DNA of 64,000 bases from contig NZ_AQXQ01000011.1 in the NCBI RefSeq assembly GCF_000376865.1, forward strand, positions 434,001-498,000, written 5' to 3'. Each line of letters begins with the position of its first letter. Position 1 is the stretch's first letter. Made by a program: the position numbers and the translations under genes. Below, one piece after another: positions 1 through 64,000 of this stretch. The notes beneath the pieces are model-generated. The model ran no database searches. It had not been told where the DNA came from and was given only the letters and a program-made list of their open reading frames with translations. Source of the DNA: Thioalkalivibrio sp. ALJ7 (GTDB lineage: Bacteria; Pseudomonadota; Gammaproteobacteria; Ectothiorhodospirales; Ectothiorhodospiraceae).

Positions 1-1587
1 GCCGACTTCGGTGGCGAGGTCGAGCGTGTGCTGTCGATGGTCGACTCCGTGCTGCTGCTGGTGGATGCGGTGGACGGCCCGATGCCGCAAACCCGCTTTG
101 TCACCCAGAAGGCCTTCGCGATGGGCTTCAAGCCGATCGTGGTGGTGAACAAGGTTGACCGCCCCGGCGCGCGTCCCGATTGGGCAGTGGATCAGGTGTT
201 CGACCTGTTCGATCGCCTGGGTGCGACCGACGAGCAGTTGGATTTCCCCATCGTGTTTGCCTCCGCCCTGAACGGCTTCGCCGGCCTGGATTCCAGTGTC
301 ACCGAAGGCGACATGACCTGCCTGCTGGAGACCATCGTCAAGCACGTCTCGCCGCCGAACGTTGACGCCGACGGTCCGTTCCAGATGCAGGTCTCCTCGC
401 TGGACTACAACAGCTACCAGGGCCTGATCGGCATCGGCCGTGTGAAACGTGGTCGCATCAAGCCGAACACCCCGGTCAAGGTAGTGGACCGCGAAGGTGG
501 CGTACGCAATGGCCGTATGCTGCAGATCATGGGCTTCCACGGCCTGGAGCGCGTGGAAGTCACCGAGGCCAACGCCGGCGACATCATCACCTTCACCGGC
601 ATGGACGAGCTTTTCATCTCCGACACGCTGTGTGACCCGAACCATGTCGAGGCGATGGAGCCGCTGACCGTCGACGAGCCGACCGTCAGCATGACCTTCC
701 AGGTCAATACCTCGCCATTCGCCGGACGAGAGGGCAAGTACGTCACCTCGCGCGTCCTGCGCGACCGCCTGCAGGAAGAGCTCAAGCACAATGTCGCGCT
801 GCGAGTGGAGCCGGCTGAGGATCCAGACAAGTTCAAGGTGTCCGGTCGTGGCGAACTGCACCTGGGTATCCTCATCGAGAACATGCGTCGCGAGGGCTAC
901 GAGCTGGCCGTCGCGCGTCCCGAGGTGGTGATCAAGGAAGTAGACGGTGTGAAGCAGGAGCCGTACGAAGCGGTTACCGTGGATGTCGAAGAGCAGCACC
1001 AGGGCACGATCATGGAGAAGCTCGGCGAACGCCGCGGCGACATGACCAACATGGTTCCGGACGGCAAGGGCCGTGTGCGCCTGGATTTCATCGTTCCGTC
1101 ACGCGGACTGATCGGTTTCCAGACCGAGTTCATGACCGCCACCTCCGGCACCGGCATCCTGCACCACATCTTTGACCACTACGGTCCCTATCAGCCGGGT
1201 GCCGTGGCCGCGCGCCAGAACGGCGTGCTGATCGCCAACGCCGCCGGCCAGGCGCCGGGCTTCGCCCTGTTCAACCTGCAGAGTCGCGGCAAGTTGTTCA
1301 TCGGCCCCGGCGAAGAGGTCTACGAGGGCATGATTATCGGCCTGCATTCGCGAGAGAACGACTTGGTCGTGAACGCGCTCAAGGCCAAGCAGCTTACCAA
1401 CGTGCGCGCCTCCGGGACCGATGAGAATATCCAGCTCACCCCGCCGATCCGCATGACGCTGGAGCAGGCCATCGAGTTCATCGACGAAGACGAACTCGTC
1501 GAGGTCACCCCAGAAAGCCTGCGCATCCGCAAGAAGTTCCTGCTCGAGCACGAACGCAAGAAGGCCTCCCGCGCCGCCTCGGCGTAA
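1..1587 (+). CDS. typA: GTPase TypA/BipA, 5'-truncated by the window edge
   Basis: Translation factor-like ribosome-binding GTPase that supports ribosome assembly and stress or low-temperature growth. The reading frame is open from base 1 and begins just inside the G3 region (the usual [15 protein letters not shown], starting here at ADFGGEV). The G4 motif NKVDRP follows. Domain II, the EF-G-like domains III and V, and the TypA-specific C-terminal domain ([36 protein letters not shown]) are all present. About 528 residues are visible against the usual 605 or so, so roughly 75 N-terminal residues with the P-loop lie upstream of the window. The frame is intact to the stop and a strong terminator follows. 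Identification is secure. Confidence 0.97.
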
Positions 1588-1628
1588 GGCCGACGCCAAC
1601 GCCCCGCCAGTGGGCAAGGCAAAAAGAA

Positions 1629-1661
1629 GCGCCCGGTCGGATCATCCGCCGGGCGCTTTTT
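1629..1661 (+). terminator. Rho-independent terminator of typA
   Basis: A GC-rich 8-bp stem (GCGCCCGG, 1629-1636, pairing with CCGGGCGC, 1649-1656) is followed by five T residues and preceded by an A-rich run. It starts about 40 bases after the typA stop. Confidence 0.9.
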
Positions 1662-1690
1662 CGTGTCTGGTCCGCTGGAGCCTCGATCTT

Positions 1691-1885
1691 CGTCATCCTG
1701 GGAATCGCAAAGCGATTATCCGGGACCTCCATGGGCTATCGGCGCGTGCGCGGAAGGCGCGGCTGTAGAAGGGCTCCGAACAAGGCTTGAGCGCCAGCGA
1801 CCAGACGCAACGTATCGGAAAGCCGCGCAAGGCCGAGGAAAACAGGAGGGATGGAGACGGAAAATAAATCTGTCCCCGTTTCCCG
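1691..1885. repeat. 195-bp direct repeat, copy A
   Basis: This segment aligns end to end without gaps to 2859-3053, with about 10 mismatches in 195 bases by eye (roughly 95% identity). The two copies frame the RHH/PIN toxin-antitoxin module. Each ends in an AAATAAATCTGTCCCCGTTT tail, a motif that I recall, without a search, as common beside IS200-like or REP-associated tyrosine transposase genes. No transposase is encoded here, so the copies may be remnants of such an element. Confidence 0.85.
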
Positions 1886-2100
1886 AGGCCCTGCGAAATC
1901 CAAAGGTAGACCCCCAGCCCCTGCTACTCGATGGTGTTTGGCACTAGCTTGCGCGCTGAGGGGGGGCGCTCCGGAGCAGGCTCCGGGCGGGGTGCACCGG
2001 AGGTCTCCTTGGGTGGGCGGCGGTCCTCTGGCTAGCCCCCACTCTCATCCGGTGCTATGGTGTTTTGGTGTCTACTATTAAGCCCGTCAGGAGTGCTTCG
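1886..2100. other. Non-coding stretch between repeat copy A and the antitoxin
   Basis: No open frame with coding character is visible. The end of the stretch should hold the toxin-antitoxin promoter: TACTAT at 2073-2078 is a possible -10 box, without a convincing -35. The ribosome binding site AGGAG is at 2089-2093. Nothing else is recognised. Confidence 0.4.
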
Positions 2101-2337
2101 ATGAGCCGATTAACAATCACCCTGGACGACCAGCTGCATCAGGCCCTGAAAGAGGCGGCGGCGCGGCAGCACCGTTCCATCGCCTCGATTATCGAGGAGA
2201 GCCTGGTCTATCGCGGGATTCGTACCCGTGGCGAAGCGCGGAACTTAGTGGCCTCGGCTCGGAAGCGCGCAGCGCTAAGCGAAGAAGATGCCATGGCTCG
2301 AGCGCTGGAGGAGACCCGTTCCGAGCGCGGCCGATGA
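2101..2337 (+). CDS. Ribbon-helix-helix antitoxin
   Basis: Small 78-residue DNA-binding antitoxin. Its N-terminal MSRLTITLDDQLHQALKEAA is the classic RHH/CopG beta strand plus helix, followed by a second helix (SIASIIEESLVYRG) and a charged C-terminal tail likely to bind the toxin. I chose the ATG at 2101 over an in-frame start at 2065 because AGGAG lies 8 bases upstream and the RHH fold begins there. The stop overlaps the toxin start (ATGA at 2334), the usual translational coupling of such modules. Autoregulation is expected from the family but no operator was identified. Confidence 0.85.
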   Translation: MSRLTITLDDQLHQALKEAAARQHRSIASIIEESLVYRGIRTRGEARNLVASARKRAALSEEDAMARALEETRSERGR

Positions 2338-2765
2338 AGCCGTGGACGCTGGTGGTTGACACCAACGTTGTGGTGGCGGGGCTTCTGTCCAGTGCGCCAC
2401 GCTCACCCGTGTGCCGTGTCTTGGACGGGATGCTGGCGGGACATTTTCCTTTCCTGACTTCGCCTGACCTGATATCCGAATATCGCAGGGTTCTCTTGCG
2501 GCCGTCGCTGGTTCGGCTGCATGGCCTTTCGGACTCGCATATCGATGATTTGGTGACCGAACTGGTCGCCAATGCGATCTGGCGTGAGCCGAGCCCCACA
2601 TCGATTTCGGCTCCGGATGCCGGAGATGCTCACCTGTGGGATCTGCTGGCTTGCCACCCGCGCAGCATCCTGGTGACGGGCGACAAGCTGTTGGTCCAAC
2701 GGCCATTTGCGCCGGGGCGTGTCGTTACGCCCGAGGCGGGCCTTGAGCTGTTTGAAACGAGCTGA
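2334..2765 (+). CDS. PIN-domain toxin (putative RNase), COG1569 type
   Basis: Predicted toxin of the module: PIN domains are Mg-dependent ribonucleases. The 143-residue protein opens with VVDTNVVVAGLLS, carrying the first catalytic aspartate. The middle acidic position is in LISEYRRVL, and DAGDAHLWDLL and VTGDKLL supply the later acids. The arrangement matches the putative PIN toxin family usually paired with RHH proteins rather than classical VapC. It starts inside the antitoxin stop codon. Whether it is an active toxin cannot be read from sequence. Confidence 0.85.
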   Translation: MKPWTLVVDTNVVVAGLLSSAPRSPVCRVLDGMLAGHFPFLTSPDLISEYRRVLLRPSLVRLHGLSDSHIDDLVTELVANAIWREPSPTSISAPDAGDAHLWDLLACHPRSILVTGDKLLVQRPFAPGRVVTPEAGLELFETS

Positions 2766-2858
2766 TTAGGTGCGTGGGCGCGGTTGTCTGGGGCGCGAGC
2801 GGAGTTTGTTATTTGGGGTTCGTGATCTCGGATCCCAGGGCCACGCGATTCTAAACGG

Positions 2859-3053
2859 CGTCATCCTGGAAACAGCGAAGCGATCATCCGGGACCTCCAT
2901 GGGCTATCGGCGCGCGCGCGGAAGGCGCGGCTGTAGAAAGGCTCCGAACAAGGCTTGAGTGCCAGCTACCAGACGCAACGTATCGGAAAGCCGCGCAAGG
3001 CTGAGGAAAACAGGAGGGATGGAGACGGAAAATAAATCTGTCCCCGTTTCCCG
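2859..3053. repeat. 195-bp direct repeat, copy B
   Basis: Partner of copy A (1691-1885) in the same orientation and with exactly the same length. It begins about 95 bases after the PIN toxin stop. The rest of the 2766-3108 gap holds only the extra tail copy at 3071-3095 and nothing else that I recognise. Confidence 0.85.
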
Positions 3054-3070
3054 TTGGTCTGTCCCGGTCC

Positions 3071-3095
3071 GAAAATAAATCTGTCCCCGTTTCCC
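3071..3095. repeat. Extra copy of the repeat tail
   Basis: A third copy of the 3' tail of the 195-bp repeat (GAAAATAAATCTGTCCCC and the following T/C run), immediately after copy B. It suggests nested or repeated insertion at this end. Confidence 0.7.
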
Positions 3096-3108
3096 CGATC
3101 TGTAGGCC

Positions 3109-3528
3109 CTACCAGCAATCGTCTGTTGGTGTGCGGGCGCCCTGGTGATTGACGGTCATGCTGCTGCAGGTGCCAGTCTGGACTCGTCCTTCTTCACCGT
3201 TTGCGGTAATCAAGAAGGTGCTGTTGTCTGCAGAGGTAATGGTCAGCGAGTAATAGCCTTCCGGAGATTCGTTCGCGATCGTGCAGTTGTCGTAAGTCAT
3301 CTCTGAAGTGAAGCAGCGTTCCATGCGCTGCGCTGCCTGCGTCAAGCCAGCCTTCCCGTCGGAGACTTGGGCGCGTTCAACAAAACGGCCATAGGCTGGA
3401 AAGGCAATTGCCGCGATGATGGCGATGATGGCGATCACGATCATGAGCTCGATGAGCGTGAAGCCTTGTACCCGATGACCGCGCTCTTTGATCCCGGTCC
3501 CTGCGAGATGAATGTTTGATTGGTTCAT
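3109..3528 (-). CDS. pilE: Type IV pilin, PilE-like
   Basis: Type IV pilin subunit assembled into the pilus at the inner membrane. The prepilin peptidase site is clear: a short leader, then GFTLIELMIVIAIIAIIAAI, with cleavage after the Gly and Glu at +5. The PilE-type signature follows (AFPAYGRFVERAQVSDGKAGL), then a short globular domain with cysteines (RCF, DNC, GTCSS, DDCW) that probably form disulfides. I chose the ATG at 3528 because AAAGGA stands about 9 bases upstream; a longer frame to 3600 would give an unusually long leader. It is the last gene of the leftward pilin operon, about 210 bases after pilY1, so it may also have its own promoter. Confidence 0.9.
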   Translation of the reverse strand: MNQSNIHLAGTGIKERGHRVQGFTLIELMIVIAIIAIIAAIAFPAYGRFVERAQVSDGKAGLTQAAQRMERCFTSEMTYDNCTIANESPEGYYSLTITSADNSTFLITANGEEGRVQTGTCSSMTVNHQGARTPTDDCW

Positions 3529-3739
3529 TTCGCCGTTCCTTTCATCACAGTTTGTCATGCTCGGCAGCCTGTCTCTCGGGCTTGGGTCGATCCACCGCAC
3601 GAGTACGACAACCGACCCTCCCCACTTTCGCCCATTTAGTAACTCGCACTACCCAGTTCCTTGCAAGAGTTGAAAAAGGAAGTTATCAAGCGCAGCAACA
3701 GCAATCAGGTTGGTCTCACGGGTCATGTGAGCGCGCCGA

Positions 3740-6700
3740 CTACCGCAGTTGCTGCCAGTTCATGCGGCCGAGTTGCTGATCATCGTCTCTCACGATTTCG
3801 CAATTGCCTTCACCGTCGCAAGCCAATTGCGTCCGATCTGTGGAGGGGGTGCTCGCGGTTTCGGGGCGTTGGATTGTGATGATGCGTTCGCCAGTACCCA
3901 CACTAATTCCGCTAGGAGCCTGGAGTTCGCCGTTGACGAGTACGCGATCGGAGTCGCCGAACACGCCGTCTCGGTCTAGATCGAACACGGGTTGTTGCAG
4001 TTGGCCGCCAGTGCGCAGATCAAAGTCCATGAAGAAACCGCGCCGGCCACTACCGCACGGATCTTCATCCGGGATCAAGGTGGAAAAGCGAACCCGCTGC
4101 TCTTCTCGCCCGAGTGTCACCGGCCCGGAGATCACGCGTTCTCGACTGTCACGATCGAGATCAATAATCCAGCCTCTGTACTCGGTCAAGTCCACGGGGT
4201 CATCGGACAGCACACGGACTTCTTGAGGGCCGCTCGCGGTTTGTACGGTCTCCTGAAATTCGATCCGTTGCCTGAACAGGTCCGATCTGTCAGCCGGTTC
4301 GCTCGGGGGTGATATCGAGTCCACTACGCCATAAAGACTCTGAATCTGTGAATCATCGGCATCCGGTTCGAAAATATAGGAACCGGTACCGAACGAGATC
4401 ATGGCGCGACCTTGATCCAGGATCTGGCCGATGGGTCGTGTGGTGATGGGTTGGGCCGTCCCGTTCGGGGCGGTCGCCCGGGCCAGTAAGCGCACCGAGG
4501 GGCTATTGATGTTGGTAAGGTCAAAGACCCAGAGATTGCCGAGCAGATCTCCTGCGTAGGCACGGTTGGCGCGCAAGTCCACTCCCGGCCAGTCCGTGAT
4601 AAACGGTGCGGCAAGACCGTTGGGAGCATCAACGTCCCCTTCACCGGTGGAGACACTCGCCGTGAGACTACCGTCGAACAGGTCGACCGCGAATAGGCGG
4701 GATTCTTGAGACGCGCTGTTATAGCCGTTGCCAAAGAATGCGGCCCAATCTCCATCCGGGCGCGTGCGCGCGATCTGCGGGGTTCCGATCGAGGTGCCCA
4801 GCTCATCATGCGAGAATTCCCAGAGGACGTCGTCACTGGGCGAAAAGTTCGCGGGATCGGATACGTCCAGCGCGAAAACCTGCCGTCCGCCGGCGCCGAG
4901 TGAGCCAACCAGAACGGTCCTTAGATTGGTGCCATCATGGACCTCGCGGACGGCCAGCTTTCCGTCAACAAAATACCGATGGTGACGGTTGTAATCCAGC
5001 GCCGTAAGTCGCGATAGAGGTGCAAAATCCTCGCCCCCTTCAGGAAGCAAGAGCTTGCTCGGGATGTACGCGAACAGTTCTTCGCCCGTATCACCGTCGA
5101 AGGCGTGCAGCATCCCGTCGTTGGCCCCGACAAACAGTACGCCGTCTACGAAGACCGGGTCGGAGTTGATAATGTCGCCCAGCAGGCGCGGTGCGCCAGA
5201 GCCTATGCGACTGCGTAGGCCATCCTGCTCCTGACCGCGTAGCCACGCTACCCGGTCATCACCGCGATTGTCATTGTCGCCATCCGAGCTGTAATCGAGG
5301 GCCTCCCGCTGATCGGCATGGAGGTTATTTGCGCGGAACTCCACTCCCCCGCCAGCACCCGATATCTGCCCTACTGCGGCGCTCCTGGTGAAGATGCGGC
5401 GGTTGTCTCCCGCGGCCTGGCTGGCGAGAGCCGTCTCTGCATCCCAGCACTCGGGGCAACCTGGCGCTGCGACATTGCCGTCTTGATCGAGCGGCCGGCC
5501 GGTCAGAGTGCCGGACCAGTCTTCCGATCGAAATCCCGCCGTGTATAGCAAGGTATCGGATTGCAGAATCGCCGAGCTCGCAGCTGCCGCGGTGCTGGTG
5601 CCGGCAAGCTCGAGAGAGATGGCTTCGAACGCCCGCTCCAGACTCTCCACCATCGAGTTGGCCTCGCCAGCGGTGAAGAAGTTGTCTGGTCTCATAAAAG
5701 AGGCCTGTCCGCCTCCCTGACCAAAGGGCGTCAGCGTTTCGCCGTTTCGGTGCCACCAGTCGTCAGGCAGGGGTGTAGTGCCCCAGTCGTCCGCATCGAA
5801 GTCCTGTGGCAGGCGAGCGCCACCGTACTTTGCAGCGAGTGCAAACTGGTTACGTGACATTCCCTCGAGGGACTGAGCCTCAAGCACATCCACCCAGTAA
5901 GTAGAGGCGCTCGTACGTCCGCCGTCCAGGTCTGGGCGGATGTCGTGCGCATTCGCATGCCAGGCCAGCCCGGCCATGTACGCCGAATTCTCGCGCCCCG
6001 TAAAATTACATGTGTTGCCGATGTTCCCTATGCCCTCCATTTGGCCGACCCGGTTGGTTTCCGTCACCACGTTCACGGTGTTGTCGGAACTAACTTCCGC
6101 CGGAGTGCTTGGCTCGTCTCTGGAGCACGAGCTTCCTGGGAGGTTCTTGTCGCGGTGAGTGTAGATGTCGCCGATGCCCAAGATGGTATTGGGCTGGCAC
6201 CAGTGCTCAACGGGATCATCCCAATCCGTGATCACAGGGAAGCCGTCAGCGACTTCATAGGCGCTCCAACCAGGATCTTCCAGAGATGTCAACGAGGAGT
6301 AGGAACTCACGTTCCCCTGATTTTTAAGGTACCTCAGTCCCGCGTAGTAAAGTTCGCTCACCGGATCCGTACTTTTGTGGGGGCGGGTGGTCATCTGCCC
6401 GAACTTGTTCAGGTAGTTGATGACTCCGCTATCCTGTATCGAGGCACCAGTTTCGCTTGCCCAGTCACTATCAGGATTGCGGGTCAACACTCCCGTGTTC
6501 TCATCCCATTCCGCCCTGGGGTTGTTTGTCATGCCCCCATCGCCGTCTGGTTTCATTGGCCCGATGTACTTCTGCTTGGCTCGCAACACCCCGCCATCGC
6601 GCAGCCGGGAATGGTCATTTACATACCCGAACAGACTGTAACGAATCCGGTCTGAATACTCTTGCAAGGTGCCTTCAGGCTTCCAGCCGTTCGCATATTG

Positions 6701-7468
6701 CTGACAATTGCCTTCAAGCAAACCCGAGACGCACACACGGACCCTGACGCTCACCTCATAAGCATGGTCACCGGTAACGGTTTCAGTTGGATTGTAAGCA
6801 GTGACATTGTGATTCACGCCATTGTTTTGAAGGCGGAACCGCATTTGGTTGCCGAGCCCCTCAATGCGCATGCGCATCCATCCGTATGCGCCGAAAGGTG
6901 TAGCTCCTGCCAGGACATTGCCATCAGTCCCGCTGTCCGGAAGCCGCCGATTAGGGTAAATATTCGTGCCACCCTGTCCAGTGTGGCGTGCCTTCTCAAG
7001 CCACGTTTCGGTAGGAGTATCACGAACTCGGTAGCCCCCGGTAAGAGCCGATCGGAATGGGTCGACGGTTTGTGTGGCCGCCCAATTGAGGAAGTTTCCA
7101 CTCCAGGGTGCGCCAGATGACGTGCATCGGCGGTTCGATGTTTGGCTGACCGGGAAGAAGTGGCGTTGGGATTCGTCTACATCGTATGAGTATTGATAGC
7201 ACTTGTTGGGATCGAAATATCCTGCATACTCCGACGCCTCCGAATAGCCACCCAGGTTTGCAACACTGTTGATAGTCGGCCATTCGACCGAAGGTGTGAG
7301 AACCAGGCTGCCCGGGACGTTCTGCAAGGAGAAAAGGGGCTGCTGAGCCACGTCGAGTTCGGCTGCGGCCTGAGGCGAGTAACCTGCAAGTGCCGCAAAC
7401 GTCACCAGCGTCGCGGCGGCGAGAGGTTGCCGATATCGCGGAAGACTGCATGGTTTAAGGGAAGTCAT
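3740..7468 (-). CDS. pilY1: Type IV pilus tip/biogenesis protein PilY1
   Basis: Large (about 1242 aa) exported protein that, with the minor pilins, primes pilus assembly, sits at the pilus tip and opposes retraction. A signal peptide (MTSLKPCS..., hydrophobic LAAATLVTFAALAGY, AAA-E cleavage) is followed by the PilY1 N-terminal region. The C-terminal half is the beta-propeller, with the diagnostic NDGMLHAFDGDTGEELFAYI. DLDRDGVFGDSDRV near the C-terminus looks like a calcium-binding loop. I see no von Willebrand A MIDAS (DxSxS) motif, unlike Pseudomonas PilY1. The start at 7468 has GAGG upstream; the 9-codon extension to 7495 does not. It follows pilX in the operon. Confidence 0.93.
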   Translation of the reverse strand: MTSLKPCSLPRYRQPLAAATLVTFAALAGYSPQAAAELDVAQQPLFSLQNVPGSLVLTPSVEWPTINSVANLGGYSEASEYAGYFDPNKCYQYSYDVDESQRHFFPVSQTSNRRCTSSGAPWSGNFLNWAATQTVDPFRSALTGGYRVRDTPTETWLEKARHTGQGGTNIYPNRRLPDSGTDGNVLAGATPFGAYGWMRMRIEGLGNQMRFRLQNNGVNHNVTAYNPTETVTGDHAYEVSVRVRVCVSGLLEGNCQQYANGWKPEGTLQEYSDRIRYSLFGYVNDHSRLRDGGVLRAKQKYIGPMKPDGDGGMTNNPRAEWDENTGVLTRNPDSDWASETGASIQDSGVINYLNKFGQMTTRPHKSTDPVSELYYAGLRYLKNQGNVSSYSSLTSLEDPGWSAYEVADGFPVITDWDDPVEHWCQPNTILGIGDIYTHRDKNLPGSSCSRDEPSTPAEVSSDNTVNVVTETNRVGQMEGIGNIGNTCNFTGRENSAYMAGLAWHANAHDIRPDLDGGRTSASTYWVDVLEAQSLEGMSRNQFALAAKYGGARLPQDFDADDWGTTPLPDDWWHRNGETLTPFGQGGGQASFMRPDNFFTAGEANSMVESLERAFEAISLELAGTSTAAAASSAILQSDTLLYTAGFRSEDWSGTLTGRPLDQDGNVAAPGCPECWDAETALASQAAGDNRRIFTRSAAVGQISGAGGGVEFRANNLHADQREALDYSSDGDNDNRGDDRVAWLRGQEQDGLRSRIGSGAPRLLGDIINSDPVFVDGVLFVGANDGMLHAFDGDTGEELFAYIPSKLLLPEGGEDFAPLSRLTALDYNRHHRYFVDGKLAVREVHDGTNLRTVLVGSLGAGGRQVFALDVSDPANFSPSDDVLWEFSHDELGTSIGTPQIARTRPDGDWAAFFGNGYNSASQESRLFAVDLFDGSLTASVSTGEGDVDAPNGLAAPFITDWPGVDLRANRAYAGDLLGNLWVFDLTNINSPSVRLLARATAPNGTAQPITTRPIGQILDQGRAMISFGTGSYIFEPDADDSQIQSLYGVVDSISPPSEPADRSDLFRQRIEFQETVQTASGPQEVRVLSDDPVDLTEYRGWIIDLDRDSRERVISGPVTLGREEQRVRFSTLIPDEDPCGSGRRGFFMDFDLRTGGQLQQPVFDLDRDGVFGDSDRVLVNGELQAPSGISVGTGERIITIQRPETASTPSTDRTQLACDGEGNCEIVRDDDQQLGRMNWQQLR

Positions 7469-7526
7469 GAGGTATCCTCGGCTATCAAGCAACATGCAGA
7501 ATCAAAATGGAGTAAAAGATGATCAC

Positions 7527-8075
7527 TCAGCCTCCCCAGTCCGGCGGACATAGGATCAAGCCACTGTTTCGGGGTCTGACCGAAGCCTCAAGAGTCACAC
7601 GCGCGCTACTGGTTCCGCCTACGCCGTGGCTGTAAACGGGAAACTGGCGGTCGCACTCGGGCTCCGCAATGTCCATTTGGCCCGGGACGCGACTGTAGGA
7701 CGGCGGATTGACGTAGTAAGAGGCCGCCTCCGCCAGCGCAACTTCGGAGTTGGACAAGTCCAAAGTGCCATGGGCATTTGCACCTTCCCAGGCTCTCGGA
7801 GCCTGCAAACGATCGTGGCCCTCGGCCACCTGGCGGTTGGCGATGGAAGCATCAAGCCAGGTCTCGCCTTCGCGCAACGCGGCTTCGCTGGCCTGAAAGG
7901 CGAGGTTGCGGTCGTGCCAGTTGCCGGACATGCGTTCCTGAAGCAGCGTGTCCTGCATGCCGGCAATTGCCAGGATCGTCACGACCAGCAACAAAATCAG
8001 ACCGACGATCAGCGCAGAGCCGTTTTGCCGGCGAGTAATCGAACAAGTGGAATGTGAGCCGAAATGATGGTTCAT
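7527..8075 (-). CDS. pilX: Minor pilin assembly protein PilX
   Basis: Minor pilin-like protein of 182 aa in the pilVWXY1E group that forms the priming complex at the pilus tip. It has the PilX N-terminus (RRQNGSALIVGLILLLVVTI), a hydrophobic helix lacking the canonical FTLIE sequence. The family-typical MQDTLLQERMSGNWHDRNLAFQASEAALREGE follows. It lies 6 bases after pilW and about 58 bases before pilY1, in the conserved operon order. Confidence 0.93.
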   Translation of the reverse strand: MNHHFGSHSTCSITRRQNGSALIVGLILLLVVTILAIAGMQDTLLQERMSGNWHDRNLAFQASEAALREGETWLDASIANRQVAEGHDRLQAPRAWEGANAHGTLDLSNSEVALAEAASYYVNPPSYSRVPGQMDIAEPECDRQFPVYSHGVGGTSSARVTLEASVRPRNSGLILCPPDWGG

Positions 8076-8081
8076 GGTTGA

Positions 8082-9143
8082 TTAGTCCAGACGATTGCGC
8101 AGGCCAATTGTGGATGTGAAGACCTGGTAAAGTCGGCGATCCGGTGCGGTCCATGTGCCGCCATCGATCGCCAATTGCTGAGGCGTGTCGACGACGTTTT
8201 CGGTGTTGGTGCTGTTGACGATCAGAATGACCCGGACCGCTCGCACCGCTTCCCAGTCGGCTACTGCATCGGCGGTGCGGAAGCTGTTTATGCGCCCGTC
8301 CCCGCTAGTGTCCTCCCCATAGCGGATTCGGAGGTCCTCAACACCGGTGACCAGCTCTTGGTCATTGGCGGACCCCAGACCAAAGTCCAGTCGGCGCAGC
8401 GAATTCTGTTCCGGGTCGGCGGTGCTGGCGCCGACGTAGTATAGGCGCGGTTCGAAACGGAACAGCTGAGAAGTCTCATCGAAACTTTTGGAGAGGTTGT
8501 TCTGGCCAGGGTTGAGATTTCCAGGAGCCATATTCGCGGCGCCCCGAGTGACAGTATTGGCGTTTGAATTAGCCGTGTTCTGAAAAATGTCGCAGGAATC
8601 AGCATCGCTAATGACGACGAGCTGCTCGCGTGCGATGCCGCTAGGGCTATTGAGGTTGACCGTTGCCGCGTTTTCGGGCGTGTTGCCAGAGGGGTTTACG
8701 TCCATGCTCGAAGATTTTTTTATTAGAAGGGTGTCGGTGCCGGCGACATAACCGTTCATCGACCCAGCATGTGGCCCCGCCTGTTGGTGCCATCCCACGA
8801 GTGAACCGGTCTCGAAATCAAAGAGCTCGTCGTCATAGCCGGTACCATTCGGATCGAGAAGGGAATTGACCTCGGCTCCGGGCATACAAGCGCCACGAAA
8901 TCCGACCTGCCGAATGTCACGAGCAAGGATCTCGACCGCGAAACGTCCGGTTTCCTGAACCTTGCTCATTGCCTCCTGGGTGCGGTAGGTCTGGCTGGTT
9001 CCGATAAAGACGCTGATAACCGCACCGATCAGCAGTATGCCGAGTGTCAGGGCGATCATGAGCTCCACAAGGGTGAGACCGCGCACCTTTCTGACACCCG
9101 GCGCCCCGATCATCTTCGTTGTCCTGGAATGATTATCGGGCAT
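8082..9143 (-). CDS. pilW: Minor pilin PilW
   Basis: Minor pilin of 353 aa. The prepilin motif is RGLTLVELMIALTLGILLIG with Glu at +5. The PilW-family segment QEAMSKVQETGRFAVEILARDIRQVGFRGA follows, then a large C-terminal globular domain. It begins 2 bases after the pilV stop, indicating translational coupling. Function (tip complex with PilX, PilV and PilY1) is known for the family; length and motifs fit. Confidence 0.93.
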   Translation of the reverse strand: MPDNHSRTTKMIGAPGVRKVRGLTLVELMIALTLGILLIGAVISVFIGTSQTYRTQEAMSKVQETGRFAVEILARDIRQVGFRGACMPGAEVNSLLDPNGTGYDDELFDFETGSLVGWHQQAGPHAGSMNGYVAGTDTLLIKKSSSMDVNPSGNTPENAATVNLNSPSGIAREQLVVISDADSCDIFQNTANSNANTVTRGAANMAPGNLNPGQNNLSKSFDETSQLFRFEPRLYYVGASTADPEQNSLRRLDFGLGSANDQELVTGVEDLRIRYGEDTSGDGRINSFRTADAVADWEAVRAVRVILIVNSTNTENVVDTPQQLAIDGGTWTAPDRRLYQVFTSTIGLRNRLD

Positions 9144-9145
9144 GG

Positions 9146-9616
9146 TTACAGGCGCGTCCGCAGAGTGAAGGTTTCGGGCGTTTCTTCGCCCCGGGTGTCG
9201 TCCCAGGTCACGGAAATTGTGACGATGTTGTTGCTGCTGTCTGTCGCTATCGCCGCCTGGGAAGCGGGAAGCGTGTTCTGGATATCGGTGATCCAGCGGT
9301 TTAGTTCGCTAGATGGGAGGTCATTACCGGCGGGGGGTGCGGTAAAGGTCCCGTCGTAGTCTTCTTGCAGTGCGGCGCGCCGGTCGACACGCATCACGTC
9401 GAGCATGTCATACGAGAGAATGGTGGCTTGGGCACGCATGTAGGCGCTGTGATTGGCCTTCAGCGCGTTCCCTTGAAGGCTCGCGAGGCCGATGAGCCCA
9501 ATGGACAAGACCAGCACTGTGACCATCACCTCGATCAGGGTCACGCCGGAGTGACGCCGTTGATTGCCCGAGAATGGCTCTTGAGCACTGGTCAATGTTG
9601 ATGGAGTGTTCGGCAT
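9146..9616 (-). CDS. pilV: Minor pilin PilV
   Basis: Minor pilin of 156 aa with the prepilin segment SGVTLIEVMVTVLVLSIGLI and the PilV-typical GLASLQGNALKANHSAYMRAQAT. The region before the cleavage site is longer than usual at about 23 residues. Its stop is 2 bases from the pilW start, and it starts about 19 bases after the upstream FimT-like gene. Confidence 0.92.
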   Translation of the reverse strand: MPNTPSTLTSAQEPFSGNQRRHSGVTLIEVMVTVLVLSIGLIGLASLQGNALKANHSAYMRAQATILSYDMLDVMRVDRRAALQEDYDGTFTAPPAGNDLPSSELNRWITDIQNTLPASQAAIATDSSNNIVTISVTWDDTRGEETPETFTLRTRL

Positions 9617-9635
9617 GATCGTAATCCCGTTGGCT

Positions 9636-10112
9636 TCAGGGGCAGGCGGTGCGTTCTACGCCTACGCGACCACCTGGGGAAATACGCAGGATGCGGGCCC
9701 GGTCGCCTGTGCAATTCTCGACGTGCACGTTCAAGGTGATTGCATTCTGGTCCGCCCTAGTGCCCATGGGGCCAAAACTCACCGAAGTCTCTCCGCCCGC
9801 GTTAATGACCGACCGGGCCGGTGGGGCGTCCCAGACACGCAAGCGATCCGCGGCGGCTGCGTTGCAGCCAGCGCTGGGCTCGACCCACCAGCCATCCTCC
9901 CAGTCATTTGTACATACCGAGGCGACCTCACCACGCCTTATCGCCTCGCTGCGCGCCAGGTTGATCGCCGTAGTCAACTGATTGGCTAGAGCGGTGGCGC
10001 GGTTGTTTTGCACCAAAGCCTGAAATCCCGGCACCGCGATCGTGATCAGGATCGCCGCTACGGCAATCGTGACCATCAGTTCGACGAGCGTGAATCCGTG
10101 GGGTCGGGTCAT
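9636..10112 (-). CDS. GspH/FimT-type minor pilin (first downstream copy)
   Basis: Pseudopilin of 158 aa with a very short leader and prepilin site (MTRPHGFTLVELMVTIAVAA). The GspH/FimT hallmark LTTAINLARSEAIRRGEVASVC follows, and a C-terminal Cys pairs with VENC. It probably fills the FimU/FimT place among the minor pilins that initiate fibres. It resembles the gene at 10276-10800, and the two are separated by 163 bases with no recognised feature. Confidence 0.9.
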   Translation of the reverse strand: MTRPHGFTLVELMVTIAVAAILITIAVPGFQALVQNNRATALANQLTTAINLARSEAIRRGEVASVCTNDWEDGWWVEPSAGCNAAAADRLRVWDAPPARSVINAGGETSVSFGPMGTRADQNAITLNVHVENCTGDRARILRISPGGRVGVERTACP

Positions 10113-10275
10113 TGGGCGTCAGCCGTTCGGGTTTCCGTGACTCTAGTGATAAGCACGCAGCGGTGGTACTGCAAGGCCCGACCGGGTTAGTGGTCGAATC
10201 GCGGCCACGAGCGGTGTCCGCGGGCGAGGCAGAGCCACCAAAGTCGACGGGAATTCTGCGGGGTGGAGCCCGGGC

Positions 10276-10800
10276 TCAGGTGCAGTCGGCGGTTGCGACG
10301 CGGGGGCGGCCGGCGCTGCTGATGACGATGGCGCGGCCTTCGCTCGAGTCGGCACAGATCGACACGGTGCCCATCAGTAGCGCACCCGACAGGCGTTCGG
10401 ATTGGCCGAGGGGGTTGTAGGAGATGTGCTGGCTGACGGGCTGATTGCCCGTGACCGCGATGCTCGGGTTGGTCCAGTCGTTACCCACGCGCAAGATGCG
10501 GTCAGGGTCGGATGGCTGGTTGGAGCGGCCCGGATTGGCGAAGAGGATCCAGCCAGCGTCCCAGCTTGTGTCGGTGCAGGTGGCGCCGTCGGTTGAGGTG
10601 CACAGCGTGACCAGGCCGCCACGGCGGATGGCCTCGCTGCGGGTTATGTGCAGGGTGGTCAGGAACTGGTTGGTCGTGGTGGTGAGCCGGGTCTGTTCGA
10701 CGAGGTTGCCGAATGCGGGTGCCCCGATGCCGAGCAGGATCGAGGCCACCAGCAGGGTGACCATTAACTCCACCAACGTGAAGCCACGCGAGCAGGACAT
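10276..10800 (-). CDS. GspH/FimT-type minor pilin (operon-proximal copy)
   Basis: Pseudopilin of 174 aa: MSCSRGFTLVELMVTLLVAS, then FLTTLHITRSEAIRRGGLVTLC and a C-terminal DCT. The ATG at 10800 has GGAGG about 9 bases upstream and gives the usual short leader; an upstream ATG at 10827 would add 9 residues. It is the first gene of the leftward minor-pilin operon. With the next gene it makes two FimT-like subunits, as in several gammaproteobacteria that carry both FimT and FimU. Confidence 0.9.
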   Translation of the reverse strand: MSCSRGFTLVELMVTLLVASILLGIGAPAFGNLVEQTRLTTTTNQFLTTLHITRSEAIRRGGLVTLCTSTDGATCTDTSWDAGWILFANPGRSNQPSDPDRILRVGNDWTNPSIAVTGNQPVSQHISYNPLGQSERLSGALLMGTVSICADSSEGRAIVISSAGRPRVATADCT

Positions 10801-10834
10801 GTTCGACTCCTCCCTGAGTCCAAACAAGGGCTTG

Positions 10835-10863
10835 AGCGTAAAATGTCAGCTTGACGGGTGCAA
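10835..10863 (-). promoter_or_regulatory. Possible sigma-70 promoter of the minor-pilin operon
   Basis: On the minus strand, TTGCAC (10863-10858) and TACGCT (10840-10835) are spaced by 17 bases and lie about 35 bases upstream of the first pilin gene's ATG. The -10 match is weak, so this is a suggestion only. Confidence 0.3.
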
Positions 10864-11016
10864 GCGGCACTGCGCGCGGGCGAACCTCGGGCGTTGGCGC
10901 TTGCCTACAGGATGGCGGCGCCGTTGGCAGGGCGCGCTATCGTGTTGGCTGTACTGCCGGGTGGTTCGAGCCGCCGGTTGAGATGGGTGGCGAAGAAGCG
11001 CTTGGGTTCAGGCAGG

Positions 11017-11046
11017 CGATTGCTTCGCTTCGCTCGCAATGACGGG
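11017..11046. repeat. REP-like short repeat
   Basis: GCGATTGCTTCGCTTCGCTC followed by GCAATGACGGG, an imperfect palindrome of the dispersed 'GTCATTGCGAG' type. Related copies are at 16891-16961 and 17177-17254. It lies in the roughly 295-base gap between the pilin operon and the FGE-like gene, where nothing else is recognised apart from the promoter candidate. Confidence 0.5.
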
Positions 11047-11095
11047 TTTTGTTGGTGTGTGCGGGGCGCAGAAAGATCAGGAGGTCAGCAGGCCC

Positions 11096-11962
11096 ATGGT
11101 GAAGGACGTGCAGAGGATGGATCAGGCGGATCTGCTGGATCTGCAGCAGCAGGCGGCGCGCGCGGCAAGGCTGGGCGTCACGTTTCGCGACGAGGCCCGT
11201 TCCGGGGCGCCGACGCCGGAGCTGCAGGTGATCCCGCCCGGAGAATTCGAGATGGGTTCGGATGCCTCGGAGTACGGCCATCAGCCGCATGAGGCACCGC
11301 GGCGTTTTGTGGCGCTGGAGCGACCCTTCGCCCTGGGGCGCTACGCGATTACGCGTGAGGAGTGGGAGGCGTTCCAGGCGGCAACCGGCTGGGAGCCCTG
11401 GGACTGGCTGGTGTGGCCGAGCACGCCGCGCATGCCGATCTTCAATATCAAGCCGGACAGCATCCGGCAGTACCTGGACTGGCTGAGCGAGGAGACGGGC
11501 AAGCGCTATCGCCTGCCGACCGAGGCGGAGTGGGAATACGCCTGTCGTGCCGGCACTCGCACGCCGTTTGCCTTTGGCGAAGTGGTGGGGTGTCGCGACG
11601 TGCACTTCAATTCGCTGTTCCCGTACGAGGAGCGGCGCCAGCGGCGGAAGTGGTACATCCCGGCGTGCTTTCCGCTGTCGCGGCCGCTGGATGTGGGCAG
11701 CTTTCAGCCCAACCTGTGGGGGCTGTACGACATGCACGGCAATGTGCAGGAGTTCACCTCCACGCCATGGCATGACAGCCATGCCAGCCTGCCGCGCGAT
11801 GGCGTCTACCGTCGCGATCCGGACAACGAGTGGGTGGTCACCAAGGGCGGTTCCTGGTTCGATGCCGCCGTGAATACCCGCAGCGCCGCCCGGCGCCGCC
11901 GCAACATCGACGAGATGGATACCAACCTGGGCTTCCGCGTCCTGCGCGAGCTGGACGATTGA
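11096..11962 (+). CDS. FGE-sulfatase (SUMF1) domain protein lacking the catalytic cysteines
   Basis: Protein of about 288 aa with the formylglycine-generating-enzyme fold. VIPPGEFEMGSD opens the domain, followed by RYAITREEWEAFQAATGW, YRLPTEAEWEYACRAGT, NLWGLYDMHGNVQEF and a C-terminal GGSWFDAAVNTRSAARRR with LGFRVLREL. In true FGEs a copper-binding cysteine pair lies around GGSW...R.A.R; I see none there. It is therefore more likely one of the many SUMF1-domain proteins with other or unknown roles than a sulfatase activator. No sulfatase is encoded nearby. I chose the ATG at 11096 because AGGAGG is 11 bases upstream. No signal peptide, so probably cytoplasmic. Confidence 0.8.
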   Translation: MVKDVQRMDQADLLDLQQQAARAARLGVTFRDEARSGAPTPELQVIPPGEFEMGSDASEYGHQPHEAPRRFVALERPFALGRYAITREEWEAFQAATGWEPWDWLVWPSTPRMPIFNIKPDSIRQYLDWLSEETGKRYRLPTEAEWEYACRAGTRTPFAFGEVVGCRDVHFNSLFPYEERRQRRKWYIPACFPLSRPLDVGSFQPNLWGLYDMHGNVQEFTSTPWHDSHASLPRDGVYRRDPDNEWVVTKGGSWFDAAVNTRSAARRRRNIDEMDTNLGFRVLRELDD

Positions 11963-11998
11963 GGCACGGCTTCCCGGCGGTCTGCAGTGTCGGGATGA

Positions 11999-12201
11999 AC
12001 CACAGAGGGCACGGAGGGCACGGAGGGCACGGAGAAGATCGCAGGGCGGGTTTCAAAGGGGGCACGTCTAGCCACACGAAACGGATCAGGATCAGGAGGT
12101 GGCGACCGTCCCCCTCGAACCTCACCTGCTTTCGCTCTCCCCATCTTCGGGGAAATGCAATGTCGAAGGGTTTCTCCGTGCCCTCTGTGTCCTCTGTGGT
12201 G
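11999..12201. repeat. MITE-like element with CACAGAGG/CTCTGTG terminal inverted repeats
   Basis: The left arm (11999-12037) reads ACCACAGAGGGCACGGAG with an extra 9-bp GGGCACGGA unit repeated in tandem. The right arm (12171-12201) reads CTCCGTGCCCTCTGTGTCC and then TCTGTGGTG. The arms are complementary and enclose about 130 non-coding bases. Related elements are at 20717-20962 and, as a single arm, at 26436-26468. It fills most of the 11963-12295 gap. Confidence 0.65.
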
Positions 12202-12244
12202 AATAATCACAGGCTAGGCACCCTTCCCGAGTCTTCGTGGGAGC

Positions 12245-12277
12245 GATGCGTTTCGCTTCGCTCAACGGCATCCTACG
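12245..12277. repeat. REP-like hairpin, single copy
   Basis: GATGCGTTTCGCTTCGCTCA followed by ACGGCATCCTACG, belonging to the same family as 13011-13084 and 13771-13846. It lies just beyond the 3' end of the vapC-like gene. Confidence 0.55.
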
Positions 12278-12295
12278 GTCGGAGTGAAGGGGCCG

Positions 12296-12676
12296 CTATT
12301 CGGGTCGGAACAGGTGGATCTCCAGGCCCTCGATGTGCCGATAGTGCCGATCATTGGCCGTGACGAGTGGCAGACCCAGCTGTGTGGCGGTCGCCGCAAT
12401 CAGCGCATCGGCCATCTGCATGTTGTGGCTGAGGGCGTAGGTCTCGACAAGGAAGGTTGCGCGGTTCGAGATGGCTTCGCTTAACGGCTGGATGCGGGCG
12501 TCCCAGTACTGGACGGCCTGGCGCAGCGCGCGGAATTCGGTCTGGTCGCGCAGCCCCTGGACGAGTTCCATGTAGGTTACTGCGGACACTGTGAATCCCG
12601 GCGAGCTGTCGAGCCATTCGCTGGCTCGCTGATTCCCGCGCAGATTCCAGATCAGGACATCCGTGTCCACTAGCAT
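12296..12676 (-). CDS. vapC: VapC-type PIN toxin
   Basis: PIN-domain ribonuclease toxin of about 126 aa. Catalytic acids are visible in MLVDTDVLIW, in SAVTYMELVQGL, and in NMQMADALIAATA and TANDRHY, the standard VapC layout. The ATG at 12676 overlaps the antitoxin stop (TGATG), so translation is coupled. VapC toxins usually cut initiator tRNA or rRNA; the target here is unknown. Confidence 0.9.
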   Translation of the reverse strand: MLVDTDVLIWNLRGNQRASEWLDSSPGFTVSAVTYMELVQGLRDQTEFRALRQAVQYWDARIQPLSEAISNRATFLVETYALSHNMQMADALIAATATQLGLPLVTANDRHYRHIEGLEIHLFRPE

Positions 12677-12921
12677 CAATCAAACTCCCTGGGCTGCCGG
12701 ATCCGGCGGATGTGTTCGTCGACCGGGCCGGTTTGGTCGCGCCAGAGCCCGAACAGCGGGTTATGTGCGGGGCGCGCCTGGGTCGCTTCACTGCGAGCCC
12801 GGTAGGGGACAAGTCGGGCGCGCAGCTGGCCCCGGTAGGTGATCTCGATCTCCTCCCCTCGGTCCACGGCGGCAAGCAACTCGCGGCTGTGCAGGCGCAT
12901 GTCCTTGGTGGTAGCCTCCAT
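12676..12921 (-). CDS. Phd/YefM-type antitoxin
   Basis: Antitoxin of 81 aa for the downstream PIN toxin. The N-terminal MRLHSRELLAAVDRGEEIEITYRGQLRARLVPY is the Phd/YefM DNA-binding fold, and the C-terminal half should bind the toxin. It has a GGAGG ribosome binding site and a perfect 20-bp palindrome just upstream that is a good autoregulatory operator candidate. Confidence 0.88.
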   Translation of the reverse strand: MEATTKDMRLHSRELLAAVDRGEEIEITYRGQLRARLVPYRARSEATQARPAHNPLFGLWRDQTGPVDEHIRRIRQPREFD

Positions 12922-12935
12922 GACGGCCTCCGTTG

Positions 12936-12955
12936 GTTACACTTTGAAGTGTAAC
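12936..12955 (-). promoter_or_regulatory. Palindromic operator upstream of the antitoxin
   Basis: A perfect inverted repeat GTTACACTT-TG-AAGTGTAAC begins 15 bases before the antitoxin ATG. Its position and symmetry fit binding by the antitoxin or toxin-antitoxin complex, as is general for such operons. Confidence 0.65.
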
Positions 12956-13010
12956 TAAAGTGCGTTGGTGGTCAAGAAGCTGGGTTGCCGGCCACGATCA
13001 TTTTGATGTG

Positions 13011-13084
13011 TTTCGCTGCGCTCAGCCGCATCCTACGAGGGGTTTCTTGAGCGTAGGGTGCACTGAGCGGAGCGAACTGCACCG
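13011..13084. repeat. REP-like hairpin between two toxin-antitoxin modules
   Basis: Arms 13011-13037 (TTTCGCTGCGCTCAGCCGCA and the following TCCTACG) and 13052-13076 (CGTAGGGTGCACTGAGCGGA and the following GCGAA) are imperfect reverse complements with a short loop. It separates the Phd/VapC module from the YefM/YoeB module. The same element recurs at 13771-13846. Confidence 0.65.
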
Positions 13085-13124
13085 TTCGCTTGGTCGCGAA
13101 CGTTGGCGCATCCGATGCTTCCGG

Positions 13125-13379
13125 TCAGTAGTGGTAGCGGAGCTGCGCGATCAGCAGGGTTCCGTCGTCCACCTTGTATACGATGTGGTGTTCGCTATCG
13201 ATCCGGCGGGACCAGTAGCCGGCAAGGTTGTGCTTGAGGGGTTCGGGCTTCCCGATGCCCGTAAACGGATCGCGCTGGATGGCCTTGATGAGCTCGTTTA
13301 CGCGGCGAAGGGTTTTCTTGTCGTGTCGTTGCCAGTAGAGATAGTCCTCCCAGGCAAGTTCAGCAAAGAGTAGCCTCAC
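13125..13379 (-). CDS. yoeB: YoeB/Txe toxin (RelE superfamily mRNA interferase)
   Basis: Ribosome-dependent mRNA endonuclease of 84 aa. It matches YoeB throughout: ELAWEDYLYWQRHDKKTLRRVNELI, DPFTGIGKPEPLKHNLAGYW, SRRIDSEHHIVYKV, and the typical C-terminal RYHY. It overlaps the antitoxin stop by 4 bases. Length equals that of the family. Confidence 0.95.
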   Translation of the reverse strand: MRLLFAELAWEDYLYWQRHDKKTLRRVNELIKAIQRDPFTGIGKPEPLKHNLAGYWSRRIDSEHHIVYKVDDGTLLIAQLRYHY

Positions 13380-13627
13380 TCCTCCAGGCTCCGTTCCTTG
13401 CCTCCCCCTTGCTCCAGTTCGGCGACCGAGGCAAGCAGGCGCCGAGCATTCTCTGGTGCCCGAAGCAGGTAGGCCGTTTCCTGTAGCGCCTCAAAGTCTT
13501 CCAGTGACATCATGACCACGGAGGGTGCTTTGTTGCGGGTGATGATAATCGTGGAATGGTCTTCGCAGACCTGTTCCATCGTCTTGGCCAGATTGCTCCG
13601 CGCTGCGGTGTAGCTAATGGCGTCCAT
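13376..13627 (-). CDS. yefM: YefM antitoxin
   Basis: Phd/YefM antitoxin of 83 aa: MDAISYTAARSNLAKTMEQV, then HSTIIITRNKAPSVVMMSLEDFEALQETAYLL, both diagnostic. I chose the ATG at 13627 because homology starts there; a frame open further upstream is probably non-coding. The upstream region carries TGTACA-type sites as in known yefM-yoeB operons. Confidence 0.95.
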   Translation of the reverse strand: MDAISYTAARSNLAKTMEQVCEDHSTIIITRNKAPSVVMMSLEDFEALQETAYLLRAPENARRLLASVAELEQGGGKERSLEE

Positions 13628-13650
13628 GGAGTACCCCTTGGGCTCGGATC

Positions 13651-13673
13651 TGTACATGTACGGGATAATGTAC
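13651..13673 (-). promoter_or_regulatory. yefM-yoeB operator with TGTACA cores
   Basis: TGTACATGTAC (13651-13661) and a second TGTAC (13669-13673) lie 24-46 bases upstream of yefM. The E. coli YefM-YoeB complex recognises palindromes with a TGTACA core, so this is a likely autoregulatory site. A TACATTAT-like -10 overlaps it. Confidence 0.65.
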
Positions 13674-13770
13674 GATTCGGCGTGAGCCATAGCAAGTGAA
13701 CGGACCATCGTTGATGGACGCTTATGGGAGCTGCTCGGTACCAGCCGGGGGAGCACGTTGGGGGGTAATG

Positions 13771-13846
13771 CGTGTCGCTCCGTTCAACTGCATCCTACGG
13801 TTGGATTGCGGCGCGTAGGATGCACTGAGCGCAGCGAACTGCACCG
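13771..13846. repeat. REP-like hairpin upstream of yefM
   Basis: The arm ending in TGCATCCTACG (around 13771-13798) pairs with CGTAGGATGCACTGAGCGCA and the following GCGAAC (from about 13814). It is the same family as 13011-13084, so the yefM-yoeB module sits between two copies. Confidence 0.65.
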
Positions 13847-13860
13847 TTTGCTGGAGGCTG

Positions 13861-14400
13861 TTACAGCCAGCGGGCGAGCCAGAGGCGCAGGCGGAGTTCG
13901 AACGGCGGGGCGTAGCCCTGCTTGCGGAAGACGATCTCGCCGTCGGGGTTGATGATGAAGGTCGCGGGTACGCCGCGGACGTTGTACTGCGCGGCCAGGG
14001 CGCCCTGGGGGTCGTTGACGACGGCCAGCTCGCGTTCGCGTTCGTTCAGGTGGTCCAGCACCTCTTCGGGCGTGCCGGACTGCATGGCCACCGTGAGTAC
14101 CGGGTGGCTCTGCGACAGGCGCACGATCTCGCCTTCTTCCAGGCGGCAGATCGGGCACCAGGTGGCCCAGAAGTGCAGCAGCATGGGTTCGTCCGCGTAG
14201 TCGGCGAGCGTTACCGGCGTGCCATCCAGTAGCTGTGCCTCGAACTCGGGGGCCGGGCCCTCGACCATGTCGCGCGCCATCCAGGCGCGTACGACCAGGA
14301 AGATCACCAGCGCCAGGCCGATCTGAATACCCCAGGACAGCGCGCGGCGGCGTCCGGAGGGCTTCGGGCGTTTCGGTTTCTCGGGCGGGGTCTCGGTCAA
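13861..14400 (-). CDS. Membrane-anchored TlpA-like thioredoxin (protein disulfide reductase)
   Basis: Protein of 179 aa with a basic Pro-rich N-terminus, one membrane anchor (WGIQIGLALVIFLVVRAWM), and a periplasmic thioredoxin fold of the TlpA/ResA/ScsD type. The redox motif is FWATWCPICRLEEGEI, and the cis-Pro is in RGVPATFIINPDGEIVFRKQGY. Such proteins reduce disulfides in cytochrome c or other envelope proteins. It overlaps the upstream hypothetical gene by 4 bases (ATGA), so the two are probably one operon. Confidence 0.88.
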   Translation of the reverse strand: MTETPPEKPKRPKPSGRRRALSWGIQIGLALVIFLVVRAWMARDMVEGPAPEFEAQLLDGTPVTLADYADEPMLLHFWATWCPICRLEEGEIVRLSQSHPVLTVAMQSGTPEEVLDHLNERERELAVVNDPQGALAAQYNVRGVPATFIINPDGEIVFRKQGYAPPFELRLRLWLARWL

Positions 14401-14828
14401 CGGATCATCTCGGCTTGTCCGGGGCGGGCACGGGTGCCGCGTTTCTTCGGGCCCTTGCGCACCGCGATGCGTACCAGTTCGTCTTCGTCGTCCATCAGGC
14501 GTTCCCGCTGGGCCTCGGTGAGCAGCGGGTTGCGCGCGACGAAGTAGCGCAGGTTGGGGTCGCGGTCGTTCACACAGGCCTCGACCTGTTCCGGTGTCAG
14601 GTCGGGGCGCTTGGCGCAGTTCAGGCGCACGGTCTGGTTGGGGTCGGCCAGCAGCAGCGCGACTTCCTCCTGTGTCAGGTCCATGCGGCGGGAGAAGTAG
14701 GCCTTTACCTGCGCATGCTGGTCGCGCACCAGCAGGGGGCGCCAGCCGTCCTCGAGGTCCGCGGAGAGGGCCAGGTCCATGCGCTCCTCGAACGTCATCG
14801 CCTTGTATTGTTGCTTCAGTTCGGTCAT
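14397..14828 (-). CDS. LRV/HEAT-like repeat protein, function unknown
   Basis: A 143-residue hydrophilic protein with repeated units of about 24 residues of the form DLTQEEVALLLADPNQTVRLN, DLTPEQVEACVNDRDPNLRYF and LLTEAQRERLMDDEDELVRIA. This resembles leucine-rich variant or HEAT-like helical repeats, which serve as scaffolds. The C-terminus is basic (KKRGTRARPGQ). It is co-transcribed with the TlpA-like gene. No specific function is recognised. Confidence 0.7.
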   Translation of the reverse strand: MTELKQQYKAMTFEERMDLALSADLEDGWRPLLVRDQHAQVKAYFSRRMDLTQEEVALLLADPNQTVRLNCAKRPDLTPEQVEACVNDRDPNLRYFVARNPLLTEAQRERLMDDEDELVRIAVRKGPKKRGTRARPGQAEMIR

Positions 14829-14962
14829 GGCGGATGCATTATAGGCGGGGCGGTTGGGATACGTTGCGGCGCCCCCAAAATGTGTAGGAACGACAGCGCC
14901 CTGAGCCCTGTCGTACTATTAGCTAACGATAATTTGCCCCTATGCCGGGGTGATGAGGACCC

Positions 14963-16045
14963 ATGACCACACCGGTGGCCGAAAAACCGATCTTCCAAGT
15001 GCCTAGTACGGCTCACGTAACGGCGTCGCTGCACGCTTTGACCGATGCTCAGCGCGATGAGTTGGTGCGCCGCATCAAGCGGCTGTTGATCGAGCGCAAC
15101 GCAGTGCTTGTGGCCCATTACTACGTGGATGAATCCTTGCAGCGTCTGGCGGACGAGACCGGCGGTTGTGTGGCGGACTCTCTGGAAATGGCACGCTTCG
15201 GCAAGGAGCACCCGGCCGAGACGCTTGTGGTCGCCGGGGTGCGCTTCATGGGCGAGACGGCCAAGATTCTGAGCCCGGAGAAGCGCGTGCTGATGCCCAC
15301 GCTGGAGGCCGAGTGCTCGCTGGATCTCGGCTGCCCGGCCGAGGAATTCGCGAAGTTTCGTGCCCAGTACCCGGACCACACGGTGGTGGTGTATTCCAAC
15401 ACCTCGGTGGACGTAAAGGCGCAGGCCGACTACGTCGTCACCTCCAGCATCGCCGTGCCGCTGGTCGAGCACCTGCGCGACCAGGGCAAGAAGGTCCTGT
15501 GGGCGCCGGACAAGCACCTGGGTGACTACATCCGCCGCACTACCGGCGCCGACATGGTGCTGTGGGACGGCTCCTGCGTGGTGCACGACGAATTTCGATC
15601 CTGGGCGCTGGAGGAATTGCGCGATCGCCATCCGGGCGCAGCCGTGCTGGTGCATCCGGAGTCGCCACGCGAGGTGATCCATCTGGCCGATGTGGTGGGT
15701 TCCACCAGCCAGTTGATCGCGGCGGTGAAGGATCGACCGGAGCAGGAATTCATCGTTGCGACTGACAAGGGCATCTTTTACAAGATGCAGCAGGCGGCTC
15801 CGGACAAGACATTGATTGAGGCCCCCACCGGTGGCCATAGCGCGACCTGTACCAGCTGCGCGCATTGCCCGTGGATGGCCATGAACGATCTGGTCGCCCT
15901 GGCCGAAACGCTGGAAGACACCGGGGAGCCGGCGAAGAATGAGATCTTCGTCGACGAGGCCGCGCGCCAGAAGGCCCTGGTGGCCACGCAGCGCATGCTC
16001 GACTTCGCGGCTGAACACCGCAAGGCGACCGCAGGCGACGCCTGA
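14963..16045 (+). CDS. nadA: Quinolinate synthase
   Basis: Condenses iminoaspartate with dihydroxyacetone phosphate to quinolinate in NAD biosynthesis; cytoplasmic [4Fe-4S] enzyme. The 360-aa protein has [40 protein letters not shown], the cluster cysteine candidates in [13 protein letters not shown] and in the C-terminal [10 protein letters not shown], and GGHSATC. It starts at the ATG at 14963 with GAGGA upstream. It is transcribed alone, divergent from the LRV-like gene. Length and motifs are standard. Confidence 0.96.
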
Positions 16046-16054
16046 GCGACGTCC

Positions 16055-16133
16055 CCGTAGGACCTGCTTGCAGGCGAAGCCCTGCCGGAGTCGGGCGTGG
16101 GCAGGGGCTTCGCCTGCAAGCAGGCTCCTACGG
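16055..16133. repeat. Long hairpin repeat ('GTAGGAGCCTGCTTGCAGGCGA' type)
   Basis: The two halves (16055-16086 and 16100-16133) are nearly perfect reverse complements built on CCTGCTTGCAGGCGAAGCCC. It lies directly behind nadA and may act as terminator or REP element. A shorter relative is at 19550-19569. Confidence 0.65.
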
Positions 16134-16155
16134 TGGGGTGGAGGCTCCTGAGAGG

Positions 16156-16362
16156 TTAGCGGTCGTTGAGCCAGGCGGCCCATTGGGAGTGGGTGGAGAC
16201 GTCCACGCCGTCGGCCTTCGCGGCCTGTTGCAGGTGGGTTTGCAGGTCGGCCATCAGTTCGGAATCCATCAGCTCGGGCTCCAGGGTGAGCTGCGCGTGC
16301 AGCGTGCTGTAGACGAGCTTGAGTTCATTCGCGGGATACTGCGACCAGTCGAGGTGGGCCAT
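16156..16362 (-). CDS. Small hypothetical protein
   Basis: A 68-residue acidic, mostly helical protein (MAHLDWSQYPANELKLVYST..., SQWAAWLNDR). It has no cysteines, signal peptide or membrane segment. Codon use looks genuine. It faces away from the next gene, with the ATG about 85 bases from it. I do not recognise a family. Confidence 0.6.
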   Translation of the reverse strand: MAHLDWSQYPANELKLVYSTLHAQLTLEPELMDSELMADLQTHLQQAAKADGVDVSTHSQWAAWLNDR

Positions 16363-16448
16363 GGTGTCCGTTCTCCGAGATCGGGATATGCGTTACAGCC
16401 TGCGGCCTGTGGTGGCGCGGCGACAAATGGGCTTGTGGAGCGTCGGAG

Positions 16449-16829
16449 ATGTTTAAGCGCCGCGCACGCCTTTTGGTGGCGTCCGAGCGTCCGGATACTC
16501 GCGCCGCGCGCGTCGCCGAGCTGGCCTCTGCGGATGAATTCGAGGATTGGATTGAGGTGCGTCCCGGACGTGCCATGGATGGGGTGACGGAGGACGATCT
16601 GGCATGGGCCGACCTCTTGGTGGCCGTCGACGAGGCGGCGGCCCGCCGCATGCCTGCAGCGCGTCCGGCGACCTGTCGTCCGAAGTACTGGCGATTGCCT
16701 GCCGAGACCGGGGCCGACTTCGATCTGCAGACCCTTGAGGCCCTGCGCTGCATGGTGGGGGGGATGCGCATGCTTGCGCGTGTGGATGCGGCCGGTGATC
16801 GTGCCGATGAAGAGACCGATGATGCGTAA
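16449..16829 (+). CDS. Degenerate low-molecular-weight phosphatase-like protein
   Basis: A 126-residue protein whose layout recalls the LMW tyrosine phosphatase relatives of COG4551. It has a first strand (ARLLVASERPDTRAARVAEL) where the CX5R loop should be, DDLAWADLLVAVDEAAARRM at the usual 'DLxWADxIxVM' position, and YWRLPAETGADFD near the 'LDIPD' position. The catalytic Cys is missing, so it is probably not an active phosphatase. The assignment is by pattern memory and is tentative; the gene itself looks real. Confidence 0.5.
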   Translation: MFKRRARLLVASERPDTRAARVAELASADEFEDWIEVRPGRAMDGVTEDDLAWADLLVAVDEAAARRMPAARPATCRPKYWRLPAETGADFDLQTLEALRCMVGGMRMLARVDAAGDRADEETDDA

Positions 16830-16890
16830 CGGTTTGCGCGTAGTCGACGCGTAGTCCCGTTAACAGCGGATGGGGTTGGCCGGAGAGATC

Positions 16891-16961
16891 GCCGCGGCGC
16901 TGCGCGCCTCGCAATGACGGATTAAAAAGTCCGTCACTGCGAGGTCCCTCGGGGCCGCGGC
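16891..16961. repeat. REP-like hairpin
   Basis: GCCGCGGCGCTGCGCGCCTC plus GCAATGACGGA pairs with TCCGTCACTGCGAGG and GGGGCCGCGGC across an AT loop. It is part of a 570-base gap (16830-17397) that holds only repeats and a duplicated gene tail. Confidence 0.6.
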
Positions 16962-17080
16962 AGTCGTGTTCATCGGCCACCTGATTCGATCCCGTGGTGC
17001 CAGCCACCGATGCGATCGCCACGGCGCACTGTGCCTCGCGACGACGCGGGCCTGTGTCGGGCGCTGTGCTCTATTCCGGC

Positions 17081-17152
17081 GTGTAGGGCGTGGGCGCGCG
17101 GGCGTGTAGTTTGGCCAGGTGATCTTCGTAGAGCCGCCAGATGCGTGGGGCG
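17081..17152 (-). pseudogene. Duplicated 3' tail of the downstream zinc-ribbon gene
   Basis: These 72 bases match 17408-17479 with about three differences. In the minus direction they encode RIWRLYEDHLAKLHARAPTP and a stop, the C-terminal end of the protein at 17398-17928. No start or upstream part is present, so this is a tail fragment left by duplication, with REP-like DNA between the copies. Confidence 0.75.
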
Positions 17153-17176
17153 CGCCCGGGTTGGTTCCGACCGATC

Positions 17177-17254
17177 GCCACGGCGCTGCGCGCCTCGCGA
17201 TGACGATGCTTCTCGCAGTCCGCGTCATGGCGAGGCCCCGTCAGGGCCGCGGCC
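17177..17254. repeat. REP-like hairpin
   Basis: GCCACGGCGCTGCGCGCCTC plus GCGATGACG and, inverted, CGTCATGGCGAGGCC with GGGCCGCGGCC. Same family as 16891-16961. A partial relative is near 17008-17045. Confidence 0.5.
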
Positions 17255-17397
17255 ATCTCCGGACGCAACCGCTGAGGGTTGCGTGGCTCCGCGTCGGGGC
17301 TGTCCACACTGCGGCATGTCACGCGATGACGAGCCCAGTTTCCCTGTTGGTGTGTACGCGGGGTGGGACGCCGATCCGTCCCGGGTCCCACAGGCCC

Positions 17398-17928
17398 CTA
17401 GTCGGGGGTGTAGGGCGTCGGAGCGCGGGCGTGTAGTTTGGCCAGGTGATCTTCGTAGAGTCGCCAGATGCGTGGGGCGATGGCGCCGCGCGAGCCGGGG
17501 TAGGTGAGGCGGTCGGGGTTGAAGCTGACCAGGCGTTCGATCTCGGTGCAGCGCAGTTCCTCGCTGATCACGTTAAAGATCAGGATCTGGCTGCCCTGGT
17601 CGGCGATCGGCAGCAGGGTGCCAATGATGCCGGTGTCGTTCAGGCCGGGTTCGCCCCGGGCATCGCCAATCTCGGCGGGCGGTCGTACCAGTGTGCCGAG
17701 TAATTCCTGAAAGGCCTGGTCGCAGGCGTAGCAGATTTCCGGCGCGCGTAGCCCCTGCACGCGTTCGCAGGCCTGGCGGACCGTGGTATCGGGCAGCGCC
17801 ATGCGCTCCAATGGAATCGGGATGCGGTTGGATTCGCCGTTCGGCAACAGGCGGGGCACCGACTCCTGGCAGGATGGGCAGCGCCAGGTGGCGACGCGGG
17901 GGCCGTCGATTACGTTGCTGGGAGGCAT
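17398..17928 (-). CDS. Hypothetical zinc-ribbon protein
   Basis: A protein of about 176 aa. An N-terminal CxxC (WRCPSCQESV) and a second CxxC (ICYACDQAF) suggest a zinc-binding knuckle. The middle includes DQGSQILIFNVISEELRCTEIERLV and the C-terminus is RIWRLYEDHLAKLHARAPTP. I chose the ATG at 17928 because the fold begins there; the open frame continues to 18036 without coding features. Its last 72 bases are duplicated downstream. I do not recognise the family. Confidence 0.65.
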   Translation of the reverse strand: MPPSNVIDGPRVATWRCPSCQESVPRLLPNGESNRIPIPLERMALPDTTVRQACERVQGLRAPEICYACDQAFQELLGTLVRPPAEIGDARGEPGLNDTGIIGTLLPIADQGSQILIFNVISEELRCTEIERLVSFNPDRLTYPGSRGAIAPRIWRLYEDHLAKLHARAPTPYTPD

Positions 17929-18096
17929 CTGGCGACCATCATCCGGGGGTTCGGTGCGGCAGGTGGCGCGCGGTAGCGAACGCCTGGGTTGTTGGCTGAT
18001 GAGGGCGGGGCCATTCGCGGGCAGGCCCGCTCCCACAGGGGCGGGCCCACCGGTCCAGCCCCTTGGGTCGTCCTCGTTTCAAGCGGGGCGTCCTGT

Positions 18097-18678
18097 TCAG
18101 CCGAAGTAGTCGGGTTCGTTGCCGGGGCGCCACTTGATGTTGCAGCCCAAGCTTGGGTGCTGCGGCTCGGGAGCGGCTTGGCCAGCGAGCAGGGCGTCGC
18201 TGGCGGCGCGCAGGTCACGGCCGGTCACGGGCTTGTCGGAGCCGGGACGGGTCTCGTCGAACTGGCCGCGATAAAAGAGCTTGCGATCGGCGTCAAACAG
18301 GTACAGGTCCGGGGTGCAGGCCGCATGATAGGCCTTGGCGACGGACTGGTCCTCGTCCAGGCAATAGGGGAAGTGGTAGCCGAAGCGGCGGGCGTCGTCC
18401 TTCATCTTGTCCGGGGCGTCGTCCGGCACGGCCTGGATGTCGTTGGAGTTGATCGCGATCACCGCAATGCCTTTGTTCGAGTATTCACGACCATAGCGCG
18501 CGAACTCATGACGGATCAGTTGTACGAACGGGCAGTGATTGCAGATGAAGGCGATCATGTAGCCTTTCGCATCGGGGAAGCTGTCGAGACTGATGGTCTC
18601 GCCGGAGACGACATCCGGCAGGGAGAAGTTCGGCGCTTCGGTGCCGAGTTCGATCATCTGCGAGGGGGTACGGGCCAT
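18097..18678 (-). CDS. Thioredoxin-family (AhpC/TSA-like) protein
   Basis: A 193-residue cytoplasmic redoxin: LGTEAPNFSLPDVVSGETIS, then FICNHCPFVQLIRHEFARYG with the CxxC-type active site. ACTPDLYLFDADRKLFYRGQ follows (with the cis-Pro-like TPD), and a conserved C-terminal GCNIKW. This matches the widespread 'thioredoxin family protein' with CNHCP rather than a typical peroxiredoxin. The substrate is unknown; disulfide or peroxide reduction is inferred. Confidence 0.88.
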   Translation of the reverse strand: MARTPSQMIELGTEAPNFSLPDVVSGETISLDSFPDAKGYMIAFICNHCPFVQLIRHEFARYGREYSNKGIAVIAINSNDIQAVPDDAPDKMKDDARRFGYHFPYCLDEDQSVAKAYHAACTPDLYLFDADRKLFYRGQFDETRPGSDKPVTGRDLRAASDALLAGQAAPEPQHPSLGCNIKWRPGNEPDYFG

Positions 18679-18793
18679 GACTGCTCCAGTTGAAGGATTT
18701 GCGACAATTATACGGCTTCGGTCGGGGGTGCTTGAAACCTTCCGGCCGCGCCAGCAGGCTTTTCAATAATACCCGAGTAATGGAGTAAGGAAT

Positions 18794-19534
18794 ATGGGCT
18801 GGGTGACCGGTGTCGTACAGGAGCGTAAGCAGTGGACGGATCGGCTGTTCTCGCTGCGCGTGGATGCCGAGGTCGAACCGTTCAAGGCGGGGCAGTTCAA
18901 CCGCCTGCGCCTGGAGATTGACGGCGAACCCGTGGCCCGTCCGTATTCTTACGTGAACGCGCCGGGTGAAAGCCCGCTGGATTTCTATCTGATCACGGTG
19001 CCGGATGGCCCGCTGTCCAACCGGTTGGTACAACTCGAACCGGGGGACACGGTCGAGCTGATGCCGCGCGCCAACGGGTTTTTCACCCTGGATGAATTGC
19101 CCGACAGCCGTGACCTGTGGCTGCTGTCCACTGGGACCGCTCTGGGGCCCTTCCTGTCCATACTGAAGACTGAAGCCCCCTGGCAGCGTTTCGAGAACAT
19201 CCGCTTGATCCACGCCGTGCGTCAGGTCGAAGAACTCACCTACCAGGACACCATCCAGCAGTTCCAGGAACGCGACGACAAGCAGTTCCAGTACATCCCG
19301 TTCGTCAGCCGCGAACCGTTTCCCGGTGGGCTGGAGGGGCGTGTGCCGGGTGCGATCGCTGAAGGGCGCCTGGAACACCATGCGGGGCTGAAGATTACGC
19401 CGGAACACTCCCAGGTCATGCTGTGTGGCAACCCGGACATGGTGAAGGATACCTCCGCCATGCTCCGCGAGCGTGGGTTGGAGAAGAACCGCCGCCGCAA
19501 GCCGGGGCACATCACTACCGAGAACTACTGGTAG
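18794..19534 (+). CDS. fpr: Ferredoxin--NADP(+) reductase
   Basis: FAD enzyme moving electrons between NADPH and ferredoxin or flavodoxin. The 246-aa protein has the FAD-binding VARPYSYVNAPGE, a DFYLITVPDGPLSNRL segment, the nucleotide loop STGTALGPFLSIL, MLCGNPDMVKDT, and a C-terminal Trp (TENYW) typical of bacterial Fpr subclass I. Start at 18794 with GGAGTAAGGAAT upstream. Single-gene unit. A more distant paralogue is encoded at 49741-50517 in the catabolic island. Confidence 0.95.
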   Translation: MGWVTGVVQERKQWTDRLFSLRVDAEVEPFKAGQFNRLRLEIDGEPVARPYSYVNAPGESPLDFYLITVPDGPLSNRLVQLEPGDTVELMPRANGFFTLDELPDSRDLWLLSTGTALGPFLSILKTEAPWQRFENIRLIHAVRQVEELTYQDTIQQFQERDDKQFQYIPFVSREPFPGGLEGRVPGAIAEGRLEHHAGLKITPEHSQVMLCGNPDMVKDTSAMLRERGLEKNRRRKPGHITTENYW

Positions 19535-19549
19535 GCCCCGGAATATGCA

Positions 19550-19569
19550 GGAGCCTGCAAGCAGGCTCC
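19550..19569. terminator. Hairpin between convergent genes
   Basis: A perfect 9-bp inverted repeat GGAGCCTGC-AA-GCAGGCTCC lies between the convergent stops of fpr and the hydrolase gene. No T-run follows, so its terminator role is only suggested; it also belongs to the 'CCTGCAAGCAGGCTCC' repeat family. Confidence 0.45.
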
Positions 19570-19593
19570 CACGGGGCTCCTTCCGTGCCGGGT

Positions 19594-20364
19594 CTAGTCC
19601 AGCAGGTTAGTGGCCCAGGCGTGGATCAGGCCGGCGACGTAGCGGGTGTGTTCGGGGCGCGAGAGCAGGTGGTCGGTCTGGTGCAGGGCGACGAAGCTCT
19701 TGGGGTGTTGGGCCTGCTGGAAGATCTTGCGGGCATGGTCGACGCTGACCACCGTGTCGCCTGGAGCATGCAGTAGCAGGAGTGGCTGTTCGAGGGTCTC
19801 TAGCGCGGTATCCAGCGTGGGCTCCTCAATCGAATCAATGAAGGCGCGTCCAATCTCGACCGGGCGCCCGCCGATCGTGATGCGGGCGGAACCCTCGCGG
19901 CGGATCTCCTCTGCGGTATCGCCGAACAGGTGGGCCACATGGCCGGGGCGGCTGGGGGCGGCGATGGTGACGATCCCGTCCAGCGTCTCGCGTTGCGCTC
20001 CCACATAGATCGCCATGGCGCCGCCGAAGCTGTGTCCAATCAGCAGGTTGGTGTGCTGCCCCGTGTAGGTCTCCAGGGCCTCGATTGCGGAGTGGAGGTC
20101 TTCGCAATACGTCTCCAACGTGCTATCGCGGAATTCCCCTTCCGAGTCGCCCAGCCCCATGAAGTCGAACCGCAGGGTGGCGATGCCTTCCTCGGCGAGG
20201 GCGCGCGCCAGACGCACAGTAGCCGGGAAGTCCTTGGAGCAGGCGAAACAGTGGGCGATACAGGCCTGCCCGCGAACCGCGTCCCCCTCGGGTGCGACCA
20301 ACACGCCACCCAGGCGGATGCCCCGCGGGGTTCGTATGGTCAGTGGCGTATTGTGGATTGCCAT
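19594..20364 (-). CDS. Alpha/beta hydrolase
   Basis: A 256-residue serine hydrolase resembling the N-terminal half of fused hydrolase/OsmC proteins: HCFACSKDFPATVRLARALA, TLRFDFMGLGDSEGEF and the nucleophile elbow IGHSFGGAMA. The triad Asp is in LHAPGDTVVS and the His in QTDHLLSRPEH. No signal peptide. Substrate unknown; the family includes peptidase-like and esterase enzymes induced by stress. Confidence 0.88.
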   Translation of the reverse strand: MAIHNTPLTIRTPRGIRLGGVLVAPEGDAVRGQACIAHCFACSKDFPATVRLARALAEEGIATLRFDFMGLGDSEGEFRDSTLETYCEDLHSAIEALETYTGQHTNLLIGHSFGGAMAIYVGAQRETLDGIVTIAAPSRPGHVAHLFGDTAEEIRREGSARITIGGRPVEIGRAFIDSIEEPTLDTALETLEQPLLLLHAPGDTVVSVDHARKIFQQAQHPKSFVALHQTDHLLSRPEHTRYVAGLIHAWATNLLD

Positions 20365-20484
20365 TGGGTGGGCTCCGGATGAATGAGGGCTGGCTATGGT
20401 CCCGCCGGGGACGGTCTGCGATCATACGGGTTTGACGATCCGAATGGCCACGCGGGGTGTCTCCCGGAGCACGGCCACCACTTC

Positions 20485-20706
20485 ATGGAACCACTGGGGG
20501 CCGGCTTGGAAACCGAGAGTCAGATTCGCGCACGCCTGGCCGAGCTGGAGGCCGAACATCGGGCCCTGGACTCTGCCATCGCCGTGATGCACGAGCAGCC
20601 CTCGCCGGATGTGTTCGCCATCCAGCGCCTGAAGAAGCGCAAGCTCCAGCTGAAGGACTCCATTCAGCGCCTGCGCAGCCGCCTGATCCCCGACCTCAAT
20701 GCCTGA
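20485..20706 (+). CDS. YdcH-family (DUF465) small coiled-coil protein
   Basis: A 73-residue protein, almost all helix: RARLAELEAEHRALDSAIAV and LKKRKLQLKDSIQRLRSRLI. Both match the DUF465 pattern of a short antiparallel coiled coil. The frame is open further upstream to 20383, but similarity begins around the ATG at 20485, which lacks a strong ribosome binding site. Function of the family is unknown. Confidence 0.7.
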   Translation: MEPLGAGLETESQIRARLAELEAEHRALDSAIAVMHEQPSPDVFAIQRLKKRKLQLKDSIQRLRSRLIPDLNA

Positions 20707-20716
20707 CCCGGGGTAT

Positions 20717-20962
20717 CCACCACGAAGCTCACGAAGGCACGAAGAAGGTCAAGTGCGTTCGTTCGCACCACAGAGGGCACGGAGAAAAACCAAGAATGGC
20801 GTTAGATGAGGGCGAGACCGCGTTCTCGCCGCGAATCGCATCGGTTACCGAAATACCATACCCCTCCAGCTCCAGTACGTTCCTCATGACGTCACGCGCT
20901 CGACTGGCCCTGCACTGCCTCAAGCCTTGTCTTTCTTCGTGCGCTCTGTGTCCTCCGTGGTG
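20717..20962. repeat. MITE-like element with CACAGAGG/CTCTGTG arms
   Basis: The left part has CACGAAGCTCACGAAGGCAC (20720-20739) and CACCACAGAGGGCACGGAG (from 20766). The right part has CTTCGTGCGCTCTGTGTCCT and CCGTGGTG (to 20962). The arms are complementary. It occupies the gap between the YdcH-like gene and fccB, relative of 11999-12201. Confidence 0.6.
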
Positions 20963-20964
20963 AG

Positions 20965-20994
20965 CAAAAAAAACGGCGCCCGGAGGCGCCGTTT
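20965..20994 (-). terminator. Terminator of fccAB
   Basis: On the minus strand the stem ACGGCGCC-TCCG-GGCGCCGT is followed by a run of eight T residues, about 30 bases after the fccB stop. Confidence 0.88.
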
Positions 20995-21023
20995 GGTGTG
21001 GCTCCGTGTTGGAGCGTTGGAGA

Positions 21024-22319
21024 TTAGCCCCAGATGTCGCGGGTGATGCCGGCATACCAGGCGCGAGTGTAGTTGGCCTCGCGTTCCCGGAAGCTAGAGC
21101 TCGCACCCGATGGGCTGACCCCGCCGGATCCGTCGACCCCGGCCTGTGCTCCGTCCTTGTACTGGTAGACCGCGGCGACGCTGATGGCGTAGTCCGGCGT
21201 GACCAGGCTGTAGCAGGTGTTGGCGGACGACGGATTGATCGGCTCCTGCCCGGACAACTCGCGGACGATGGCCGCGGCCACGATCTTGCCCTGGTTGTTG
21301 GCCGAGTGGCCGGACTTCGGCATGGCGCCCGCCACACTGGCATCCCCCAGGACATAGATGTTGTCGTCCATCTCCGACTTGAAGGTCAGCTGATCGACCG
21401 GGACCCAGCCTTCATCGTTGGTGAGGCCCACGTCATGGGCGATCTGCCCAGCACGCTGGGCGGGGATGAAGTTGAGGACATCGGCGCGCACGCGTTCGAA
21501 GCCACTGTCGGCCCTGACGGTCATGTTGTCGACGTCGATTTCCTCGGCACGACCGCCGTCGGAACCGGCCCGCCATTCGATCATGTCGCCGTAATGCTCG
21601 TTCCAGCCTTCCTCGAACAGGCCCTGTTTGGAGAAGCCATCCTTCGGGTCCAGGATGATGATCTTGGAGCGCGGCTTCTCTTGCTTGAAGTAGTGCGCGA
21701 CCAGCGAGACGCGCTCGTACGGCCCTGGCGGGCAGCGGAACGGGTTCGGCGGAGCCACCATGACGAACACGCCGCCGTTCGGCATGTCCTGCAGTTGCGA
21801 GCGTAGCAGCTCGGTCTGCGAGCCCGCCTTCCAGGCGTGCGGGATTCGCTCGGCGTCGGACTCCGAGATTCCGGGCATGTCGTCGTACTTGAAGTCGATA
21901 CCCGGGGACATCACGAGCTTGTCGTAGCTGATGCTGTCGCCACCGGATAGGCGCACACTGCGGGCATCGGCGTCCACCGCCGTAACGCGATCTTCGACGA
22001 TTTCGATGTCGTAGTCGTCGCGCAGGTTGTCGTAGCTCTGGGCAATGAAGTCCATGTTGGCGAAACCGCCGATCACCCAGTTACTGCCGTAACACGTGTA
22101 ATAGGTGGCATTCGGCTCGATCAGCGTCACCCGAAGGTTGGGCGAGAACTGTTTGAGGTACTTCGCCGTGGTGGCCCCTCCGGAGCCACCTCCGACGACC
22201 ACTACGTGGGCGCGATCGGCACCGCGCGTACCGTTGGCTGCGCAGCCGATACCGGCAAAGGCGGCGGCGCTGGTAACGCCCGCGACCTTCAGGAAATTGC
22301 GTCGTGTAAAGTCATGCAT
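21024..22319 (-). CDS. fccB: Sulfide dehydrogenase (flavocytochrome c) flavoprotein subunit
   Basis: Periplasmic FAD subunit that oxidises sulfide and passes electrons to the cytochrome c subunit. The 431-aa precursor has a Tat signal (TRRNFLKVAGVTSAAAFAGI), the dinucleotide fold HVVVVGGGSGGATTAKYL, and the redox cysteine pair in NPFRCPPGPYERVSL and SSANTCYSLVTPDYAISV. C-terminal VLGDASVAGAMPKSGHSANN binds FAD. It is 17 bases downstream of fccA and ends at a strong terminator. Typical of sulfur oxidisers including Thioalkalivibrio. Confidence 0.95.
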   Translation of the reverse strand: MHDFTRRNFLKVAGVTSAAAFAGIGCAANGTRGADRAHVVVVGGGSGGATTAKYLKQFSPNLRVTLIEPNATYYTCYGSNWVIGGFANMDFIAQSYDNLRDDYDIEIVEDRVTAVDADARSVRLSGGDSISYDKLVMSPGIDFKYDDMPGISESDAERIPHAWKAGSQTELLRSQLQDMPNGGVFVMVAPPNPFRCPPGPYERVSLVAHYFKQEKPRSKIIILDPKDGFSKQGLFEEGWNEHYGDMIEWRAGSDGGRAEEIDVDNMTVRADSGFERVRADVLNFIPAQRAGQIAHDVGLTNDEGWVPVDQLTFKSEMDDNIYVLGDASVAGAMPKSGHSANNQGKIVAAAIVRELSGQEPINPSSANTCYSLVTPDYAISVAAVYQYKDGAQAGVDGSGGVSPSGASSSFREREANYTRAWYAGITRDIWG

Positions 22320-22336
22320 GATGTGAATCCCCCTGA

Positions 22337-22648
22337 TCAGAAGCGGCTGAAGTAGCCGGCCATCGCTTCAATTTCCTCGTCGGAATAGCCCTTGGCGTGA
22401 CGATCCATGATCGTCGCGTCGCGGTCTCCGTCGCGGAATGCCTTCATCTGGCTTTCGATGACACCAGCGGGAATGCGGGCCAGATCAGGAACGCCTTCCT
22501 CGGCGCCGGCCGCGTTGTGGCAGGCTTTACAGGAGGCGGCCATCAACTGACCTCGGGTGATTTCGTCGTCGGCGAAGGCCTGGGTAGCAGTACCCGCCAT
22601 CGCCAGAGAGGCGGCAAGCCCCACCAGGTACAAATGCGATTTCTTCAT
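22337..22648 (-). CDS. fccA: Monoheme cytochrome c subunit of flavocytochrome c
   Basis: A 103-aa secreted cytochrome: Sec signal (LYLVGLAASLAMAGTATQAFA-D), one heme site CKACH, and a distal Met candidate in AMAGYFSRF. Its position directly before fccB identifies it as the electron acceptor subunit. It is about half the size of the diheme FccA of purple sulfur bacteria. Monoheme forms are, from memory, known in Thioalkalivibrio. GGAGGAG stands before the ATG. Confidence 0.93.
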   Translation of the reverse strand: MKKSHLYLVGLAASLAMAGTATQAFADDEITRGQLMAASCKACHNAAGAEEGVPDLARIPAGVIESQMKAFRDGDRDATIMDRHAKGYSDEEIEAMAGYFSRF

Positions 22649-22872
22649 TGCAACGGACTCCTCCGTTAGAAGTGGCTTTTTGTGACCGACAGCTGTGGAG
22701 TACTGCCTTCATCCTTTGGCCCGGTGTTGAGATCCGGGTTGTGTTTGCGCCAACGGGTTCAAGCCCGATAGTTGCGCCTGATCGCATAAACCAACGATCA
22801 TGGATCTCGTATAGCACAGAGAAAGCGCCTTTTCGATACATTGAAAAGGTATCTGTCACCAGGAGGAGCACC

Positions 22873-23181
22873 ATGACAGGAGAGCGACGACGTCATCCAC
22901 GGATTCCGATGACCGTCGAGGTGGTGGCCGAGTGCGAGACCGGGGACAAGGTGACCCTGACCACCAACGACATCTCAGGTGGGGGTGCGTTTCTGGAATG
23001 GGACGACCCGGAAAACACCTGCGTAGGCCACTTGATGAAGCTGGCCTCGGACGACGAGTTGATGCTGCAGGTGTTCGGCGTGCTCGGAGATGGTGGCGAG
23101 GCACCACGAGTGAAGGCCCAGGTGGTGCGGGTCATGGACGGCGGTATTGCCGTGCGCTTTGATCCCGAAGAGCTGGGATAA
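22873..23181 (+). CDS. PilZ-domain protein
   Basis: A 102-residue stand-alone PilZ domain, a cyclic-di-GMP receptor. RRRHPRIPM carries the RxxxR motif and NDISGGGAFLEW the DxSxxG motif, both needed for c-di-GMP binding. I chose the ATG at 22873 because AGGAGG is just upstream; the long upstream frame is non-coding. Likely a signal-output module for motility or pili, but nothing here links it to a partner. Confidence 0.9.
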   Translation: MTGERRRHPRIPMTVEVVAECETGDKVTLTTNDISGGGAFLEWDDPENTCVGHLMKLASDDELMLQVFGVLGDGGEAPRVKAQVVRVMDGGIAVRFDPEELG

Positions 23182-23202
23182 CGCGTTTACATCGGCGCCT
23201 CC

Positions 23203-23595
23203 TCAGGTTTCGCGTTCGATCTGTTCGAGACCCGCGGCCCACTCATCGGCGATCAGCGGGTTTGTCAGCAACCAGTGCACGGTGTCCGCGCTCCAATCGT
23301 CCTGTGCGTCCTGTAGGGCGGTATCCCAATCCGTGACGCTGTAATCGCCGCGCCCGATCGAACTGAGGGCCTGCAACTCGGCCTGTTGTTCGGGCCCCAG
23401 GTCGCGCAGCGTGCCCTCCAGTTCTTGCAAGGTCAGGTCGCTGGAGTGGTCGGCAAGAATCTGCATTGCCCAGTCGTCGTCGCTGCCTTCGGGCCCGGTG
23501 TCGGGAAACACCACATCCTCCTTGGCATGGAATTCCCGTGCGGCCTGAATCAGTCGCTCCAGTGTCTCGCCAGTGATGCCCAGTGAGACTGCCAC
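23203..23595 (-). CDS. DUF3775 protein
   Basis: A 130-residue acidic protein with the DUF3775 pattern: LQELEGTLRDLGPEQQAELQ, then SIGRGDYSVTDWDTALQDAQ and HWLLTNPLIADEWAAGL. Cytoplasmic, no cofactor motifs. Lies 9 bases downstream of the DUF2288 gene, so probably co-transcribed. Function unknown. Confidence 0.85.
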   Translation of the reverse strand: MAVSLGITGETLERLIQAAREFHAKEDVVFPDTGPEGSDDDWAMQILADHSSDLTLQELEGTLRDLGPEQQAELQALSSIGRGDYSVTDWDTALQDAQDDWSADTVHWLLTNPLIADEWAAGLEQIERET

Positions 23596-23604
23596 GGTGG
23601 CCGT

Positions 23605-23916
23605 CTAGTGAGCTGGAGTCCGCTCCTGGGCGAGAACCCAGGGGGCGGCGACAATAGCGGTGAAGATCGGGTCGTTGGCGGCCCAGCGTCGGGCATCGTC
23701 ATCCGATGCGCGTGCAACCTGGTCCTTGGCCAGCCACTCACTCACCTGGTGAGTTGCATCGTCGCGGAATGCGCGGGCGACTTCGATTAGGTCCAGCTCC
23801 GGCGCAACGCGGATGACCACACCGCGGGCGAAATGGGGCATCAATTCCTTCCAGGGCAGGGGGCCGGCCTCTTCTTCAATCGGGATCTCGGGTTGTTCGG
23901 CGGGGGCGTCTTGCAT
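23605..23916 (-). CDS. DUF2288 protein
   Basis: A 103-residue protein with the family core PLPWKELMPHFARGVVIRVA, LDLIEVARAF and PIFTAIVAAPWVLAQE. Cytoplasmic; function unknown. First gene of a two-gene unit with the DUF3775 gene. Confidence 0.88.
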   Translation of the reverse strand: MQDAPAEQPEIPIEEEAGPLPWKELMPHFARGVVIRVAPELDLIEVARAFRDDATHQVSEWLAKDQVARASDDDARRWAANDPIFTAIVAAPWVLAQERTPAH

Positions 23917-24012
23917 GACGGTTCCAGTCGGTTTCAGATATTGTTCAGGCTAGGCCGATACCCTTGGTTCTTCAACATCTGCCGCCCCTGAACGCCCGGA
24001 GAATTAACCGAT

Positions 24013-24342
24013 ATGCGACCGATGCCGGATCTGCAGCTCGGATACCGCGGGCGAGGCCTGACACGGCCCCGCGTGGGGTGCGCGCTCGTACTGACGACGC
24101 TCCTGTGTGTAGCGCTCCCGGCACAAGGGCAGTTCAACACCGAGGATCCCGAGGCCGCCGTCTGGGACCTCGACGAGGCGGTCGCCCAGATTGAAGCCCA
24201 TTATCCAGGACGGGTTCTACAAGCACGCGAAGATGTCGGCCAATACGGCGCTCGCCTGTTTGTGATCCGGATTCTGACCAACGACCAGCAGGTGCGGACC
24301 CTCCGGATCGAGGAAGGCACCGAAGTGGAGCTCCCGGAATGA
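24013..24342 (+). CDS. Exported PepSY-like protein preceding a two-component system
   Basis: A 109-residue protein with a long basic N-region, hydrophobic core VGCALVLTTLLCVALPAQGQ, and a PepSY-like domain (LDEAVAQIEAHYPGRVLQAR...ARLFVIRILT). Such proteins often sit before PhoP/PhoQ-like genes and may tune sensor activity in the periplasm. The ATG at 24013 has GGAG 11 bases upstream; a GTG at 24073 would give a shorter signal. The stop overlaps the response-regulator start (ATGA). Confidence 0.75.
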   Translation: MRPMPDLQLGYRGRGLTRPRVGCALVLTTLLCVALPAQGQFNTEDPEAAVWDLDEAVAQIEAHYPGRVLQAREDVGQYGARLFVIRILTNDQQVRTLRIEEGTEVELPE

Positions 24343-25055
24343 ATCTGCGCGTGGTATTGATCGAGGACGATGTCGCACTGCGCAACCAGATTGCCGATGA
24401 GCTGGATCGCAGCGGCTGCCGCGTCGATACCGCGTCCGACGGCGAGACGGGGCTCTACCTGCTCACCGAATACAACTGCGATATCGCGGTGGTGGACCTG
24501 GGCCTTCCAGGGATGGATGGGTTGGACGTCATCCGCAAGGCACGCGAGTCGAAGCCGCGCCTGCCCATCCTGATTCTCACCGCTCGCGATCGCTGGCAGG
24601 ACAAGGTCGAGGGTCTGGAGGCCGGGGGTGACGACTATCTAGCCAAGCCCTTCCATATTCAGGAGCTTCTCGCGCGTCTGCGGGCCCTGGCACGGCGCAG
24701 CCTGCAGTCCGGTCAGGAGCGCTTGCAGTTTGGCCCGCTGGTGATCGATACCGCGAGCGACGAGGTCTGGCTGAACGGCGAGCCGGTGACCCTGACGACC
24801 TTTGAATACCGGTTGTTGATGACGCTGGTACGCCAGCCGGGCCGGGTGCTCAGCAAGGATGCGCTGGCGGACTACCTCTATGACCACGACGAAGATCGCG
24901 AGAGCAACGTGATCGAGGTCCTGATCGGGCGCCTGCGCCGTAAGTTGGATGCCGATGGCAGCCTGGGCCTGATCGAAACCCTGCGCGGACGTGGATACCG
25001 CTTCGCCCGCGAGCCTGACGCCGCCCCGGAAAACGAGCCGGATACCACCCGATGA
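24339..25055 (+). CDS. OmpR/PhoP-family response regulator
   Basis: A 238-residue DNA-binding regulator. The receiver domain has the acidic pocket IEDD (residues 8-11), phospho-acceptor Asp53 in VVDLGLPGMDG, LTARDRW and Lys in DYLAKPF. The C-terminal winged helix has LTTFEYRLLMTLVRQPGRVL and SNVIEVLIGRLRRKLD. It is coupled by overlap to the PepSY gene and followed by its kinase. The stimulus is unknown; a PhoP-like response to cations or envelope stress is only an analogy. Confidence 0.93.
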   Translation: MNLRVVLIEDDVALRNQIADELDRSGCRVDTASDGETGLYLLTEYNCDIAVVDLGLPGMDGLDVIRKARESKPRLPILILTARDRWQDKVEGLEAGGDDYLAKPFHIQELLARLRALARRSLQSGQERLQFGPLVIDTASDEVWLNGEPVTLTTFEYRLLMTLVRQPGRVLSKDALADYLYDHDEDRESNVIEVLIGRLRRKLDADGSLGLIETLRGRGYRFAREPDAAPENEPDTTR

Positions 25056-25080
25056 CCCGCCGCGAGGCCGCCCGGTCCGC

Positions 25081-26415
25081 ATGACAGCGGCCCTGCGCAA
25101 GCTGCGTGGCAGTCTGGTCCTGCGCCTCGCGGGGGTCACGGTCGTTACCGTTCTGATCTTCTCCCTGCTGACGGCCTGGGTGCTAGAGGCGGCCTTTCGC
25201 GACAATGCGGCCGATGCGGTCGAGACCCGCCTGGAGGCCCAGGTCCTGCTGTTGATGGGGCTGGCCGAGGTGATCGGCCCGGCCGATGTGCGCGTGCCCG
25301 AGATGCTCCCCGAGAGCCGGCTGCAATTGCCGGTCAGCGGTCTCTATGCACGCATCCTGGGTGAGGATGGCCAGACGCTGTGGCGCTCCCCTTCGGCTGT
25401 TGGAGTCTCGCTGCGGGACTGGTCGGAGGACGAATACTTCAGTTTCAGCCTGCCGGTGCAGTGGGAGCTGGAAGGCGACCAGGTCGGCCTGACCTTCCAG
25501 ATGCTGGAGGATCGGGAAGCCTTCAGCGAGCAGGTGGAGCAGTACCGTACCAGTCTCTGGCAGGGGCTGATGACCATGACCATCTCCATGATCATCGTAC
25601 TTTCCCTGGCGCTGTGGTTCTGGGGGCTGCGCCCACTGCGACAGGTTCGCAGCGACCTGGATGCGTTGCGCCATGGTGACCACGCGCGCCTGGAAGGGCA
25701 TTACCCCACCGAAGTTCGGGCACTGACGGGCAGTATCAATGATCTGGTGGAGTTCGAGCGGGCGCGCCTGGCGCGTCAGCAGAACGCGCTGGCGGATCTG
25801 GCCCACAGTCTAAAGACGCCGATCTCGGCACTGCGTTTGAACCTGGAGGGCGCACGCCCGGATAACGAAGACATGTGTCGTCAGGTGGATCGGCTGCAGG
25901 CGATTGTCCAGCACCAACTCAATCATGCGCAGCGCCTGGGGCCGGCACCGTTCCAGGCTCCCGAGCCGCTGGCGCCCATTATCGAACGCACCGGCCAGGC
26001 GCTGGGCCGATTGGCGAATCAGGAAGGCGTGGAGATCGAGACCGACCTGACCCCCGGTTGTGCGCTGCGTATGGACAGTGGTGCGATCTTCGAGCTACTG
26101 GGTAACACCCTGGATAATGCCATTCGCCATGCCACCACTCGGGTGCGGATCACCACCCGCTGCAAGCCCGGCGAGGTGATGCTGATCATCGACGACGATG
26201 GTCCTGGTATCCCGCCAGTCGATCGAGCACGAGTCCTGGAACGGGGTACAAGGGCAGACACCCGCGGTGGGCAGGACGAGGGTGCCACCGAGGGCCAGGG
26301 TCTGGGTCTCAATATTATTCATACCCTGGTCACAGACCATGGTGGGGCATTGTTCATTGAGCAGGCCCCGGAACTCCATGGCGCCCGTATTCGGATGGTG
26401 TTCGCGGCTTCGTGA
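25081..26415 (+). CDS. PhoQ-like sensor histidine kinase
   Basis: A 444-residue membrane kinase. TM1 is LVLRLAGVTVVTVLIFSLLT, followed by a roughly 125-residue periplasmic sensor rich in acidic residues (ADVRVPEMLPES, DWSEDEY). TM2 is around MTMTISMIIVLSLALWFWGL, then a HAMP-like segment. The H-box is LADLAHSLKTPISALRLNLE, and the ATPase has NTLDNAIRHA, IDDDGPGIPP and GQGLGLNIIHTL. I chose the ATG at 25081, the first after the regulator stop; its ribosome binding site is weak, so coupling is likely. Confidence 0.92.
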   Translation: MTAALRKLRGSLVLRLAGVTVVTVLIFSLLTAWVLEAAFRDNAADAVETRLEAQVLLLMGLAEVIGPADVRVPEMLPESRLQLPVSGLYARILGEDGQTLWRSPSAVGVSLRDWSEDEYFSFSLPVQWELEGDQVGLTFQMLEDREAFSEQVEQYRTSLWQGLMTMTISMIIVLSLALWFWGLRPLRQVRSDLDALRHGDHARLEGHYPTEVRALTGSINDLVEFERARLARQQNALADLAHSLKTPISALRLNLEGARPDNEDMCRQVDRLQAIVQHQLNHAQRLGPAPFQAPEPLAPIIERTGQALGRLANQEGVEIETDLTPGCALRMDSGAIFELLGNTLDNAIRHATTRVRITTRCKPGEVMLIIDDDGPGIPPVDRARVLERGTRADTRGGQDEGATEGQGLGLNIIHTLVTDHGGALFIEQAPELHGARIRMVFAAS

Positions 26416-26435
26416 CGACCGGGTGATAGGGCTCT

Positions 26436-26468
26436 TCACCACGGAGCACACGGAGGTCACGGAGAAAG
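26436..26468. repeat. Single arm of the CACAGAGG repeat family
   Basis: TTCACCACGGAGCACACGGA followed by GGTCACGGAGAAA, like the left arms of 11999-12201 and 20717-20962. I find no complementary right arm, so this is a solo remnant. The rest of the 26416-26607 gap shows nothing recognisable. Confidence 0.5.
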
Positions 26469-26607
26469 GCCGATCAAGAGGTTGGTCACAGGGAGACGGG
26501 AAGCGCGTGCAGGTTCTGGATGAGCATGAGGAAGGCATGGGCTCACGCCGGCCGTAGCGTAGCGAAATGCATCGACCCGGGCATTCCTTACGCTTAGCCG
26601 TTCGAGA

Positions 26608-27864
26608 TCAGAGCGTAAGGCCGTCCAGCGGCAGGGCCGGGTCTTCGCCCAGTACGCTGGCGCGTACCAGCGCTGCGGCGCCGCAGGCGAAGGTCCAACC
26701 GAGGTGGCCGGAACCGGTGTTGAGGTAAAGGCCTGGTACCTGGGTGGCTCCGAGGATCGGGGTGCCGCGGGCGCTCATCGGGCGCAGGCCGGTCCATGGG
26801 GCCATGGTCTCGGCATCCATCTGCTCGGGCAGGCCGACCAGGGTGCGCCGGCAGTGGTCCAGCACGCTGGCGGCGCGTTGCGGGTTCAGGTGGCGATCAC
26901 GCCCGGCAAATTCGGCGGTGCCGGCCAGGCGCAGGCGATTGCCCAGCGGGGTCATCACGACCTTGTTGGCGTCGTCGATCAACGGCAGGTTGAGCCGCGA
27001 GTCGGCCTCCATCGGCAGGGTCAGCGAATAGCCTTTCACCGGCGCTACGGGTAGCCGGATGCCCAGCGGGCGCAGCAGGTCGGGCGCGTGGTAGCCGTTG
27101 GCAACTACACAGGCATCTGCAGCGATTGGCCCTGCCGAGGTCTCCAGCGCATCAAGGCGTCCCTGGAAGGTTCGCAGGCGTCGTACCCCGATGCCCGGGT
27201 AATAGGTCAGCCCCCGGCGCCGGGTGATGGCCAGTAGGCCGGTGGTGAACCGGGCGGCATCACCGATGGCGTCATCCGGGAAATACAGCCCGCCGCACAG
27301 CCGGTCGCGCACGGGTGCGAGTGCCGGCTCTTCGCTGATGATGCGTTCTACGTCCCAGTCCTCGAAGCGTACGCCGACGTCCATCATGCCCTCGCTGGCG
27401 GCTCGGTTGCGCGCCTGACTGGCCGGGTCCTGGAACAGTTTGAGAATGCCGCAGCGGCGAAAGCCGAAGTTCAGCCCCTCGGGGTCCAGCTCGCGCTGCA
27501 GGCGGTCGATCTCCTGCAGGGAGAAGGTCGCGAGGCGGGCATTCAGCCGGGTGTGTTCCTCGAAGGTGCTACGGCGGCTGTTCCAGAGAAAGCGCAGCCC
27601 CCAGCCGACCAGGCCCGGCATCGCGCGCGGTCGCACCAGCAGCGGCGAGTCGGCGCGGCCCAGGTAGCGCAACAGGTCGAGACCCACGCCCGGAGTATTC
27701 CACGGTTCGGCGTGGCTGGCGTGTAGCATGCCGCCATTGGCAAAGCTGGCCCCGCTGGCCGGCTCCGCGCTGGCGTCCAGCAATACCACCTCGGCTCCGG
27801 CCTCCTGCAGGTACCAGGCTGTGGTGACGCCGATGACCCCGGCGCCAATCACCGCTACGCGCAT
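26608..27864 (-). CDS. dadA: D-amino-acid dehydrogenase, small-subunit type
   Basis: FAD enzyme oxidising D-amino acids to keto acids and ammonia with electrons to quinone; inner-membrane associated. The 418-aa protein starts with MRVAVIGAGVIGVTTAWYLQ and has the DadA signature ASFANGGMLHASHAEPWNTP, GLNFGFRRCGILKLF, APVKGYSLTLP, PWTGLRPMSARGTPILG and GSGHLGWTFACGAA. Family length matches. Located 25 bases downstream of hrpA in the same direction. Confidence 0.92.
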   Translation of the reverse strand: MRVAVIGAGVIGVTTAWYLQEAGAEVVLLDASAEPASGASFANGGMLHASHAEPWNTPGVGLDLLRYLGRADSPLLVRPRAMPGLVGWGLRFLWNSRRSTFEEHTRLNARLATFSLQEIDRLQRELDPEGLNFGFRRCGILKLFQDPASQARNRAASEGMMDVGVRFEDWDVERIISEEPALAPVRDRLCGGLYFPDDAIGDAARFTTGLLAITRRRGLTYYPGIGVRRLRTFQGRLDALETSAGPIAADACVVANGYHAPDLLRPLGIRLPVAPVKGYSLTLPMEADSRLNLPLIDDANKVVMTPLGNRLRLAGTAEFAGRDRHLNPQRAASVLDHCRRTLVGLPEQMDAETMAPWTGLRPMSARGTPILGATQVPGLYLNTGSGHLGWTFACGAAALVRASVLGEDPALPLDGLTL

Positions 27865-27889
27865 CCCTCGATCCTTTTATCGTGGTGGC

Positions 27890-30800
27890 TCATGTGCCAC
27901 TGGCCAGTCGTTGGATCAGTGTCGCGTATTCGCGTTCCAGGCGTTTGGGCGACACCTTCTCGCGGGTGCCCAGCTCCTGGGCGAACTGCGAGACGCGAAA
28001 CTCCTCGATGCGGTAGCGAAAGGCCAGCACGTCGGGGTGGTCCGGCGCGCGCGCGATCAGTTCCTGTGCCTGCTGCCACAGTGGCTCGACTGCCACACGT
28101 CGGGCGCGGTCCTTGTCCGGGGCCTGGGTCAGGCGTTCCAGACGCTTGTCGATCGCCTGCAGGTAGCGCGGCAGCTCGGGCAGCACGGCGTGCGGGGTGC
28201 GCAGCAGGAAATCGGCCGGGACCAGGGCGTCGAGCTGCTCGCGGATGTCGCGTGCGGCCTCGATCCAGGACAGCGGCAGATCCCCCTGCAGCCGGGTGCG
28301 CAGGTCGTGCCAGTGGCGCAGGATCTCGGCGGCCAGGCGCGAGAGTTCCATCACCGTCGGCGACAACTCGGGCAGGCTGGCCTCCAGGCGCTCTTGAAAG
28401 TTCTCGGCCTCGCGTGGCCACGGCTCGGCCAGGAACACGCGGTCGGCCGCGGCCTCCAGGATCTGGTCGCGCAGGGCCTCGCAGCTGCCGAGTGTCGAGT
28501 AGTTCAGGCAGGCGCGTTCGATCTCCGGGAGCTGGCGGCGCAGATCGCGGGCGGTCTTGCGCGCGCCCAGCAGGAACAGCCGGCGCAGCCCCGCGCGGTG
28601 GGCGCGCGCGGCCCGCGCCGGGTCCGGTTCCAGCTCCAGCGAGACGGCGTCACCGCGATCGACCAGAATCGGGAAGGCGCGCAGCTGCGCCCCTTGGTGA
28701 TCGAATTCGACGCTCTCCGGCAGCGCGCCGAAGTCCCATTCGGTGATCCCCTCGCGGGTGATCTCGTCCGGGCGGCTGGCGTCGAAATGGGCCTCGGCGC
28801 TGTCGCCCAGCCGGCGCTTCAGCGCGGCCAGGTCGCGGCCGCTGGCCTGCTCGCTGCCTTCCGGGTCGAGGATGCGGAAGCGCATCACCAGGTGTGGCTC
28901 CAGGTTCTCCGGGCGCCAGGCATCCAGCGGAATCTCGGTGCCGGTCATCGCGCGCAGGGCCTCGGCCAGCGCCGGGGTCAGCGGGCCCTGGCGGTGTTCG
29001 ATGCGCGCGAGCGCGGCCTGCGCGAAATCCGGCGCGGGCACGAACTGGCGGCGCAGGCCCTTGGGCAGGCTCTTCAATAGGCCGGTCACGCGCTCCTCCA
29101 GCAGCCCCGGTACCAGCCAGTCGCCCAGCCAGTCGGGTACCGCATTCAGCGCCGCGATCGGGATGGTCACGGTCACGCCGTCGTCCGGCTGGCCCGGTTC
29201 GAAGCGGTAGGCCAGCGGCAGGCGCAGGCCCTCGAGCTCCAGGTGATCGGGGTAGGCCCCTTGCGGGAGTGCGGTGTCCGGCTCGTTCAGCAGCTCCGCG
29301 CGGTCGATCCGCAGGGCGTCGGGGTCCCGCTTCTCGGCCTTGCGCGCCCAGGTCTCGAAGCTCGTGCCGTCAGTGATCTCCGCCGGCAGGCGGGCGTCAT
29401 AGAAGTCGAACAGCCGATCCTCTTCCACCAGCAGGTCGCGTCGGCGCCCGCGCGCCTCCTGCTCGGCGATCTCGGCCACCGCTTCGCGGTTGGCCTGCAC
29501 CCCCTTGGAGCGGGTGCGCAGCTCGCCGCCGACCAGGCCCTCGCGGATCAGGATGCGCCGCGCTTCGGCCGGGTCGTGTCTTGCGAAGTCCACCGGCTTT
29601 TTCGGGGCGACGACCAGGCCGTACAGGGTGATACGGTCGAAGGCCCCGACGCGTCCGCTGCGGCGCTGGAAGTGCGGCTCGAAGATATGGTGCTTGAGCA
29701 GGTGCGCCGCCGCGGCCAGGATCCAGTCGGGCTCGATGCGGGCATTGTCGCGGGCGTAGACGCGGGTGGTCTCGGCGATCTCCGCGCTCATCACCCAGGC
29801 CGGTTTCTTTTTCGCCAGGACCGAGCCGGGATGGATCTGGAAGCGGCGGTTGCGCGCGCCGAGGTAGTCGCCGCGCTCGGTCTTCTGCCCGATCTGGCTG
29901 ATCAGCCCGGTCAGCAGTGCGCGGTGCACGGGCTCGGCGTCGGCCGGTTGGTGGTTCGGCTTCAGGTCCATCTCGCGGGCCTGGCGCAGCAGCTGCACGC
30001 GCAACTCCTGCCACTCGCGCACGCGCAGGAAGTTCAGGAAGTGCTCGCGGCACCAGCGTTTCAGCGCATTCGAGCCGAGGTCCTCGCGCGCGGTGTGCCA
30101 GGCCTCCCACAGCCGCAGCATGCCCATGAAGTCGGAGCCCTCGACCTGAAACTCCCGATGGGCCTGGTCCGCCGCTTGCGTGGCCTCGGCCGGGCGTTCG
30201 CGCGGGTCCTGCAGCGACAGGAAGGCGGCGATGGTCGCGGTCTCGGTTACGCAGCCGTGATCGGCCCCGGCCAGCAGCATCGCGCCGTGGCGCGGGTCGA
30301 TGGGCATGCGCGCCAACTGGCGGCCGCGCGGGGTGATGCGGCCGCGGGCATCCACCGCGCCCAGCTCCTCCAGCAGGCGGTAGCCGTCCTTGACCAGACG
30401 CGGGTCGGGTGGGTCCACGAACGGGAACTGGCGCGGCTGGCCCAGTTTCAGCGCGGCCATCTGCAGGATCACCGAGGCGAGGTTGGAGCGCTGGATCTCC
30501 GGGTCGGTGAACGGCGGGCGCAGGTTGTAGTCGTCCTCCGCGAACAGGCGGATGCAGATGCCGGGGCCCAGTCGTCCGCAGCGCCCGGCGCGCTGGTCGC
30601 AGGCGGCCTGCGAGATCGGCTCCAGGCTCAGGCGCTGGACCCGCGAGCGCCAGGAGTAGCGCGAGACGCGGGCCAGCCCCGAGTCGATCACGAAGCGGAT
30701 GCCGGGGACGGTCAGCGCGGTCTCGGCGACATTGGTGGCCAGCACGATGCGCCGGCCCGCGTGCGACTGGAACACCCGCGACTGCTCGCGGGCGGACAGG

Positions 30801-31837
30801 CGTGCGTACAGCGCCAGGACCTCGGTATCCGCGCGCACCTGCCCGCGCAGGGCCTTGTGGGCGTCGCGGATCTCGCGCTCGCCGGGCAGGAACACCAGGA
30901 TGTCGCCGGGCCCGGCGCGCTCACATTCGGCCACCGCGTCGCGGATGCCGTCGAACAGGTCGCGTTCGCCGCGGCCGGCGTCTTCCTCGTCGGCCGCGTC
31001 TTCCGGCTCGATCGGGCGGTAGCGCAGCTCCACCGGGTAGGTGCGTCCGGCCACGGTCAGGATCGGGGCGTCGTCGAAGAACGCGGACAGCCGCTCCGGG
31101 TCCAGCGTGGCGGAGGTGATGATGATGCGCAGCTCCGGGCGCTTCTTCGACAGGCGCTTGAGCACGCCCATCAGGAAGTCGATGTTCAGGCTGCGCTCGT
31201 GGGCCTCGTCGACGATCAGGGTGTCGTAGGCACGCAGCTCCGGGTCATGCGCCAGCTCCGCCAGCAGCATGCCGTCGGTCATCAGCTTGACCCAGTTGTT
31301 CGGCCCGGTCTGGTCGGAAAAGCGCACCTTGAAGCCGACGGTGGAGGTCGCATCACCCCCGAGCGTGGTGCCCAGTTCCTCGGCGATGCGGCTGGCGACG
31401 GAGCGTGCGGCGATGCGGCGCGGCTGGGTGTGGCCGATCAGTCCGGCCTCCCCGCGCCCGGCTTCCAGGCATAGTTTTGGCAATTGGGTGGTCTTGCCGG
31501 AGCCGGTCTCTCCGCACAGCACCAGCACCCGATGTTCGCGAATGGCCGCAACGATCCGTTCGCGCTCGGCGTGGATCGGCAGGTCGCCAGCGTAGATGGG
31601 GTGCGGGCGCAGACGGGCGCGCTCGTCGCTGCCTACCTGGGGGTTGGCTCCCTCGGTGGTGGCCAGGCGTTCGGTGAGGGTGCGGGCCATGCGGTCGCAC
31701 GGCTGCCCGCGCTTCTGGCGCTGGCGGGCTCGGCGCAGCAGGTCTGCGAGATCCTTGCGTTCGCGGCCGGCGGGCAGCGCCTCGATGCGGGCCGCGAGGG
31801 CGTCCAGATCCGGGGCGGGGGCCGGGTTCACGATCAA
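27890..31837 (-). CDS. hrpA: ATP-dependent RNA helicase HrpA
   Basis: DEAH-box helicase of about 1315 aa, implicated in mRNA processing and rescue of stalled or collided ribosomes. Motif I is CGETGSGKTTQLPKLC, Ia HTQPRRIAARSVA, II IVDEAHERSLN, III ITSATLD, and VI QRAGRCGRLGPG. HA2/OB domains and the long DUF3418 C-terminal region follow. The start is a TTG at 31837 overlapping the SPOR-gene stop, or a GTG at 31831; coupling to the upstream gene is likely in both cases. No frameshift over 3.9 kb. Confidence 0.96.
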   Translation of the reverse strand: MIVNPAPAPDLDALAARIEALPAGRERKDLADLLRRARQRQKRGQPCDRMARTLTERLATTEGANPQVGSDERARLRPHPIYAGDLPIHAERERIVAAIREHRVLVLCGETGSGKTTQLPKLCLEAGRGEAGLIGHTQPRRIAARSVASRIAEELGTTLGGDATSTVGFKVRFSDQTGPNNWVKLMTDGMLLAELAHDPELRAYDTLIVDEAHERSLNIDFLMGVLKRLSKKRPELRIIITSATLDPERLSAFFDDAPILTVAGRTYPVELRYRPIEPEDAADEEDAGRGERDLFDGIRDAVAECERAGPGDILVFLPGEREIRDAHKALRGQVRADTEVLALYARLSAREQSRVFQSHAGRRIVLATNVAETALTVPGIRFVIDSGLARVSRYSWRSRVQRLSLEPISQAACDQRAGRCGRLGPGICIRLFAEDDYNLRPPFTDPEIQRSNLASVILQMAALKLGQPRQFPFVDPPDPRLVKDGYRLLEELGAVDARGRITPRGRQLARMPIDPRHGAMLLAGADHGCVTETATIAAFLSLQDPRERPAEATQAADQAHREFQVEGSDFMGMLRLWEAWHTAREDLGSNALKRWCREHFLNFLRVREWQELRVQLLRQAREMDLKPNHQPADAEPVHRALLTGLISQIGQKTERGDYLGARNRRFQIHPGSVLAKKKPAWVMSAEIAETTRVYARDNARIEPDWILAAAAHLLKHHIFEPHFQRRSGRVGAFDRITLYGLVVAPKKPVDFARHDPAEARRILIREGLVGGELRTRSKGVQANREAVAEIAEQEARGRRRDLLVEEDRLFDFYDARLPAEITDGTSFETWARKAEKRDPDALRIDRAELLNEPDTALPQGAYPDHLELEGLRLPLAYRFEPGQPDDGVTVTIPIAALNAVPDWLGDWLVPGLLEERVTGLLKSLPKGLRRQFVPAPDFAQAALARIEHRQGPLTPALAEALRAMTGTEIPLDAWRPENLEPHLVMRFRILDPEGSEQASGRDLAALKRRLGDSAEAHFDASRPDEITREGITEWDFGALPESVEFDHQGAQLRAFPILVDRGDAVSLELEPDPARAARAHRAGLRRLFLLGARKTARDLRRQLPEIERACLNYSTLGSCEALRDQILEAAADRVFLAEPWPREAENFQERLEASLPELSPTVMELSRLAAEILRHWHDLRTRLQGDLPLSWIEAARDIREQLDALVPADFLLRTPHAVLPELPRYLQAIDKRLERLTQAPDKDRARRVAVEPLWQQAQELIARAPDHPDVLAFRYRIEEFRVSQFAQELGTREKVSPKRLEREYATLIQRLASGT

Positions 31838-32424
31838 CCCTGGTAGCGCAGACGCAGGGCCTCGATGTTCTCCGTGCGCAGCCGCTCCAGTGCCTGGCGT
31901 ACGCGCTCCTCGTCACTGAACGGGCCGAGGTAGACGCGATACCAGGTCTCGCCCTGGATCTCGACCTCGTGCACCTGCGGGTCCAGGCCGATCAGGGTCA
32001 GGCGAGCCTTCATCTCGTCGGCCTGCTCGAATCGGCGGAACGATCCCGTCTGCAGTACCACCGGGTCGCCTTCGCTGGGCGATTCGGCGGGTGGCAGGGC
32101 AGGAGCGGCGGTGTCGCGTTCGGACTCCGGTACGCGAATCTCGTCCTCGGGCAGCAGCTCGTAGTAGCGGAAGCGGGGCTCGTCGTCCGAGGGCACCGTG
32201 TCGCGTTCCACCGGGGCGGGGACGGGTGCCATTGCGGCGGGCGTGTCGTCCGGGTCGCCAAACAACGCGCCGAGGTCGGGCGAACGGTCGGCCCCTTGCA
32301 GGTACAGGATGGCGGCAATCCCCAGCCCCAGACCCAGGCCGATCAGCATCCACACCCAGCCGGGTATCGGCCGGGAGGTCTTCCGCGGAGTGGGTTTGCG
32401 ACGGGTCTTGCGCGCCTGGGCCAT
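31834..32424 (-). CDS. SPOR-domain protein (FtsN-like)
   Basis: A 196-residue bitopic membrane protein: basic cytoplasmic N-terminus (ARKTRRKPTPRKTSRP), one TM (GWVWMLIGLGLGLGIAAILY), an acidic/Pro-rich linker, and a C-terminal SPOR domain (VVLQTGSFRRFEQADEMKAR, then WYRVYLGPFSDEERVRQALE) that binds denuded peptidoglycan at septa. Position between argS and hrpA, near priA, matches the argS-SPOR neighbourhood of other gammaproteobacteria, where the gene is ftsN-like. Lies 4 bases after argS. Confidence 0.9.
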   Translation of the reverse strand: MAQARKTRRKPTPRKTSRPIPGWVWMLIGLGLGLGIAAILYLQGADRSPDLGALFGDPDDTPAAMAPVPAPVERDTVPSDDEPRFRYYELLPEDEIRVPESERDTAAPALPPAESPSEGDPVVLQTGSFRRFEQADEMKARLTLIGLDPQVHEVEIQGETWYRVYLGPFSDEERVRQALERLRTENIEALRLRYQG

Positions 32425-32428
32425 GGTT

Positions 32429-34192
32429 CTACATCCGTTCCGGGGCGGTGACGCCCAGCAGGCGCAGCCCGTTGCCCAGGACCTGCTTGATCCCGGTGAT
32501 CAATGCCAGTCGGGCCGCGATGACCTCGGGGTCGTCGGCATTCAGGAACGGTACCGCGTTGTAATAGGTGTGGAAACCGGCGGCCAGATCGCGCAGGTAC
32601 TGGGCGATCTGATGTGGCTCGCAGGCCTCGGCCGCTGCCGCGATCACTTCAGGGAAGCGGTCGAGGCGGTCCAGCAGGTCATCCTCTAGGGGTTCGGCCA
32701 GGCGGGTGCTGAGGCCTTCGGCCTCGGCGGTTGCCGGGGCGTGGCCGCGCTCGGCGGCAGTGCGCAGCACGCTCGCGATGCGCGCGTGGGCGTACTGGAT
32801 GTAGTACATGGGGTTGTCATTGGACTGCGACTTGGCGAGATCCAGGTCGAAGTCCAGGTGCTGGTCGCAACGGCGCTGCACATAGAAGAAGCGCGCGGCA
32901 TCCGACCCGACCTCGTCGCGCAGCTCGCGCAGGGTGACGAACTGCCCGGCGCGGGTGGACATCGGCAGGCGTTCGCCCCCGCGATAGAGGATCGCGAACT
33001 GCACCAGCAGCACGTCGAGGCGGTCGGCCTCCAGGCCCAGGGCCTGCAGGGCGGCGCGCACGCGCGGGACGTAGCCGTGGTGGTCGGCGCCCCAGATGTT
33101 GATCACGCGTTCGAAGCCGCGCTGGAACTTCTCGCGGTGGTAGGCGATGTCGGAGGCGAAGTAGGTGTAGTCGCCGTTCTCGCGGCGTACCACGCGGTCC
33201 TTGTCGTCGCCGTATTCGGTGGAGCGGAACCACAGCGCCCCGTCCTGCTCGTACAGGGCGCCACGGGTTTGCAGCTCGTCCACCGCGGCGTCGATCGCGC
33301 CGGAGTCGGCCAGGCTGCGCTCGGAGAACCAGCACTGGTATTCGACCCCGAACTCGCGCAGGTCGTCGCGGATGTCTTCGAGGATCGCGTTCAGGCCGCA
33401 GTCGAAGACGCTGCGGTAGAGGTCTTCTCCCAGCACCTCGCGGGCGCGGGCGATCACGGCGTCGATGAAGACTTCCTTGTCACCCCCGGCGGGCTCGTCC
33501 GCTGGCAGGTCGCGGGTGATGGCCTCGGCCGGATGCACGCCTTGCTCGCCGATCTGTGCGGTCAGGGTGTCGGCCACCGGGTAGATGTAGTCGCCCTGGT
33601 AGCCGTTGGCCGGGAACGGCACGTCCACGCCGTGGCGTTCCAGGTAACGCAGCCAGACGCTGGCGGCGAGGATGTTCATCTGCCGCCCGGCATCGTTCAC
33701 GTAGTACTCGCGGGTGACATCGAAGCCGCAGAAATCCAGCAGGTCCGCGACCGTCGCCCCGAAGGCCGCGCCGCGGCCGTGGCCGACATGCAGCGGGCCG
33801 GTGGGGTTGGCGGAGACAAACTCGACCTGGATGGGTCGGCCACCGCCCACGCTGGAACGCCCGAAGTCGGCACTCTGGGTCGCGATGCGGCCGAGCACCA
33901 GCGCACGGGCATCCGCGGCCAGGCGGAAGTTGATGAACCCCGGCCCGGCGATCTCGGTGGCGGCGAGGCCGGGCACAGTTGGCATCGCCGCGCTAAGGGC
34001 CTCGGCCAGATCCCGCGGCTTTGATTTCGCCGGTCGCGCGAGCTGCATCGCCAGGTTGCTGGCAAAATCGCCGTGCTCGCGGTCGCGCGCGCGGGTGACC
34101 TGAACCTCGACGCCATGATCGGCGGGCACGCGGCCATCGGCTACCAGGGTCTCCAGGGCGGCCGCGAGGGCCTCGGTGAGGGTGTCTTTCAA
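32429..34192 (-). CDS. argS: Arginyl-tRNA synthetase
   Basis: Class I synthetase charging tRNA-Arg, 587 aa. N-terminal Add1 domain, then the HIGH-like motif GPLHVGHGRGAAFG and GDYTYFASDIAYHREKFQRG. The class-specific MSTRAGQFVTL stands at the KMSKS position, and the C-terminal DALR anticodon domain ends LGNGLRLLGVTAPERM. The start at 34192 is the first ATG of the frame; 75 non-coding bases separate it from priA. Confidence 0.97.
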   Translation of the reverse strand: MKDTLTEALAAALETLVADGRVPADHGVEVQVTRARDREHGDFASNLAMQLARPAKSKPRDLAEALSAAMPTVPGLAATEIAGPGFINFRLAADARALVLGRIATQSADFGRSSVGGGRPIQVEFVSANPTGPLHVGHGRGAAFGATVADLLDFCGFDVTREYYVNDAGRQMNILAASVWLRYLERHGVDVPFPANGYQGDYIYPVADTLTAQIGEQGVHPAEAITRDLPADEPAGGDKEVFIDAVIARAREVLGEDLYRSVFDCGLNAILEDIRDDLREFGVEYQCWFSERSLADSGAIDAAVDELQTRGALYEQDGALWFRSTEYGDDKDRVVRRENGDYTYFASDIAYHREKFQRGFERVINIWGADHHGYVPRVRAALQALGLEADRLDVLLVQFAILYRGGERLPMSTRAGQFVTLRELRDEVGSDAARFFYVQRRCDQHLDFDLDLAKSQSNDNPMYYIQYAHARIASVLRTAAERGHAPATAEAEGLSTRLAEPLEDDLLDRLDRFPEVIAAAAEACEPHQIAQYLRDLAAGFHTYYNAVPFLNADDPEVIAARLALITGIKQVLGNGLRLLGVTAPERM

Positions 34193-34267
34193 GAGGGGCT
34201 CGTTCCGTCGTGTAAAAAGGGCCGCATTCTAACCCGTAAGTCCGGGGCGTGCCGCCCCTCGCGAGAC

Positions 34268-36463
34268 TCAGGCGAGGGAGGCCGGGTCGATGTCGATCGC
34301 GATGCGGATACTGCGCGGAAGGTCGTCGGCCTGCCACGCATGGCGTGCCTGGTGCAGACCCTCGTGAAGCGGACCGCGGCGGGTGGACTGCAGCAGGATC
34401 TGTTCGCGGAAACGGCGATTGACGCGGTGGCGCGGCGCGGGGGCAGGACCCAGCACGCGGAGGCCATCGGTGGCCGCGTCGCGCAGGTGTGTGGCGATGC
34501 GCTCGGCATGGCGCCGGGAGGTGTCAGCATCGCCGGCCTCGACCCGTACCAGGGCCAGGTGGCCGTGCGGGGGCATCTCGGCGGCGGCGCGCTCCTCCAG
34601 CAGGGGCGCGACCATGGCCGGGTAGTCCTCGGCATCGAGGCCGCGGATCAAGGGGTGATCGGGGTGTCCGGTCTGCAGTAGCACGCGCCCGCCGCCGGAG
34701 CCGCGGCCCGCCCGCCCCGCGGCCTGGACGATCAGCTGCAGGGTGTTTTCGGTCGCTCGCAGATCGACGCTGAACAAGCCCTGGTCGACGTCGATCACGC
34801 CCACCAGACCCACCTGCGGGAAGTCGTGGCCCTTGGCCAGCATCTGGGTGCCGACCACGATGGCGGCGTCGAGCTGGCGGATGCGATCCAGGGCCTCCTC
34901 CAGCGCCCCCTTGTGGCGAATGCTGTCCCGGTCCAGTCGGATCAGTGGAGTCTCCGGGAAATGGCGGGCCAGGGCCAGTTCCAGACGCTGGGTGCCCAGG
35001 CCGCGCTGGGCCAGCGCTTCGCCGCATTCCGGGCAGCGCTGGGGGCGCGGCTCCTGGTGGCCGCAGAGGTGGCAGACGGCGCGTGGGTTGTGCGCATGGA
35101 CGGTCAGGCGCGCATCGCAGTCGGGGCACTCGGCGACCCAGCCGCAGGCGTCGCAGGCCAGAACCCGGGCGAAGCCGCGGCGGTTGAGTAGCAGGAAGCA
35201 TTGGTGGCCGGCCGCGAGGGTCTGCGTCATGGCGTCCAGCAGAGGGGCGGTCAGGCCTTCGTCCGGGGTGTGCACGCGGGTGTCGATGCTTTCGACCATG
35301 GGCGGGCGGGTGCCGTCGGGTCGGCTGGCCAAGCGGGCGTGGGCGTAGCGCCCGGTGGTGGCCGCGTACAGGGTCTCCAGGGTGGGAGTGGCGGAGCCGA
35401 GGACCACCGGGGCCTGTTCCAGCTGGCCGCGCTTGATGGCCAGATCGCGGGCGTTGTAGCGGAATCCGTCCTGTTGTTTGAAGGCGCTGTCATGCTCCTC
35501 GTCGACGATGATCAGGCCGAGGTCGGGCAGGGGCGTGAACAGCGCGGACCGGGTGCCGACCACAATGCGCCGCTGGCCTTGGCGCGCGGCCTCCCAGGCG
35601 CGCAGGCGTTCGCCTTCGGCCAGGCCCGAATGGAGCAGCGCCACCTGACCCGGAAAGCGCTGCTGGATGCGTGCACTCAGCTGTGGCGTCAGCGCGATCT
35701 CGGGGATCAGGAACAGAACCTGACGCCCCGTGGCGAGGACCTGCTCGGCCATCCGGAGATAGACCTCGGTCTTGCCGCTGCCGGTCACGCCTTCCAGTAG
35801 CAGTGGTGTCGCGGCGTCGAGACTCAGGGCGTCGACGGCCGCTTGTTGTTCCGCCGTCAGGGCGTGGTCGCTGGCGTTCGGTGGCGGTGGGTGTTGCGGG
35901 TCGGGTGTGATGCCTTCCAGCCAGTTGCGTTCGGCGAGCGCTCGCAGTTCCTTGGGCGTGAGCTGCAGGCCGGTGGCCGCGGCCAGGGTGGCGCGGTCCA
36001 GCGCCGGGGCAGCCTCCAGGCTGCGGAGGACCGATTGTTGGCGACGTCCACGTGCTGCGCCGCTGGATAGCGCATTGCGGCCCCCGGGTGTGAGTCGCCA
36101 AAGCGTGTCCGGGGTCAGGCTGGGGAGGGGGTCGCCGTGGCGTACGGCCGGTGGCAGGGCTCCGAGCAGGGCCTCCCCGAGCGGGTGGTGGTAATAGCGG
36201 GCCCCGAATGACAGGAGCTCGAGCAGATGGGGTCCAAGAAGCGGATGCGCCTCCGGCACATCGCGGATGGCGCGTAGCCGACTTTTCGGCACGTCGCTGG
36301 TCGTGGCTAGTTCCACCACCAGCCCGATCGTGGCGCCGCGTCCGAAGGGGACGCGCACCCTTTGTCCGGGCGCGAGCGATAGGTCCTCGGGGATGCGGTA
36401 GTCGAACAGCTGGTCCAGCGGGCGATCCAGCGCAATGCGGGCGATTCGGGGCGCGGCAGGCAT
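34268..36463 (-). CDS. priA: Primosomal protein N' (replication restart helicase PriA)
   Basis: 3'-5' helicase that reloads the replisome at stalled forks. About 731 aa. The N-terminal DNA-binding domain is RIALDRPLDQLFDYRIPEDL. Walker A is GVTGSGKTEVYLRM, motif II VDEEHDSAFKQQDGFRYNAR, and motif V-VI GRAGRGSGGG. The eight zinc cysteines lie in CDACGWVAECPDCD and CHLCGHQEP...CPECGE. The ATG at 36463 is preferred over a GTG two codons earlier. Its promoter region contains two inverted DnaA boxes. Confidence 0.96.
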   Translation of the reverse strand: MPAAPRIARIALDRPLDQLFDYRIPEDLSLAPGQRVRVPFGRGATIGLVVELATTSDVPKSRLRAIRDVPEAHPLLGPHLLELLSFGARYYHHPLGEALLGALPPAVRHGDPLPSLTPDTLWRLTPGGRNALSSGAARGRRQQSVLRSLEAAPALDRATLAAATGLQLTPKELRALAERNWLEGITPDPQHPPPPNASDHALTAEQQAAVDALSLDAATPLLLEGVTGSGKTEVYLRMAEQVLATGRQVLFLIPEIALTPQLSARIQQRFPGQVALLHSGLAEGERLRAWEAARQGQRRIVVGTRSALFTPLPDLGLIIVDEEHDSAFKQQDGFRYNARDLAIKRGQLEQAPVVLGSATPTLETLYAATTGRYAHARLASRPDGTRPPMVESIDTRVHTPDEGLTAPLLDAMTQTLAAGHQCFLLLNRRGFARVLACDACGWVAECPDCDARLTVHAHNPRAVCHLCGHQEPRPQRCPECGEALAQRGLGTQRLELALARHFPETPLIRLDRDSIRHKGALEEALDRIRQLDAAIVVGTQMLAKGHDFPQVGLVGVIDVDQGLFSVDLRATENTLQLIVQAAGRAGRGSGGGRVLLQTGHPDHPLIRGLDAEDYPAMVAPLLEERAAAEMPPHGHLALVRVEAGDADTSRRHAERIATHLRDAATDGLRVLGPAPAPRHRVNRRFREQILLQSTRRGPLHEGLHQARHAWQADDLPRSIRIAIDIDPASLA

Positions 36464-36527
36464 GCGCACAGTCTACTGCGTTGGGTGCCATGGCGGGACA
36501 AGGGCCGTATCCGGGAGGCGCAGTGTG

Positions 36528-36760
36528 TTATCCACAAAAGCTGTGGATAAGTCTGTGGGTGAATCTGCTCGGTGGGGCTTAAATGCTTGTTCGTGCTGGG
36601 GCGATGCTGGATTGGCCAAAAATCAACCAGAACCTTTTTGTTTATTAAAAACAGTAATTTAATGGAACAACATGAAACCGTGTGCACGCTGTGTGTGCTA
36701 ACCGGGATCTTTTCCCCCATCCTGTGGGCAGTCTGTACAGGGTGTGTACAGATAAACCGC
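36528..36760. other. AT-rich intergenic region with DnaA boxes; candidate replication origin
   Basis: Between priA and pntB a 400-base gap carries two perfect DnaA boxes in inverted orientation, TTATCCACA (36528-36536) and TGTGGATAA (36542-36550), and a third TGTGGGTGA-like site close by. An AT-rich stretch follows (about 36615-36665). A GATCTTTTCC 13-mer-like sequence lies near 36707, and further TGTGGG and TGTACAGATAA-type sites are at 36723-36754. These are the parts of a bacterial oriC, but they could also be a DnaA-regulated promoter for priA. GATC sites are few. I see no dnaA, gidA, mioC or rpmH in the window. Confidence 0.35.
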
Positions 36761-36794
36761 TGGCGTGGTCCTTTCCTCCGGCCCTGACAACAAA

Positions 36795-36827
36795 AAACCC
36801 GGCACCGTTAAACGGTAGGCCGGGTTT
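36795..36827 (-). terminator. Terminator of pntAB
   Basis: Stem AAACCCGGC (36795-36803) with GCCGGGTTT (36819-36827), enclosing a second palindrome ACCGTTAAACGGT. On the minus strand it is followed by a T-run, 45 bases after the pntB stop. Confidence 0.85.
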
Positions 36828-36871
36828 CATTTGCGGACCCGGGAACCGGGCTCGCTGCTGGGGCTGACGGG

Positions 36872-38260
36872 CTAGCCGAGGGCCTTCACCGAGGCCACCA
36901 GTTCGGCGGCCACTTTCTGGCCGTCGCCGTACAGCATCTGGTTGTTGTCGGCATAGAACAGGTGGTTCTCGATACCCGAGAAACCGGAACCCTTGCCGCG
37001 CTTCACGCAGATGACGTTCTGGGCCTGGTCGGCGTTCAGAATCGGCATGCCGTAGATCGGGGAGTCCGGGTTGGTCCGGGCCACCGGATTCACGACGTCG
37101 TTCGCGCCGATCACCATGGCGACATCCGCAGTCTTGAACTCCTCGTTGATCTCGTCGAGGTCGAAGATGATGTCGTAGGGCACGCCGGCCTCGGCCAGCA
37201 GCACATTCATGTGCCCGGGCATGCGGCCCGCGACCGGGTGGATCGCGAACTTCACGTCCACGCCACGCTTCTGCAGCAGCTGGGTGAACTCCCAGATTTT
37301 GTGCTGTGCCTGCGCCACGGCCATGCCGTAGCCCGGCACAATGATCACTTTCTCGGCGTAGGCCATCATGATCCCGGCGTCGTTGGCCTGGATCTCCTTC
37401 ATGGTGCCTTCGATCGTCTCTTCCGCGCCGCCGCTGGATCCACCGAACTGGCTGAAGAGGATGTTGCTGATCGGGCGGTTCATCGCCTTGGCCATCAGCT
37501 GGGTCAGCAGCGTACCGGCCGCACCGACCACGATACCGGCAATCATCAGGGCCGGATTGTCGAGGACGATACCCTTCAGACCAACTGCAAGGCCGGTCAG
37601 GGCGTTGTACAGCGAGATGACTACCGGCATGTCAGCGCCGCCAATCGGCAGGGTCATCAGCACGCCAAAGGCCAGCGACAGGACGAAGAACAGCAGCAGC
37701 GTGGCCGAACCGATCTCGCCGCCCCCGGTTGCCAGCATGAAGCCGAGGATCACGGTGATCGCAAAGATCGCGATGTTCACCACCTGCTGGCCGCCGAAGG
37801 TGAAGGTCTTCTTCATCAGACCCTGCAGCTTGGCGTAGGCCACCAGCGAGCCGGAGAAGGCCACCGAGCCGATCAGCGAGCCGGTCACGGCGATCGCCAG
37901 GCCGGTGTTGCTGACCGTTTCCGGGGTTGCCTGCAGCAGGTAGATCGCACCGATACCGGCTGCGGCACCGCCGCCCATGCCGTTGTACAGCGCGATCATC
38001 TGCGGCATGTCGGTCATCGCGACCTTCTTGCCGCTCCACCAGGCGAGGCCGCCACCAATGACGATGCCCAGGATGATCAGGGTGTAGTTCACGCCGCCGG
38101 AGATCTCCGGGTGCACGAAGGTCACGAGCGTGGCGATCACCATGCCCACGCCGGCCCAGATGATGCCCGGCCGCGCGGTGGTCGGCGAAGACATCTGTTT
38201 GAGGCCGACGATGAACAGGACCGCCGCCGCAAAGTAGGCGAGGTTGATGATCATGCTCAT
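36872..38260 (-). CDS. pntB: NAD(P) transhydrogenase subunit beta
   Basis: Membrane subunit of the proton-pumping transhydrogenase; it binds NADP(H) and exchanges hydride with PntA. The 462-aa protein has multiple TM segments (LAYFAAAVLFIVGLKQMSSP and onwards, MALYNGMGGGAAAGIGAIYL-type) and the C-terminal dIII domain with PGYGMAVAQAQHKIWEF, HPVAGRMPGHMNVLLAEAGV, GANDVVNPVA and KRGKGSGFSGIEN. Overlaps the preceding membrane subunit by 4 bases. Confidence 0.97.
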   Translation of the reverse strand: MSMIINLAYFAAAVLFIVGLKQMSSPTTARPGIIWAGVGMVIATLVTFVHPEISGGVNYTLIILGIVIGGGLAWWSGKKVAMTDMPQMIALYNGMGGGAAAGIGAIYLLQATPETVSNTGLAIAVTGSLIGSVAFSGSLVAYAKLQGLMKKTFTFGGQQVVNIAIFAITVILGFMLATGGGEIGSATLLLFFVLSLAFGVLMTLPIGGADMPVVISLYNALTGLAVGLKGIVLDNPALMIAGIVVGAAGTLLTQLMAKAMNRPISNILFSQFGGSSGGAEETIEGTMKEIQANDAGIMMAYAEKVIIVPGYGMAVAQAQHKIWEFTQLLQKRGVDVKFAIHPVAGRMPGHMNVLLAEAGVPYDIIFDLDEINEEFKTADVAMVIGANDVVNPVARTNPDSPIYGMPILNADQAQNVICVKRGKGSGFSGIENHLFYADNNQMLYGDGQKVAAELVASVKALG

Positions 38261-38568
38261 GCGTTATCTCCCTTCTTGTCGTCCTTCTTGCTGGTCTTGA
38301 ACATCTCCAGCATGCGTTCGGTGACGACGTAGCCACCCACGGCATTACCCGCGGCCAGGATTACGGCGACAAAGCCGATGGCCTGTTCCAGTGGGGTCGT
38401 GGCATGGCCCAGCGCGACCATGGTCCCGACCAGCACGATGCCGTGGACGAAGTTGGAACCGGACATCAGCGGGGTATGCAGGATGACCGGTACCTTGGAG
38501 ATGATCTCGTAGCCGGTGAAGGCCGCGAGCATGAAGATGTACAGCGCGATAAAGCCTTCGATGATCAT
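38257..38568 (-). CDS. pntAB: NAD(P) transhydrogenase subunit alpha, membrane part
   Basis: A 103-residue membrane piece equivalent to the C-terminal TM domain of E. coli PntA: FIALYIFMLAAFTGYEIISK, then GIVLVGTMVALGHATTPLEQ and a VGGYVVTERMLEMFK segment. In this organism PntA is split into two genes, as in Rhodospirillum. Overlaps both neighbours by 4 bases. Confidence 0.95.
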   Translation of the reverse strand: MIIEGFIALYIFMLAAFTGYEIISKVPVILHTPLMSGSNFVHGIVLVGTMVALGHATTPLEQAIGFVAVILAAGNAVGGYVVTERMLEMFKTSKKDDKKGDNA

Positions 38569-39698
38569 GATTTCGCTCCCTTGAGGGCCTCGCGGGTGGC
38601 CTCGTGCACGATCTCGCCGTCGCGCGTCAGCACGCTCTTGGCGATGACTTCGTCATCCCAGTCCGGCTTGAATTCACCGCCTTCGGCGATCATCGGCGTG
38701 AGGAAATTGAGCAGGTTCTTGGCGTACATCTCGGAGGCGTGCAGCGGGACCTGCGAGGGCACGTTCAGCGGTGCGTGAATGACCACGCCCTTGGTTCGGC
38801 TGGTCTTGCCCGGCTTGGACAGCTCACAGTTGCCGCCGCCCTCGGCCGCCAGGTCGATGATGACCGCGCCCGGCTTCATGCCCTCGACCATTTCCTTGGG
38901 GATCAGCTTGGGCGCATCGCGACCGGGGATCGCGGCGGTGGTGATCAGCACGTCCGCCTTGGCGATGTACTCGCCCAGGGCGTCCTGTTGCTGCTTTTTC
39001 TCTTCTTCGGTGAGTTCGCGGGCGTAGCCCCCCTCGCCCTCGGCGGAGACGCCGAGATCCAGGAACTTCGCACCCAGCGATTCGACCTGCTCCTTGGTGG
39101 CGGAGCGCACGTCATAGGCCTCGACCATCGCACCCAGGCGCTTGGCGGTTGCGATCGCCTGCAGACCGGCCACGCCGGCGCCGATCACGATGACCTTGGC
39201 CGGGCGGATGGTGCCGGCCGCGGTGGTCAGCATCGGGAAGAAGCGGCAGGACAGATCCGAACCCATGATCGCGCCCTTGTAACCGACCACGGCCGCCTGC
39301 GAGGACAGTACGTCCATGCTCTGGGCGCGCGAGATGCGCGGAATCAGCTCCATCGCGAAGCTCAGGATCTTGCGCTCCTGCATTGCCTTGACCACGTCCG
39401 GGTTGCGGTGGGCGTGGAACAGGCTGACCACGGTCGAGCCCTCCGGCAGCTGGTTCACTTCTTCAACCGTTGGCGGTGCCACGCGAACCATCAGGTCCGA
39501 CTGGCCGTAAGCGGTCTCGGTACCGACCACGGTCGCCTTCTCGTAGGCCGCATCCGGAAACTGGGCATTGGAGCCGGCACCCTTCTCCAGCTGCACGGTG
39601 ACGCCCAGATCGCTGAACTTGGCCGCTACCGACGGATCCAGGGCCACGCGGCGCTCGCCGCTGGCGGACTCCTTGGGAACGGATAATTTGATTGCCAT
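38565..39698 (-). CDS. pntAA: NAD(P) transhydrogenase subunit alpha, soluble NAD-binding part
   Basis: Soluble dI domain of the transhydrogenase, 377 aa. SVPKESASGERRVALDPSVA opens the alanine-dehydrogenase-like fold. The NAD site is IVIGAGVAGLQAIATAKRLG, and TTAAIPGRDAPKLIPKEMVE follows. I chose the ATG at 39698 because GGGAGAGAG is just upstream; the frame continues to 39782 without homology. First gene of the three-gene operon. Confidence 0.96.
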   Translation of the reverse strand: MAIKLSVPKESASGERRVALDPSVAAKFSDLGVTVQLEKGAGSNAQFPDAAYEKATVVGTETAYGQSDLMVRVAPPTVEEVNQLPEGSTVVSLFHAHRNPDVVKAMQERKILSFAMELIPRISRAQSMDVLSSQAAVVGYKGAIMGSDLSCRFFPMLTTAAGTIRPAKVIVIGAGVAGLQAIATAKRLGAMVEAYDVRSATKEQVESLGAKFLDLGVSAEGEGGYARELTEEEKKQQQDALGEYIAKADVLITTAAIPGRDAPKLIPKEMVEGMKPGAVIIDLAAEGGGNCELSKPGKTSRTKGVVIHAPLNVPSQVPLHASEMYAKNLLNFLTPMIAEGGEFKPDWDDEVIAKSVLTRDGEIVHEATREALKGAKS

Positions 39699-40046
39699 GC
39701 GCTCTCTCCCCGGGCCAAACGTCCGCGTACTCCTTACCGGACGATCAGCCGCGCTCGCGGGTGGTGAAATCGGATGCTGCACGCTCGAACCGAGCCATGC
39801 CGCACAAAAAACGACCCGCGAGTGTAGCGGAATCAGCCTGGCGCTTAAACCGTGTCCACAGCGCCCGGGGGGCTATGCCGGGCCCGGCGAACCTTCGATA
39901 CCGCGGGTCATGGTGTTGTAATTGCTTTGTTCTTCAGGGCTGTTTATTGTCAGACGAGCACCGAAGGAGGCATCGATTTGTTCACTCGCCGGTCACCGAG
40001 CGAGACGCGTGAGCAAATCCGTGTTTCCTTGAAACGGGACGAGGTC
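39699..40046. other. Divergent intergenic region between pntAA and the HNH gene
   Basis: About 350 bases. It must contain the promoters of both flanking genes, but I see no clear -35/-10 pair. A frame in phase with the HNH gene extends back to 39852 without recognisable similarity. No repeat or RNA structure stands out. Confidence 0.3.
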
Positions 40047-40688
40047 ATGTTGCCGACCGAGCATCAAGTCCTGCGCACGGATGCTGCGGGTATGCCGCTG
40101 GAGTGGATCGGCCTGGAGCAGGCCGTGCGCCTCTATTACACCGAGCAGGTGGCCTACACCTGTGGGAGTCCGCTTTATCGCATGCGCGGCGGTATCAACG
40201 CGCGCACCGGGCTGCAATCAAGGGTCGAAGTCAACTCGATCATCGCTACGCACGGCACCCGTCAGTCCCGCTTCAACGATTACATCCCCCCGCTCAACAA
40301 CACCACACTCTTCCGCCGCGACGCCCACCTGTGTCTCTACTGTGGCAATTCCTTCCGCGAGTGTGACCTGTCCCGCGACCATGTCACGCCGATCAGCCAG
40401 AACGGTGAGGACACCTGGAACAACGTCGTGACGGCTTGCAAGCGCTGCAACAACCACAAGGCCGGGTTCACGCCAGAGGAGGCGGGCATGCAGTTGCTGG
40501 CGATCCCGTTCACGCCCACCCATGCGGAGTACATCTTCCTCAAGGGCAAGCGCGTACTGGCCGACCAGATGGAATTCCTGCAGGCCCACTTCCCGCGCAC
40601 AAGCCCGCTGCGGGGACGTGTAGGCCACCTCTGCACGGATCGTGCGTCTACGCTCGAGTCGCTTTTATGTGCGAATAAGGCGCGTTGA
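40047..40688 (+). CDS. HNH endonuclease
   Basis: A 213-residue HNH nuclease of a family common in gammaproteobacteria (MLPTEHQVLRTDAAGMPLEW at the N-terminus). The HNH core is CLYCGNSFRECDLSRDHVTP, then TWNNVVTACKRCNNHKAG, with two CxxC zinc pairs and the DH of the betabetaalpha-metal site. I chose the ATG at 40047 from the family N-terminus; a longer frame is open upstream. Role unknown; not beside restriction or phage genes. Confidence 0.9.
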   Translation: MLPTEHQVLRTDAAGMPLEWIGLEQAVRLYYTEQVAYTCGSPLYRMRGGINARTGLQSRVEVNSIIATHGTRQSRFNDYIPPLNNTTLFRRDAHLCLYCGNSFRECDLSRDHVTPISQNGEDTWNNVVTACKRCNNHKAGFTPEEAGMQLLAIPFTPTHAEYIFLKGKRVLADQMEFLQAHFPRTSPLRGRVGHLCTDRASTLESLLCANKAR

Positions 40689-40890
40689 CTGCCGAGCAGT
40701 CATCCTGCTCAAGGGAGCCACAACGCCGCGCCCTGTCCCCCGAAACTGGGGGCACCAACGCGGACGTGCGATTCGCGCAGAGGTGCCCTTGGTCATCGCG
40801 CGCTATCCTGAGCCCGTTCCGGGCTGAACCAATTCGGTCCGGTGAGACTCCGAACGGAGTCGACTCCCCCTATTGTCTGCAAGGAGCCCC

Positions 40891-41982
40891 ATGAAGTACT
40901 TCGGAGAAGCGGATTATCGCCACGGCCAGGCGCGCGGTGTCGGTGTGTTATTGACTAATCTCGGCACGCCGGACGAACCCACTGCCCCTGCGCTGCGCCG
41001 CTACCTGAAGGAGTTCCTTTGGGACCCGCGTGTGGTCGAGGTGCCACGGCCCATCTGGTGGCTGATCCTGAACGGCGTGATTCTGAATATCCGTCCCAAG
41101 CGTTCCGCGGCCAAGTACGCCACCGTCTGGACGGATGAGGGTTCGCCGCTGCTGGCGATCTCGAAACGCCAGGCCGAAGGCGTGCGCCAGCGCCTGGCCG
41201 AACAGGTTGGTGAGGTCCCGGTCGCGCTGGGTATGCGCTACGGCAACCCGTCGATTGCCGCCGGTCTCGACGAGCTGCGGCGCCAGGGCGTGCGTCGAGT
41301 GGTGGTCCTGCCGCTTTATCCGCAGTACTCGGGCAGTACCAATGGCTCCACCTTCGATGCCGTCGCCGACGTGCTGAAGGGCTGGCGCTGGGTGCCGGAC
41401 CTGCAGTTCATCGCCGCCTACGACGCCGAGCCCGGTTACATCGAGGCGCTGGCCAACAGCGTTCGCGAGCACTGGAATGAACAGGGGCAGGCCGATCGCC
41501 TGGTGATGTCCTTCCACGGTATCCCCAAGCGCTACCTGCTCAAGGGCGATCCCTACCATTGCCTTTGCCATGCCACCGGGCACAAGCTGGCGCAGGCGCT
41601 GGGGCTGAACGACGACCAGTGGCAGGTGACCTTCCAGTCGCGTTTCGGTCGCGAGGAATGGCTGCAGCCCTATACCGACAAGACCATGGAGGCGCTGCCG
41701 GGGCAGGGCGTGCGCTCGGTGGACGTGATCTGCCCCGGTTTCTCCGCGGACTGCCTCGAGACCATCGAGGAGATCGGCGACGAGAATCGCGAGATCTTCC
41801 AGGAGGCCGGTGGCGAACGCTTCCACTACATCCCGGCCCTGAACGACCGCGCGGATCACCTCGATTTCCTGGCCGGGCTGCTGCGCCAGCACCTGACGCC
41901 GTGGCTCAACGATCCGGACAACGCCCCCGAGGCGCGCGCCGCCGCCCGCGAGCGTGCGCTCGCGCTGGGCGCTAAACAGTAA
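40891..41982 (+). CDS. hemH: Ferrochelatase
   Basis: Inserts Fe2+ into protoporphyrin IX, the last step of heme synthesis; membrane-associated. 363 aa with GVLLTNLGTPDEPTAPALRR, YPQYSGSTNGSTFDAV, SFHGIPKRYLLKGDPYHCLC (active-site His) and ICPGFSADCLETIEEI (the conserved Glu region). I chose the ATG at 40891 because AGGAG lies 7 bases upstream. A downstream CinA-like gene starts about 20 bases after it. Confidence 0.96.
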   Translation: MKYFGEADYRHGQARGVGVLLTNLGTPDEPTAPALRRYLKEFLWDPRVVEVPRPIWWLILNGVILNIRPKRSAAKYATVWTDEGSPLLAISKRQAEGVRQRLAEQVGEVPVALGMRYGNPSIAAGLDELRRQGVRRVVVLPLYPQYSGSTNGSTFDAVADVLKGWRWVPDLQFIAAYDAEPGYIEALANSVREHWNEQGQADRLVMSFHGIPKRYLLKGDPYHCLCHATGHKLAQALGLNDDQWQVTFQSRFGREEWLQPYTDKTMEALPGQGVRSVDVICPGFSADCLETIEEIGDENREIFQEAGGERFHYIPALNDRADHLDFLAGLLRQHLTPWLNDPDNAPEARAAARERALALGAKQ

Positions 41983-42001
41983 CGTGGTGAAGGCCGGGGC
42001 G

Positions 42002-42775
42002 ATGGACGGACCCGTGATGGTCGAACGGGATGCCGATGCGGTGGAGATCGGCGCCGTGATCATTGGCGACGAACTCCTGAGCGGCAAGCGCCGCGACCGG
42101 CACCATGCGCACCTGACCGAGGCGCTTGCCGAGAAGGGCCTGGAGCTGTCGTGGATCCGGATCGTGGGTGACAGCGCCCGCCTGCTGACGCAGACCTTCC
42201 GCGAGACCCTGGCAAGCGGCGCCGAGGTGTTCAGCTTCGGCGGTATCGGCGCGACCCCGGACGATCGTACCCGTGCCTGCCTGTCCGAAGCGCTGGAACG
42301 ACCGCTCCAGCGCCATCCGGAATTTGTTGATCTGCTGGAACGCCGCTTCGGGGACGAGGCCTATCCGCATCGCATCCGCATGGCCGAGCTGCCAGAAGGT
42401 GCCAGCCTGATACCCAACCCGATCAACGGTGTGCCAGGGTTCAGCTGCGAGCGGCATCATTGCGTGCCCGGATTCCCCTCCATGGCCGAGCCCATGGTGC
42501 GCTGGGTGCTGGACCAGCGCTTCCCCCAGCGCAACGCGGAAGCGGGTTCGGTGGAAGAGAGCCTGATCCTGCAGAACACCACCGAGAGCTCGCTGGTGCC
42601 GGTGCTTGAGGCCATGGAGGCCGCGTTCCCGGATCTACGCATCTCCTGTCTGCCCCGAATGGACCGCAACGCGCCGCGGGTCGAATTGGGCGTGCGTGGC
42701 CCCCGTGCCCGCGTCACCGAGGCCCACGCGCGGCTACGCCAGTCCTTGATCGAAGCGGGCTTCTTGACCCACTAG
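42002..42775 (+). CDS. CinA N-terminal-type molybdopterin-binding domain protein
   Basis: A protein of about 257 aa with the MoaB/MogA fold of CinA: VEIGAVIIGDELLSGKRRDR, VFSFGGIGATPDDRTRACLS, then LPEGASLIPNPINGVPGFSC. It lacks the C-terminal CinA amidohydrolase domain, so it belongs to the short CinA-like group of uncertain role. I chose the ATG at 42002 (AAGG upstream); the open frame reaches back into hemH. Likely co-transcribed with hemH. Confidence 0.88.
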   Translation: MDGPVMVERDADAVEIGAVIIGDELLSGKRRDRHHAHLTEALAEKGLELSWIRIVGDSARLLTQTFRETLASGAEVFSFGGIGATPDDRTRACLSEALERPLQRHPEFVDLLERRFGDEAYPHRIRMAELPEGASLIPNPINGVPGFSCERHHCVPGFPSMAEPMVRWVLDQRFPQRNAEAGSVEESLILQNTTESSLVPVLEAMEAAFPDLRISCLPRMDRNAPRVELGVRGPRARVTEAHARLRQSLIEAGFLTH

Positions 42776-42809
42776 GTCTCAGCGGCCGCGGGCTCCGGTT
42801 CTGGCTGCA

Positions 42810-42823
42810 CTTGTCATTATAAG
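42810..42823. promoter_or_regulatory. CTTGT-N4-ATAAG motif, candidate GntR operator
   Basis: CTTGT-CATT-ATAAG is an imperfect dyad. The same core occurs as a perfect dyad at 49170-49183 and in a weaker form at 45006-45019. It lies about 280 bases before the permease gene, at the island boundary, in the 42776-43096 gap. Confidence 0.35.
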
Positions 42824-42979
42824 CCTCGCAGTTTTGGGTTAGCGTGCCCCGTCCTGGGGCGCGTTCGCCCGTGCGTGATGCACGTGACCCGCGTCGGCTC
42901 GTGGATCCCTTTTTTTCTGCACCTCGACGTTCCCCTAGAAACAGCACCTTAAACCCCTTTCTCGATGCCCCTTGGGCAT

Positions 42980-42995
42980 TGGCATGGATGCTGCA
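42980..42995 (+). promoter_or_regulatory. Possible sigma-54 promoter of the ABC operon
   Basis: TGGCATGGATGCTGCA matches the -24/-12 consensus (TGGCAC-N5-TTGCA) at 9 of 11 defined positions. The essential GG and GC are at correct spacing. It lies about 100 bases upstream of the permease ATG. Two mismatches make it weaker than the site at 54965. Confidence 0.45.
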
Positions 42996-43096
42996 GCCAC
43001 TTCAGGGCGTAAGAACACGTCAGAACAAGTTGAGTGGTGGCGTGACAGACCAATCCATTGGGCAAGACCTGATGGCCTCGAGGGAAGGGGTTTCGA

Positions 43097-44047
43097 ATGA
43101 CAAATAAGACGGTGCCAGTAGCAGACGAGCCGGTGGAGACCGCTCCTTCCGCGCCCGACAATACGACTGCGACGGCCCAGGCCACGGATGCCGCGCCTGC
43201 GTCGGAGGAAGTCCCTCGAGCGGGCAGTTCCTCGCTTGGCGGGGCGGGTGACTCGTCTATCGGCGAGCGCCTCAAGGTATTAGGCGGTACCTGGTGGGCA
43301 CGCTACAGCGTCCGGGCGATCTCGGTTCTGGTGCTAATCGGTCTTTGGCATCTGGCGTCGGTCAACGACTTCCGTCTGCTCCTCAACTTCGAGAATGTCC
43401 CCAGACCCGGTGTTGTGGGTGCGGTGCTGCTGGATCTGTTGTCTTCCGACATCTTCTATCGACATGTCGGTGCCAGCGTCGAGCGGGTCGCGATCGCCTT
43501 CGGGTTGGCTACGATCTCCGGCATCGCGCTTGGCGTTTTTATGGGTCGTAACCGTTTTGTGGAGGATGTGTTCTCGCCTTATGTAGAAATCTTCCGGCCC
43601 ATTCCGGCGGTGGCCTGGATTCCGCTGGCGATCCTGATGCTCCCCACAGAACAGAGCAGCATCATCTTTATCACCTTTCTCGGGGCATTTTTTCCGATCG
43701 TGCTGAACACCATGCACGGGGTGGATCAGACGCCCAAGGATCTCGTGCGGGCCGCCCGTGCTTTGGGGGCCTCCAGTACCTCGATCTTGATCCATGTCGT
43801 CCTGCCGGCGGCCTTGCCCAGCATCGTGGCGGGTATGGCGATCGGCATGGGCATCGCATGGTTCTCGCTTCTAGCGGGCGAGATCATCAGTGGCCAGTAC
43901 GGCATCGGCTACTTCACTTGGAGCTCCTACTCACTGGTTCAGTACCCGCAGATCATTGTCGGGATGGTGACGATCGGCCTCCTTGGAACTCTGTCCACGC
44001 TGTTGGTGCGCTATGGCGCCCGGCCGTTCCTGCGCTGGCAGCGTTAG
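43097..44047 (+). CDS. ABC transporter permease, SsuC/TauC type
   Basis: Inner-membrane permease of 316 aa from the nitrate/sulfonate/taurine ABC family. An unusual 60-residue soluble Ala/Thr/Ser-rich N-terminus precedes six TM helices. The SsuC/TauC-like body includes VFSPYVEIFRPIPAVAWIPL and the coupling EAA loop RAARALGASSTSILIHVVLP. The start at 43097 has AAGGGG upstream. The ATPase follows 44 bases on. The matching binding protein is probably the SsuA-like protein at the far end of the island. The substrate is not deducible; sulfonate-like anions are typical for the family. Confidence 0.92.
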   Translation: MTNKTVPVADEPVETAPSAPDNTTATAQATDAAPASEEVPRAGSSSLGGAGDSSIGERLKVLGGTWWARYSVRAISVLVLIGLWHLASVNDFRLLLNFENVPRPGVVGAVLLDLLSSDIFYRHVGASVERVAIAFGLATISGIALGVFMGRNRFVEDVFSPYVEIFRPIPAVAWIPLAILMLPTEQSSIIFITFLGAFFPIVLNTMHGVDQTPKDLVRAARALGASSTSILIHVVLPAALPSIVAGMAIGMGIAWFSLLAGEIISGQYGIGYFTWSSYSLVQYPQIIVGMVTIGLLGTLSTLLVRYGARPFLRWQR

Positions 44048-44091
44048 GAAGTCGACCCAATTTCGAACCATGTAAGCAACGGGATCGCGCA

Positions 44092-44970
44092 ATGAGAATT
44101 GGAAACCTTTGGGCCTTCGGTGAGGGGCCATCACGCAAGAAATCTGCACCCGGTGGGACGCTGGCGGGTCGCCCCGAGGCGGGCCGAGTCCAGATCTCCG
44201 ATGTGTCCATCGAGTTCAATACCAATGGGCGCCGAAATCTAGCGGTGGATGGCGCGAACCTGGAGATCGAACCGGGCGAATTCATCTGCCTCCTAGGACC
44301 TTCGGGTTGCGGCAAATCGACCCTGATGAATGCGGTGGCCGGATTCGTCGCGCCGACGGCAGGGCGTGTCGAAGTCGATGGCAAACGGGTTCGTGGACCG
44401 GGTCCGGAACGCGGCATGGTGTTCCAGCAGCACTCGTTGTTCCCTTGGAAAAGTGTCCGCAAGAACGTCGCCTTTGGCCCCCGGATGGCCGGGCACTCCA
44501 GAACCGAGTCCGACAGTATCGCGCGCACCTTTCTCGGGATGGTGGGCCTTTCGGCCTATGGCAACCACTTTCCGGCGCAATTGTCCGGGGGTATGCAGCA
44601 GCGGGTCGGCATCGCGCGCGCCCTGGCGAACTACCCCGACGTGTTGCTGATGGATGAGCCGTTTGGGGCGCTGGATGCCCAGACCCGAGCGATGATGCAG
44701 CAAAACCTGGTGGATCTGCGTCAGGAGTTTCACACCACCATCGTGTTCGTTACGCATGACATCGAGGAGGCCGTGTTCCTGGCGGACCGGATCATCGTGA
44801 TGAGCGCCAGTCCGGGACGGTTAATCAAGGATATTCGTGTCGACATCCCGCACCCGCGTACCCACGAGGTGGTGACCGAGCCCCGATTCGTCGAGCTGAA
44901 AAAACAGTGCCTGGACCTGATTCGGGCCGAGACGACACGGGCATTCGAACAGCAGGGGCAGTCGGTCTAG
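44092..44970 (+). CDS. ABC transporter ATPase, SsuB/TauB type
   Basis: A 292-residue ATPase partner of the permease. A 30-residue N-terminal extension is followed by a core with Walker A GPSGCGKST, Q-loop FQQHSLFPWKSVRKNV, signature LSGGMQQRVGIARAL, Walker B VLLMDEPFGALDAQT and the H-loop VTHDIEEAVF. The ATG at 44092 fits the frame and lies after the permease stop; the frame reads further upstream within permease DNA, which I reject. Family: nitrate/sulfonate/bicarbonate ABC. Confidence 0.93.
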   Translation: MRIGNLWAFGEGPSRKKSAPGGTLAGRPEAGRVQISDVSIEFNTNGRRNLAVDGANLEIEPGEFICLLGPSGCGKSTLMNAVAGFVAPTAGRVEVDGKRVRGPGPERGMVFQQHSLFPWKSVRKNVAFGPRMAGHSRTESDSIARTFLGMVGLSAYGNHFPAQLSGGMQQRVGIARALANYPDVLLMDEPFGALDAQTRAMMQQNLVDLRQEFHTTIVFVTHDIEEAVFLADRIIVMSASPGRLIKDIRVDIPHPRTHEVVTEPRFVELKKQCLDLIRAETTRAFEQQGQSV

Positions 44971-45005
44971 AGCCAAATGGGCACGGATCCGTTTACTCCT
45001 CATTA

Positions 45006-45019
45006 CTTGTTATGATAGG
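45006..45019. promoter_or_regulatory. Weak copy of the CTTGT-N4 motif before the GntR gene
   Basis: CTTGT-TATG-ATAGG shares only part of the dyad. It lies 10 bases before the GntR gene's ATG, a usual place for autoregulation. Low confidence taken alone. Confidence 0.25.
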
Positions 45020-45028
45020 ATAGTACAT

Positions 45029-45820
45029 ATGCTGGATATACACCGCCAAATAGGGCTTGCAAGCACGGTACCTCCGCGTCCCGTTAGCCGGTCCGGCGGA
45101 TCCAGACCGCTCTACGGCTGGGTCCGCGACAGCCTGCGCCGCGAGATCCTTCAGGGTGTGCGCGCGCCAAACGAGCGCCTGGCCACTGAAAAAGAGTTGA
45201 TTGAGGCCTTCGGGGTCAGCCGAATCACGGTGCGTCGAGCGCTTCGCGAGTTGTGTGCCGAAGGCCTGGTGGTGACGGCGCAGGGGCGTGGAATCTTCGT
45301 CGCCCGGCCGAGGGTCAGCCAGGAGCTGCGGCGCATGGAGGCCTTCGGCGAGACGGTGACCAGCCAGATCGGCGAGGCCGATGTGCGCCTGCTTTCCATG
45401 CAGGAGATGACCCCGCCTTCGCGGGTGGCGCGTGAGCTGGGCTTGGCGCCCAACGACTCGGTTACCCGCATTCGCCAGGTGCAGTATTTGCGCTCACAGC
45501 CGGTGATGGTCAGCGAGAGTTTTCTGCCCCTGGCCATCGGTCGGCGGGTATTTAGCCGGGACCTGACGGTGGACACCTTGTCCGTTCTCAAGAATCGCCT
45601 GGGTCTCGGGGTGCGGAGTGCCCGTATCGAAATCGAGGCCTGTCACCCGGAGCCTGAGGTCCAGAAAGCGCTGGCGCTTTCGGTGGAGGCCCCTGTCCTG
45701 AAACTCACCCGTGTCTTTCTCGACCGCAGCGGTCGTGCCTTTGACGTGGAGTGCCTGTCGTTCCGCGAAGACACCTTCAACTGCAAGTTCCGTACGGATC
45801 CCAATGAGGAGTACCTATGA
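45029..45820 (+). CDS. GntR/HutC-family regulator with UTRA domain
   Basis: A 263-residue transcription factor. The N-terminal winged helix is LYGWVRDSLRREILQGVRAP, ATEKELIEAFGVSRITVRRA and LCAEGLVVTAQGRGIFVA. The C-terminal UTRA ligand domain has NDSVTRIRQVQYLRSQPVMV and VLKLTRVFLDRSGRAFDVEC. It sits inside the operon, ATPase upstream, and overlaps the AprA-like gene by 4 bases (ATGA). It should therefore respond to the transported or oxidised compound. It resembles the second GntR at 61329-62126. Confidence 0.93.
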   Translation: MLDIHRQIGLASTVPPRPVSRSGGSRPLYGWVRDSLRREILQGVRAPNERLATEKELIEAFGVSRITVRRALRELCAEGLVVTAQGRGIFVARPRVSQELRRMEAFGETVTSQIGEADVRLLSMQEMTPPSRVARELGLAPNDSVTRIRQVQYLRSQPVMVSESFLPLAIGRRVFSRDLTVDTLSVLKNRLGLGVRSARIEIEACHPEPEVQKALALSVEAPVLKLTRVFLDRSGRAFDVECLSFREDTFNCKFRTDPNEEYL

Positions 45821-47562
45821 AAGTCAACGAAATCAAAACAGTCGAGATGGATGTCCTGGTGATCGGCGGCGGGACCGGCGGGCCGCTGGCGGCGGTGACG
45901 GTCAAGGAGGAAAACCCCGACCTGAGCGTGATGCTGCTGGAAAAGGCCAACGTGAAACGCTCCGGCGCCATCTCCATGGGGATGGATGGCCTGAACAACG
46001 CCATCATCCCGGGCCGGGCCACGCCCGAGCAGTATGTAAAGGAGATCACCACGGCGAATGACGGCATCGTCCATCAGAAGGCGGTCCTGGCCTATGCCGA
46101 GCGTTCCTACGACATGATCCAGAAGCTGGACTCCTGGGGGGTGCACTTCCAGAAGGACGAGACTGGCGATTACGACGTGAAGAAGGTCCATCACATGGGG
46201 AGCTACGTGCTGCCCATGCCCGAGGGCCACAACGTCAAGAAGATCCTGTATCGGCGCCTGCGCCGTAACCGGGTCAAGGTGGAAAATCGCTATCAGGCCA
46301 CCCGCCTGTTGAAGGATCGCGACGGCAAGATCGCCGGGGCCTTCGCGGTGAACACTCGCACCTCCGAGCCGCTGCTGATCCGCGCCAAGGCCGTGATCAT
46401 GGCGACCGGCGCCGCGGGACGCCTGGGCCTGCCGACCTCCGGTTATCTGTACGGCACCTACGAGAACCCGACCAATGTGGGCGAGGGGCATGCGATGGCC
46501 TATCACGCCGGCGCCGACCTGGCGAACCTGGAGTGTTACCAGATCAACCCGTTGCTGAAGGACTACAACGGTCCGGCCTGTGCCTACGTGACCGGCCCGC
46601 TGGGCGGCTACACCGCGAATGCCCAGGGCGAGCGCTTCATCGAGTGCGACTACTGGTCGGGCCAGATGATGCTGGAGTTCTACCGCGAGCTGGAAGGGGG
46701 CAAGGGCCCGGTTTACCTGAAGGTGGATCACCTCGCCGAGGAGACCATCCAGGAGATCGAGACGGTCCTGCATACCAACGAGCGCCCGTCGCGAGAACGC
46801 TTCCATGCCGGGCGCGGTACCAACTATCGCGAGCACATGCTGGAGATGCACATCTCCGAGGTTGGTTTCTGTAGCGGCCACTCGGCTTCCGGGGTGTGGA
46901 TCAACGAACACGGCGAGACCACGGTGCCGGGCCTTTATGCGGCCGGGGACATGGGCTCGGTGCCGCACAGTTACATGCTGGGCGCATTCGTGTACGGCCA
47001 GATCTGCGGCGAGAGCGCGACGCGTTACGTCAGCGACTGGACCGACGCACCACTGGACGAGTCGTTGATTGCGGCGGAACTCGAACGCGTGATGGCACCG
47101 CTGAATGCGGAGGACGGTATTCCTCCGGAGCAGATGGAATACAAGGTGCGCCGTCTGGTGAACGACTACCTGCAGCCGCCCAAGGTCACCAAGAAGATGG
47201 AGATCGGGCTCAGCCGCATCCTGCAGGTGCGCGAGGACCTGGCCAAGCTCCACGCCCGGGATCCCCACGAACTGCTGCGTGCCCTCGAGGTGCATGCGAT
47301 TGTCGACTGCGCCGAGATGGCGGCGCGTGCCTCGATGGCGCGCAAGGAATCCCGCTGGGGGCTGTACCACTACTCCATCGACTACCCCGAGCGCGACGAC
47401 GAGAACTGGTTCTGTCACAGCCGCCTGTACAAGGGCGAGGACGGATCTATGTGCACCGGTACGCGTGCGGTGGACCCCTACATCATCCCGCTGGACGACG
47501 ACGAGCTGTCGGCCTACCAGTCCATGCGGATCGAAAACACCGATGAAGTCCCGGCTGAATAA
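45817..47562 (+). CDS. AprA-like flavoprotein (APS reductase alpha/fumarate reductase family), substrate unknown
   Basis: A 581-residue FAD oxidoreductase. The N-terminal dinucleotide fold is MDVLVIGGGTGGPLAAVTVK with LLEKANVKRSGAISMGMDGL. The C-terminal segment ARDPHELLRALEVHAIVDCA ... ARKESRWGLYHYSIDYPERD is the region shared with the alpha subunit of APS reductase. The protein is shorter than AprA (about 620-660 aa). By eye alignment the AprA residues around the substrate site are not obviously kept: GPACAYVTGPLGGY at the Trp234 region, and no clear match to Arg265. It is therefore probably not an APS reductase. It pairs with the next gene, an AprB-like ferredoxin. Confidence 0.85.
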   Translation: MKVNEIKTVEMDVLVIGGGTGGPLAAVTVKEENPDLSVMLLEKANVKRSGAISMGMDGLNNAIIPGRATPEQYVKEITTANDGIVHQKAVLAYAERSYDMIQKLDSWGVHFQKDETGDYDVKKVHHMGSYVLPMPEGHNVKKILYRRLRRNRVKVENRYQATRLLKDRDGKIAGAFAVNTRTSEPLLIRAKAVIMATGAAGRLGLPTSGYLYGTYENPTNVGEGHAMAYHAGADLANLECYQINPLLKDYNGPACAYVTGPLGGYTANAQGERFIECDYWSGQMMLEFYRELEGGKGPVYLKVDHLAEETIQEIETVLHTNERPSRERFHAGRGTNYREHMLEMHISEVGFCSGHSASGVWINEHGETTVPGLYAAGDMGSVPHSYMLGAFVYGQICGESATRYVSDWTDAPLDESLIAAELERVMAPLNAEDGIPPEQMEYKVRRLVNDYLQPPKVTKKMEIGLSRILQVREDLAKLHARDPHELLRALEVHAIVDCAEMAARASMARKESRWGLYHYSIDYPERDDENWFCHSRLYKGEDGSMCTGTRAVDPYIIPLDDDELSAYQSMRIENTDEVPAE

Positions 47563-47574
47563 AGGGGAAGTGAC

Positions 47575-47808
47575 ATGCCTGTAGCCAACCACAAGACGAC
47601 CGTCCCGGTGGTCGTTGATGAAGAGAAGTGCATCGCCGACAAGGGGTGCCGGGTCTGCATCGACGTCTGCCCGCTGGATGTCCTGCTGATCGACGAGGTC
47701 ACGGGCAAGGCCCACATGCATTACGACGAGTGCTGGTACTGCATGCCTTGCGAGAAGGACTGCCCGACCGACGCAGTCACTGTGAACATTCCGTATCTGC
47801 TGAGCTGA
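47575..47808 (+). CDS. AprB-like two-cluster ferredoxin
   Basis: A 77-residue ferredoxin with two [4Fe-4S] sets, CIADKGCRVCIDVCP and CWYCMPCEKDCP. The second strongly resembles AprB (CWECYSCVKMCP). It lacks the C-terminal tail that wraps AprA in true AprB (about 150 aa). It begins 12 bases after the flavoprotein gene and is probably its electron-transfer subunit. Confidence 0.9.
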   Translation: MPVANHKTTVPVVVDEEKCIADKGCRVCIDVCPLDVLLIDEVTGKAHMHYDECWYCMPCEKDCPTDAVTVNIPYLLS

Positions 47809-47819
47809 AGGTGAACCCG

Positions 47820-48779
47820 ATGAGCGAATATGACGATCCAGAACTGCAGGACATTGCCGACAAGCTGGCCTCCGACGACGTGGAGATGCGCCGCGTCGGG
47901 GTCCTGGCCCTGGTGGACAGTGCAGAGCCCGAAGCGGCCGACCTGTTGACCCAGGCCCTGAAAGACCCCGACCCCTCGGTCCGCCGAGAGGCGGCCAAGG
48001 TCGTCGACGAGTTCGAGTCGGCCGATATTGCCGATGCCCTGCTGGCGGCGCTCAGCGATAGCGATGAGGCGGTACGTAATGCCGCCGCCCACGCCCTGGC
48101 GGACCTGAAAGACACCGACGCGGCCCAGCCGTTGCTGGATGCCCTGAAGGGCAGTGACGACCCATTCGTCATTATCGGTGTGCTCGGGGCACTCAAGCCC
48201 ATGCGGCTCGCCGAGAGCTGCGAACCCGCCCTGGCCATGCTGCAACATTCCGATGCTGGGGTGCGCCGTGAGGCGGTCTCCGTGCTCGGGTGGTTGCGGT
48301 CGCCGGCCAACCTTCCGGTGTTGATGGAGCGAGCCCGCGAGGATTCCGACCCGGATGTTCGGCGGGTGGCGGTGAGTGCCCTTTCGTACGGCGATCCCGA
48401 CTCCGTTGTGGATGCGTTGCTGGGGGGGCTGCGAGATGACAACTGGCAGGTTCGAACCGAGGCGGCCTCCATGATCGGCAAGCTGCGCATGCGAGCCGCA
48501 CTCCAGAGCCTGATCGAGGCGACCCGCGACGCCTTCTGGCAGGTGCGCGAGAAGGCCGTGGAGGCGCTGGGCACCCTGGGTGATCCGAAGGCGGTCGAGG
48601 CGGTGGGTGTTTGCACCGATGACCCGGTGTCGAATCTGCGTAAGGCCGCGGTCGGCGCGCTGGGCGAGATCGGTGACGCTCGGGCCAGCGCGTATGTGGA
48701 AAGCGCCCTGGACGACCCCGACCCCGATGTCCGCAAGACCGCCCTGTGGGCCCAGTCGAAATTGCGCGTGGCGAGCTGA
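47820..48779 (+). CDS. HEAT-repeat (PBS-lyase type) protein
   Basis: A 319-residue protein made of about nine helical repeats of about 31 residues: VRREAAKVVDEFESADIADA, VRNAAAHALADLKDTDAAQP, VRRVAVSALSYGDPDSVVDA, VREKAVEALGTLGDPKAVEA, each with the VRxxAxxAL core. No membrane segment, no cofactor motif beyond single cysteines. HEAT-like proteins act as scaffolds, so it may assemble or dock the iron-sulfur flavoprotein and its electron carriers. That role is inferred only from its place between the ferredoxin genes. The ATG at 47820 is 11 bases after the AprB-like stop. Confidence 0.88.
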   Translation: MSEYDDPELQDIADKLASDDVEMRRVGVLALVDSAEPEAADLLTQALKDPDPSVRREAAKVVDEFESADIADALLAALSDSDEAVRNAAAHALADLKDTDAAQPLLDALKGSDDPFVIIGVLGALKPMRLAESCEPALAMLQHSDAGVRREAVSVLGWLRSPANLPVLMERAREDSDPDVRRVAVSALSYGDPDSVVDALLGGLRDDNWQVRTEAASMIGKLRMRAALQSLIEATRDAFWQVREKAVEALGTLGDPKAVEAVGVCTDDPVSNLRKAAVGALGEIGDARASAYVESALDDPDPDVRKTALWAQSKLRVAS

Positions 48780-48830
48780 TTCGCCGCGCGTGTTTCCCCG
48801 AGTGTTCCCTGCAGCCGAACGGAGACGACC

Positions 48831-49154
48831 GTGACCTACGTAGTGAATGAAAACTGTATCCGGTGCAAGTACACCGATTGTGTCGAGGTGTGCCCGGCGG
48901 ACTGCTTCCACGAGGGTCCCAACATGCTGGTGATCGACCCGGTGGAGTGCATCGACTGTGACCTGTGTGTGCCGGAATGTCCGCCCGAGGCAATCCAGCC
49001 AGAAGGCGAGCTGACCGAGGATCAAAAACACCTCCTCGACTTGAATGCCGAGCTGGCGGCTATCTGGCCGGTAATAACTTCTGCGAAAGACCCGCTACCA
49101 GACGCGGAAGAGTGGATCGAGCGCACGGGCAAGCTGGCCGAACTGGAGCGCTGA
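48831..49154 (+). CDS. FdxA-type seven-iron ferredoxin
   Basis: A 107-residue ferredoxin resembling Azotobacter-type 7Fe Fdx[30 protein letters not shown], then [16 protein letters not shown] and an acidic C-terminal tail. It carries a [3Fe-4S] and a [4Fe-4S] cluster in the family. The start is GTG at 48831 with GGAG upstream. Probable carrier between the flavoprotein and FNR or ETF. Confidence 0.92.
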
Positions 49155-49160
49155 GTCATT

Positions 49161-49385
49161 ATGTTGCATCTTGTCATTACAAGCTGGGTAACGCGCGGCG
49201 CCTTTTTGGGGGCGTGGCTGACCGGCGTGGCCACCCTGCTCGGGGCGCGTCCGGTGGACGACCCGGACAACCCCCTGTTGTGGCCGCCGGTCACCACCCT
49301 GGTGATCGAGGAGACCGTGCTCGCGGAACTCGCCCGAACCTGTCCTGTGGAGGGCGGCCCGATGGCTGCCGGAGGTAGCGCGTAA
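49161..49385 (+). CDS. Small hypothetical protein in the redox operon
   Basis: A 74-residue protein with a short hydrophobic N-terminal half (LVITSWVTRGAFLGAWLTGV ATLLG) and an acidic C-terminus with one Cys. Starts 6 bases after the ferredoxin stop; its stop overlaps the DUF971 start (TAATG). A membrane-anchoring role is possible. I do not recognise a family. A perfect CTTGT-N4-ACAAG dyad lies in its first codons. Confidence 0.6.
   Translation: MLHLVITSWVTRGAFLGAWLTGVATLLGARPVDDPDNPLLWPPVTTLVIEETVLAELARTCPVEGGPMAAGGSA
49170..49183. promoter_or_regulatory. Perfect CTTGT-CATT-ACAAG dyad
   Basis: A perfect inverted repeat in the first codons of the small hypothetical gene. It matches the motif at 42810-42823 except for one base. 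It may be a GntR-family site inside the operon, or chance. Confidence 0.35.
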
Positions 49386-49735
49386 TGAGCATGCAACCGC
49401 CCGACGAGATCCGTCTGCAGGGGCAGACCGGCGAGGTTCAGTTTTGCTGGCCGTCCGGCGAGGTCACCTGCAAACGCTTCGAGGCATTGCGCCTGGCCTG
49501 TCGCTGTGCCCATTGCACCGTGGCGCGGCGCAGGGATGAGCCGGTAACGGATGCCACTCAAGTGGACGTGGTCGACATCGTTCCGTTCGGGGTCAGCGGG
49601 GTGCGTTTCGTGTTCTCCGATGGTCACGAGCAGGGCATCTATCCGTGGCGCTATCTGTGGGAGATCAGCAGCGCCCGGGCCTCGGCCCATTCAATCAATG
49701 ATGGAAGCACAACCCGACTCGAATCTGGGAGGTAG
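49385..49735 (+). CDS. DUF971 (GBBH-like N-terminal) protein
   Basis: A 116-residue protein: PPDEIRLQGQTGEVQFCWPS, then FEALRLACRCAHCTVARRRD and VRFVFSDGHEQGIYPWRYLW. This is the DUF971 domain that occurs alone or fused to iron-sulfur or dioxygenase proteins. The CRCAHC cluster may bind zinc or iron. Overlaps the previous gene and is followed by the FNR gene. Probably helps build or regulate the iron-sulfur enzymes, but that is inferred. Confidence 0.9.
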   Translation: MSMQPPDEIRLQGQTGEVQFCWPSGEVTCKRFEALRLACRCAHCTVARRRDEPVTDATQVDVVDIVPFGVSGVRFVFSDGHEQGIYPWRYLWEISSARASAHSINDGSTTRLESGR

Positions 49736-49740
49736 ACCCC

Positions 49741-50517
49741 ATGGCAGCCTGTGACCCACAAGAAGTGCTGAGCGTGCACCACTGGAATGACACGTTGTTC
49801 AGCTTCAAGACCACGCGCGATCCGGGCCTGCGCTTCGAGAACGGTCATTTCGTAATGATCGGCCTCGAGGTGGAGGGCAAGCCCTTGCTGCGGGCCTACA
49901 GCATCGTGAGCCCGAACCACGAGGAATACCTCGAGTTCCTGAGCATCAAGGTTCCGGACGGCCCCTTGACCTCGCGCCTGCAGCACATCAACGAGGGTGA
50001 CCAGCTCCTGGTAAGCCGCAAGGCGACTGGCACGTTGGTGATCCACGATCTGCTGCCGGGCAAGAACCTGTATCTGTTCGGTACGGGTACCGGACTTGCG
50101 CCCTACATGAGCATCATTCGCGACCCGGAGACCTACGAGCGCTTCGAGAAGGTGATCCTGGTCCACGGTGTCCGCTTCAAGAGCGAGCTGGCCTACCAGG
50201 AATACCTGACCGAGGAGCTCCCGAACCACGAATATCTCGGCGAGCTTGCGCAGGAGCAGTTGCTCTACTACCCGACGGTCACGCGCGAGGACTTCGTTCA
50301 TCAGGGCCGCATCACGGACCTCATCGAGAACGGCAAGATGGCCGAAGACCTCGGTCTGCCGCAGCTCGACCCGGAACAGGACCGCGCCATGATCTGTGGC
50401 AGCCCGGCGATGCTCGAGGACCTGTCGAACCTGCTGGATCAGATGGGCTTCACCGCCTCGCCCAAGACGGGTGTACCGGGTGAGTACGTGATCGAGCGGG
50501 CCTTTGTCGAGCAGTAG
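49741..50517 (+). CDS. Ferredoxin--NADP reductase, island paralogue
   Basis: A 258-residue FAD/NADP reductase: LLRAYSIVSPNHEEYLEFLS, IKVPDGPLTSRLQ, STG-type loop as FGTGTGLAPYMSIIRDPETY, and MICGSPAMLEDLSNLLDQMG. Distinct from the fpr at 18794-19534, which has RPYSYVN and a C-terminal Trp; here the C-terminus is IERAFVEQ. A GGGAGG site precedes the ATG. It may couple the island's ferredoxins to NADP(H). Confidence 0.93.
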   Translation: MAACDPQEVLSVHHWNDTLFSFKTTRDPGLRFENGHFVMIGLEVEGKPLLRAYSIVSPNHEEYLEFLSIKVPDGPLTSRLQHINEGDQLLVSRKATGTLVIHDLLPGKNLYLFGTGTGLAPYMSIIRDPETYERFEKVILVHGVRFKSELAYQEYLTEELPNHEYLGELAQEQLLYYPTVTREDFVHQGRITDLIENGKMAEDLGLPQLDPEQDRAMICGSPAMLEDLSNLLDQMGFTASPKTGVPGEYVIERAFVEQ

Positions 50518-50548
50518 TCCGGCGGCGCCGACTGAGCGGGAGATCACC

Positions 50549-52183
50549 ATGGAACGCGAGCAGATCGAGATGGATGTGGTCATCGTCGGTGCGGGGCCTG
50601 CGGGTCTCGCGGCCGCGATCCGGCTGCGCCAGTTGGCGCAGGACCAGGGCCGGGACGACCTCTCGGTCTGTGTACTGGAAAAGGGGCCCGAGGTCGGGGC
50701 GCATATCCTTTCCGGTGCGGTGATCGATCCGCGCTCGCTGGACGAACTGATCCCCGACTGGCGCGATCTCAAGGCGCCATTGAAAACGCCGGCCGTCGAC
50801 GATCACTTCCTGTTGCTGCGCGAGCATGGAAGCCTGCGGCTGCCCACCCCGGCTTCATTGCGCAACGAGGGCCACTATGTGGGCTCGCTGGGCAACCTGT
50901 GCCGCTGGCTGGGCGAGCAGGCGGAGGCACTGGGCGTGGACATTTACCCGGGCTTCGCGGCGGCCGAGGTGCTGTATGACGAACAGGGTGCCGTGCGTGG
51001 AGTGGCGACCGCGGACACCGGCTTGCAGCCGGACGGTACGCCCGGTCCGCAGCACGAGCCGGGTGTGGAGATTGTGGCCGGGCGAACCCTGCTGGCCGAG
51101 GGCTGCCGTGGATCGTTGAGCCAGCAGGTGATTGCCGCCTACGAACTGGATCAAGATGCCGATCCGCAGACCTACGGGATTGGCATCAAGGAGGTCTGGG
51201 AAGTGGATGAATCCGTCCACCGGCCGGGCACCGTGGTGCATACCGTCGGCTGGCCCCTGGACGCTCGAACCTACGGCGGCGGCTTCCTGTACCACTTCGA
51301 CGAGCGCCGCGTGTCCGTGGGATTCGTGGTCGGGCTCGACTACGCCAACCCGAACCTTTCGCCTTACCAGGAGATGCAGCGGTTCAAGACCCACCCGGAG
51401 ATTCGCCGCCATCTCGAGGGCGGTCGCCGCCTGTCCTATGGTGCGAGGGCCTTGGTGGAGGGTGGGGTTCAGTCCTGCCCCAAGCTGGAATTCCCGGGCG
51501 GGATGCTGGTGGGGGATGCCGCGGGCCTGCTGAACGTAGCCCGTATCAAGGGCACCCACACCGCCATGAAGTCCGGGATGCTGGCGGCGGAGGCGGTGTT
51601 CGAGCATTGGGCGAACGCATCCGAGCCAGCGGCGGCTACTGGCGTGGACCGGGCGTTGGCGGATTCCTGGGTCTGGTCCGAGCTTAGGCGCGCGCGCAAT
51701 ATCCGCCCCGCCTTTGCCCGCTGGGGATTGTGGGGCGGGCTGGCGTATGCTGCCGCAGACACCTATTTGTTCGGTGGCCGTGCGCCATGGACGTTCTCCC
51801 AGCACGCGGATCACGAGCAGTTACAGCGCCAGTCGGAGGCCTCGCCCATCGAGTATCCGGCGCCGGATGGGGAGCTTACATTCCCGTTGTTGTCGTCGGT
51901 GCACCTTTCGAACACCAACCATGACGAGCATCAGCCCTGCCATCTTCGGTTGCGTGATCCCGACGTCCCGATCCAGGTGAACCTGGCCGAATTCGGGGCG
52001 CCGGAGACACGCTACTGCCCAGCCGGGGTGTACGAGATTGTCGATGGCGACCAGGGGCCGCGCCTGCAGATCAACGCAGCCAACTGCGTGCACTGCAAGA
52101 CCTGTGACATCAAGGACCCCACCCAGAATATCCAGTGGCAGGTACCGCAAGGCGGCGAGGGCCCGATCTATTCGGGCATGTAG
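50549..52183 (+). CDS. Electron-transfer flavoprotein-ubiquinone oxidoreductase (ETF-QO)
   Basis: A 544-residue membrane-associated enzyme that moves electrons from reduced ETF to quinone. FAD motif [47 protein letters not shown] and the quinone-site region [12 protein letters not shown]-terminal [4Fe-4S] ligands are in [10 protein letters not shown] and [16 protein letters not shown] chose the ATG at 50549 from family alignment; the frame is open a little further back. Next to etfB/etfA, so all three likely form one transfer route. Confidence 0.96.
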
Positions 52184-52233
52184 GCCGCATCGAGGCCGAT
52201 TGCCGGGCCGCAAAGTCAACGGGAGTGAATGCG

Positions 52234-52983
52234 ATGAAAGTACTGGTCGGCGTAAAACGCGTGATCGATTACAACGTGAACATCCGCGTGAAGTCGGATG
52301 GCAGCGGTGTCGAGACGGAAAATGTCCGGATGTCCGCCAATCCCTTCGACGAGATTGCGCTGGAGGAGGCCGTACGCCTGAAAGAGGCTGGCATCTGCAG
52401 CGAATTGCTGGCGGTGACGGTGGGTGACGAGGCCAGTCAGGAGGTTCTGCGCAGCGCCCTGGCAATGGGCGCGGATCGCGCGATCCGGATCGATGTGACG
52501 GAATCGCCTCAGCCCCTGAACGTGGCCGCGTTGCTGGCCGCGGTCGCGCGCGAGGAAGCCGTCGACCTGGTGCTTCTTGGCAAGCAGGCGATCGACGATG
52601 ACGCCAACCAGGCCGGGCAGATGACCGCTGCATTGCTCGGCTGGCCCCAGGGTACCTTCGCGTCCGAGTTGACCATCGCAGAGGGCCGGGCGCGGGTAGC
52701 ACGCGAGATCGATGGCGGGCAGCAGACCGTTGAACTGGACCTGCCTGCCGTGGTGACAGCGGACCTGCGACTTAACGAGCCCCGGTTCGTGAAGCTGCCC
52801 GCGATGATGAAGGCCAAGAAACGCCCCATCGAGGAGCGCACGCCCGAGGCCCTGGGCGTGGATATGCGTCCGCGGGTGGAGCGGGTCAAGGTTTCCGAGC
52901 CCGTTCCCCGAGAGGCGGGTGTGAAGGTCGCGGACGTGGACGAACTGCTGGACAAGCTGCGCAACGAAGCGGGGGTGATCTGA
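52234..52983 (+). CDS. etfB: Electron transfer flavoprotein subunit beta
   Basis: A 249-residue ETF beta subunit: [71 protein letters not shown]. This is the canonical, non-bifurcating type typical for ETF-QO partners. Start at the ATG at 52234 (GGGAG upstream). It precedes etfA by one base. Confidence 0.97.
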
Positions 52984-52984
52984 G

Positions 52985-53962
52985 ATGACGAACACGATAC
53001 TGGTTGTAGCGGAGACGGCAGGGGAGACACTGGCCGCCAGCACCTTGTCCACCCTGACGGCCGCCCGCGAACTGGATGGTCCCATCGACGTCCTGGTAGC
53101 GGGTGCACGCCCCGCGGCGACGGCCGAAAACCTCGCCTCGATGGCCGGGGTTCGCCGTGTGCTGGTCGCCGAGGCGCCCCATCTGGCAGGTGGCCTTGCT
53201 GAGGATCTTTCCGGGCTGGTGGCCGGACATGTCGAGCACTACAGTCATGTGCTGGCGCCCGCCACCACGTTCGGGAAAAACCTGCTCCCCCGGGTGGCGG
53301 CGCTGGTCGACATCCAGATGGTTTCGGATGTCACCGTGATCCAGGACGCGGAGACGTTCGTGCACCCGATCTACGCGGGCAATGCCAACGAAACCTTGCG
53401 GGTGCTGGAGCCGCACAAGTTGCTGACCATACGCCCGACTGCGTTCGCCAAAGAGGTGGTGGGCGGCGGTAAGGCCCAACTTGAACGCATTGACGTCGGT
53501 GAGACCCAGGCCCAGTCCCGCGAGGTCGAACTCCAACTCGACCAGTCGGACCGGCCGCAACTGGAATCCTCCGGGATCGTCGTATCCGGGGGGCGAGCCT
53601 TCGGCAGCCTGGAGAAATTCCGGCTGCTGGAGGAGCTGGCAGCGGATCTGAACGCCGCCGTGGGCGCCTCGCGTGCAGCCGTGGATGCCGGTTATGCCCC
53701 CAACGACTGCCAGGTGGGACAGACCGGCAAGGTGGTCGCACCGGAGCTATACATTGCGGTGGGTATCTCCGGCGCCATTCAGCACCTCGCAGGCATGACC
53801 GGGTCCAAGGTCATCGTCGCCATCAACAAGGACCCGGATGCCCCGATCTTCGGCGTGGCCGACTACGGCCTGGTCGGCGACCTGTTCGAAATCCTGCCGG
53901 AGTTTCACGAGAAGATCCGGCAGTTGCGAAGCGAGCCCAAGCCCGAACTCGCCGAGGGTTGA
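52985..53962 (+). CDS. etfA: Electron transfer flavoprotein subunit alpha
   Basis: A 325-residue ETF alpha subunit. The FAD site near the C-terminus is GQTGKVVAPELYIAVGISGA with QHLAGMTGSKVIVAINKDPD, and the N-terminal half begins with TNTILVVAETAGETLAAST. It follows etfB immediately (coupled). Electrons from a dehydrogenase, possibly the AprAB-like pair, would flow here and then to ETF-QO. Confidence 0.97.
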   Translation: MTNTILVVAETAGETLAASTLSTLTAARELDGPIDVLVAGARPAATAENLASMAGVRRVLVAEAPHLAGGLAEDLSGLVAGHVEHYSHVLAPATTFGKNLLPRVAALVDIQMVSDVTVIQDAETFVHPIYAGNANETLRVLEPHKLLTIRPTAFAKEVVGGGKAQLERIDVGETQAQSREVELQLDQSDRPQLESSGIVVSGGRAFGSLEKFRLLEELAADLNAAVGASRAAVDAGYAPNDCQVGQTGKVVAPELYIAVGISGAIQHLAGMTGSKVIVAINKDPDAPIFGVADYGLVGDLFEILPEFHEKIRQLRSEPKPELAEG

Positions 53963-54194
53963 TGTCGGTACCGGCCAGCCCGGAGGGTGGGTGTCCCTGT
54001 ACGCCTGCCAGCCGGGCGCATCGGCTGGGTGCGACTCTTCTGACCGAAGCCCTTCCTGCAGGCGACGCCGTTCGCGTATCTCGTGACCCAAAGCGATCGC
54101 GAACCGACTGTGCCCTGACCCGACTGGACGCCAGATCAGGTACATTCATGAATAGGTCGTCGGCCACGTCGACTGAATGGCCGGAGGGGCAAGC

Positions 54195-54641
54195 GTGAAT
54201 TCCCTGGACGCACAGATCGTTCGCCTGTTGGTCGCGGATGGACGCATGTCATTCGCCGAGATCGCACGCCAGCTGGGTGTGAGTCGCGCGCATGTGCAGC
54301 ACCGGGTGCAGCAGCTTCAGGATGAAGGGGTCATCGAGAAGTTCGCCGCGATCGTGGACCCGGAAAAGTTCGGCAAGTCGGTTTCCGCGTTTCTGGACAT
54401 TAAGGTAGTCCCCCAGGGTCTGGAGAAAGTGGCCCGACATCTGGCCGAGCAGCCCGAAGTGGTCAGTCTCTACATCATGACCGACATGCGCAGCCTGCAC
54501 GTCCATGTACTCGTGGATTCCTATGACGATCTCTACAGCCTGATTCAATCACAGGTTTCCACGCAGCCGGATGTCTCGAGTGTCGAGAGCCAGACACTCC
54601 TGAAGCGGATCAAGAACCGCCGCGGTGGTGCCCGCCTGTAA
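54195..54641 (+). CDS. Lrp/AsnC-family regulator
   Basis: A 148-residue regulator: winged helix LDAQIVRLLVADGRMSFAEI, ARQLGVSRAHVQHRVQQL, GVIEKFAAIVDPEKFG, then a RAM-like alpha/beta domain (VVSLYIMTDMRSLHVHVLVD). The start is GTG at 54195, with GGAGGGG before it; an ATG at 54177 precedes that site. Follows etfA after a 230-base gap with no recognised feature. It may respond to an amino acid-like ligand. Confidence 0.9.
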   Translation: MNSLDAQIVRLLVADGRMSFAEIARQLGVSRAHVQHRVQQLQDEGVIEKFAAIVDPEKFGKSVSAFLDIKVVPQGLEKVARHLAEQPEVVSLYIMTDMRSLHVHVLVDSYDDLYSLIQSQVSTQPDVSSVESQTLLKRIKNRRGGARL

Positions 54642-54964
54642 TCTGCCTCCCAGTCCTGAGTGCCATAAGCTCAGTGTTCCCCGATTGTTTCTTCGGCCGG
54701 TTGTGTTGCTGCGCTCGAATGGTGCGCTGTGCACCATATTGGACGCACGCCTTCACTTGACCGAACTCGACAAAAGAGCTTTTTGCTTGTCTCTTCCCAA
54801 CCAAAACTCGTCCGGCTGCCATTCCGTGCTTGACGTTTGTTGTTTCGACCCCTCTCCGGGTTGCAATTGTATCTTCCCGCCGCATGCCCCTTTGTGGATT
54901 CTTTGCTTCGATTAGATAATTTAAATACTGATTAAATTCAGTAACTTGAAAGTTTTAATTCGAA

Positions 54965-54980
54965 TGGCACACCCCTTGCA
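54965..54980 (+). promoter_or_regulatory. Sigma-54 promoter of the tctC operon
   Basis: TGGCACACCCCTTGCA matches the -24/-12 consensus at all defined positions (TGGCAC, then R, four bases, TTGCW). It stands 115 bases upstream of the tctC ATG. An AT-rich block just before it (54910-54960), with an IHF-like AATCAG-N4-TAA sequence on the minus strand, fits a sigma-54 promoter activated at a distance. No enhancer-binding regulator is in the window. The rest of the 54642-55094 gap shows nothing else. Confidence 0.75.
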
Positions 54981-55094
54981 ATAACTCTATTGCGCATCAA
55001 GAACGCATGACATCTCGCACCTCCGGTTGGTTGAGGGTTCTGCTGCCGTGCATTTTCGATCGCGACCGTTTTTACATATGAGAGGACTTGACCA

Positions 55095-56087
55095 ATGAAG
55101 ATCCCTGAGTTTGCGCGACTGAACCTGCGAGGCGTTGTGTTGAGCCTTGCATTGGTTGGGGCCATGGCTGGAGTTCCGTCCGCGGCGGCCGACTATCCCG
55201 ACAGCCCGATTTCTGTCTACCTTCCGCTGGGTCCCGGTGGAGCGACTGACAATCTGGCGCGAATCGCCACCAATAAGGCCTCGGAAGAGCTTGGCCAGCG
55301 CTTTTCGATTGAACACCGTCCGGGCGCGGGTGGTTCCGTTGCTTCGAATACCGTGGCGAATGCATCGGCCGATGGCTACACCCTGCTGTTTGCAAACTTC
55401 GCCACCCACGCGGTGACGCCGTCCCTGTTTGCGTCGCTGCCCTACGACCCGATCGAGGACTTCGCGCCGGTGAGCCTGCTGGCCTCCCAGGCTCACCTGG
55501 TTTTGGTACCCACCGATTCCGGTATCGAGTCTCTCGAAGACCTGATCGCAGCGGCTGAAGGCGACACCCTGCGTTTCGCTTCCTCCGGTATCGGCAGTCC
55601 GCTGCACCTGGCGGCTGAATTCTTCGCGAGCACCCTGGGCGTAGAGATGGAGCACGTCCCCTACGAGAGTAGCGCCCCGGCCCTGCAGGATCTGATTGCG
55701 GGTCGCGTCGACTTCATGTTCGACAACATCTCTTCGGGTAAAGGCTTCGTTGAAAGTGGCGACCTGCATGCCGTCATGGTCACGAGCCAGGAGCGCTCCA
55801 CCCTGTTGCCTGACGTGCCGACCGCCATGGAATCGGGTCTGGACGATTTCGAGACCTATGGCTGGTGGGGAATCAAGGCGCCCGCCAATACACCGGATGC
55901 GATCGTCGAGCGGTTGAGTGAGGTTTTTCAGTGGGCCATGAAGTCCGACGATGTGGTCGAGACGCTTGAATCGCAGGGCTTTGTAACGATCGGTTCGACG
56001 GCGAGCGAGTTTGAAACCCATGTTGCCGATGAAATCGCGAAGTGGGCGATCGTCCTCGAAGACGCTGGACTGAAAGGTTCGCAGTAG
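55095..56087 (+). CDS. TctC-type extracytoplasmic solute-binding protein
   Basis: Periplasmic binding protein of the tripartite tricarboxylate transporter (TTT) family, 330 aa. Signal peptide (VVLSLALVGAMAGVPSAAA-D) followed by the TctC core YPDSPISVYLPLGPGGATDN, LGQRFSIEHRPGAGGSVASN and GRVDFMFDNISSGKGFVESG. The AGAGG ribosome site is near 55080. First gene of the operon after the sigma-54 promoter. TTT substrates vary widely, so the ligand is not predictable. Confidence 0.94.
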   Translation: MKIPEFARLNLRGVVLSLALVGAMAGVPSAAADYPDSPISVYLPLGPGGATDNLARIATNKASEELGQRFSIEHRPGAGGSVASNTVANASADGYTLLFANFATHAVTPSLFASLPYDPIEDFAPVSLLASQAHLVLVPTDSGIESLEDLIAAAEGDTLRFASSGIGSPLHLAAEFFASTLGVEMEHVPYESSAPALQDLIAGRVDFMFDNISSGKGFVESGDLHAVMVTSQERSTLLPDVPTAMESGLDDFETYGWWGIKAPANTPDAIVERLSEVFQWAMKSDDVVETLESQGFVTIGSTASEFETHVADEIAKWAIVLEDAGLKGSQ

Positions 56088-56129
56088 CCCCATTCCCCAG
56101 TGACACGGAAAGCACAGGTAAAAACCACC

Positions 56130-56612
56130 ATGCATACCGAAAAGCGCTTGCAGGAATTGGGGATCGATCTGCCGGAACCGCGAACGGTCCCCGCCAACTT
56201 CATTCCCTGCGTGCAGGTACGCGACCTGGTGTGGGTCTCTGGAACGCTCGGCACCGTCAAGGACGAAAGCGGTGCCGACAGGATCCCCAACCCCGGAAAG
56301 CTGGGACGTGAGATCAGTGACGAAGAGGGTTATCAATCGGCGCGTCGCTGCGCCCTGAATCACCTCGCCTGGCTCAAGGAATATCTCGGTGATCTCGACC
56401 GCATTCAGCGGATCGTGAAGATCAATGGGTACGTGAATGGGGTCGAGGGATTTGACCGAGGCCCCTGGGTTGCGGACGGGGCTTCCGATCTTCTGGTCGA
56501 GGTCCTGGGCCCGGAGCGCGGCCAGCACGCCCGGGCCATCGTGGTGGTGGCGGGTCTGGCTTTCCAGGCCCCTATCGAGACCGAAATGGTTGTACAGATC
56601 GATCCTGATTGA
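56130..56612 (+). CDS. RidA/YjgF-family protein
   Basis: A 160-residue member of the RidA (Rid) superfamily: MHTEKRLQELGIDLPEPRTV, CVQVRDLVWVSGTLGT, DEEGYQSARRCALNHLAWLK, VKINGYVNGVEGF and EVLGPERGQHARAIVVVAGL. It carries the Arg of the Rid active site (RGQHAR). RidA proteins hydrolyse reactive enamine/imine intermediates. This suggests that a transported nitrogen compound is broken down here. It starts about 43 bases after tctC. Confidence 0.92.
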   Translation: MHTEKRLQELGIDLPEPRTVPANFIPCVQVRDLVWVSGTLGTVKDESGADRIPNPGKLGREISDEEGYQSARRCALNHLAWLKEYLGDLDRIQRIVKINGYVNGVEGFDRGPWVADGASDLLVEVLGPERGQHARAIVVVAGLAFQAPIETEMVVQIDPD

Positions 56613-56629
56613 TCACGCAGGTAAACGCC

Positions 56630-57232
56630 ATGTTCGATGACGCCATGAGAAGTGAGATTACTGAGCGCCCGAAATTCCAGGCTCGGGCCTATGCGGGTAC
56701 GTACATCGATGTTGCCGTCGTGGCGGAGCGTTTGTGGAACCGGCTGAGCTGGGGCTGGTTGTTCAATACCCATACCGGCTCCGGATTCTTGCTCCTGCTG
56801 GTGTGCGCACCGTTCATTCTCGGCCTGGAAAGGCTTCCGATTGGCACGTTGCAACGGATAGGTCCGGGAATGGTCCCGGGCCTCGTTCTGGCCGTGGCAC
56901 TGCTTATTGCAGGCGGCCTGTTGATATGGGGCATGTTCGGTCCCGGCATCAAGCCTCGGCTGGATGCGTTAGACCTGGACTGGCAGGGGCTGCGCGGGAT
57001 CTTGATGATATCGGGTGGGGTGCTGGCCTTCATGGCTTTGCTACCGAGCCTGGGTCTTGTGATGGCGGCCTTCGTGACGTCACTGATCTCGTCCATCGCG
57101 CGCCCACCTTTCCGTCCCCTGTCGGCGGTGGCGCTTGCCACCTTCAATACGGCGGCGGTCTGGATCGTGTTCGTCGTCCTGCTTGATCTGCACTTTCGCG
57201 CGTTCCCCAGGAACATGCCGTGGATATTCTGA
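56630..57232 (+). CDS. TctB-type small transmembrane subunit
   Basis: A 200-residue small subunit of the TTT transporter. About 40 soluble N-terminal residues precede four TM helices (GFLLLLVCAPFILGLE, MVPGLVLAVALLIAGGLLIW, ILMISGGVLAFMALLP, VALATFNTAAVWIVFVVLLD). I chose the ATG at 56630 (AGGTAA upstream). Overlaps the RidA stop region closely and tctA by 13 bases. Confidence 0.88.
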   Translation: MFDDAMRSEITERPKFQARAYAGTYIDVAVVAERLWNRLSWGWLFNTHTGSGFLLLLVCAPFILGLERLPIGTLQRIGPGMVPGLVLAVALLIAGGLLIWGMFGPGIKPRLDALDLDWQGLRGILMISGGVLAFMALLPSLGLVMAAFVTSLISSIARPPFRPLSAVALATFNTAAVWIVFVVLLDLHFRAFPRNMPWIF

Positions 57233-58746
57233 TCGGCCTTGCCGGTGGTTTCGAAGCGGCCTTCACGCTGCAGAATCTTCTCTATGTTCTTCTCGGAGTC
57301 ACGCTTGGGACGTTCATCGGCGTACTCCCCGGTATCGGTTCGATGGCGGCCATCGCCATGCTCCTGCCGATTACCTTCTACATGCCGCCGGCCAGTGCCC
57401 TGATCCTTCTTGCTGGTGTCTACTACGGCGCCGAGTATGGTGGCTCCATCACGTCGATTCTGCTGAACATCCCGGGTACGCCTTCCTCGGCGGTGACCTG
57501 CCTGGATGGGCACCCGATGGCGCTCTCCGGGCGCGCGGGCGTGGCCCTGTTTATTACGGCAGTGGCTTCTCTGGTGGGGTCTTCGGTTGCGATCTTCTTC
57601 CTGACTTTTGCGGCTCCGGCGCTCGGGCGGTTGGTGCTGAATTTTGGGCCCGCCGAGTACTTTGCGGTGATCCTGTTCGGGCTGGTGGCGACATCGACCA
57701 TCACTAACGGCAGTACGGCGAAGTCACTGGCGATGGTGGCCGTTGGCGTGCTGCTCGGACTGATTGGGATGGACCAGAACTCGGCGGTCGCCCGGTTCAC
57801 GTTTGGCATACCCGAATTGTTCGACGGGATTGACCTGATCGTGTTGGCGATGGGTCTGTTCGGGATCTCCGAGATTATGCGTTCCATGGTCATGCGTTCC
57901 GGGCATCTCGCTACCGCGAAGGTTAGTCTCAAGTCGATGATCCCGACACGCGAGGATCTGCGGGCTTCGGGTTTTCCCATGGTTCGGGGCACGGCCGTTG
58001 GCTCGTTCCTCGGGACGCTCCCCGGTGCCGGCCAGACCATTGCGTCCTTCGTCGCTTACGCGGTGGAGAAACGGGTTTCACGAACCCGGGAACGCTTTGG
58101 GAAGGGCGCGATCGAGGGCATTAGTGCGCCGGAATCGGCCAACAATGCCGCGGCGCTGACCGCCTTCATTCCAACGCTGTCGATGGGCATACCGGGCAGT
58201 GCCACCATGGCTCTAATGCTGGGTGCCCTGATGATTCATGGCATTACGCCGGGCCCGAATTTCGTGACCCAGAACAGCGATATGTTCTGGACGCTGATCG
58301 CCAGTTTCTGGATTGGCAGTTTCCTGCTGATCCTTCTGAACATCCCCTTGATCGGGCTGTGGGTGCGGATTCTCAAGATCCCCTATCAGATGCTCTTTCC
58401 CATGATCATCGTGTTGCTCTGCATTGGCGTTTATAGCGTCAACAACAGCCCCTTTGATGTCGGACTCGCGCTGATGCTGGGCGTGATCGCCGTCTTCCTG
58501 CGGAGCTATGGATTCGAGATGGCGCCTGTGCTGATTGGTTTCATTTTGGGGCCGATGCTGGAGCGGTACTTCCGCCGTTCCATTCAGCTGGGCCGTGGCG
58601 AGGCGGAATACTTTGTTTCCAGTGGGATCAGCATGTTTTTCCTGGCCGCGACGGTCTTGCTGTTGCTCATGGCGGTGGTGGCGGGTGTGCGTAGCGTGCT
58701 TCGGGGCCGCACCGAATCCAGTGCCATTCACTCCTTGAGATCGTAA
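57220..58746 (+). CDS. TctA-type large transmembrane subunit
   Basis: Large permease subunit of the TTT transporter, 508 aa, with about 12 TM segments. LLYVLLGVTLGTFIGVLPGI is the conserved N-terminal TctA motif, with YYGAEYGGSITSILLNIPGT and a repeated GIPGSATMALMLGALMIHGI in the second half. Start is GTG at 57220, with CAGGAA upstream. Completes the transporter with TctC and TctB. Confidence 0.95.
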   Translation: MDILIGLAGGFEAAFTLQNLLYVLLGVTLGTFIGVLPGIGSMAAIAMLLPITFYMPPASALILLAGVYYGAEYGGSITSILLNIPGTPSSAVTCLDGHPMALSGRAGVALFITAVASLVGSSVAIFFLTFAAPALGRLVLNFGPAEYFAVILFGLVATSTITNGSTAKSLAMVAVGVLLGLIGMDQNSAVARFTFGIPELFDGIDLIVLAMGLFGISEIMRSMVMRSGHLATAKVSLKSMIPTREDLRASGFPMVRGTAVGSFLGTLPGAGQTIASFVAYAVEKRVSRTRERFGKGAIEGISAPESANNAAALTAFIPTLSMGIPGSATMALMLGALMIHGITPGPNFVTQNSDMFWTLIASFWIGSFLLILLNIPLIGLWVRILKIPYQMLFPMIIVLLCIGVYSVNNSPFDVGLALMLGVIAVFLRSYGFEMAPVLIGFILGPMLERYFRRSIQLGRGEAEYFVSSGISMFFLAATVLLLLMAVVAGVRSVLRGRTESSAIHSLRS

Positions 58747-58757
58747 AGAGGTAGAGG

Positions 58758-60353
58758 ATGAGAAACTTCGAGCAACCCGGCCGCTCCACGGTGCATGCGA
58801 CCAGCGGCATGGTGGCAACCTCCCATTCGCTCGCCAGTGTCGAAGCGCTGCAGGTTTTGCGTGATGGCGGCAATGCGATGGACGCGGCCCTGGCGGCCTG
58901 CGCTGTGCAGTGCGTAGTCGAGCCAGGGTCAACGGGTATTGGCGGGGACTGCTTTGCAATGATCTGGCCGGCGGGATCCGAACGTCCCGTGGCCTATAAC
59001 GGCTCGGGGCGCGCGCCGGCGGCTGCGAGTCTCGAGCGACTTGCGCACATGGGGCTGGCCGACATCGAGCGGACCTCTGCCCATGCCGTGACGATACCGG
59101 GATCGGTTGAGGCCTGGTGTCGGCTGACGGCCGATCATGGGCGCCTTTCCATGCGTGAAATCCTGGCCCCCGCGATCCGTCTGGCGGGGGATGGGTACGC
59201 CGTCTCGCCACGCGTTCACTGGGACTGGAGCCGCCATCAGGAGTTGCTGCGCACCCATGCACCCACCCGGTCACGTTTCCTGACCGACGACCAGCCTCCT
59301 GCAGTGGGGGCCATTCATCGGCAACCCGAACTAGCCAGAACCCTCGAGCGCATCGCGGAGCAGGGGCCATCCGGCTTTTACGACGGGCCCGTGGCCGAGG
59401 AGATGGTGGCGGTCTTGAGCGAACTGGGCGGGTTCCATTCGCTCGAGGATTTCGCGCTCGCTCGCGGGGAGTATGTCGACCCGATCTCCACGACATTCCA
59501 GGGATACGAGGTCCACGAGTGCCCGCCGAATGGGCAGGGCATTATCGCGCTCATGTTGCTGCAGATGCTGGAGCCACTGGAGGCAGGCTGCGGTGATCCG
59601 CTGGACCCTCAACGCCTCCATTATTTTATCGAGGCTGCCCGTATTGCCTATGCCGCGCGGGATGAGTGGGTCGCCGAACCGGATGCCATGGAAGCCGGTT
59701 TTGGGCAATTGCTCGCGCACTCGTACACGGACCGGATGCGTCAAAGCCTTGATCCCGATTCCGCCGCCTCCGTGCCCGTCCAGCCCTTGTCTCCGGTGGC
59801 GGGGAATACGGTTTGTATCGCCGTGGTGGACCGTGACGGCAATGCGGTCAGCCTGATTAACTCGCTGTTCCTGAATTTTGGTAGCGGCATCCTTACGCCA
59901 CGGCATGGCGTGCTTTTAAACAACCGTGGCCAGGGCTTCAGCATGCAGGCGGGGCACCCGAATCAACTGGATGGCGGGAAGCGTCCGTTGAACACGATTA
60001 TCCCGGGCATGGTGTCGCAAAAGGGCCGGCCGGTGATGCCGTTCGGAGTGATGGGCGGGCACTACCAGTCAGCTGGACACGCGTACATGTTGTCCAACCT
60101 GCTGCGCTTCGGGCTCGATTTGCAGGAGTCCATGGACCTGCCACGTCTGTTCCCGATTCTGGGAGAGGGGATGGTCGAAATCGAGTCCACCTTCCGTCCC
60201 GAAGTGCTGGAGGGTTTGAGGGATCGTGGCCATCGGTTGATATTCCCACCACGTCCGATTGGCGGTTCGCAGGCCATCTGGATTGATCATGCGGCCGGGA
60301 CGCTCGTGGGTGCCTCCGATCACCGCAAGGACGGGTGTGCCCTTGGCTATTAA
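58758..60353 (+). CDS. Gamma-glutamyltransferase-family Ntn hydrolase (cytoplasmic, HpxW-like)
   Basis: A 531-residue member of the GGT family. It self-cleaves before a catalytic Thr, likely Thr351 in VAGNTVCIAVVDRDGNAVS. Other conserved parts: SHSLASVEALQVLRDGGNAM DAA, GIGGDCFAM, TIPGSVEAWCRL, NEY-like NGQGIIALMLLQML, and LNNRGQGF with GGKRPLNTIIPGMV. There is no signal peptide, unlike secreted GGTs acting on glutathione. Its length fits cytoplasmic amidohydrolases such as HpxW (oxamate) or cephalosporin-acylase-like enzymes. It follows tctA in the operon, so it may cleave an amide in the imported compound. Confidence 0.87.
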   Translation: MRNFEQPGRSTVHATSGMVATSHSLASVEALQVLRDGGNAMDAALAACAVQCVVEPGSTGIGGDCFAMIWPAGSERPVAYNGSGRAPAAASLERLAHMGLADIERTSAHAVTIPGSVEAWCRLTADHGRLSMREILAPAIRLAGDGYAVSPRVHWDWSRHQELLRTHAPTRSRFLTDDQPPAVGAIHRQPELARTLERIAEQGPSGFYDGPVAEEMVAVLSELGGFHSLEDFALARGEYVDPISTTFQGYEVHECPPNGQGIIALMLLQMLEPLEAGCGDPLDPQRLHYFIEAARIAYAARDEWVAEPDAMEAGFGQLLAHSYTDRMRQSLDPDSAASVPVQPLSPVAGNTVCIAVVDRDGNAVSLINSLFLNFGSGILTPRHGVLLNNRGQGFSMQAGHPNQLDGGKRPLNTIIPGMVSQKGRPVMPFGVMGGHYQSAGHAYMLSNLLRFGLDLQESMDLPRLFPILGEGMVEIESTFRPEVLEGLRDRGHRLIFPPRPIGGSQAIWIDHAAGTLVGASDHRKDGCALGY

Positions 60354-60420
60354 TCCGAGCGGTTGTGTCGGATGCCTGAGCGGGTGGGGCCACGTGCCCC
60401 GTCGTTCCGGAATCTGATCC

Positions 60421-61239
60421 GTGCCTGATCCCGGTCTGATCGTCTGGATGGCGGTGTTGCTCGTGGTGCTGGCCGGCATCGCCGGCATCTTGTCGGGGCT
60501 CCTGGGAGTGGGCGGGGGAATCGTCCTTGTCCCCGGCCTGTTTCATATCTTTTCGCTGCTGGGTTATTCCAGCGAGCAGCTCATGCAGATCTGCCTGGGG
60601 ACGTCGTTGGCCACCATCGTGGTCACCTCGGCACGATCCACCTTTCTTCATCATGCGCGCGGGGCGGTGGACTGGGCCATCCTTCGGCGCTGGAGCCCCG
60701 GCATCATTGGTGGGGCAATTCTCGGGGTCTGGATCTCGGCGCAGCTGTCGTCCGAGGTGCTGCAGGTGATCTTCGGGGTGCTGGCCCTGTTGATTGCGAT
60801 CCATCTGCTGGTCGGCGACCTGCGGTTTCGGATCATCACGCATCTTCCCGAAGGCGCCGTTATTAGAACGGCACCCCCTGTGATCGGATCGGTGTCCGTG
60901 ATCATGGGCATAGGGGGTGGCACGCTCTCGGTTCCCCTGATGACGGCCCTGGGGACATCCATGCGCCGTGCGGTCGCGATGGCCTCAGGTATGGGGATAT
61001 TGATTGCGGGGCCGGCTGCGCTTGGTTTTATGCTGGTCAACGTCGAGCCGGCCCACCAGCCACCCGGGACCATCGGCGCCGTGAACCTGATCGCGTTTGC
61101 CTGCATCGTCAGCATTGCCTATCTCAGTGCGCCGATCGGAGTGCGTTTGGCTCACGCACTCGATCCCCGGCCACTCAAGAAGGTCTTCGGATTTTTCCTG
61201 CTGCTCGTCGCGCTCAACATGATCCGCGTGAGCATCTAG
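60421..61239 (+). CDS. TauE/SafE-family membrane protein (putative sulfite/organosulfur anion exporter)
   Basis: A 272-residue protein with about eight TM helices: VWMAVLLVVLAGIAGILSGL LGVGGGIVLVPGL and, in the second half, VMGIGGGTLSVPLMTALGTS. These two paired G-rich motifs define the DUF81/TauE-SafE family. Some members export sulfite or sulfoacetate made in sulfonate degradation. Start GTG at 60421. The presence of such an exporter in this island supports a sulfur-containing substrate, but members have other roles too. Confidence 0.9.
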   Translation: MPDPGLIVWMAVLLVVLAGIAGILSGLLGVGGGIVLVPGLFHIFSLLGYSSEQLMQICLGTSLATIVVTSARSTFLHHARGAVDWAILRRWSPGIIGGAILGVWISAQLSSEVLQVIFGVLALLIAIHLLVGDLRFRIITHLPEGAVIRTAPPVIGSVSVIMGIGGGTLSVPLMTALGTSMRRAVAMASGMGILIAGPAALGFMLVNVEPAHQPPGTIGAVNLIAFACIVSIAYLSAPIGVRLAHALDPRPLKKVFGFFLLLVALNMIRVSI

Positions 61240-61328
61240 GCCATGCGCCCATGGTTGTTACCGGGCCTCTTCTACCCGGGGCCCTGTGGTTGCAAGGGCA
61301 CGCCCGGATATTGCCGCGACCAGTCGAT

Positions 61329-62126
61329 TCAGGATCGATCGATCTCGAATCGATACTTGAACGAGTCGCCACTGAAAAACAGGAACTCGTAGTCGATGGG
61401 CCGTCCGGAGCGATCGTGGGTTAGACGTTCCACCTGTAGAACCGGGTCGGCTTCCGACAGGCCCAATTCCTTCTGTACTTCGCTGTTCGCCAGCCCGGCA
61501 TCGATGCTGATGTTGGCCGCACCCAGCGGGATGCCCGAGAGGTTCTCCAGGATCGGGAAGATATCGCCCGAGAGGTCCTGACTGAACAAGGGGCGCCCCA
61601 CATCCAATGGGAAATAGCTGATCTCCAGTGAAACCGGCACCCGGTTCAGGTAGCGCACCCGCTTCACTTCGACCACCGAGCCGCTTGTTGCACCCCCAAG
61701 GTCGAGTGCGTCGCGCACATTCTTGGGCGGGACCATTTCCTCGATCGAAACGACCCGTGCCGTTGCTTCGTAGCCCTGGGCCGCCATGGCCTCGCCGAAG
61801 CCTTCCAGGCGTCGTACGTTTTGCACCGCCTTCGGCTTGCTGACAAAACTGCCCTTGCCCTGCGAGCTGAAAATCAGGCCTTCGTTGTGCAGGTCACGCA
61901 GTGCCTGGCGAATGGTAATGCGGCTGACGCCGAATCGCCGGGTGAGCTCGCTTTCGGAGGGAAGCTTCTGGTGCGGCTGGTAGGTGCCGTCGAGGATCCG
62001 TTGACGCAACGTTTCCTTGATCTGGACATATAGCGGTTGCGGAGATTCCTGAAGCGTTTGGCGGTCCGGAGTGCTGGATTCCATGGGCGGTCTCGTTCCT
62101 CGGTTCGACTCATCATATCGTGTCAT
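61329..62126 (-). CDS. GntR/HutC-family regulator with UTRA domain (second copy)
   Basis: A 265-residue (or 251 from the ATG at 62084) regulator. The winged helix is QIKETLRQRILDGTYQPHQK, ELTRRFGVSRITIRQALRDL and LIFSSQGKGSFVSKP. The UTRA domain has SGSVVEVKRVRYLNRVPVSL and LGLSEADPVLQVERLTHDRS. Relative of the first GntR at 45029-45820: both share the pattern RMEAFGE/RLEGFGEAM in the same place. It is transcribed away from the binding-protein gene, in the gap after TauE. Start choice between 62126 and 62084 is open, since neither has a strong ribosome site. Confidence 0.9.
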   Translation of the reverse strand: MTRYDESNRGTRPPMESSTPDRQTLQESPQPLYVQIKETLRQRILDGTYQPHQKLPSESELTRRFGVSRITIRQALRDLHNEGLIFSSQGKGSFVSKPKAVQNVRRLEGFGEAMAAQGYEATARVVSIEEMVPPKNVRDALDLGGATSGSVVEVKRVRYLNRVPVSLEISYFPLDVGRPLFSQDLSGDIFPILENLSGIPLGAANISIDAGLANSEVQKELGLSEADPVLQVERLTHDRSGRPIDYEFLFFSGDSFKYRFEIDRS

Positions 62127-62384
62127 AGAAGGAGTGAGATGGGTAGTGGAACGGATGGAGTGGCTGAGTAGTGAGGCCGACGGTGGGAGCGCTGCATGCG
62201 GAAGGTGTATTGCTTGTCATGCTTGCCGACGCTCAATCCGGTGATACGGCACTTCAATGGCGCAGGGATTCCCCAGGTTGGGGCGGTATCGCGACGGATG
62301 GCGGATTCCAATGCGCCAAGGGGCGAAAAATATAAACTCGTAAAAACAATTAGTTGAAGATTCTTTTCTCTCGATTGCTCGCTA

Positions 62385-62400
62385 CGGCACGGAACCTGCT
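62385..62400 (+). promoter_or_regulatory. Possible sigma-54 promoter of the binding-protein gene
   Basis: CGGCACGGAACCTGCT has the GG (-24) and GC (-12) at the correct spacing and matches nine of eleven consensus positions. It is 119 bases upstream of the ATG. With the sites at 42980 and 54965 it suggests common control. The rest of the 62127-62518 gap shows a CTTGTCAT copy (62213-62220) but no gene. Confidence 0.5.
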
Positions 62401-62518
62401 GCGGATCCGGTAGATCAGTCATGGCCTGTTAGTACAGGCAAGTCCTCACGCCGGGGTCAGTCGGCTGGTCAAACGTTGGATGCGCCATTTTGGCGGACAC
62501 TTTTTTGGGAGAAGAACC

Positions 62519-63868
62519 ATGCGTTGGAAGCCAATTGTTGCCGGTGTAGCAATCGCGGCCTTTTCCGGGGCCGCGGTGGCCGAGACGATCCAGATCCGGG
62601 TCGGGCACCAGAGTCAGGTCACTAATACGGTATCGGGCGGGGTCGTCGTCGAACGCCTGCGTCTTTTCGAGGAACATTTGCCGACGGATGGCCGGTACGA
62701 GGACGTCGATTTTGTCGTCCAGTATGCGGATTTCGACTCCGGTCCGCCGATCACCAACCGAATGATCGCCGGGCAGCTCGAGTTCGGGGTCATGGGTGAC
62801 TACCCGCTCATCGTGAACGGTGCGACCTTCCAGAACACGGGTCGTGCCGAGTCCCTTTTCGTAGCTATGACGGGTTACAACGCCCGTGGGACGGGCAACG
62901 GTATCGTCGTCCCCGTCGATTCCCCTGCGCAGCGGCTGGAAGACCTTGCCGGCAAGCAGCTTTCGACGCCGTTCGGCAGTGCCGCCTGGGGTATGACCCT
63001 GGACGCCCTGAGCCAGGCCGGCATTGCGGATGACGTGCAACTTCGGGATCAGGGGCCACCGGTCGGGGTGGCGAATATCCGCACTGGCAACATCGATGCC
63101 CATGCGAATTTCACGCCCTGGTCCGAGGTCATGGAGTATCGCGGCTTTGGCCGCAAGGTCTTCGATGGCAGCGAGGTTGGCCAGCCGACCTTCCACGGGA
63201 CCGTGGTGCGGGATGACTTCGCGGAAGAGCATCCGCGTGTGGTCGAGGCGTACATCGCGGCGACCATGGAGGCTCAGGAATGGATCATGGAAGACCCCAA
63301 GCGGGCGGCGACCAAGCTGGAAGAGTGGACCACGATCGAGAAAGAGGTCCTGTACCTGTACTTTAGCGAGGGTGGCATTACCTCGGTCGATCCGACCCTG
63401 AAGCCCGAGTGGGTCGATGCGCTCAAGTATCACCACTCCACGTTGCAGCGGGAGCGTTCGGTCCCGGATCTAGACTTTGATCGCTGGGTGGACGACAGCT
63501 TTGTCCGCGCGGTTTACGAGGCTCAGGGTAAGGACTACGAGGAGCAACTAGGCAAGATCACCCGCTCCGAACCGGGCGCAGGCGGGCTTCCGCCGGCCGA
63601 GGTCTGGTTTGCCGAAGAGGGCATCATCAAGTACGACTCCATTGGTGAGATGCTGGCCGCGGTTGAAGAGGTCGAGGAATCCGGTTCCGATGAAGTTCGT
63701 GCGACGTATGTGTACGACCACGGTACGGGCCTGAAGCTGTTCGGCCATGTCGCCTCTTTTGTGGAAACCGACGACGACTACGTCGCCTTCATGCGGGCTG
63801 GTGACGCCGAGGAATATGCCAGTGAGAACGGTGGTTCCACTGTCGAGCTGGCCGTCCTTCGTTACTAG
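62519..63868 (+). CDS. SsuA-like ABC substrate-binding protein with C-terminal NosL-like domain
   Basis: A 449-residue exported protein. Signal peptide IVAGVAIAAFSGAAVA-E, then an SsuA/TauA-type periplasmic-binding fold: IQIRVGHQSQVTNTVSGGVV, NRMIAGQLEFGVMGDYPLIV, GKQLSTPFGSAAWGMTLDAL and VGVANIRTGNIDAHANFTPW. Residues about 356-449 (AEVWFAEEGIIKYDSIGEML, ATYVYDHGTGLKLFGHVASF, GDAEEYASENGGSTV) resemble the C-terminal half of NosL, the copper-binding lipoprotein of nitrous-oxide reductase maturation. The NosL CPVCGM motif is absent. It is likely the binding protein of the ABC permease and ATPase about 18 kb away. I chose the ATG at 62519 for its GGAG site. Confidence 0.88.
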   Translation: MRWKPIVAGVAIAAFSGAAVAETIQIRVGHQSQVTNTVSGGVVVERLRLFEEHLPTDGRYEDVDFVVQYADFDSGPPITNRMIAGQLEFGVMGDYPLIVNGATFQNTGRAESLFVAMTGYNARGTGNGIVVPVDSPAQRLEDLAGKQLSTPFGSAAWGMTLDALSQAGIADDVQLRDQGPPVGVANIRTGNIDAHANFTPWSEVMEYRGFGRKVFDGSEVGQPTFHGTVVRDDFAEEHPRVVEAYIAATMEAQEWIMEDPKRAATKLEEWTTIEKEVLYLYFSEGGITSVDPTLKPEWVDALKYHHSTLQRERSVPDLDFDRWVDDSFVRAVYEAQGKDYEEQLGKITRSEPGAGGLPPAEVWFAEEGIIKYDSIGEMLAAVEEVEESGSDEVRATYVYDHGTGLKLFGHVASFVETDDDYVAFMRAGDAEEYASENGGSTVELAVLRY

Positions 63869-63916
63869 TGTTTTATCTTTTTGCTTAGCGGGTTTTCCCG
63901 CTCGTTTGTGTTAGGA

Positions 63917-63950
63917 AGCCATGGCCGATCTGTCCGGTCATGGCTTTTTT
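63917..63950 (+). terminator. Terminator of the binding-protein gene
   Basis: A 10-bp stem AGCCATGGCC/GGTCATGGCT (one G-T pair) with a nine-base loop is followed by six T residues, about 50 bases after the stop. Confidence 0.88.
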
Positions 63951-64000
63951 GTTCCTGATACGTGATTGGCGGGTCGCATTCGTAGCGGTGAAGCCGAGGG

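Follow-up and report, generated by a model that had tools for sequence, protein, structure and literature searches.

A receptor with a NosL-like tail

NosL is the chaperone that brings Cu(I) to the CuZ centre of N2O reductase, and a NosL-like domain had been proposed at the C-terminus of a periplasmic binding protein. We examined the gene concerned, which lies in a 64,000-nucleotide stretch of the Thioalkalivibrio sp. ALJ7 genome (hereafter, the window). The gene occupies 62519..63868 on the plus strand, the coordinates given in the original prediction, and encodes a 449-aa substrate-binding protein with a NosL-like domain at its C-terminal end; its reading frame runs from an ATG at 62519 to a stop codon at 63866-63868, with a good ribosome-binding site (GGGAGAAG) read at 62507..62514 (+). 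There is an alternative in-frame ATG at 62480, and homologues align from 62519, where the alignment with a 92% identical protein from Thioalkalivibrio sp. ALE14 begins. Residues 1-21 (62519..62581, +) form a predicted signal peptide of the ordinary type, cleaved between MRWKPIVAGVAIAAFSGAAVA and ET (AVA-ET), and carry no lipoprotein signal.

The N-terminal part of the protein, residues ~22-345 (62582..63553, +), has an SsuA/TauA-type periplasmic binding fold. The SsuA_fam model TIGR01728 matches residues ~26-329/345 with an E-value of 3.6e-31 and 108.5 bits, under its curated cut-off of 163.5, and the Pfam model NMT1_2 matches within the same part (E 5.9e-16). The SaoX model NF040735 gives 34.7 bits, below its cut-off of 300, and the scores to the SsuA, TauA and SaoX models all fall well under their cut-offs. 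By sequence and by structure alike, the best PDB matches are taurine- and sulfonate-binding proteins (structural E ~1e-11), with SsuA and TauA structures as the top Foldseek matches and Thi5 and PqqT as further structural neighbors. The window protein thus has the N-terminal fold of SsuA and TauA (TIGR01728, TIGR01729) and presumably their role as an ABC receptor, but differs from both in being ~100 residues longer and in carrying the NosL-like tail. We infer its ligand class from this weak family similarity (108.5 bits versus the SsuA_fam cut-off of 163.5).

The tail is a NosL homologue by profile and by predicted fold

Profile comparison and structure prediction confirm that residues ~357-441 (63587..63841, +; ~85 residues) are a domain homologous to NosL (PF05573), with a predicted NosL fold. 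The isolated window domain matches PF05573 with an E-value of 4.5e-5 and 24.3 bits, just over the gathering score of 24. The intact protein scores 18.5 bits, under the cut-off, so default annotation overlooks the domain, and the single-sequence match spans just ~26 residues. Isolated homologous domains matched PF05573 in 14 of 14 cases tested (best E 5.5e-7), and a divergent homologue aligned to profile positions 12-125. When a profile of 32 fused homologues was compared by hhalign with a profile of 30 gammaproteobacterial NosL sequences, the two aligned over 100 columns with a probability of 98.7% and a score of 92.1, the hhalign E-value referring to this one single comparison. By contrast, controls made from the NosL alignment, 60 in all (59 by shuffling columns, one by reversal), scored no higher than 21.3, and comparing NosL with the binding-protein part of these fused sequences gave 13.6.

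NosL has been reported to consist of two beta-beta-alpha-beta units (PMC6530538). When the domain was modelled by itself, AlphaFold placed its elements, with moderate confidence (mean pLDDT 70), in the order strand-strand-helix-strand, strand-strand-strand-helix-strand, and the full-length model predicts the same order, with pLDDT of 81-89 over the greater part of residues 361-400 and of 64-86 over residues 401-440; the alignments used for folding drew on the window and the related loci found and left out the broader 32-member alignment (A3). In a Foldseek search with the domain-only model, the top PDB match was 7og7, NosL of Shewanella denitrificans (probability 1.00, TM 0.55, E 0.1). The other PDB matches among those listed had probabilities of at most 0.25, making 7og7 the sole confident neighbor. 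A PDB sequence search with the domain alignment (A4) profile returned chance matches only.

It might be argued from the sub-threshold score of the intact protein and its ~26-residue match that the tail simply extends the binding-protein fold at its C-terminus and resembles NosL by chance. We consider this scarcely credible: it is already contradicted by a profile-profile score that reaches 92 across the full domain where the controls reach at most 21, by the match of the divergent homologue to most of the profile, and by a structural search in which NosL alone stood out. The proposal that a NosL-like domain follows the SsuA-type fold is therefore upheld, with a significant match to the family and a tail predicted to form a tandem beta-beta-alpha-beta fold of its own.

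The fusion is conserved across Proteobacteria and Cyanobacteria

One genome-collection scan recovered 20 relatives. Of 369 genomes searched within the class, 5 have a full-length fusion, as do 20 of 398 genomes of the phylum Pseudomonadota, and in all 20 of the latter the match extends to at least position 449 of the 456 in the model. Among plasmid records, 41 reach a coverage of at least 80%, cyanobacteria included. The spread is patchy, as one genome of the same genus and two of the same family are without it. The fusion is no one-off: it is fixed in a family that spans Proteobacteria and Cyanobacteria.

The NosL-like domain has lost the known copper site

The proposed Cu(I) site of NosL is a CXM motif, and one further Met is invariant in the family (PMC6530538). 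The alignment with NosL puts the CXM segment in the linker or ahead of the aligned columns; the loop bearing the Met is a gap. The original prediction had correctly noted that the CPVCGM motif is missing; in fact, the entire 449-aa protein contains zero Cys. The window domain resembles NosL in its sequence profile (~100 columns), its tandem beta-beta-alpha-beta fold and its periplasmic location, but differs in lacking CXM, CXXC and any Cys, in the deletion of the Met loop, and in being fused behind a binding protein, whereas NosL is a stand-alone lipoprotein. Across the 32-member alignment, no His, Met or Cys is conserved in the domain. Its invariant residues are W363, G404 and K406, of which Trp363 (63605..63607, +) and Lys406 (63734..63736, +) were each found in 32 of 32 fused homologues.

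A search of the window genome found no match to a standalone NosL, and a standalone NosL is also missing from four of the five tested genomes of fusion-bearing relatives, the Marinobacter genome being the only one to have it. No copper genes are present among the annotated neighbors of the fusion loci inspected.

Two Cys do occur in some relatives, at alignment columns 408 and 437. Both are present in 8 of the 32 homologues, all divergent (L054, L117, L122, L123, L125, L130, L131 and L134), and both are absent from the other 24. One site lies in the linker near the NosL CXXCXM site, where column 408 lands in the hhalign alignment, and the other lies in the first helix. The L054 protein (6888-8336 of that locus), one of the eight with the Cys pair, is lipoprotein-like (LSIIGC).

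The suggestion that the fused domain couples ligand recognition to metal or thiol chemistry finds no support in the window protein, which has neither the CXM motif nor the second conserved Met and contains no Cys at all. Judged from sequence, a copper role for this protein is unlikely. Descent from a NosL relative makes it conceivable that the domain binds Cu(I) or another metal by non-canonical residues, with the receptor binding a metal complex or delivering the metal, and another residue set in the window protein could in principle serve. We nonetheless regard this as very unlikely, given the deletion or replacement of the canonical ligands, the lack of any conserved His, Met or Cys in the domain, the absence of copper genes among the annotated neighbors, and the absence of standalone NosL from the window genome and from four of the five genomes of relatives. 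Slightly less improbable, though still unlikely, is that the domain serves, or once served, as a thiol module, its two Cys at NosL-like positions acting as a redox switch or disulfide that was secondarily lost in the window clade. The all-or-none occurrence of the pair and the placement of column 408 would fit such a history. Against it, both Cys are missing from the window protein and from 23 of its 31 relatives, their co-occurrence is most simply explained as a structural disulfide in the oxidising periplasm, and common descent within the subclade makes the count look larger than it is. Only for homologues of the Cys-bearing subclade is a disulfide plausible.

The fused receptor is associated with a flavoprotein gene set

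In most relatives the neighbors of the fusion gene are genes for an ABC permease and ATPase, a HEAT protein, a 4Fe-4S ferredoxin and a flavoprotein whose database annotation is fumarate reductase/succinate dehydrogenase. In the window this set lies at 43.1-48.8 kb and is complete except for a binding protein of its own. It comprises, all on the plus strand, an ABC permease (43097..44047), 61% identical to the permease adjoining the Marinobacter fusion gene, and an ABC ATPase (44092..44970), together the likely partners of the receptor; one of the two GntR/UTRA regulators in the window (45029..45820); the flavoprotein (45817..47562; NF006131); a 4Fe-4S dicluster ferredoxin (47575..47808); and the HEAT-repeat protein (47820..48779). 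Genes for an FdxA-type ferredoxin (48831..49154, +; start codon inferred, NF045490 assigned from a homologue), a GBBH-like_N (DUF971) protein, a ferredoxin-NADP reductase-like protein (49741..50517, +; from a homologue's match), ETF-QO and ETF follow the HEAT gene.

The binding-protein gene begins 17.5 kb past the end of the presumed ATPase gene, and the second GntR/UTRA regulator (61329..62126, minus strand; Pfam GntR and UTRA) is divergent from it. Between the two parts of the set, at 55095-61239, lie TctABC, RidA-like, gamma-glutamyltranspeptidase-like (GGT-like) and TauE genes. In ALE14 (L003), this TctABC-to-TauE block is missing and the ETF genes lead directly into the GntR gene; there too, no ABC genes adjoin the binding-protein gene within the stretch examined, whereas in most relatives they are adjacent. 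A search for an operator shared by the two halves of the window set turned up no 12-mer common to both, and inverted repeats were found only upstream of TctC.

Association with the flavoprotein is tight: family NF006131 is present in 20 of 20 fusion genomes and in only 21 of 398 Pseudomonadota genomes overall. One Paraburkholderia copy retains the ABC genes and has an arylsulfatase and a SulP transporter in place of the flavoprotein set. At that genus's locus L131 (7911-13546), arylsulfatase and formylglycine-generating enzyme genes lie directly 3' of the ABC genes. Another locus (L138, 9196-13222) contains GntR, flavoprotein, ferredoxin and HEAT genes with no fused binding protein or ABC genes nearby.

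The closest solved relative of the window flavoprotein is 8a8o (240 bits), the alpha subunit of PAPS reductase (PMC10322725), ahead of AprA and succinate dehydrogenase. Its database name is therefore probably a misnomer. Together with the 4Fe-4S ferredoxin, the flavoprotein resembles the alpha and beta subunits of APS/PAPS reductase (8a8o, AprA), from which the present system differs in its NF006131 annotation as fumarate reductase/succinate dehydrogenase and its separate HEAT partner. A similar grouping of binding protein, ABC transporter, reductase and ferredoxin genes has been described for the asfRABC arylsulfonate desulfurisation cluster (PMC4267179). The likeness is one of description, and the regulators differ, being GntR or Crp in most fusion copies and LysR-type in two cyanobacterial copies. 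The asf cluster stays an analogy: the comparison covered a C. metallidurans CH34 megaplasmid stretch at the estimated position of the reported AsfA/B (locus tags unconfirmed), which holds no close homologue of the flavoprotein, the best match there being 25% identical over ~270 aa.

A model for the fused receptor

The genomic context points to the import of a sulfur compound and not to copper or N2O. We consider it likely that a metal-free, repurposed NosL domain serves as an accessory module of an SsuA/TauA-like ABC receptor, that the permease and ATPase at 43.1-45.0 kb are the partners of this receptor, and that its cargo is a sulfur anion. The window protein would be the periplasmic receptor of the importer, and a NosL-family domain would have lost its Cu(I) site and been recruited as a permanent part of the binding protein. 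Working with the distant permease and ATPase, the receptor may deliver a small sulfonate-like or other sulfur anion, which a cytoplasmic flavoprotein-ferredoxin system would then process. The NosL-like domain itself may act copper-free, in docking to the permease, gating or covering the ligand, around the invariant Trp363 and Lys406.

One alternative concerns the cargo. It is a substantial, if lesser, possibility that the receptor carries another anion or an organic molecule and no sulfonate, its resemblance to SsuA reflecting only the broad NMT1/THI5/SsuA/NrtA superfamily; the sub-threshold SsuA, TauA and SaoX scores, the structural proximity of Thi5 and PqqT, and the TctABC and GGT-like hydrolase genes between the halves of the window set are all consistent with this. 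The kinship of the co-occurring flavoprotein with PAPS reductase argues against it, as do the arylsulfatase, SulP, sulfonate ABC or FMN-dependent monooxygenase genes found near some fusion copies, and we continue to favor a sulfur anion.

Both halves of the protein belong to known families. As far as the literature searched shows, what is new is their fixed fusion, the loss of the Cu(I) site and the association with the flavoprotein genes: that search, with most subscription journals outside its coverage, found no description of NosL-binding protein fusions, of the copper-site loss or of the flavoprotein link, and nothing relevant on the gene set. Here the NosL fold has far outlived its copper site, and anyone who meets a PF05573 match should check for the CXM motif before concluding that the protein binds copper. 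More speculatively, and with less confidence than the model above, a whole family of ABC receptors may have converted the fold of a copper chaperone into a second domain for recognition or gating that needs no metal and has Trp363 and Lys406 in place of Cys and Met. Such a domain would be the hallmark of the importer in an organosulfur pathway, so far undescribed, that an APS/PAPS-reductase-like flavoprotein runs across Proteobacteria and Cyanobacteria. A protein that databases name only 'ABC transporter substrate-binding protein' is here identified as a conserved two-domain receptor, and it offers a handle on the uncharacterised flavoprotein system that travels with it.
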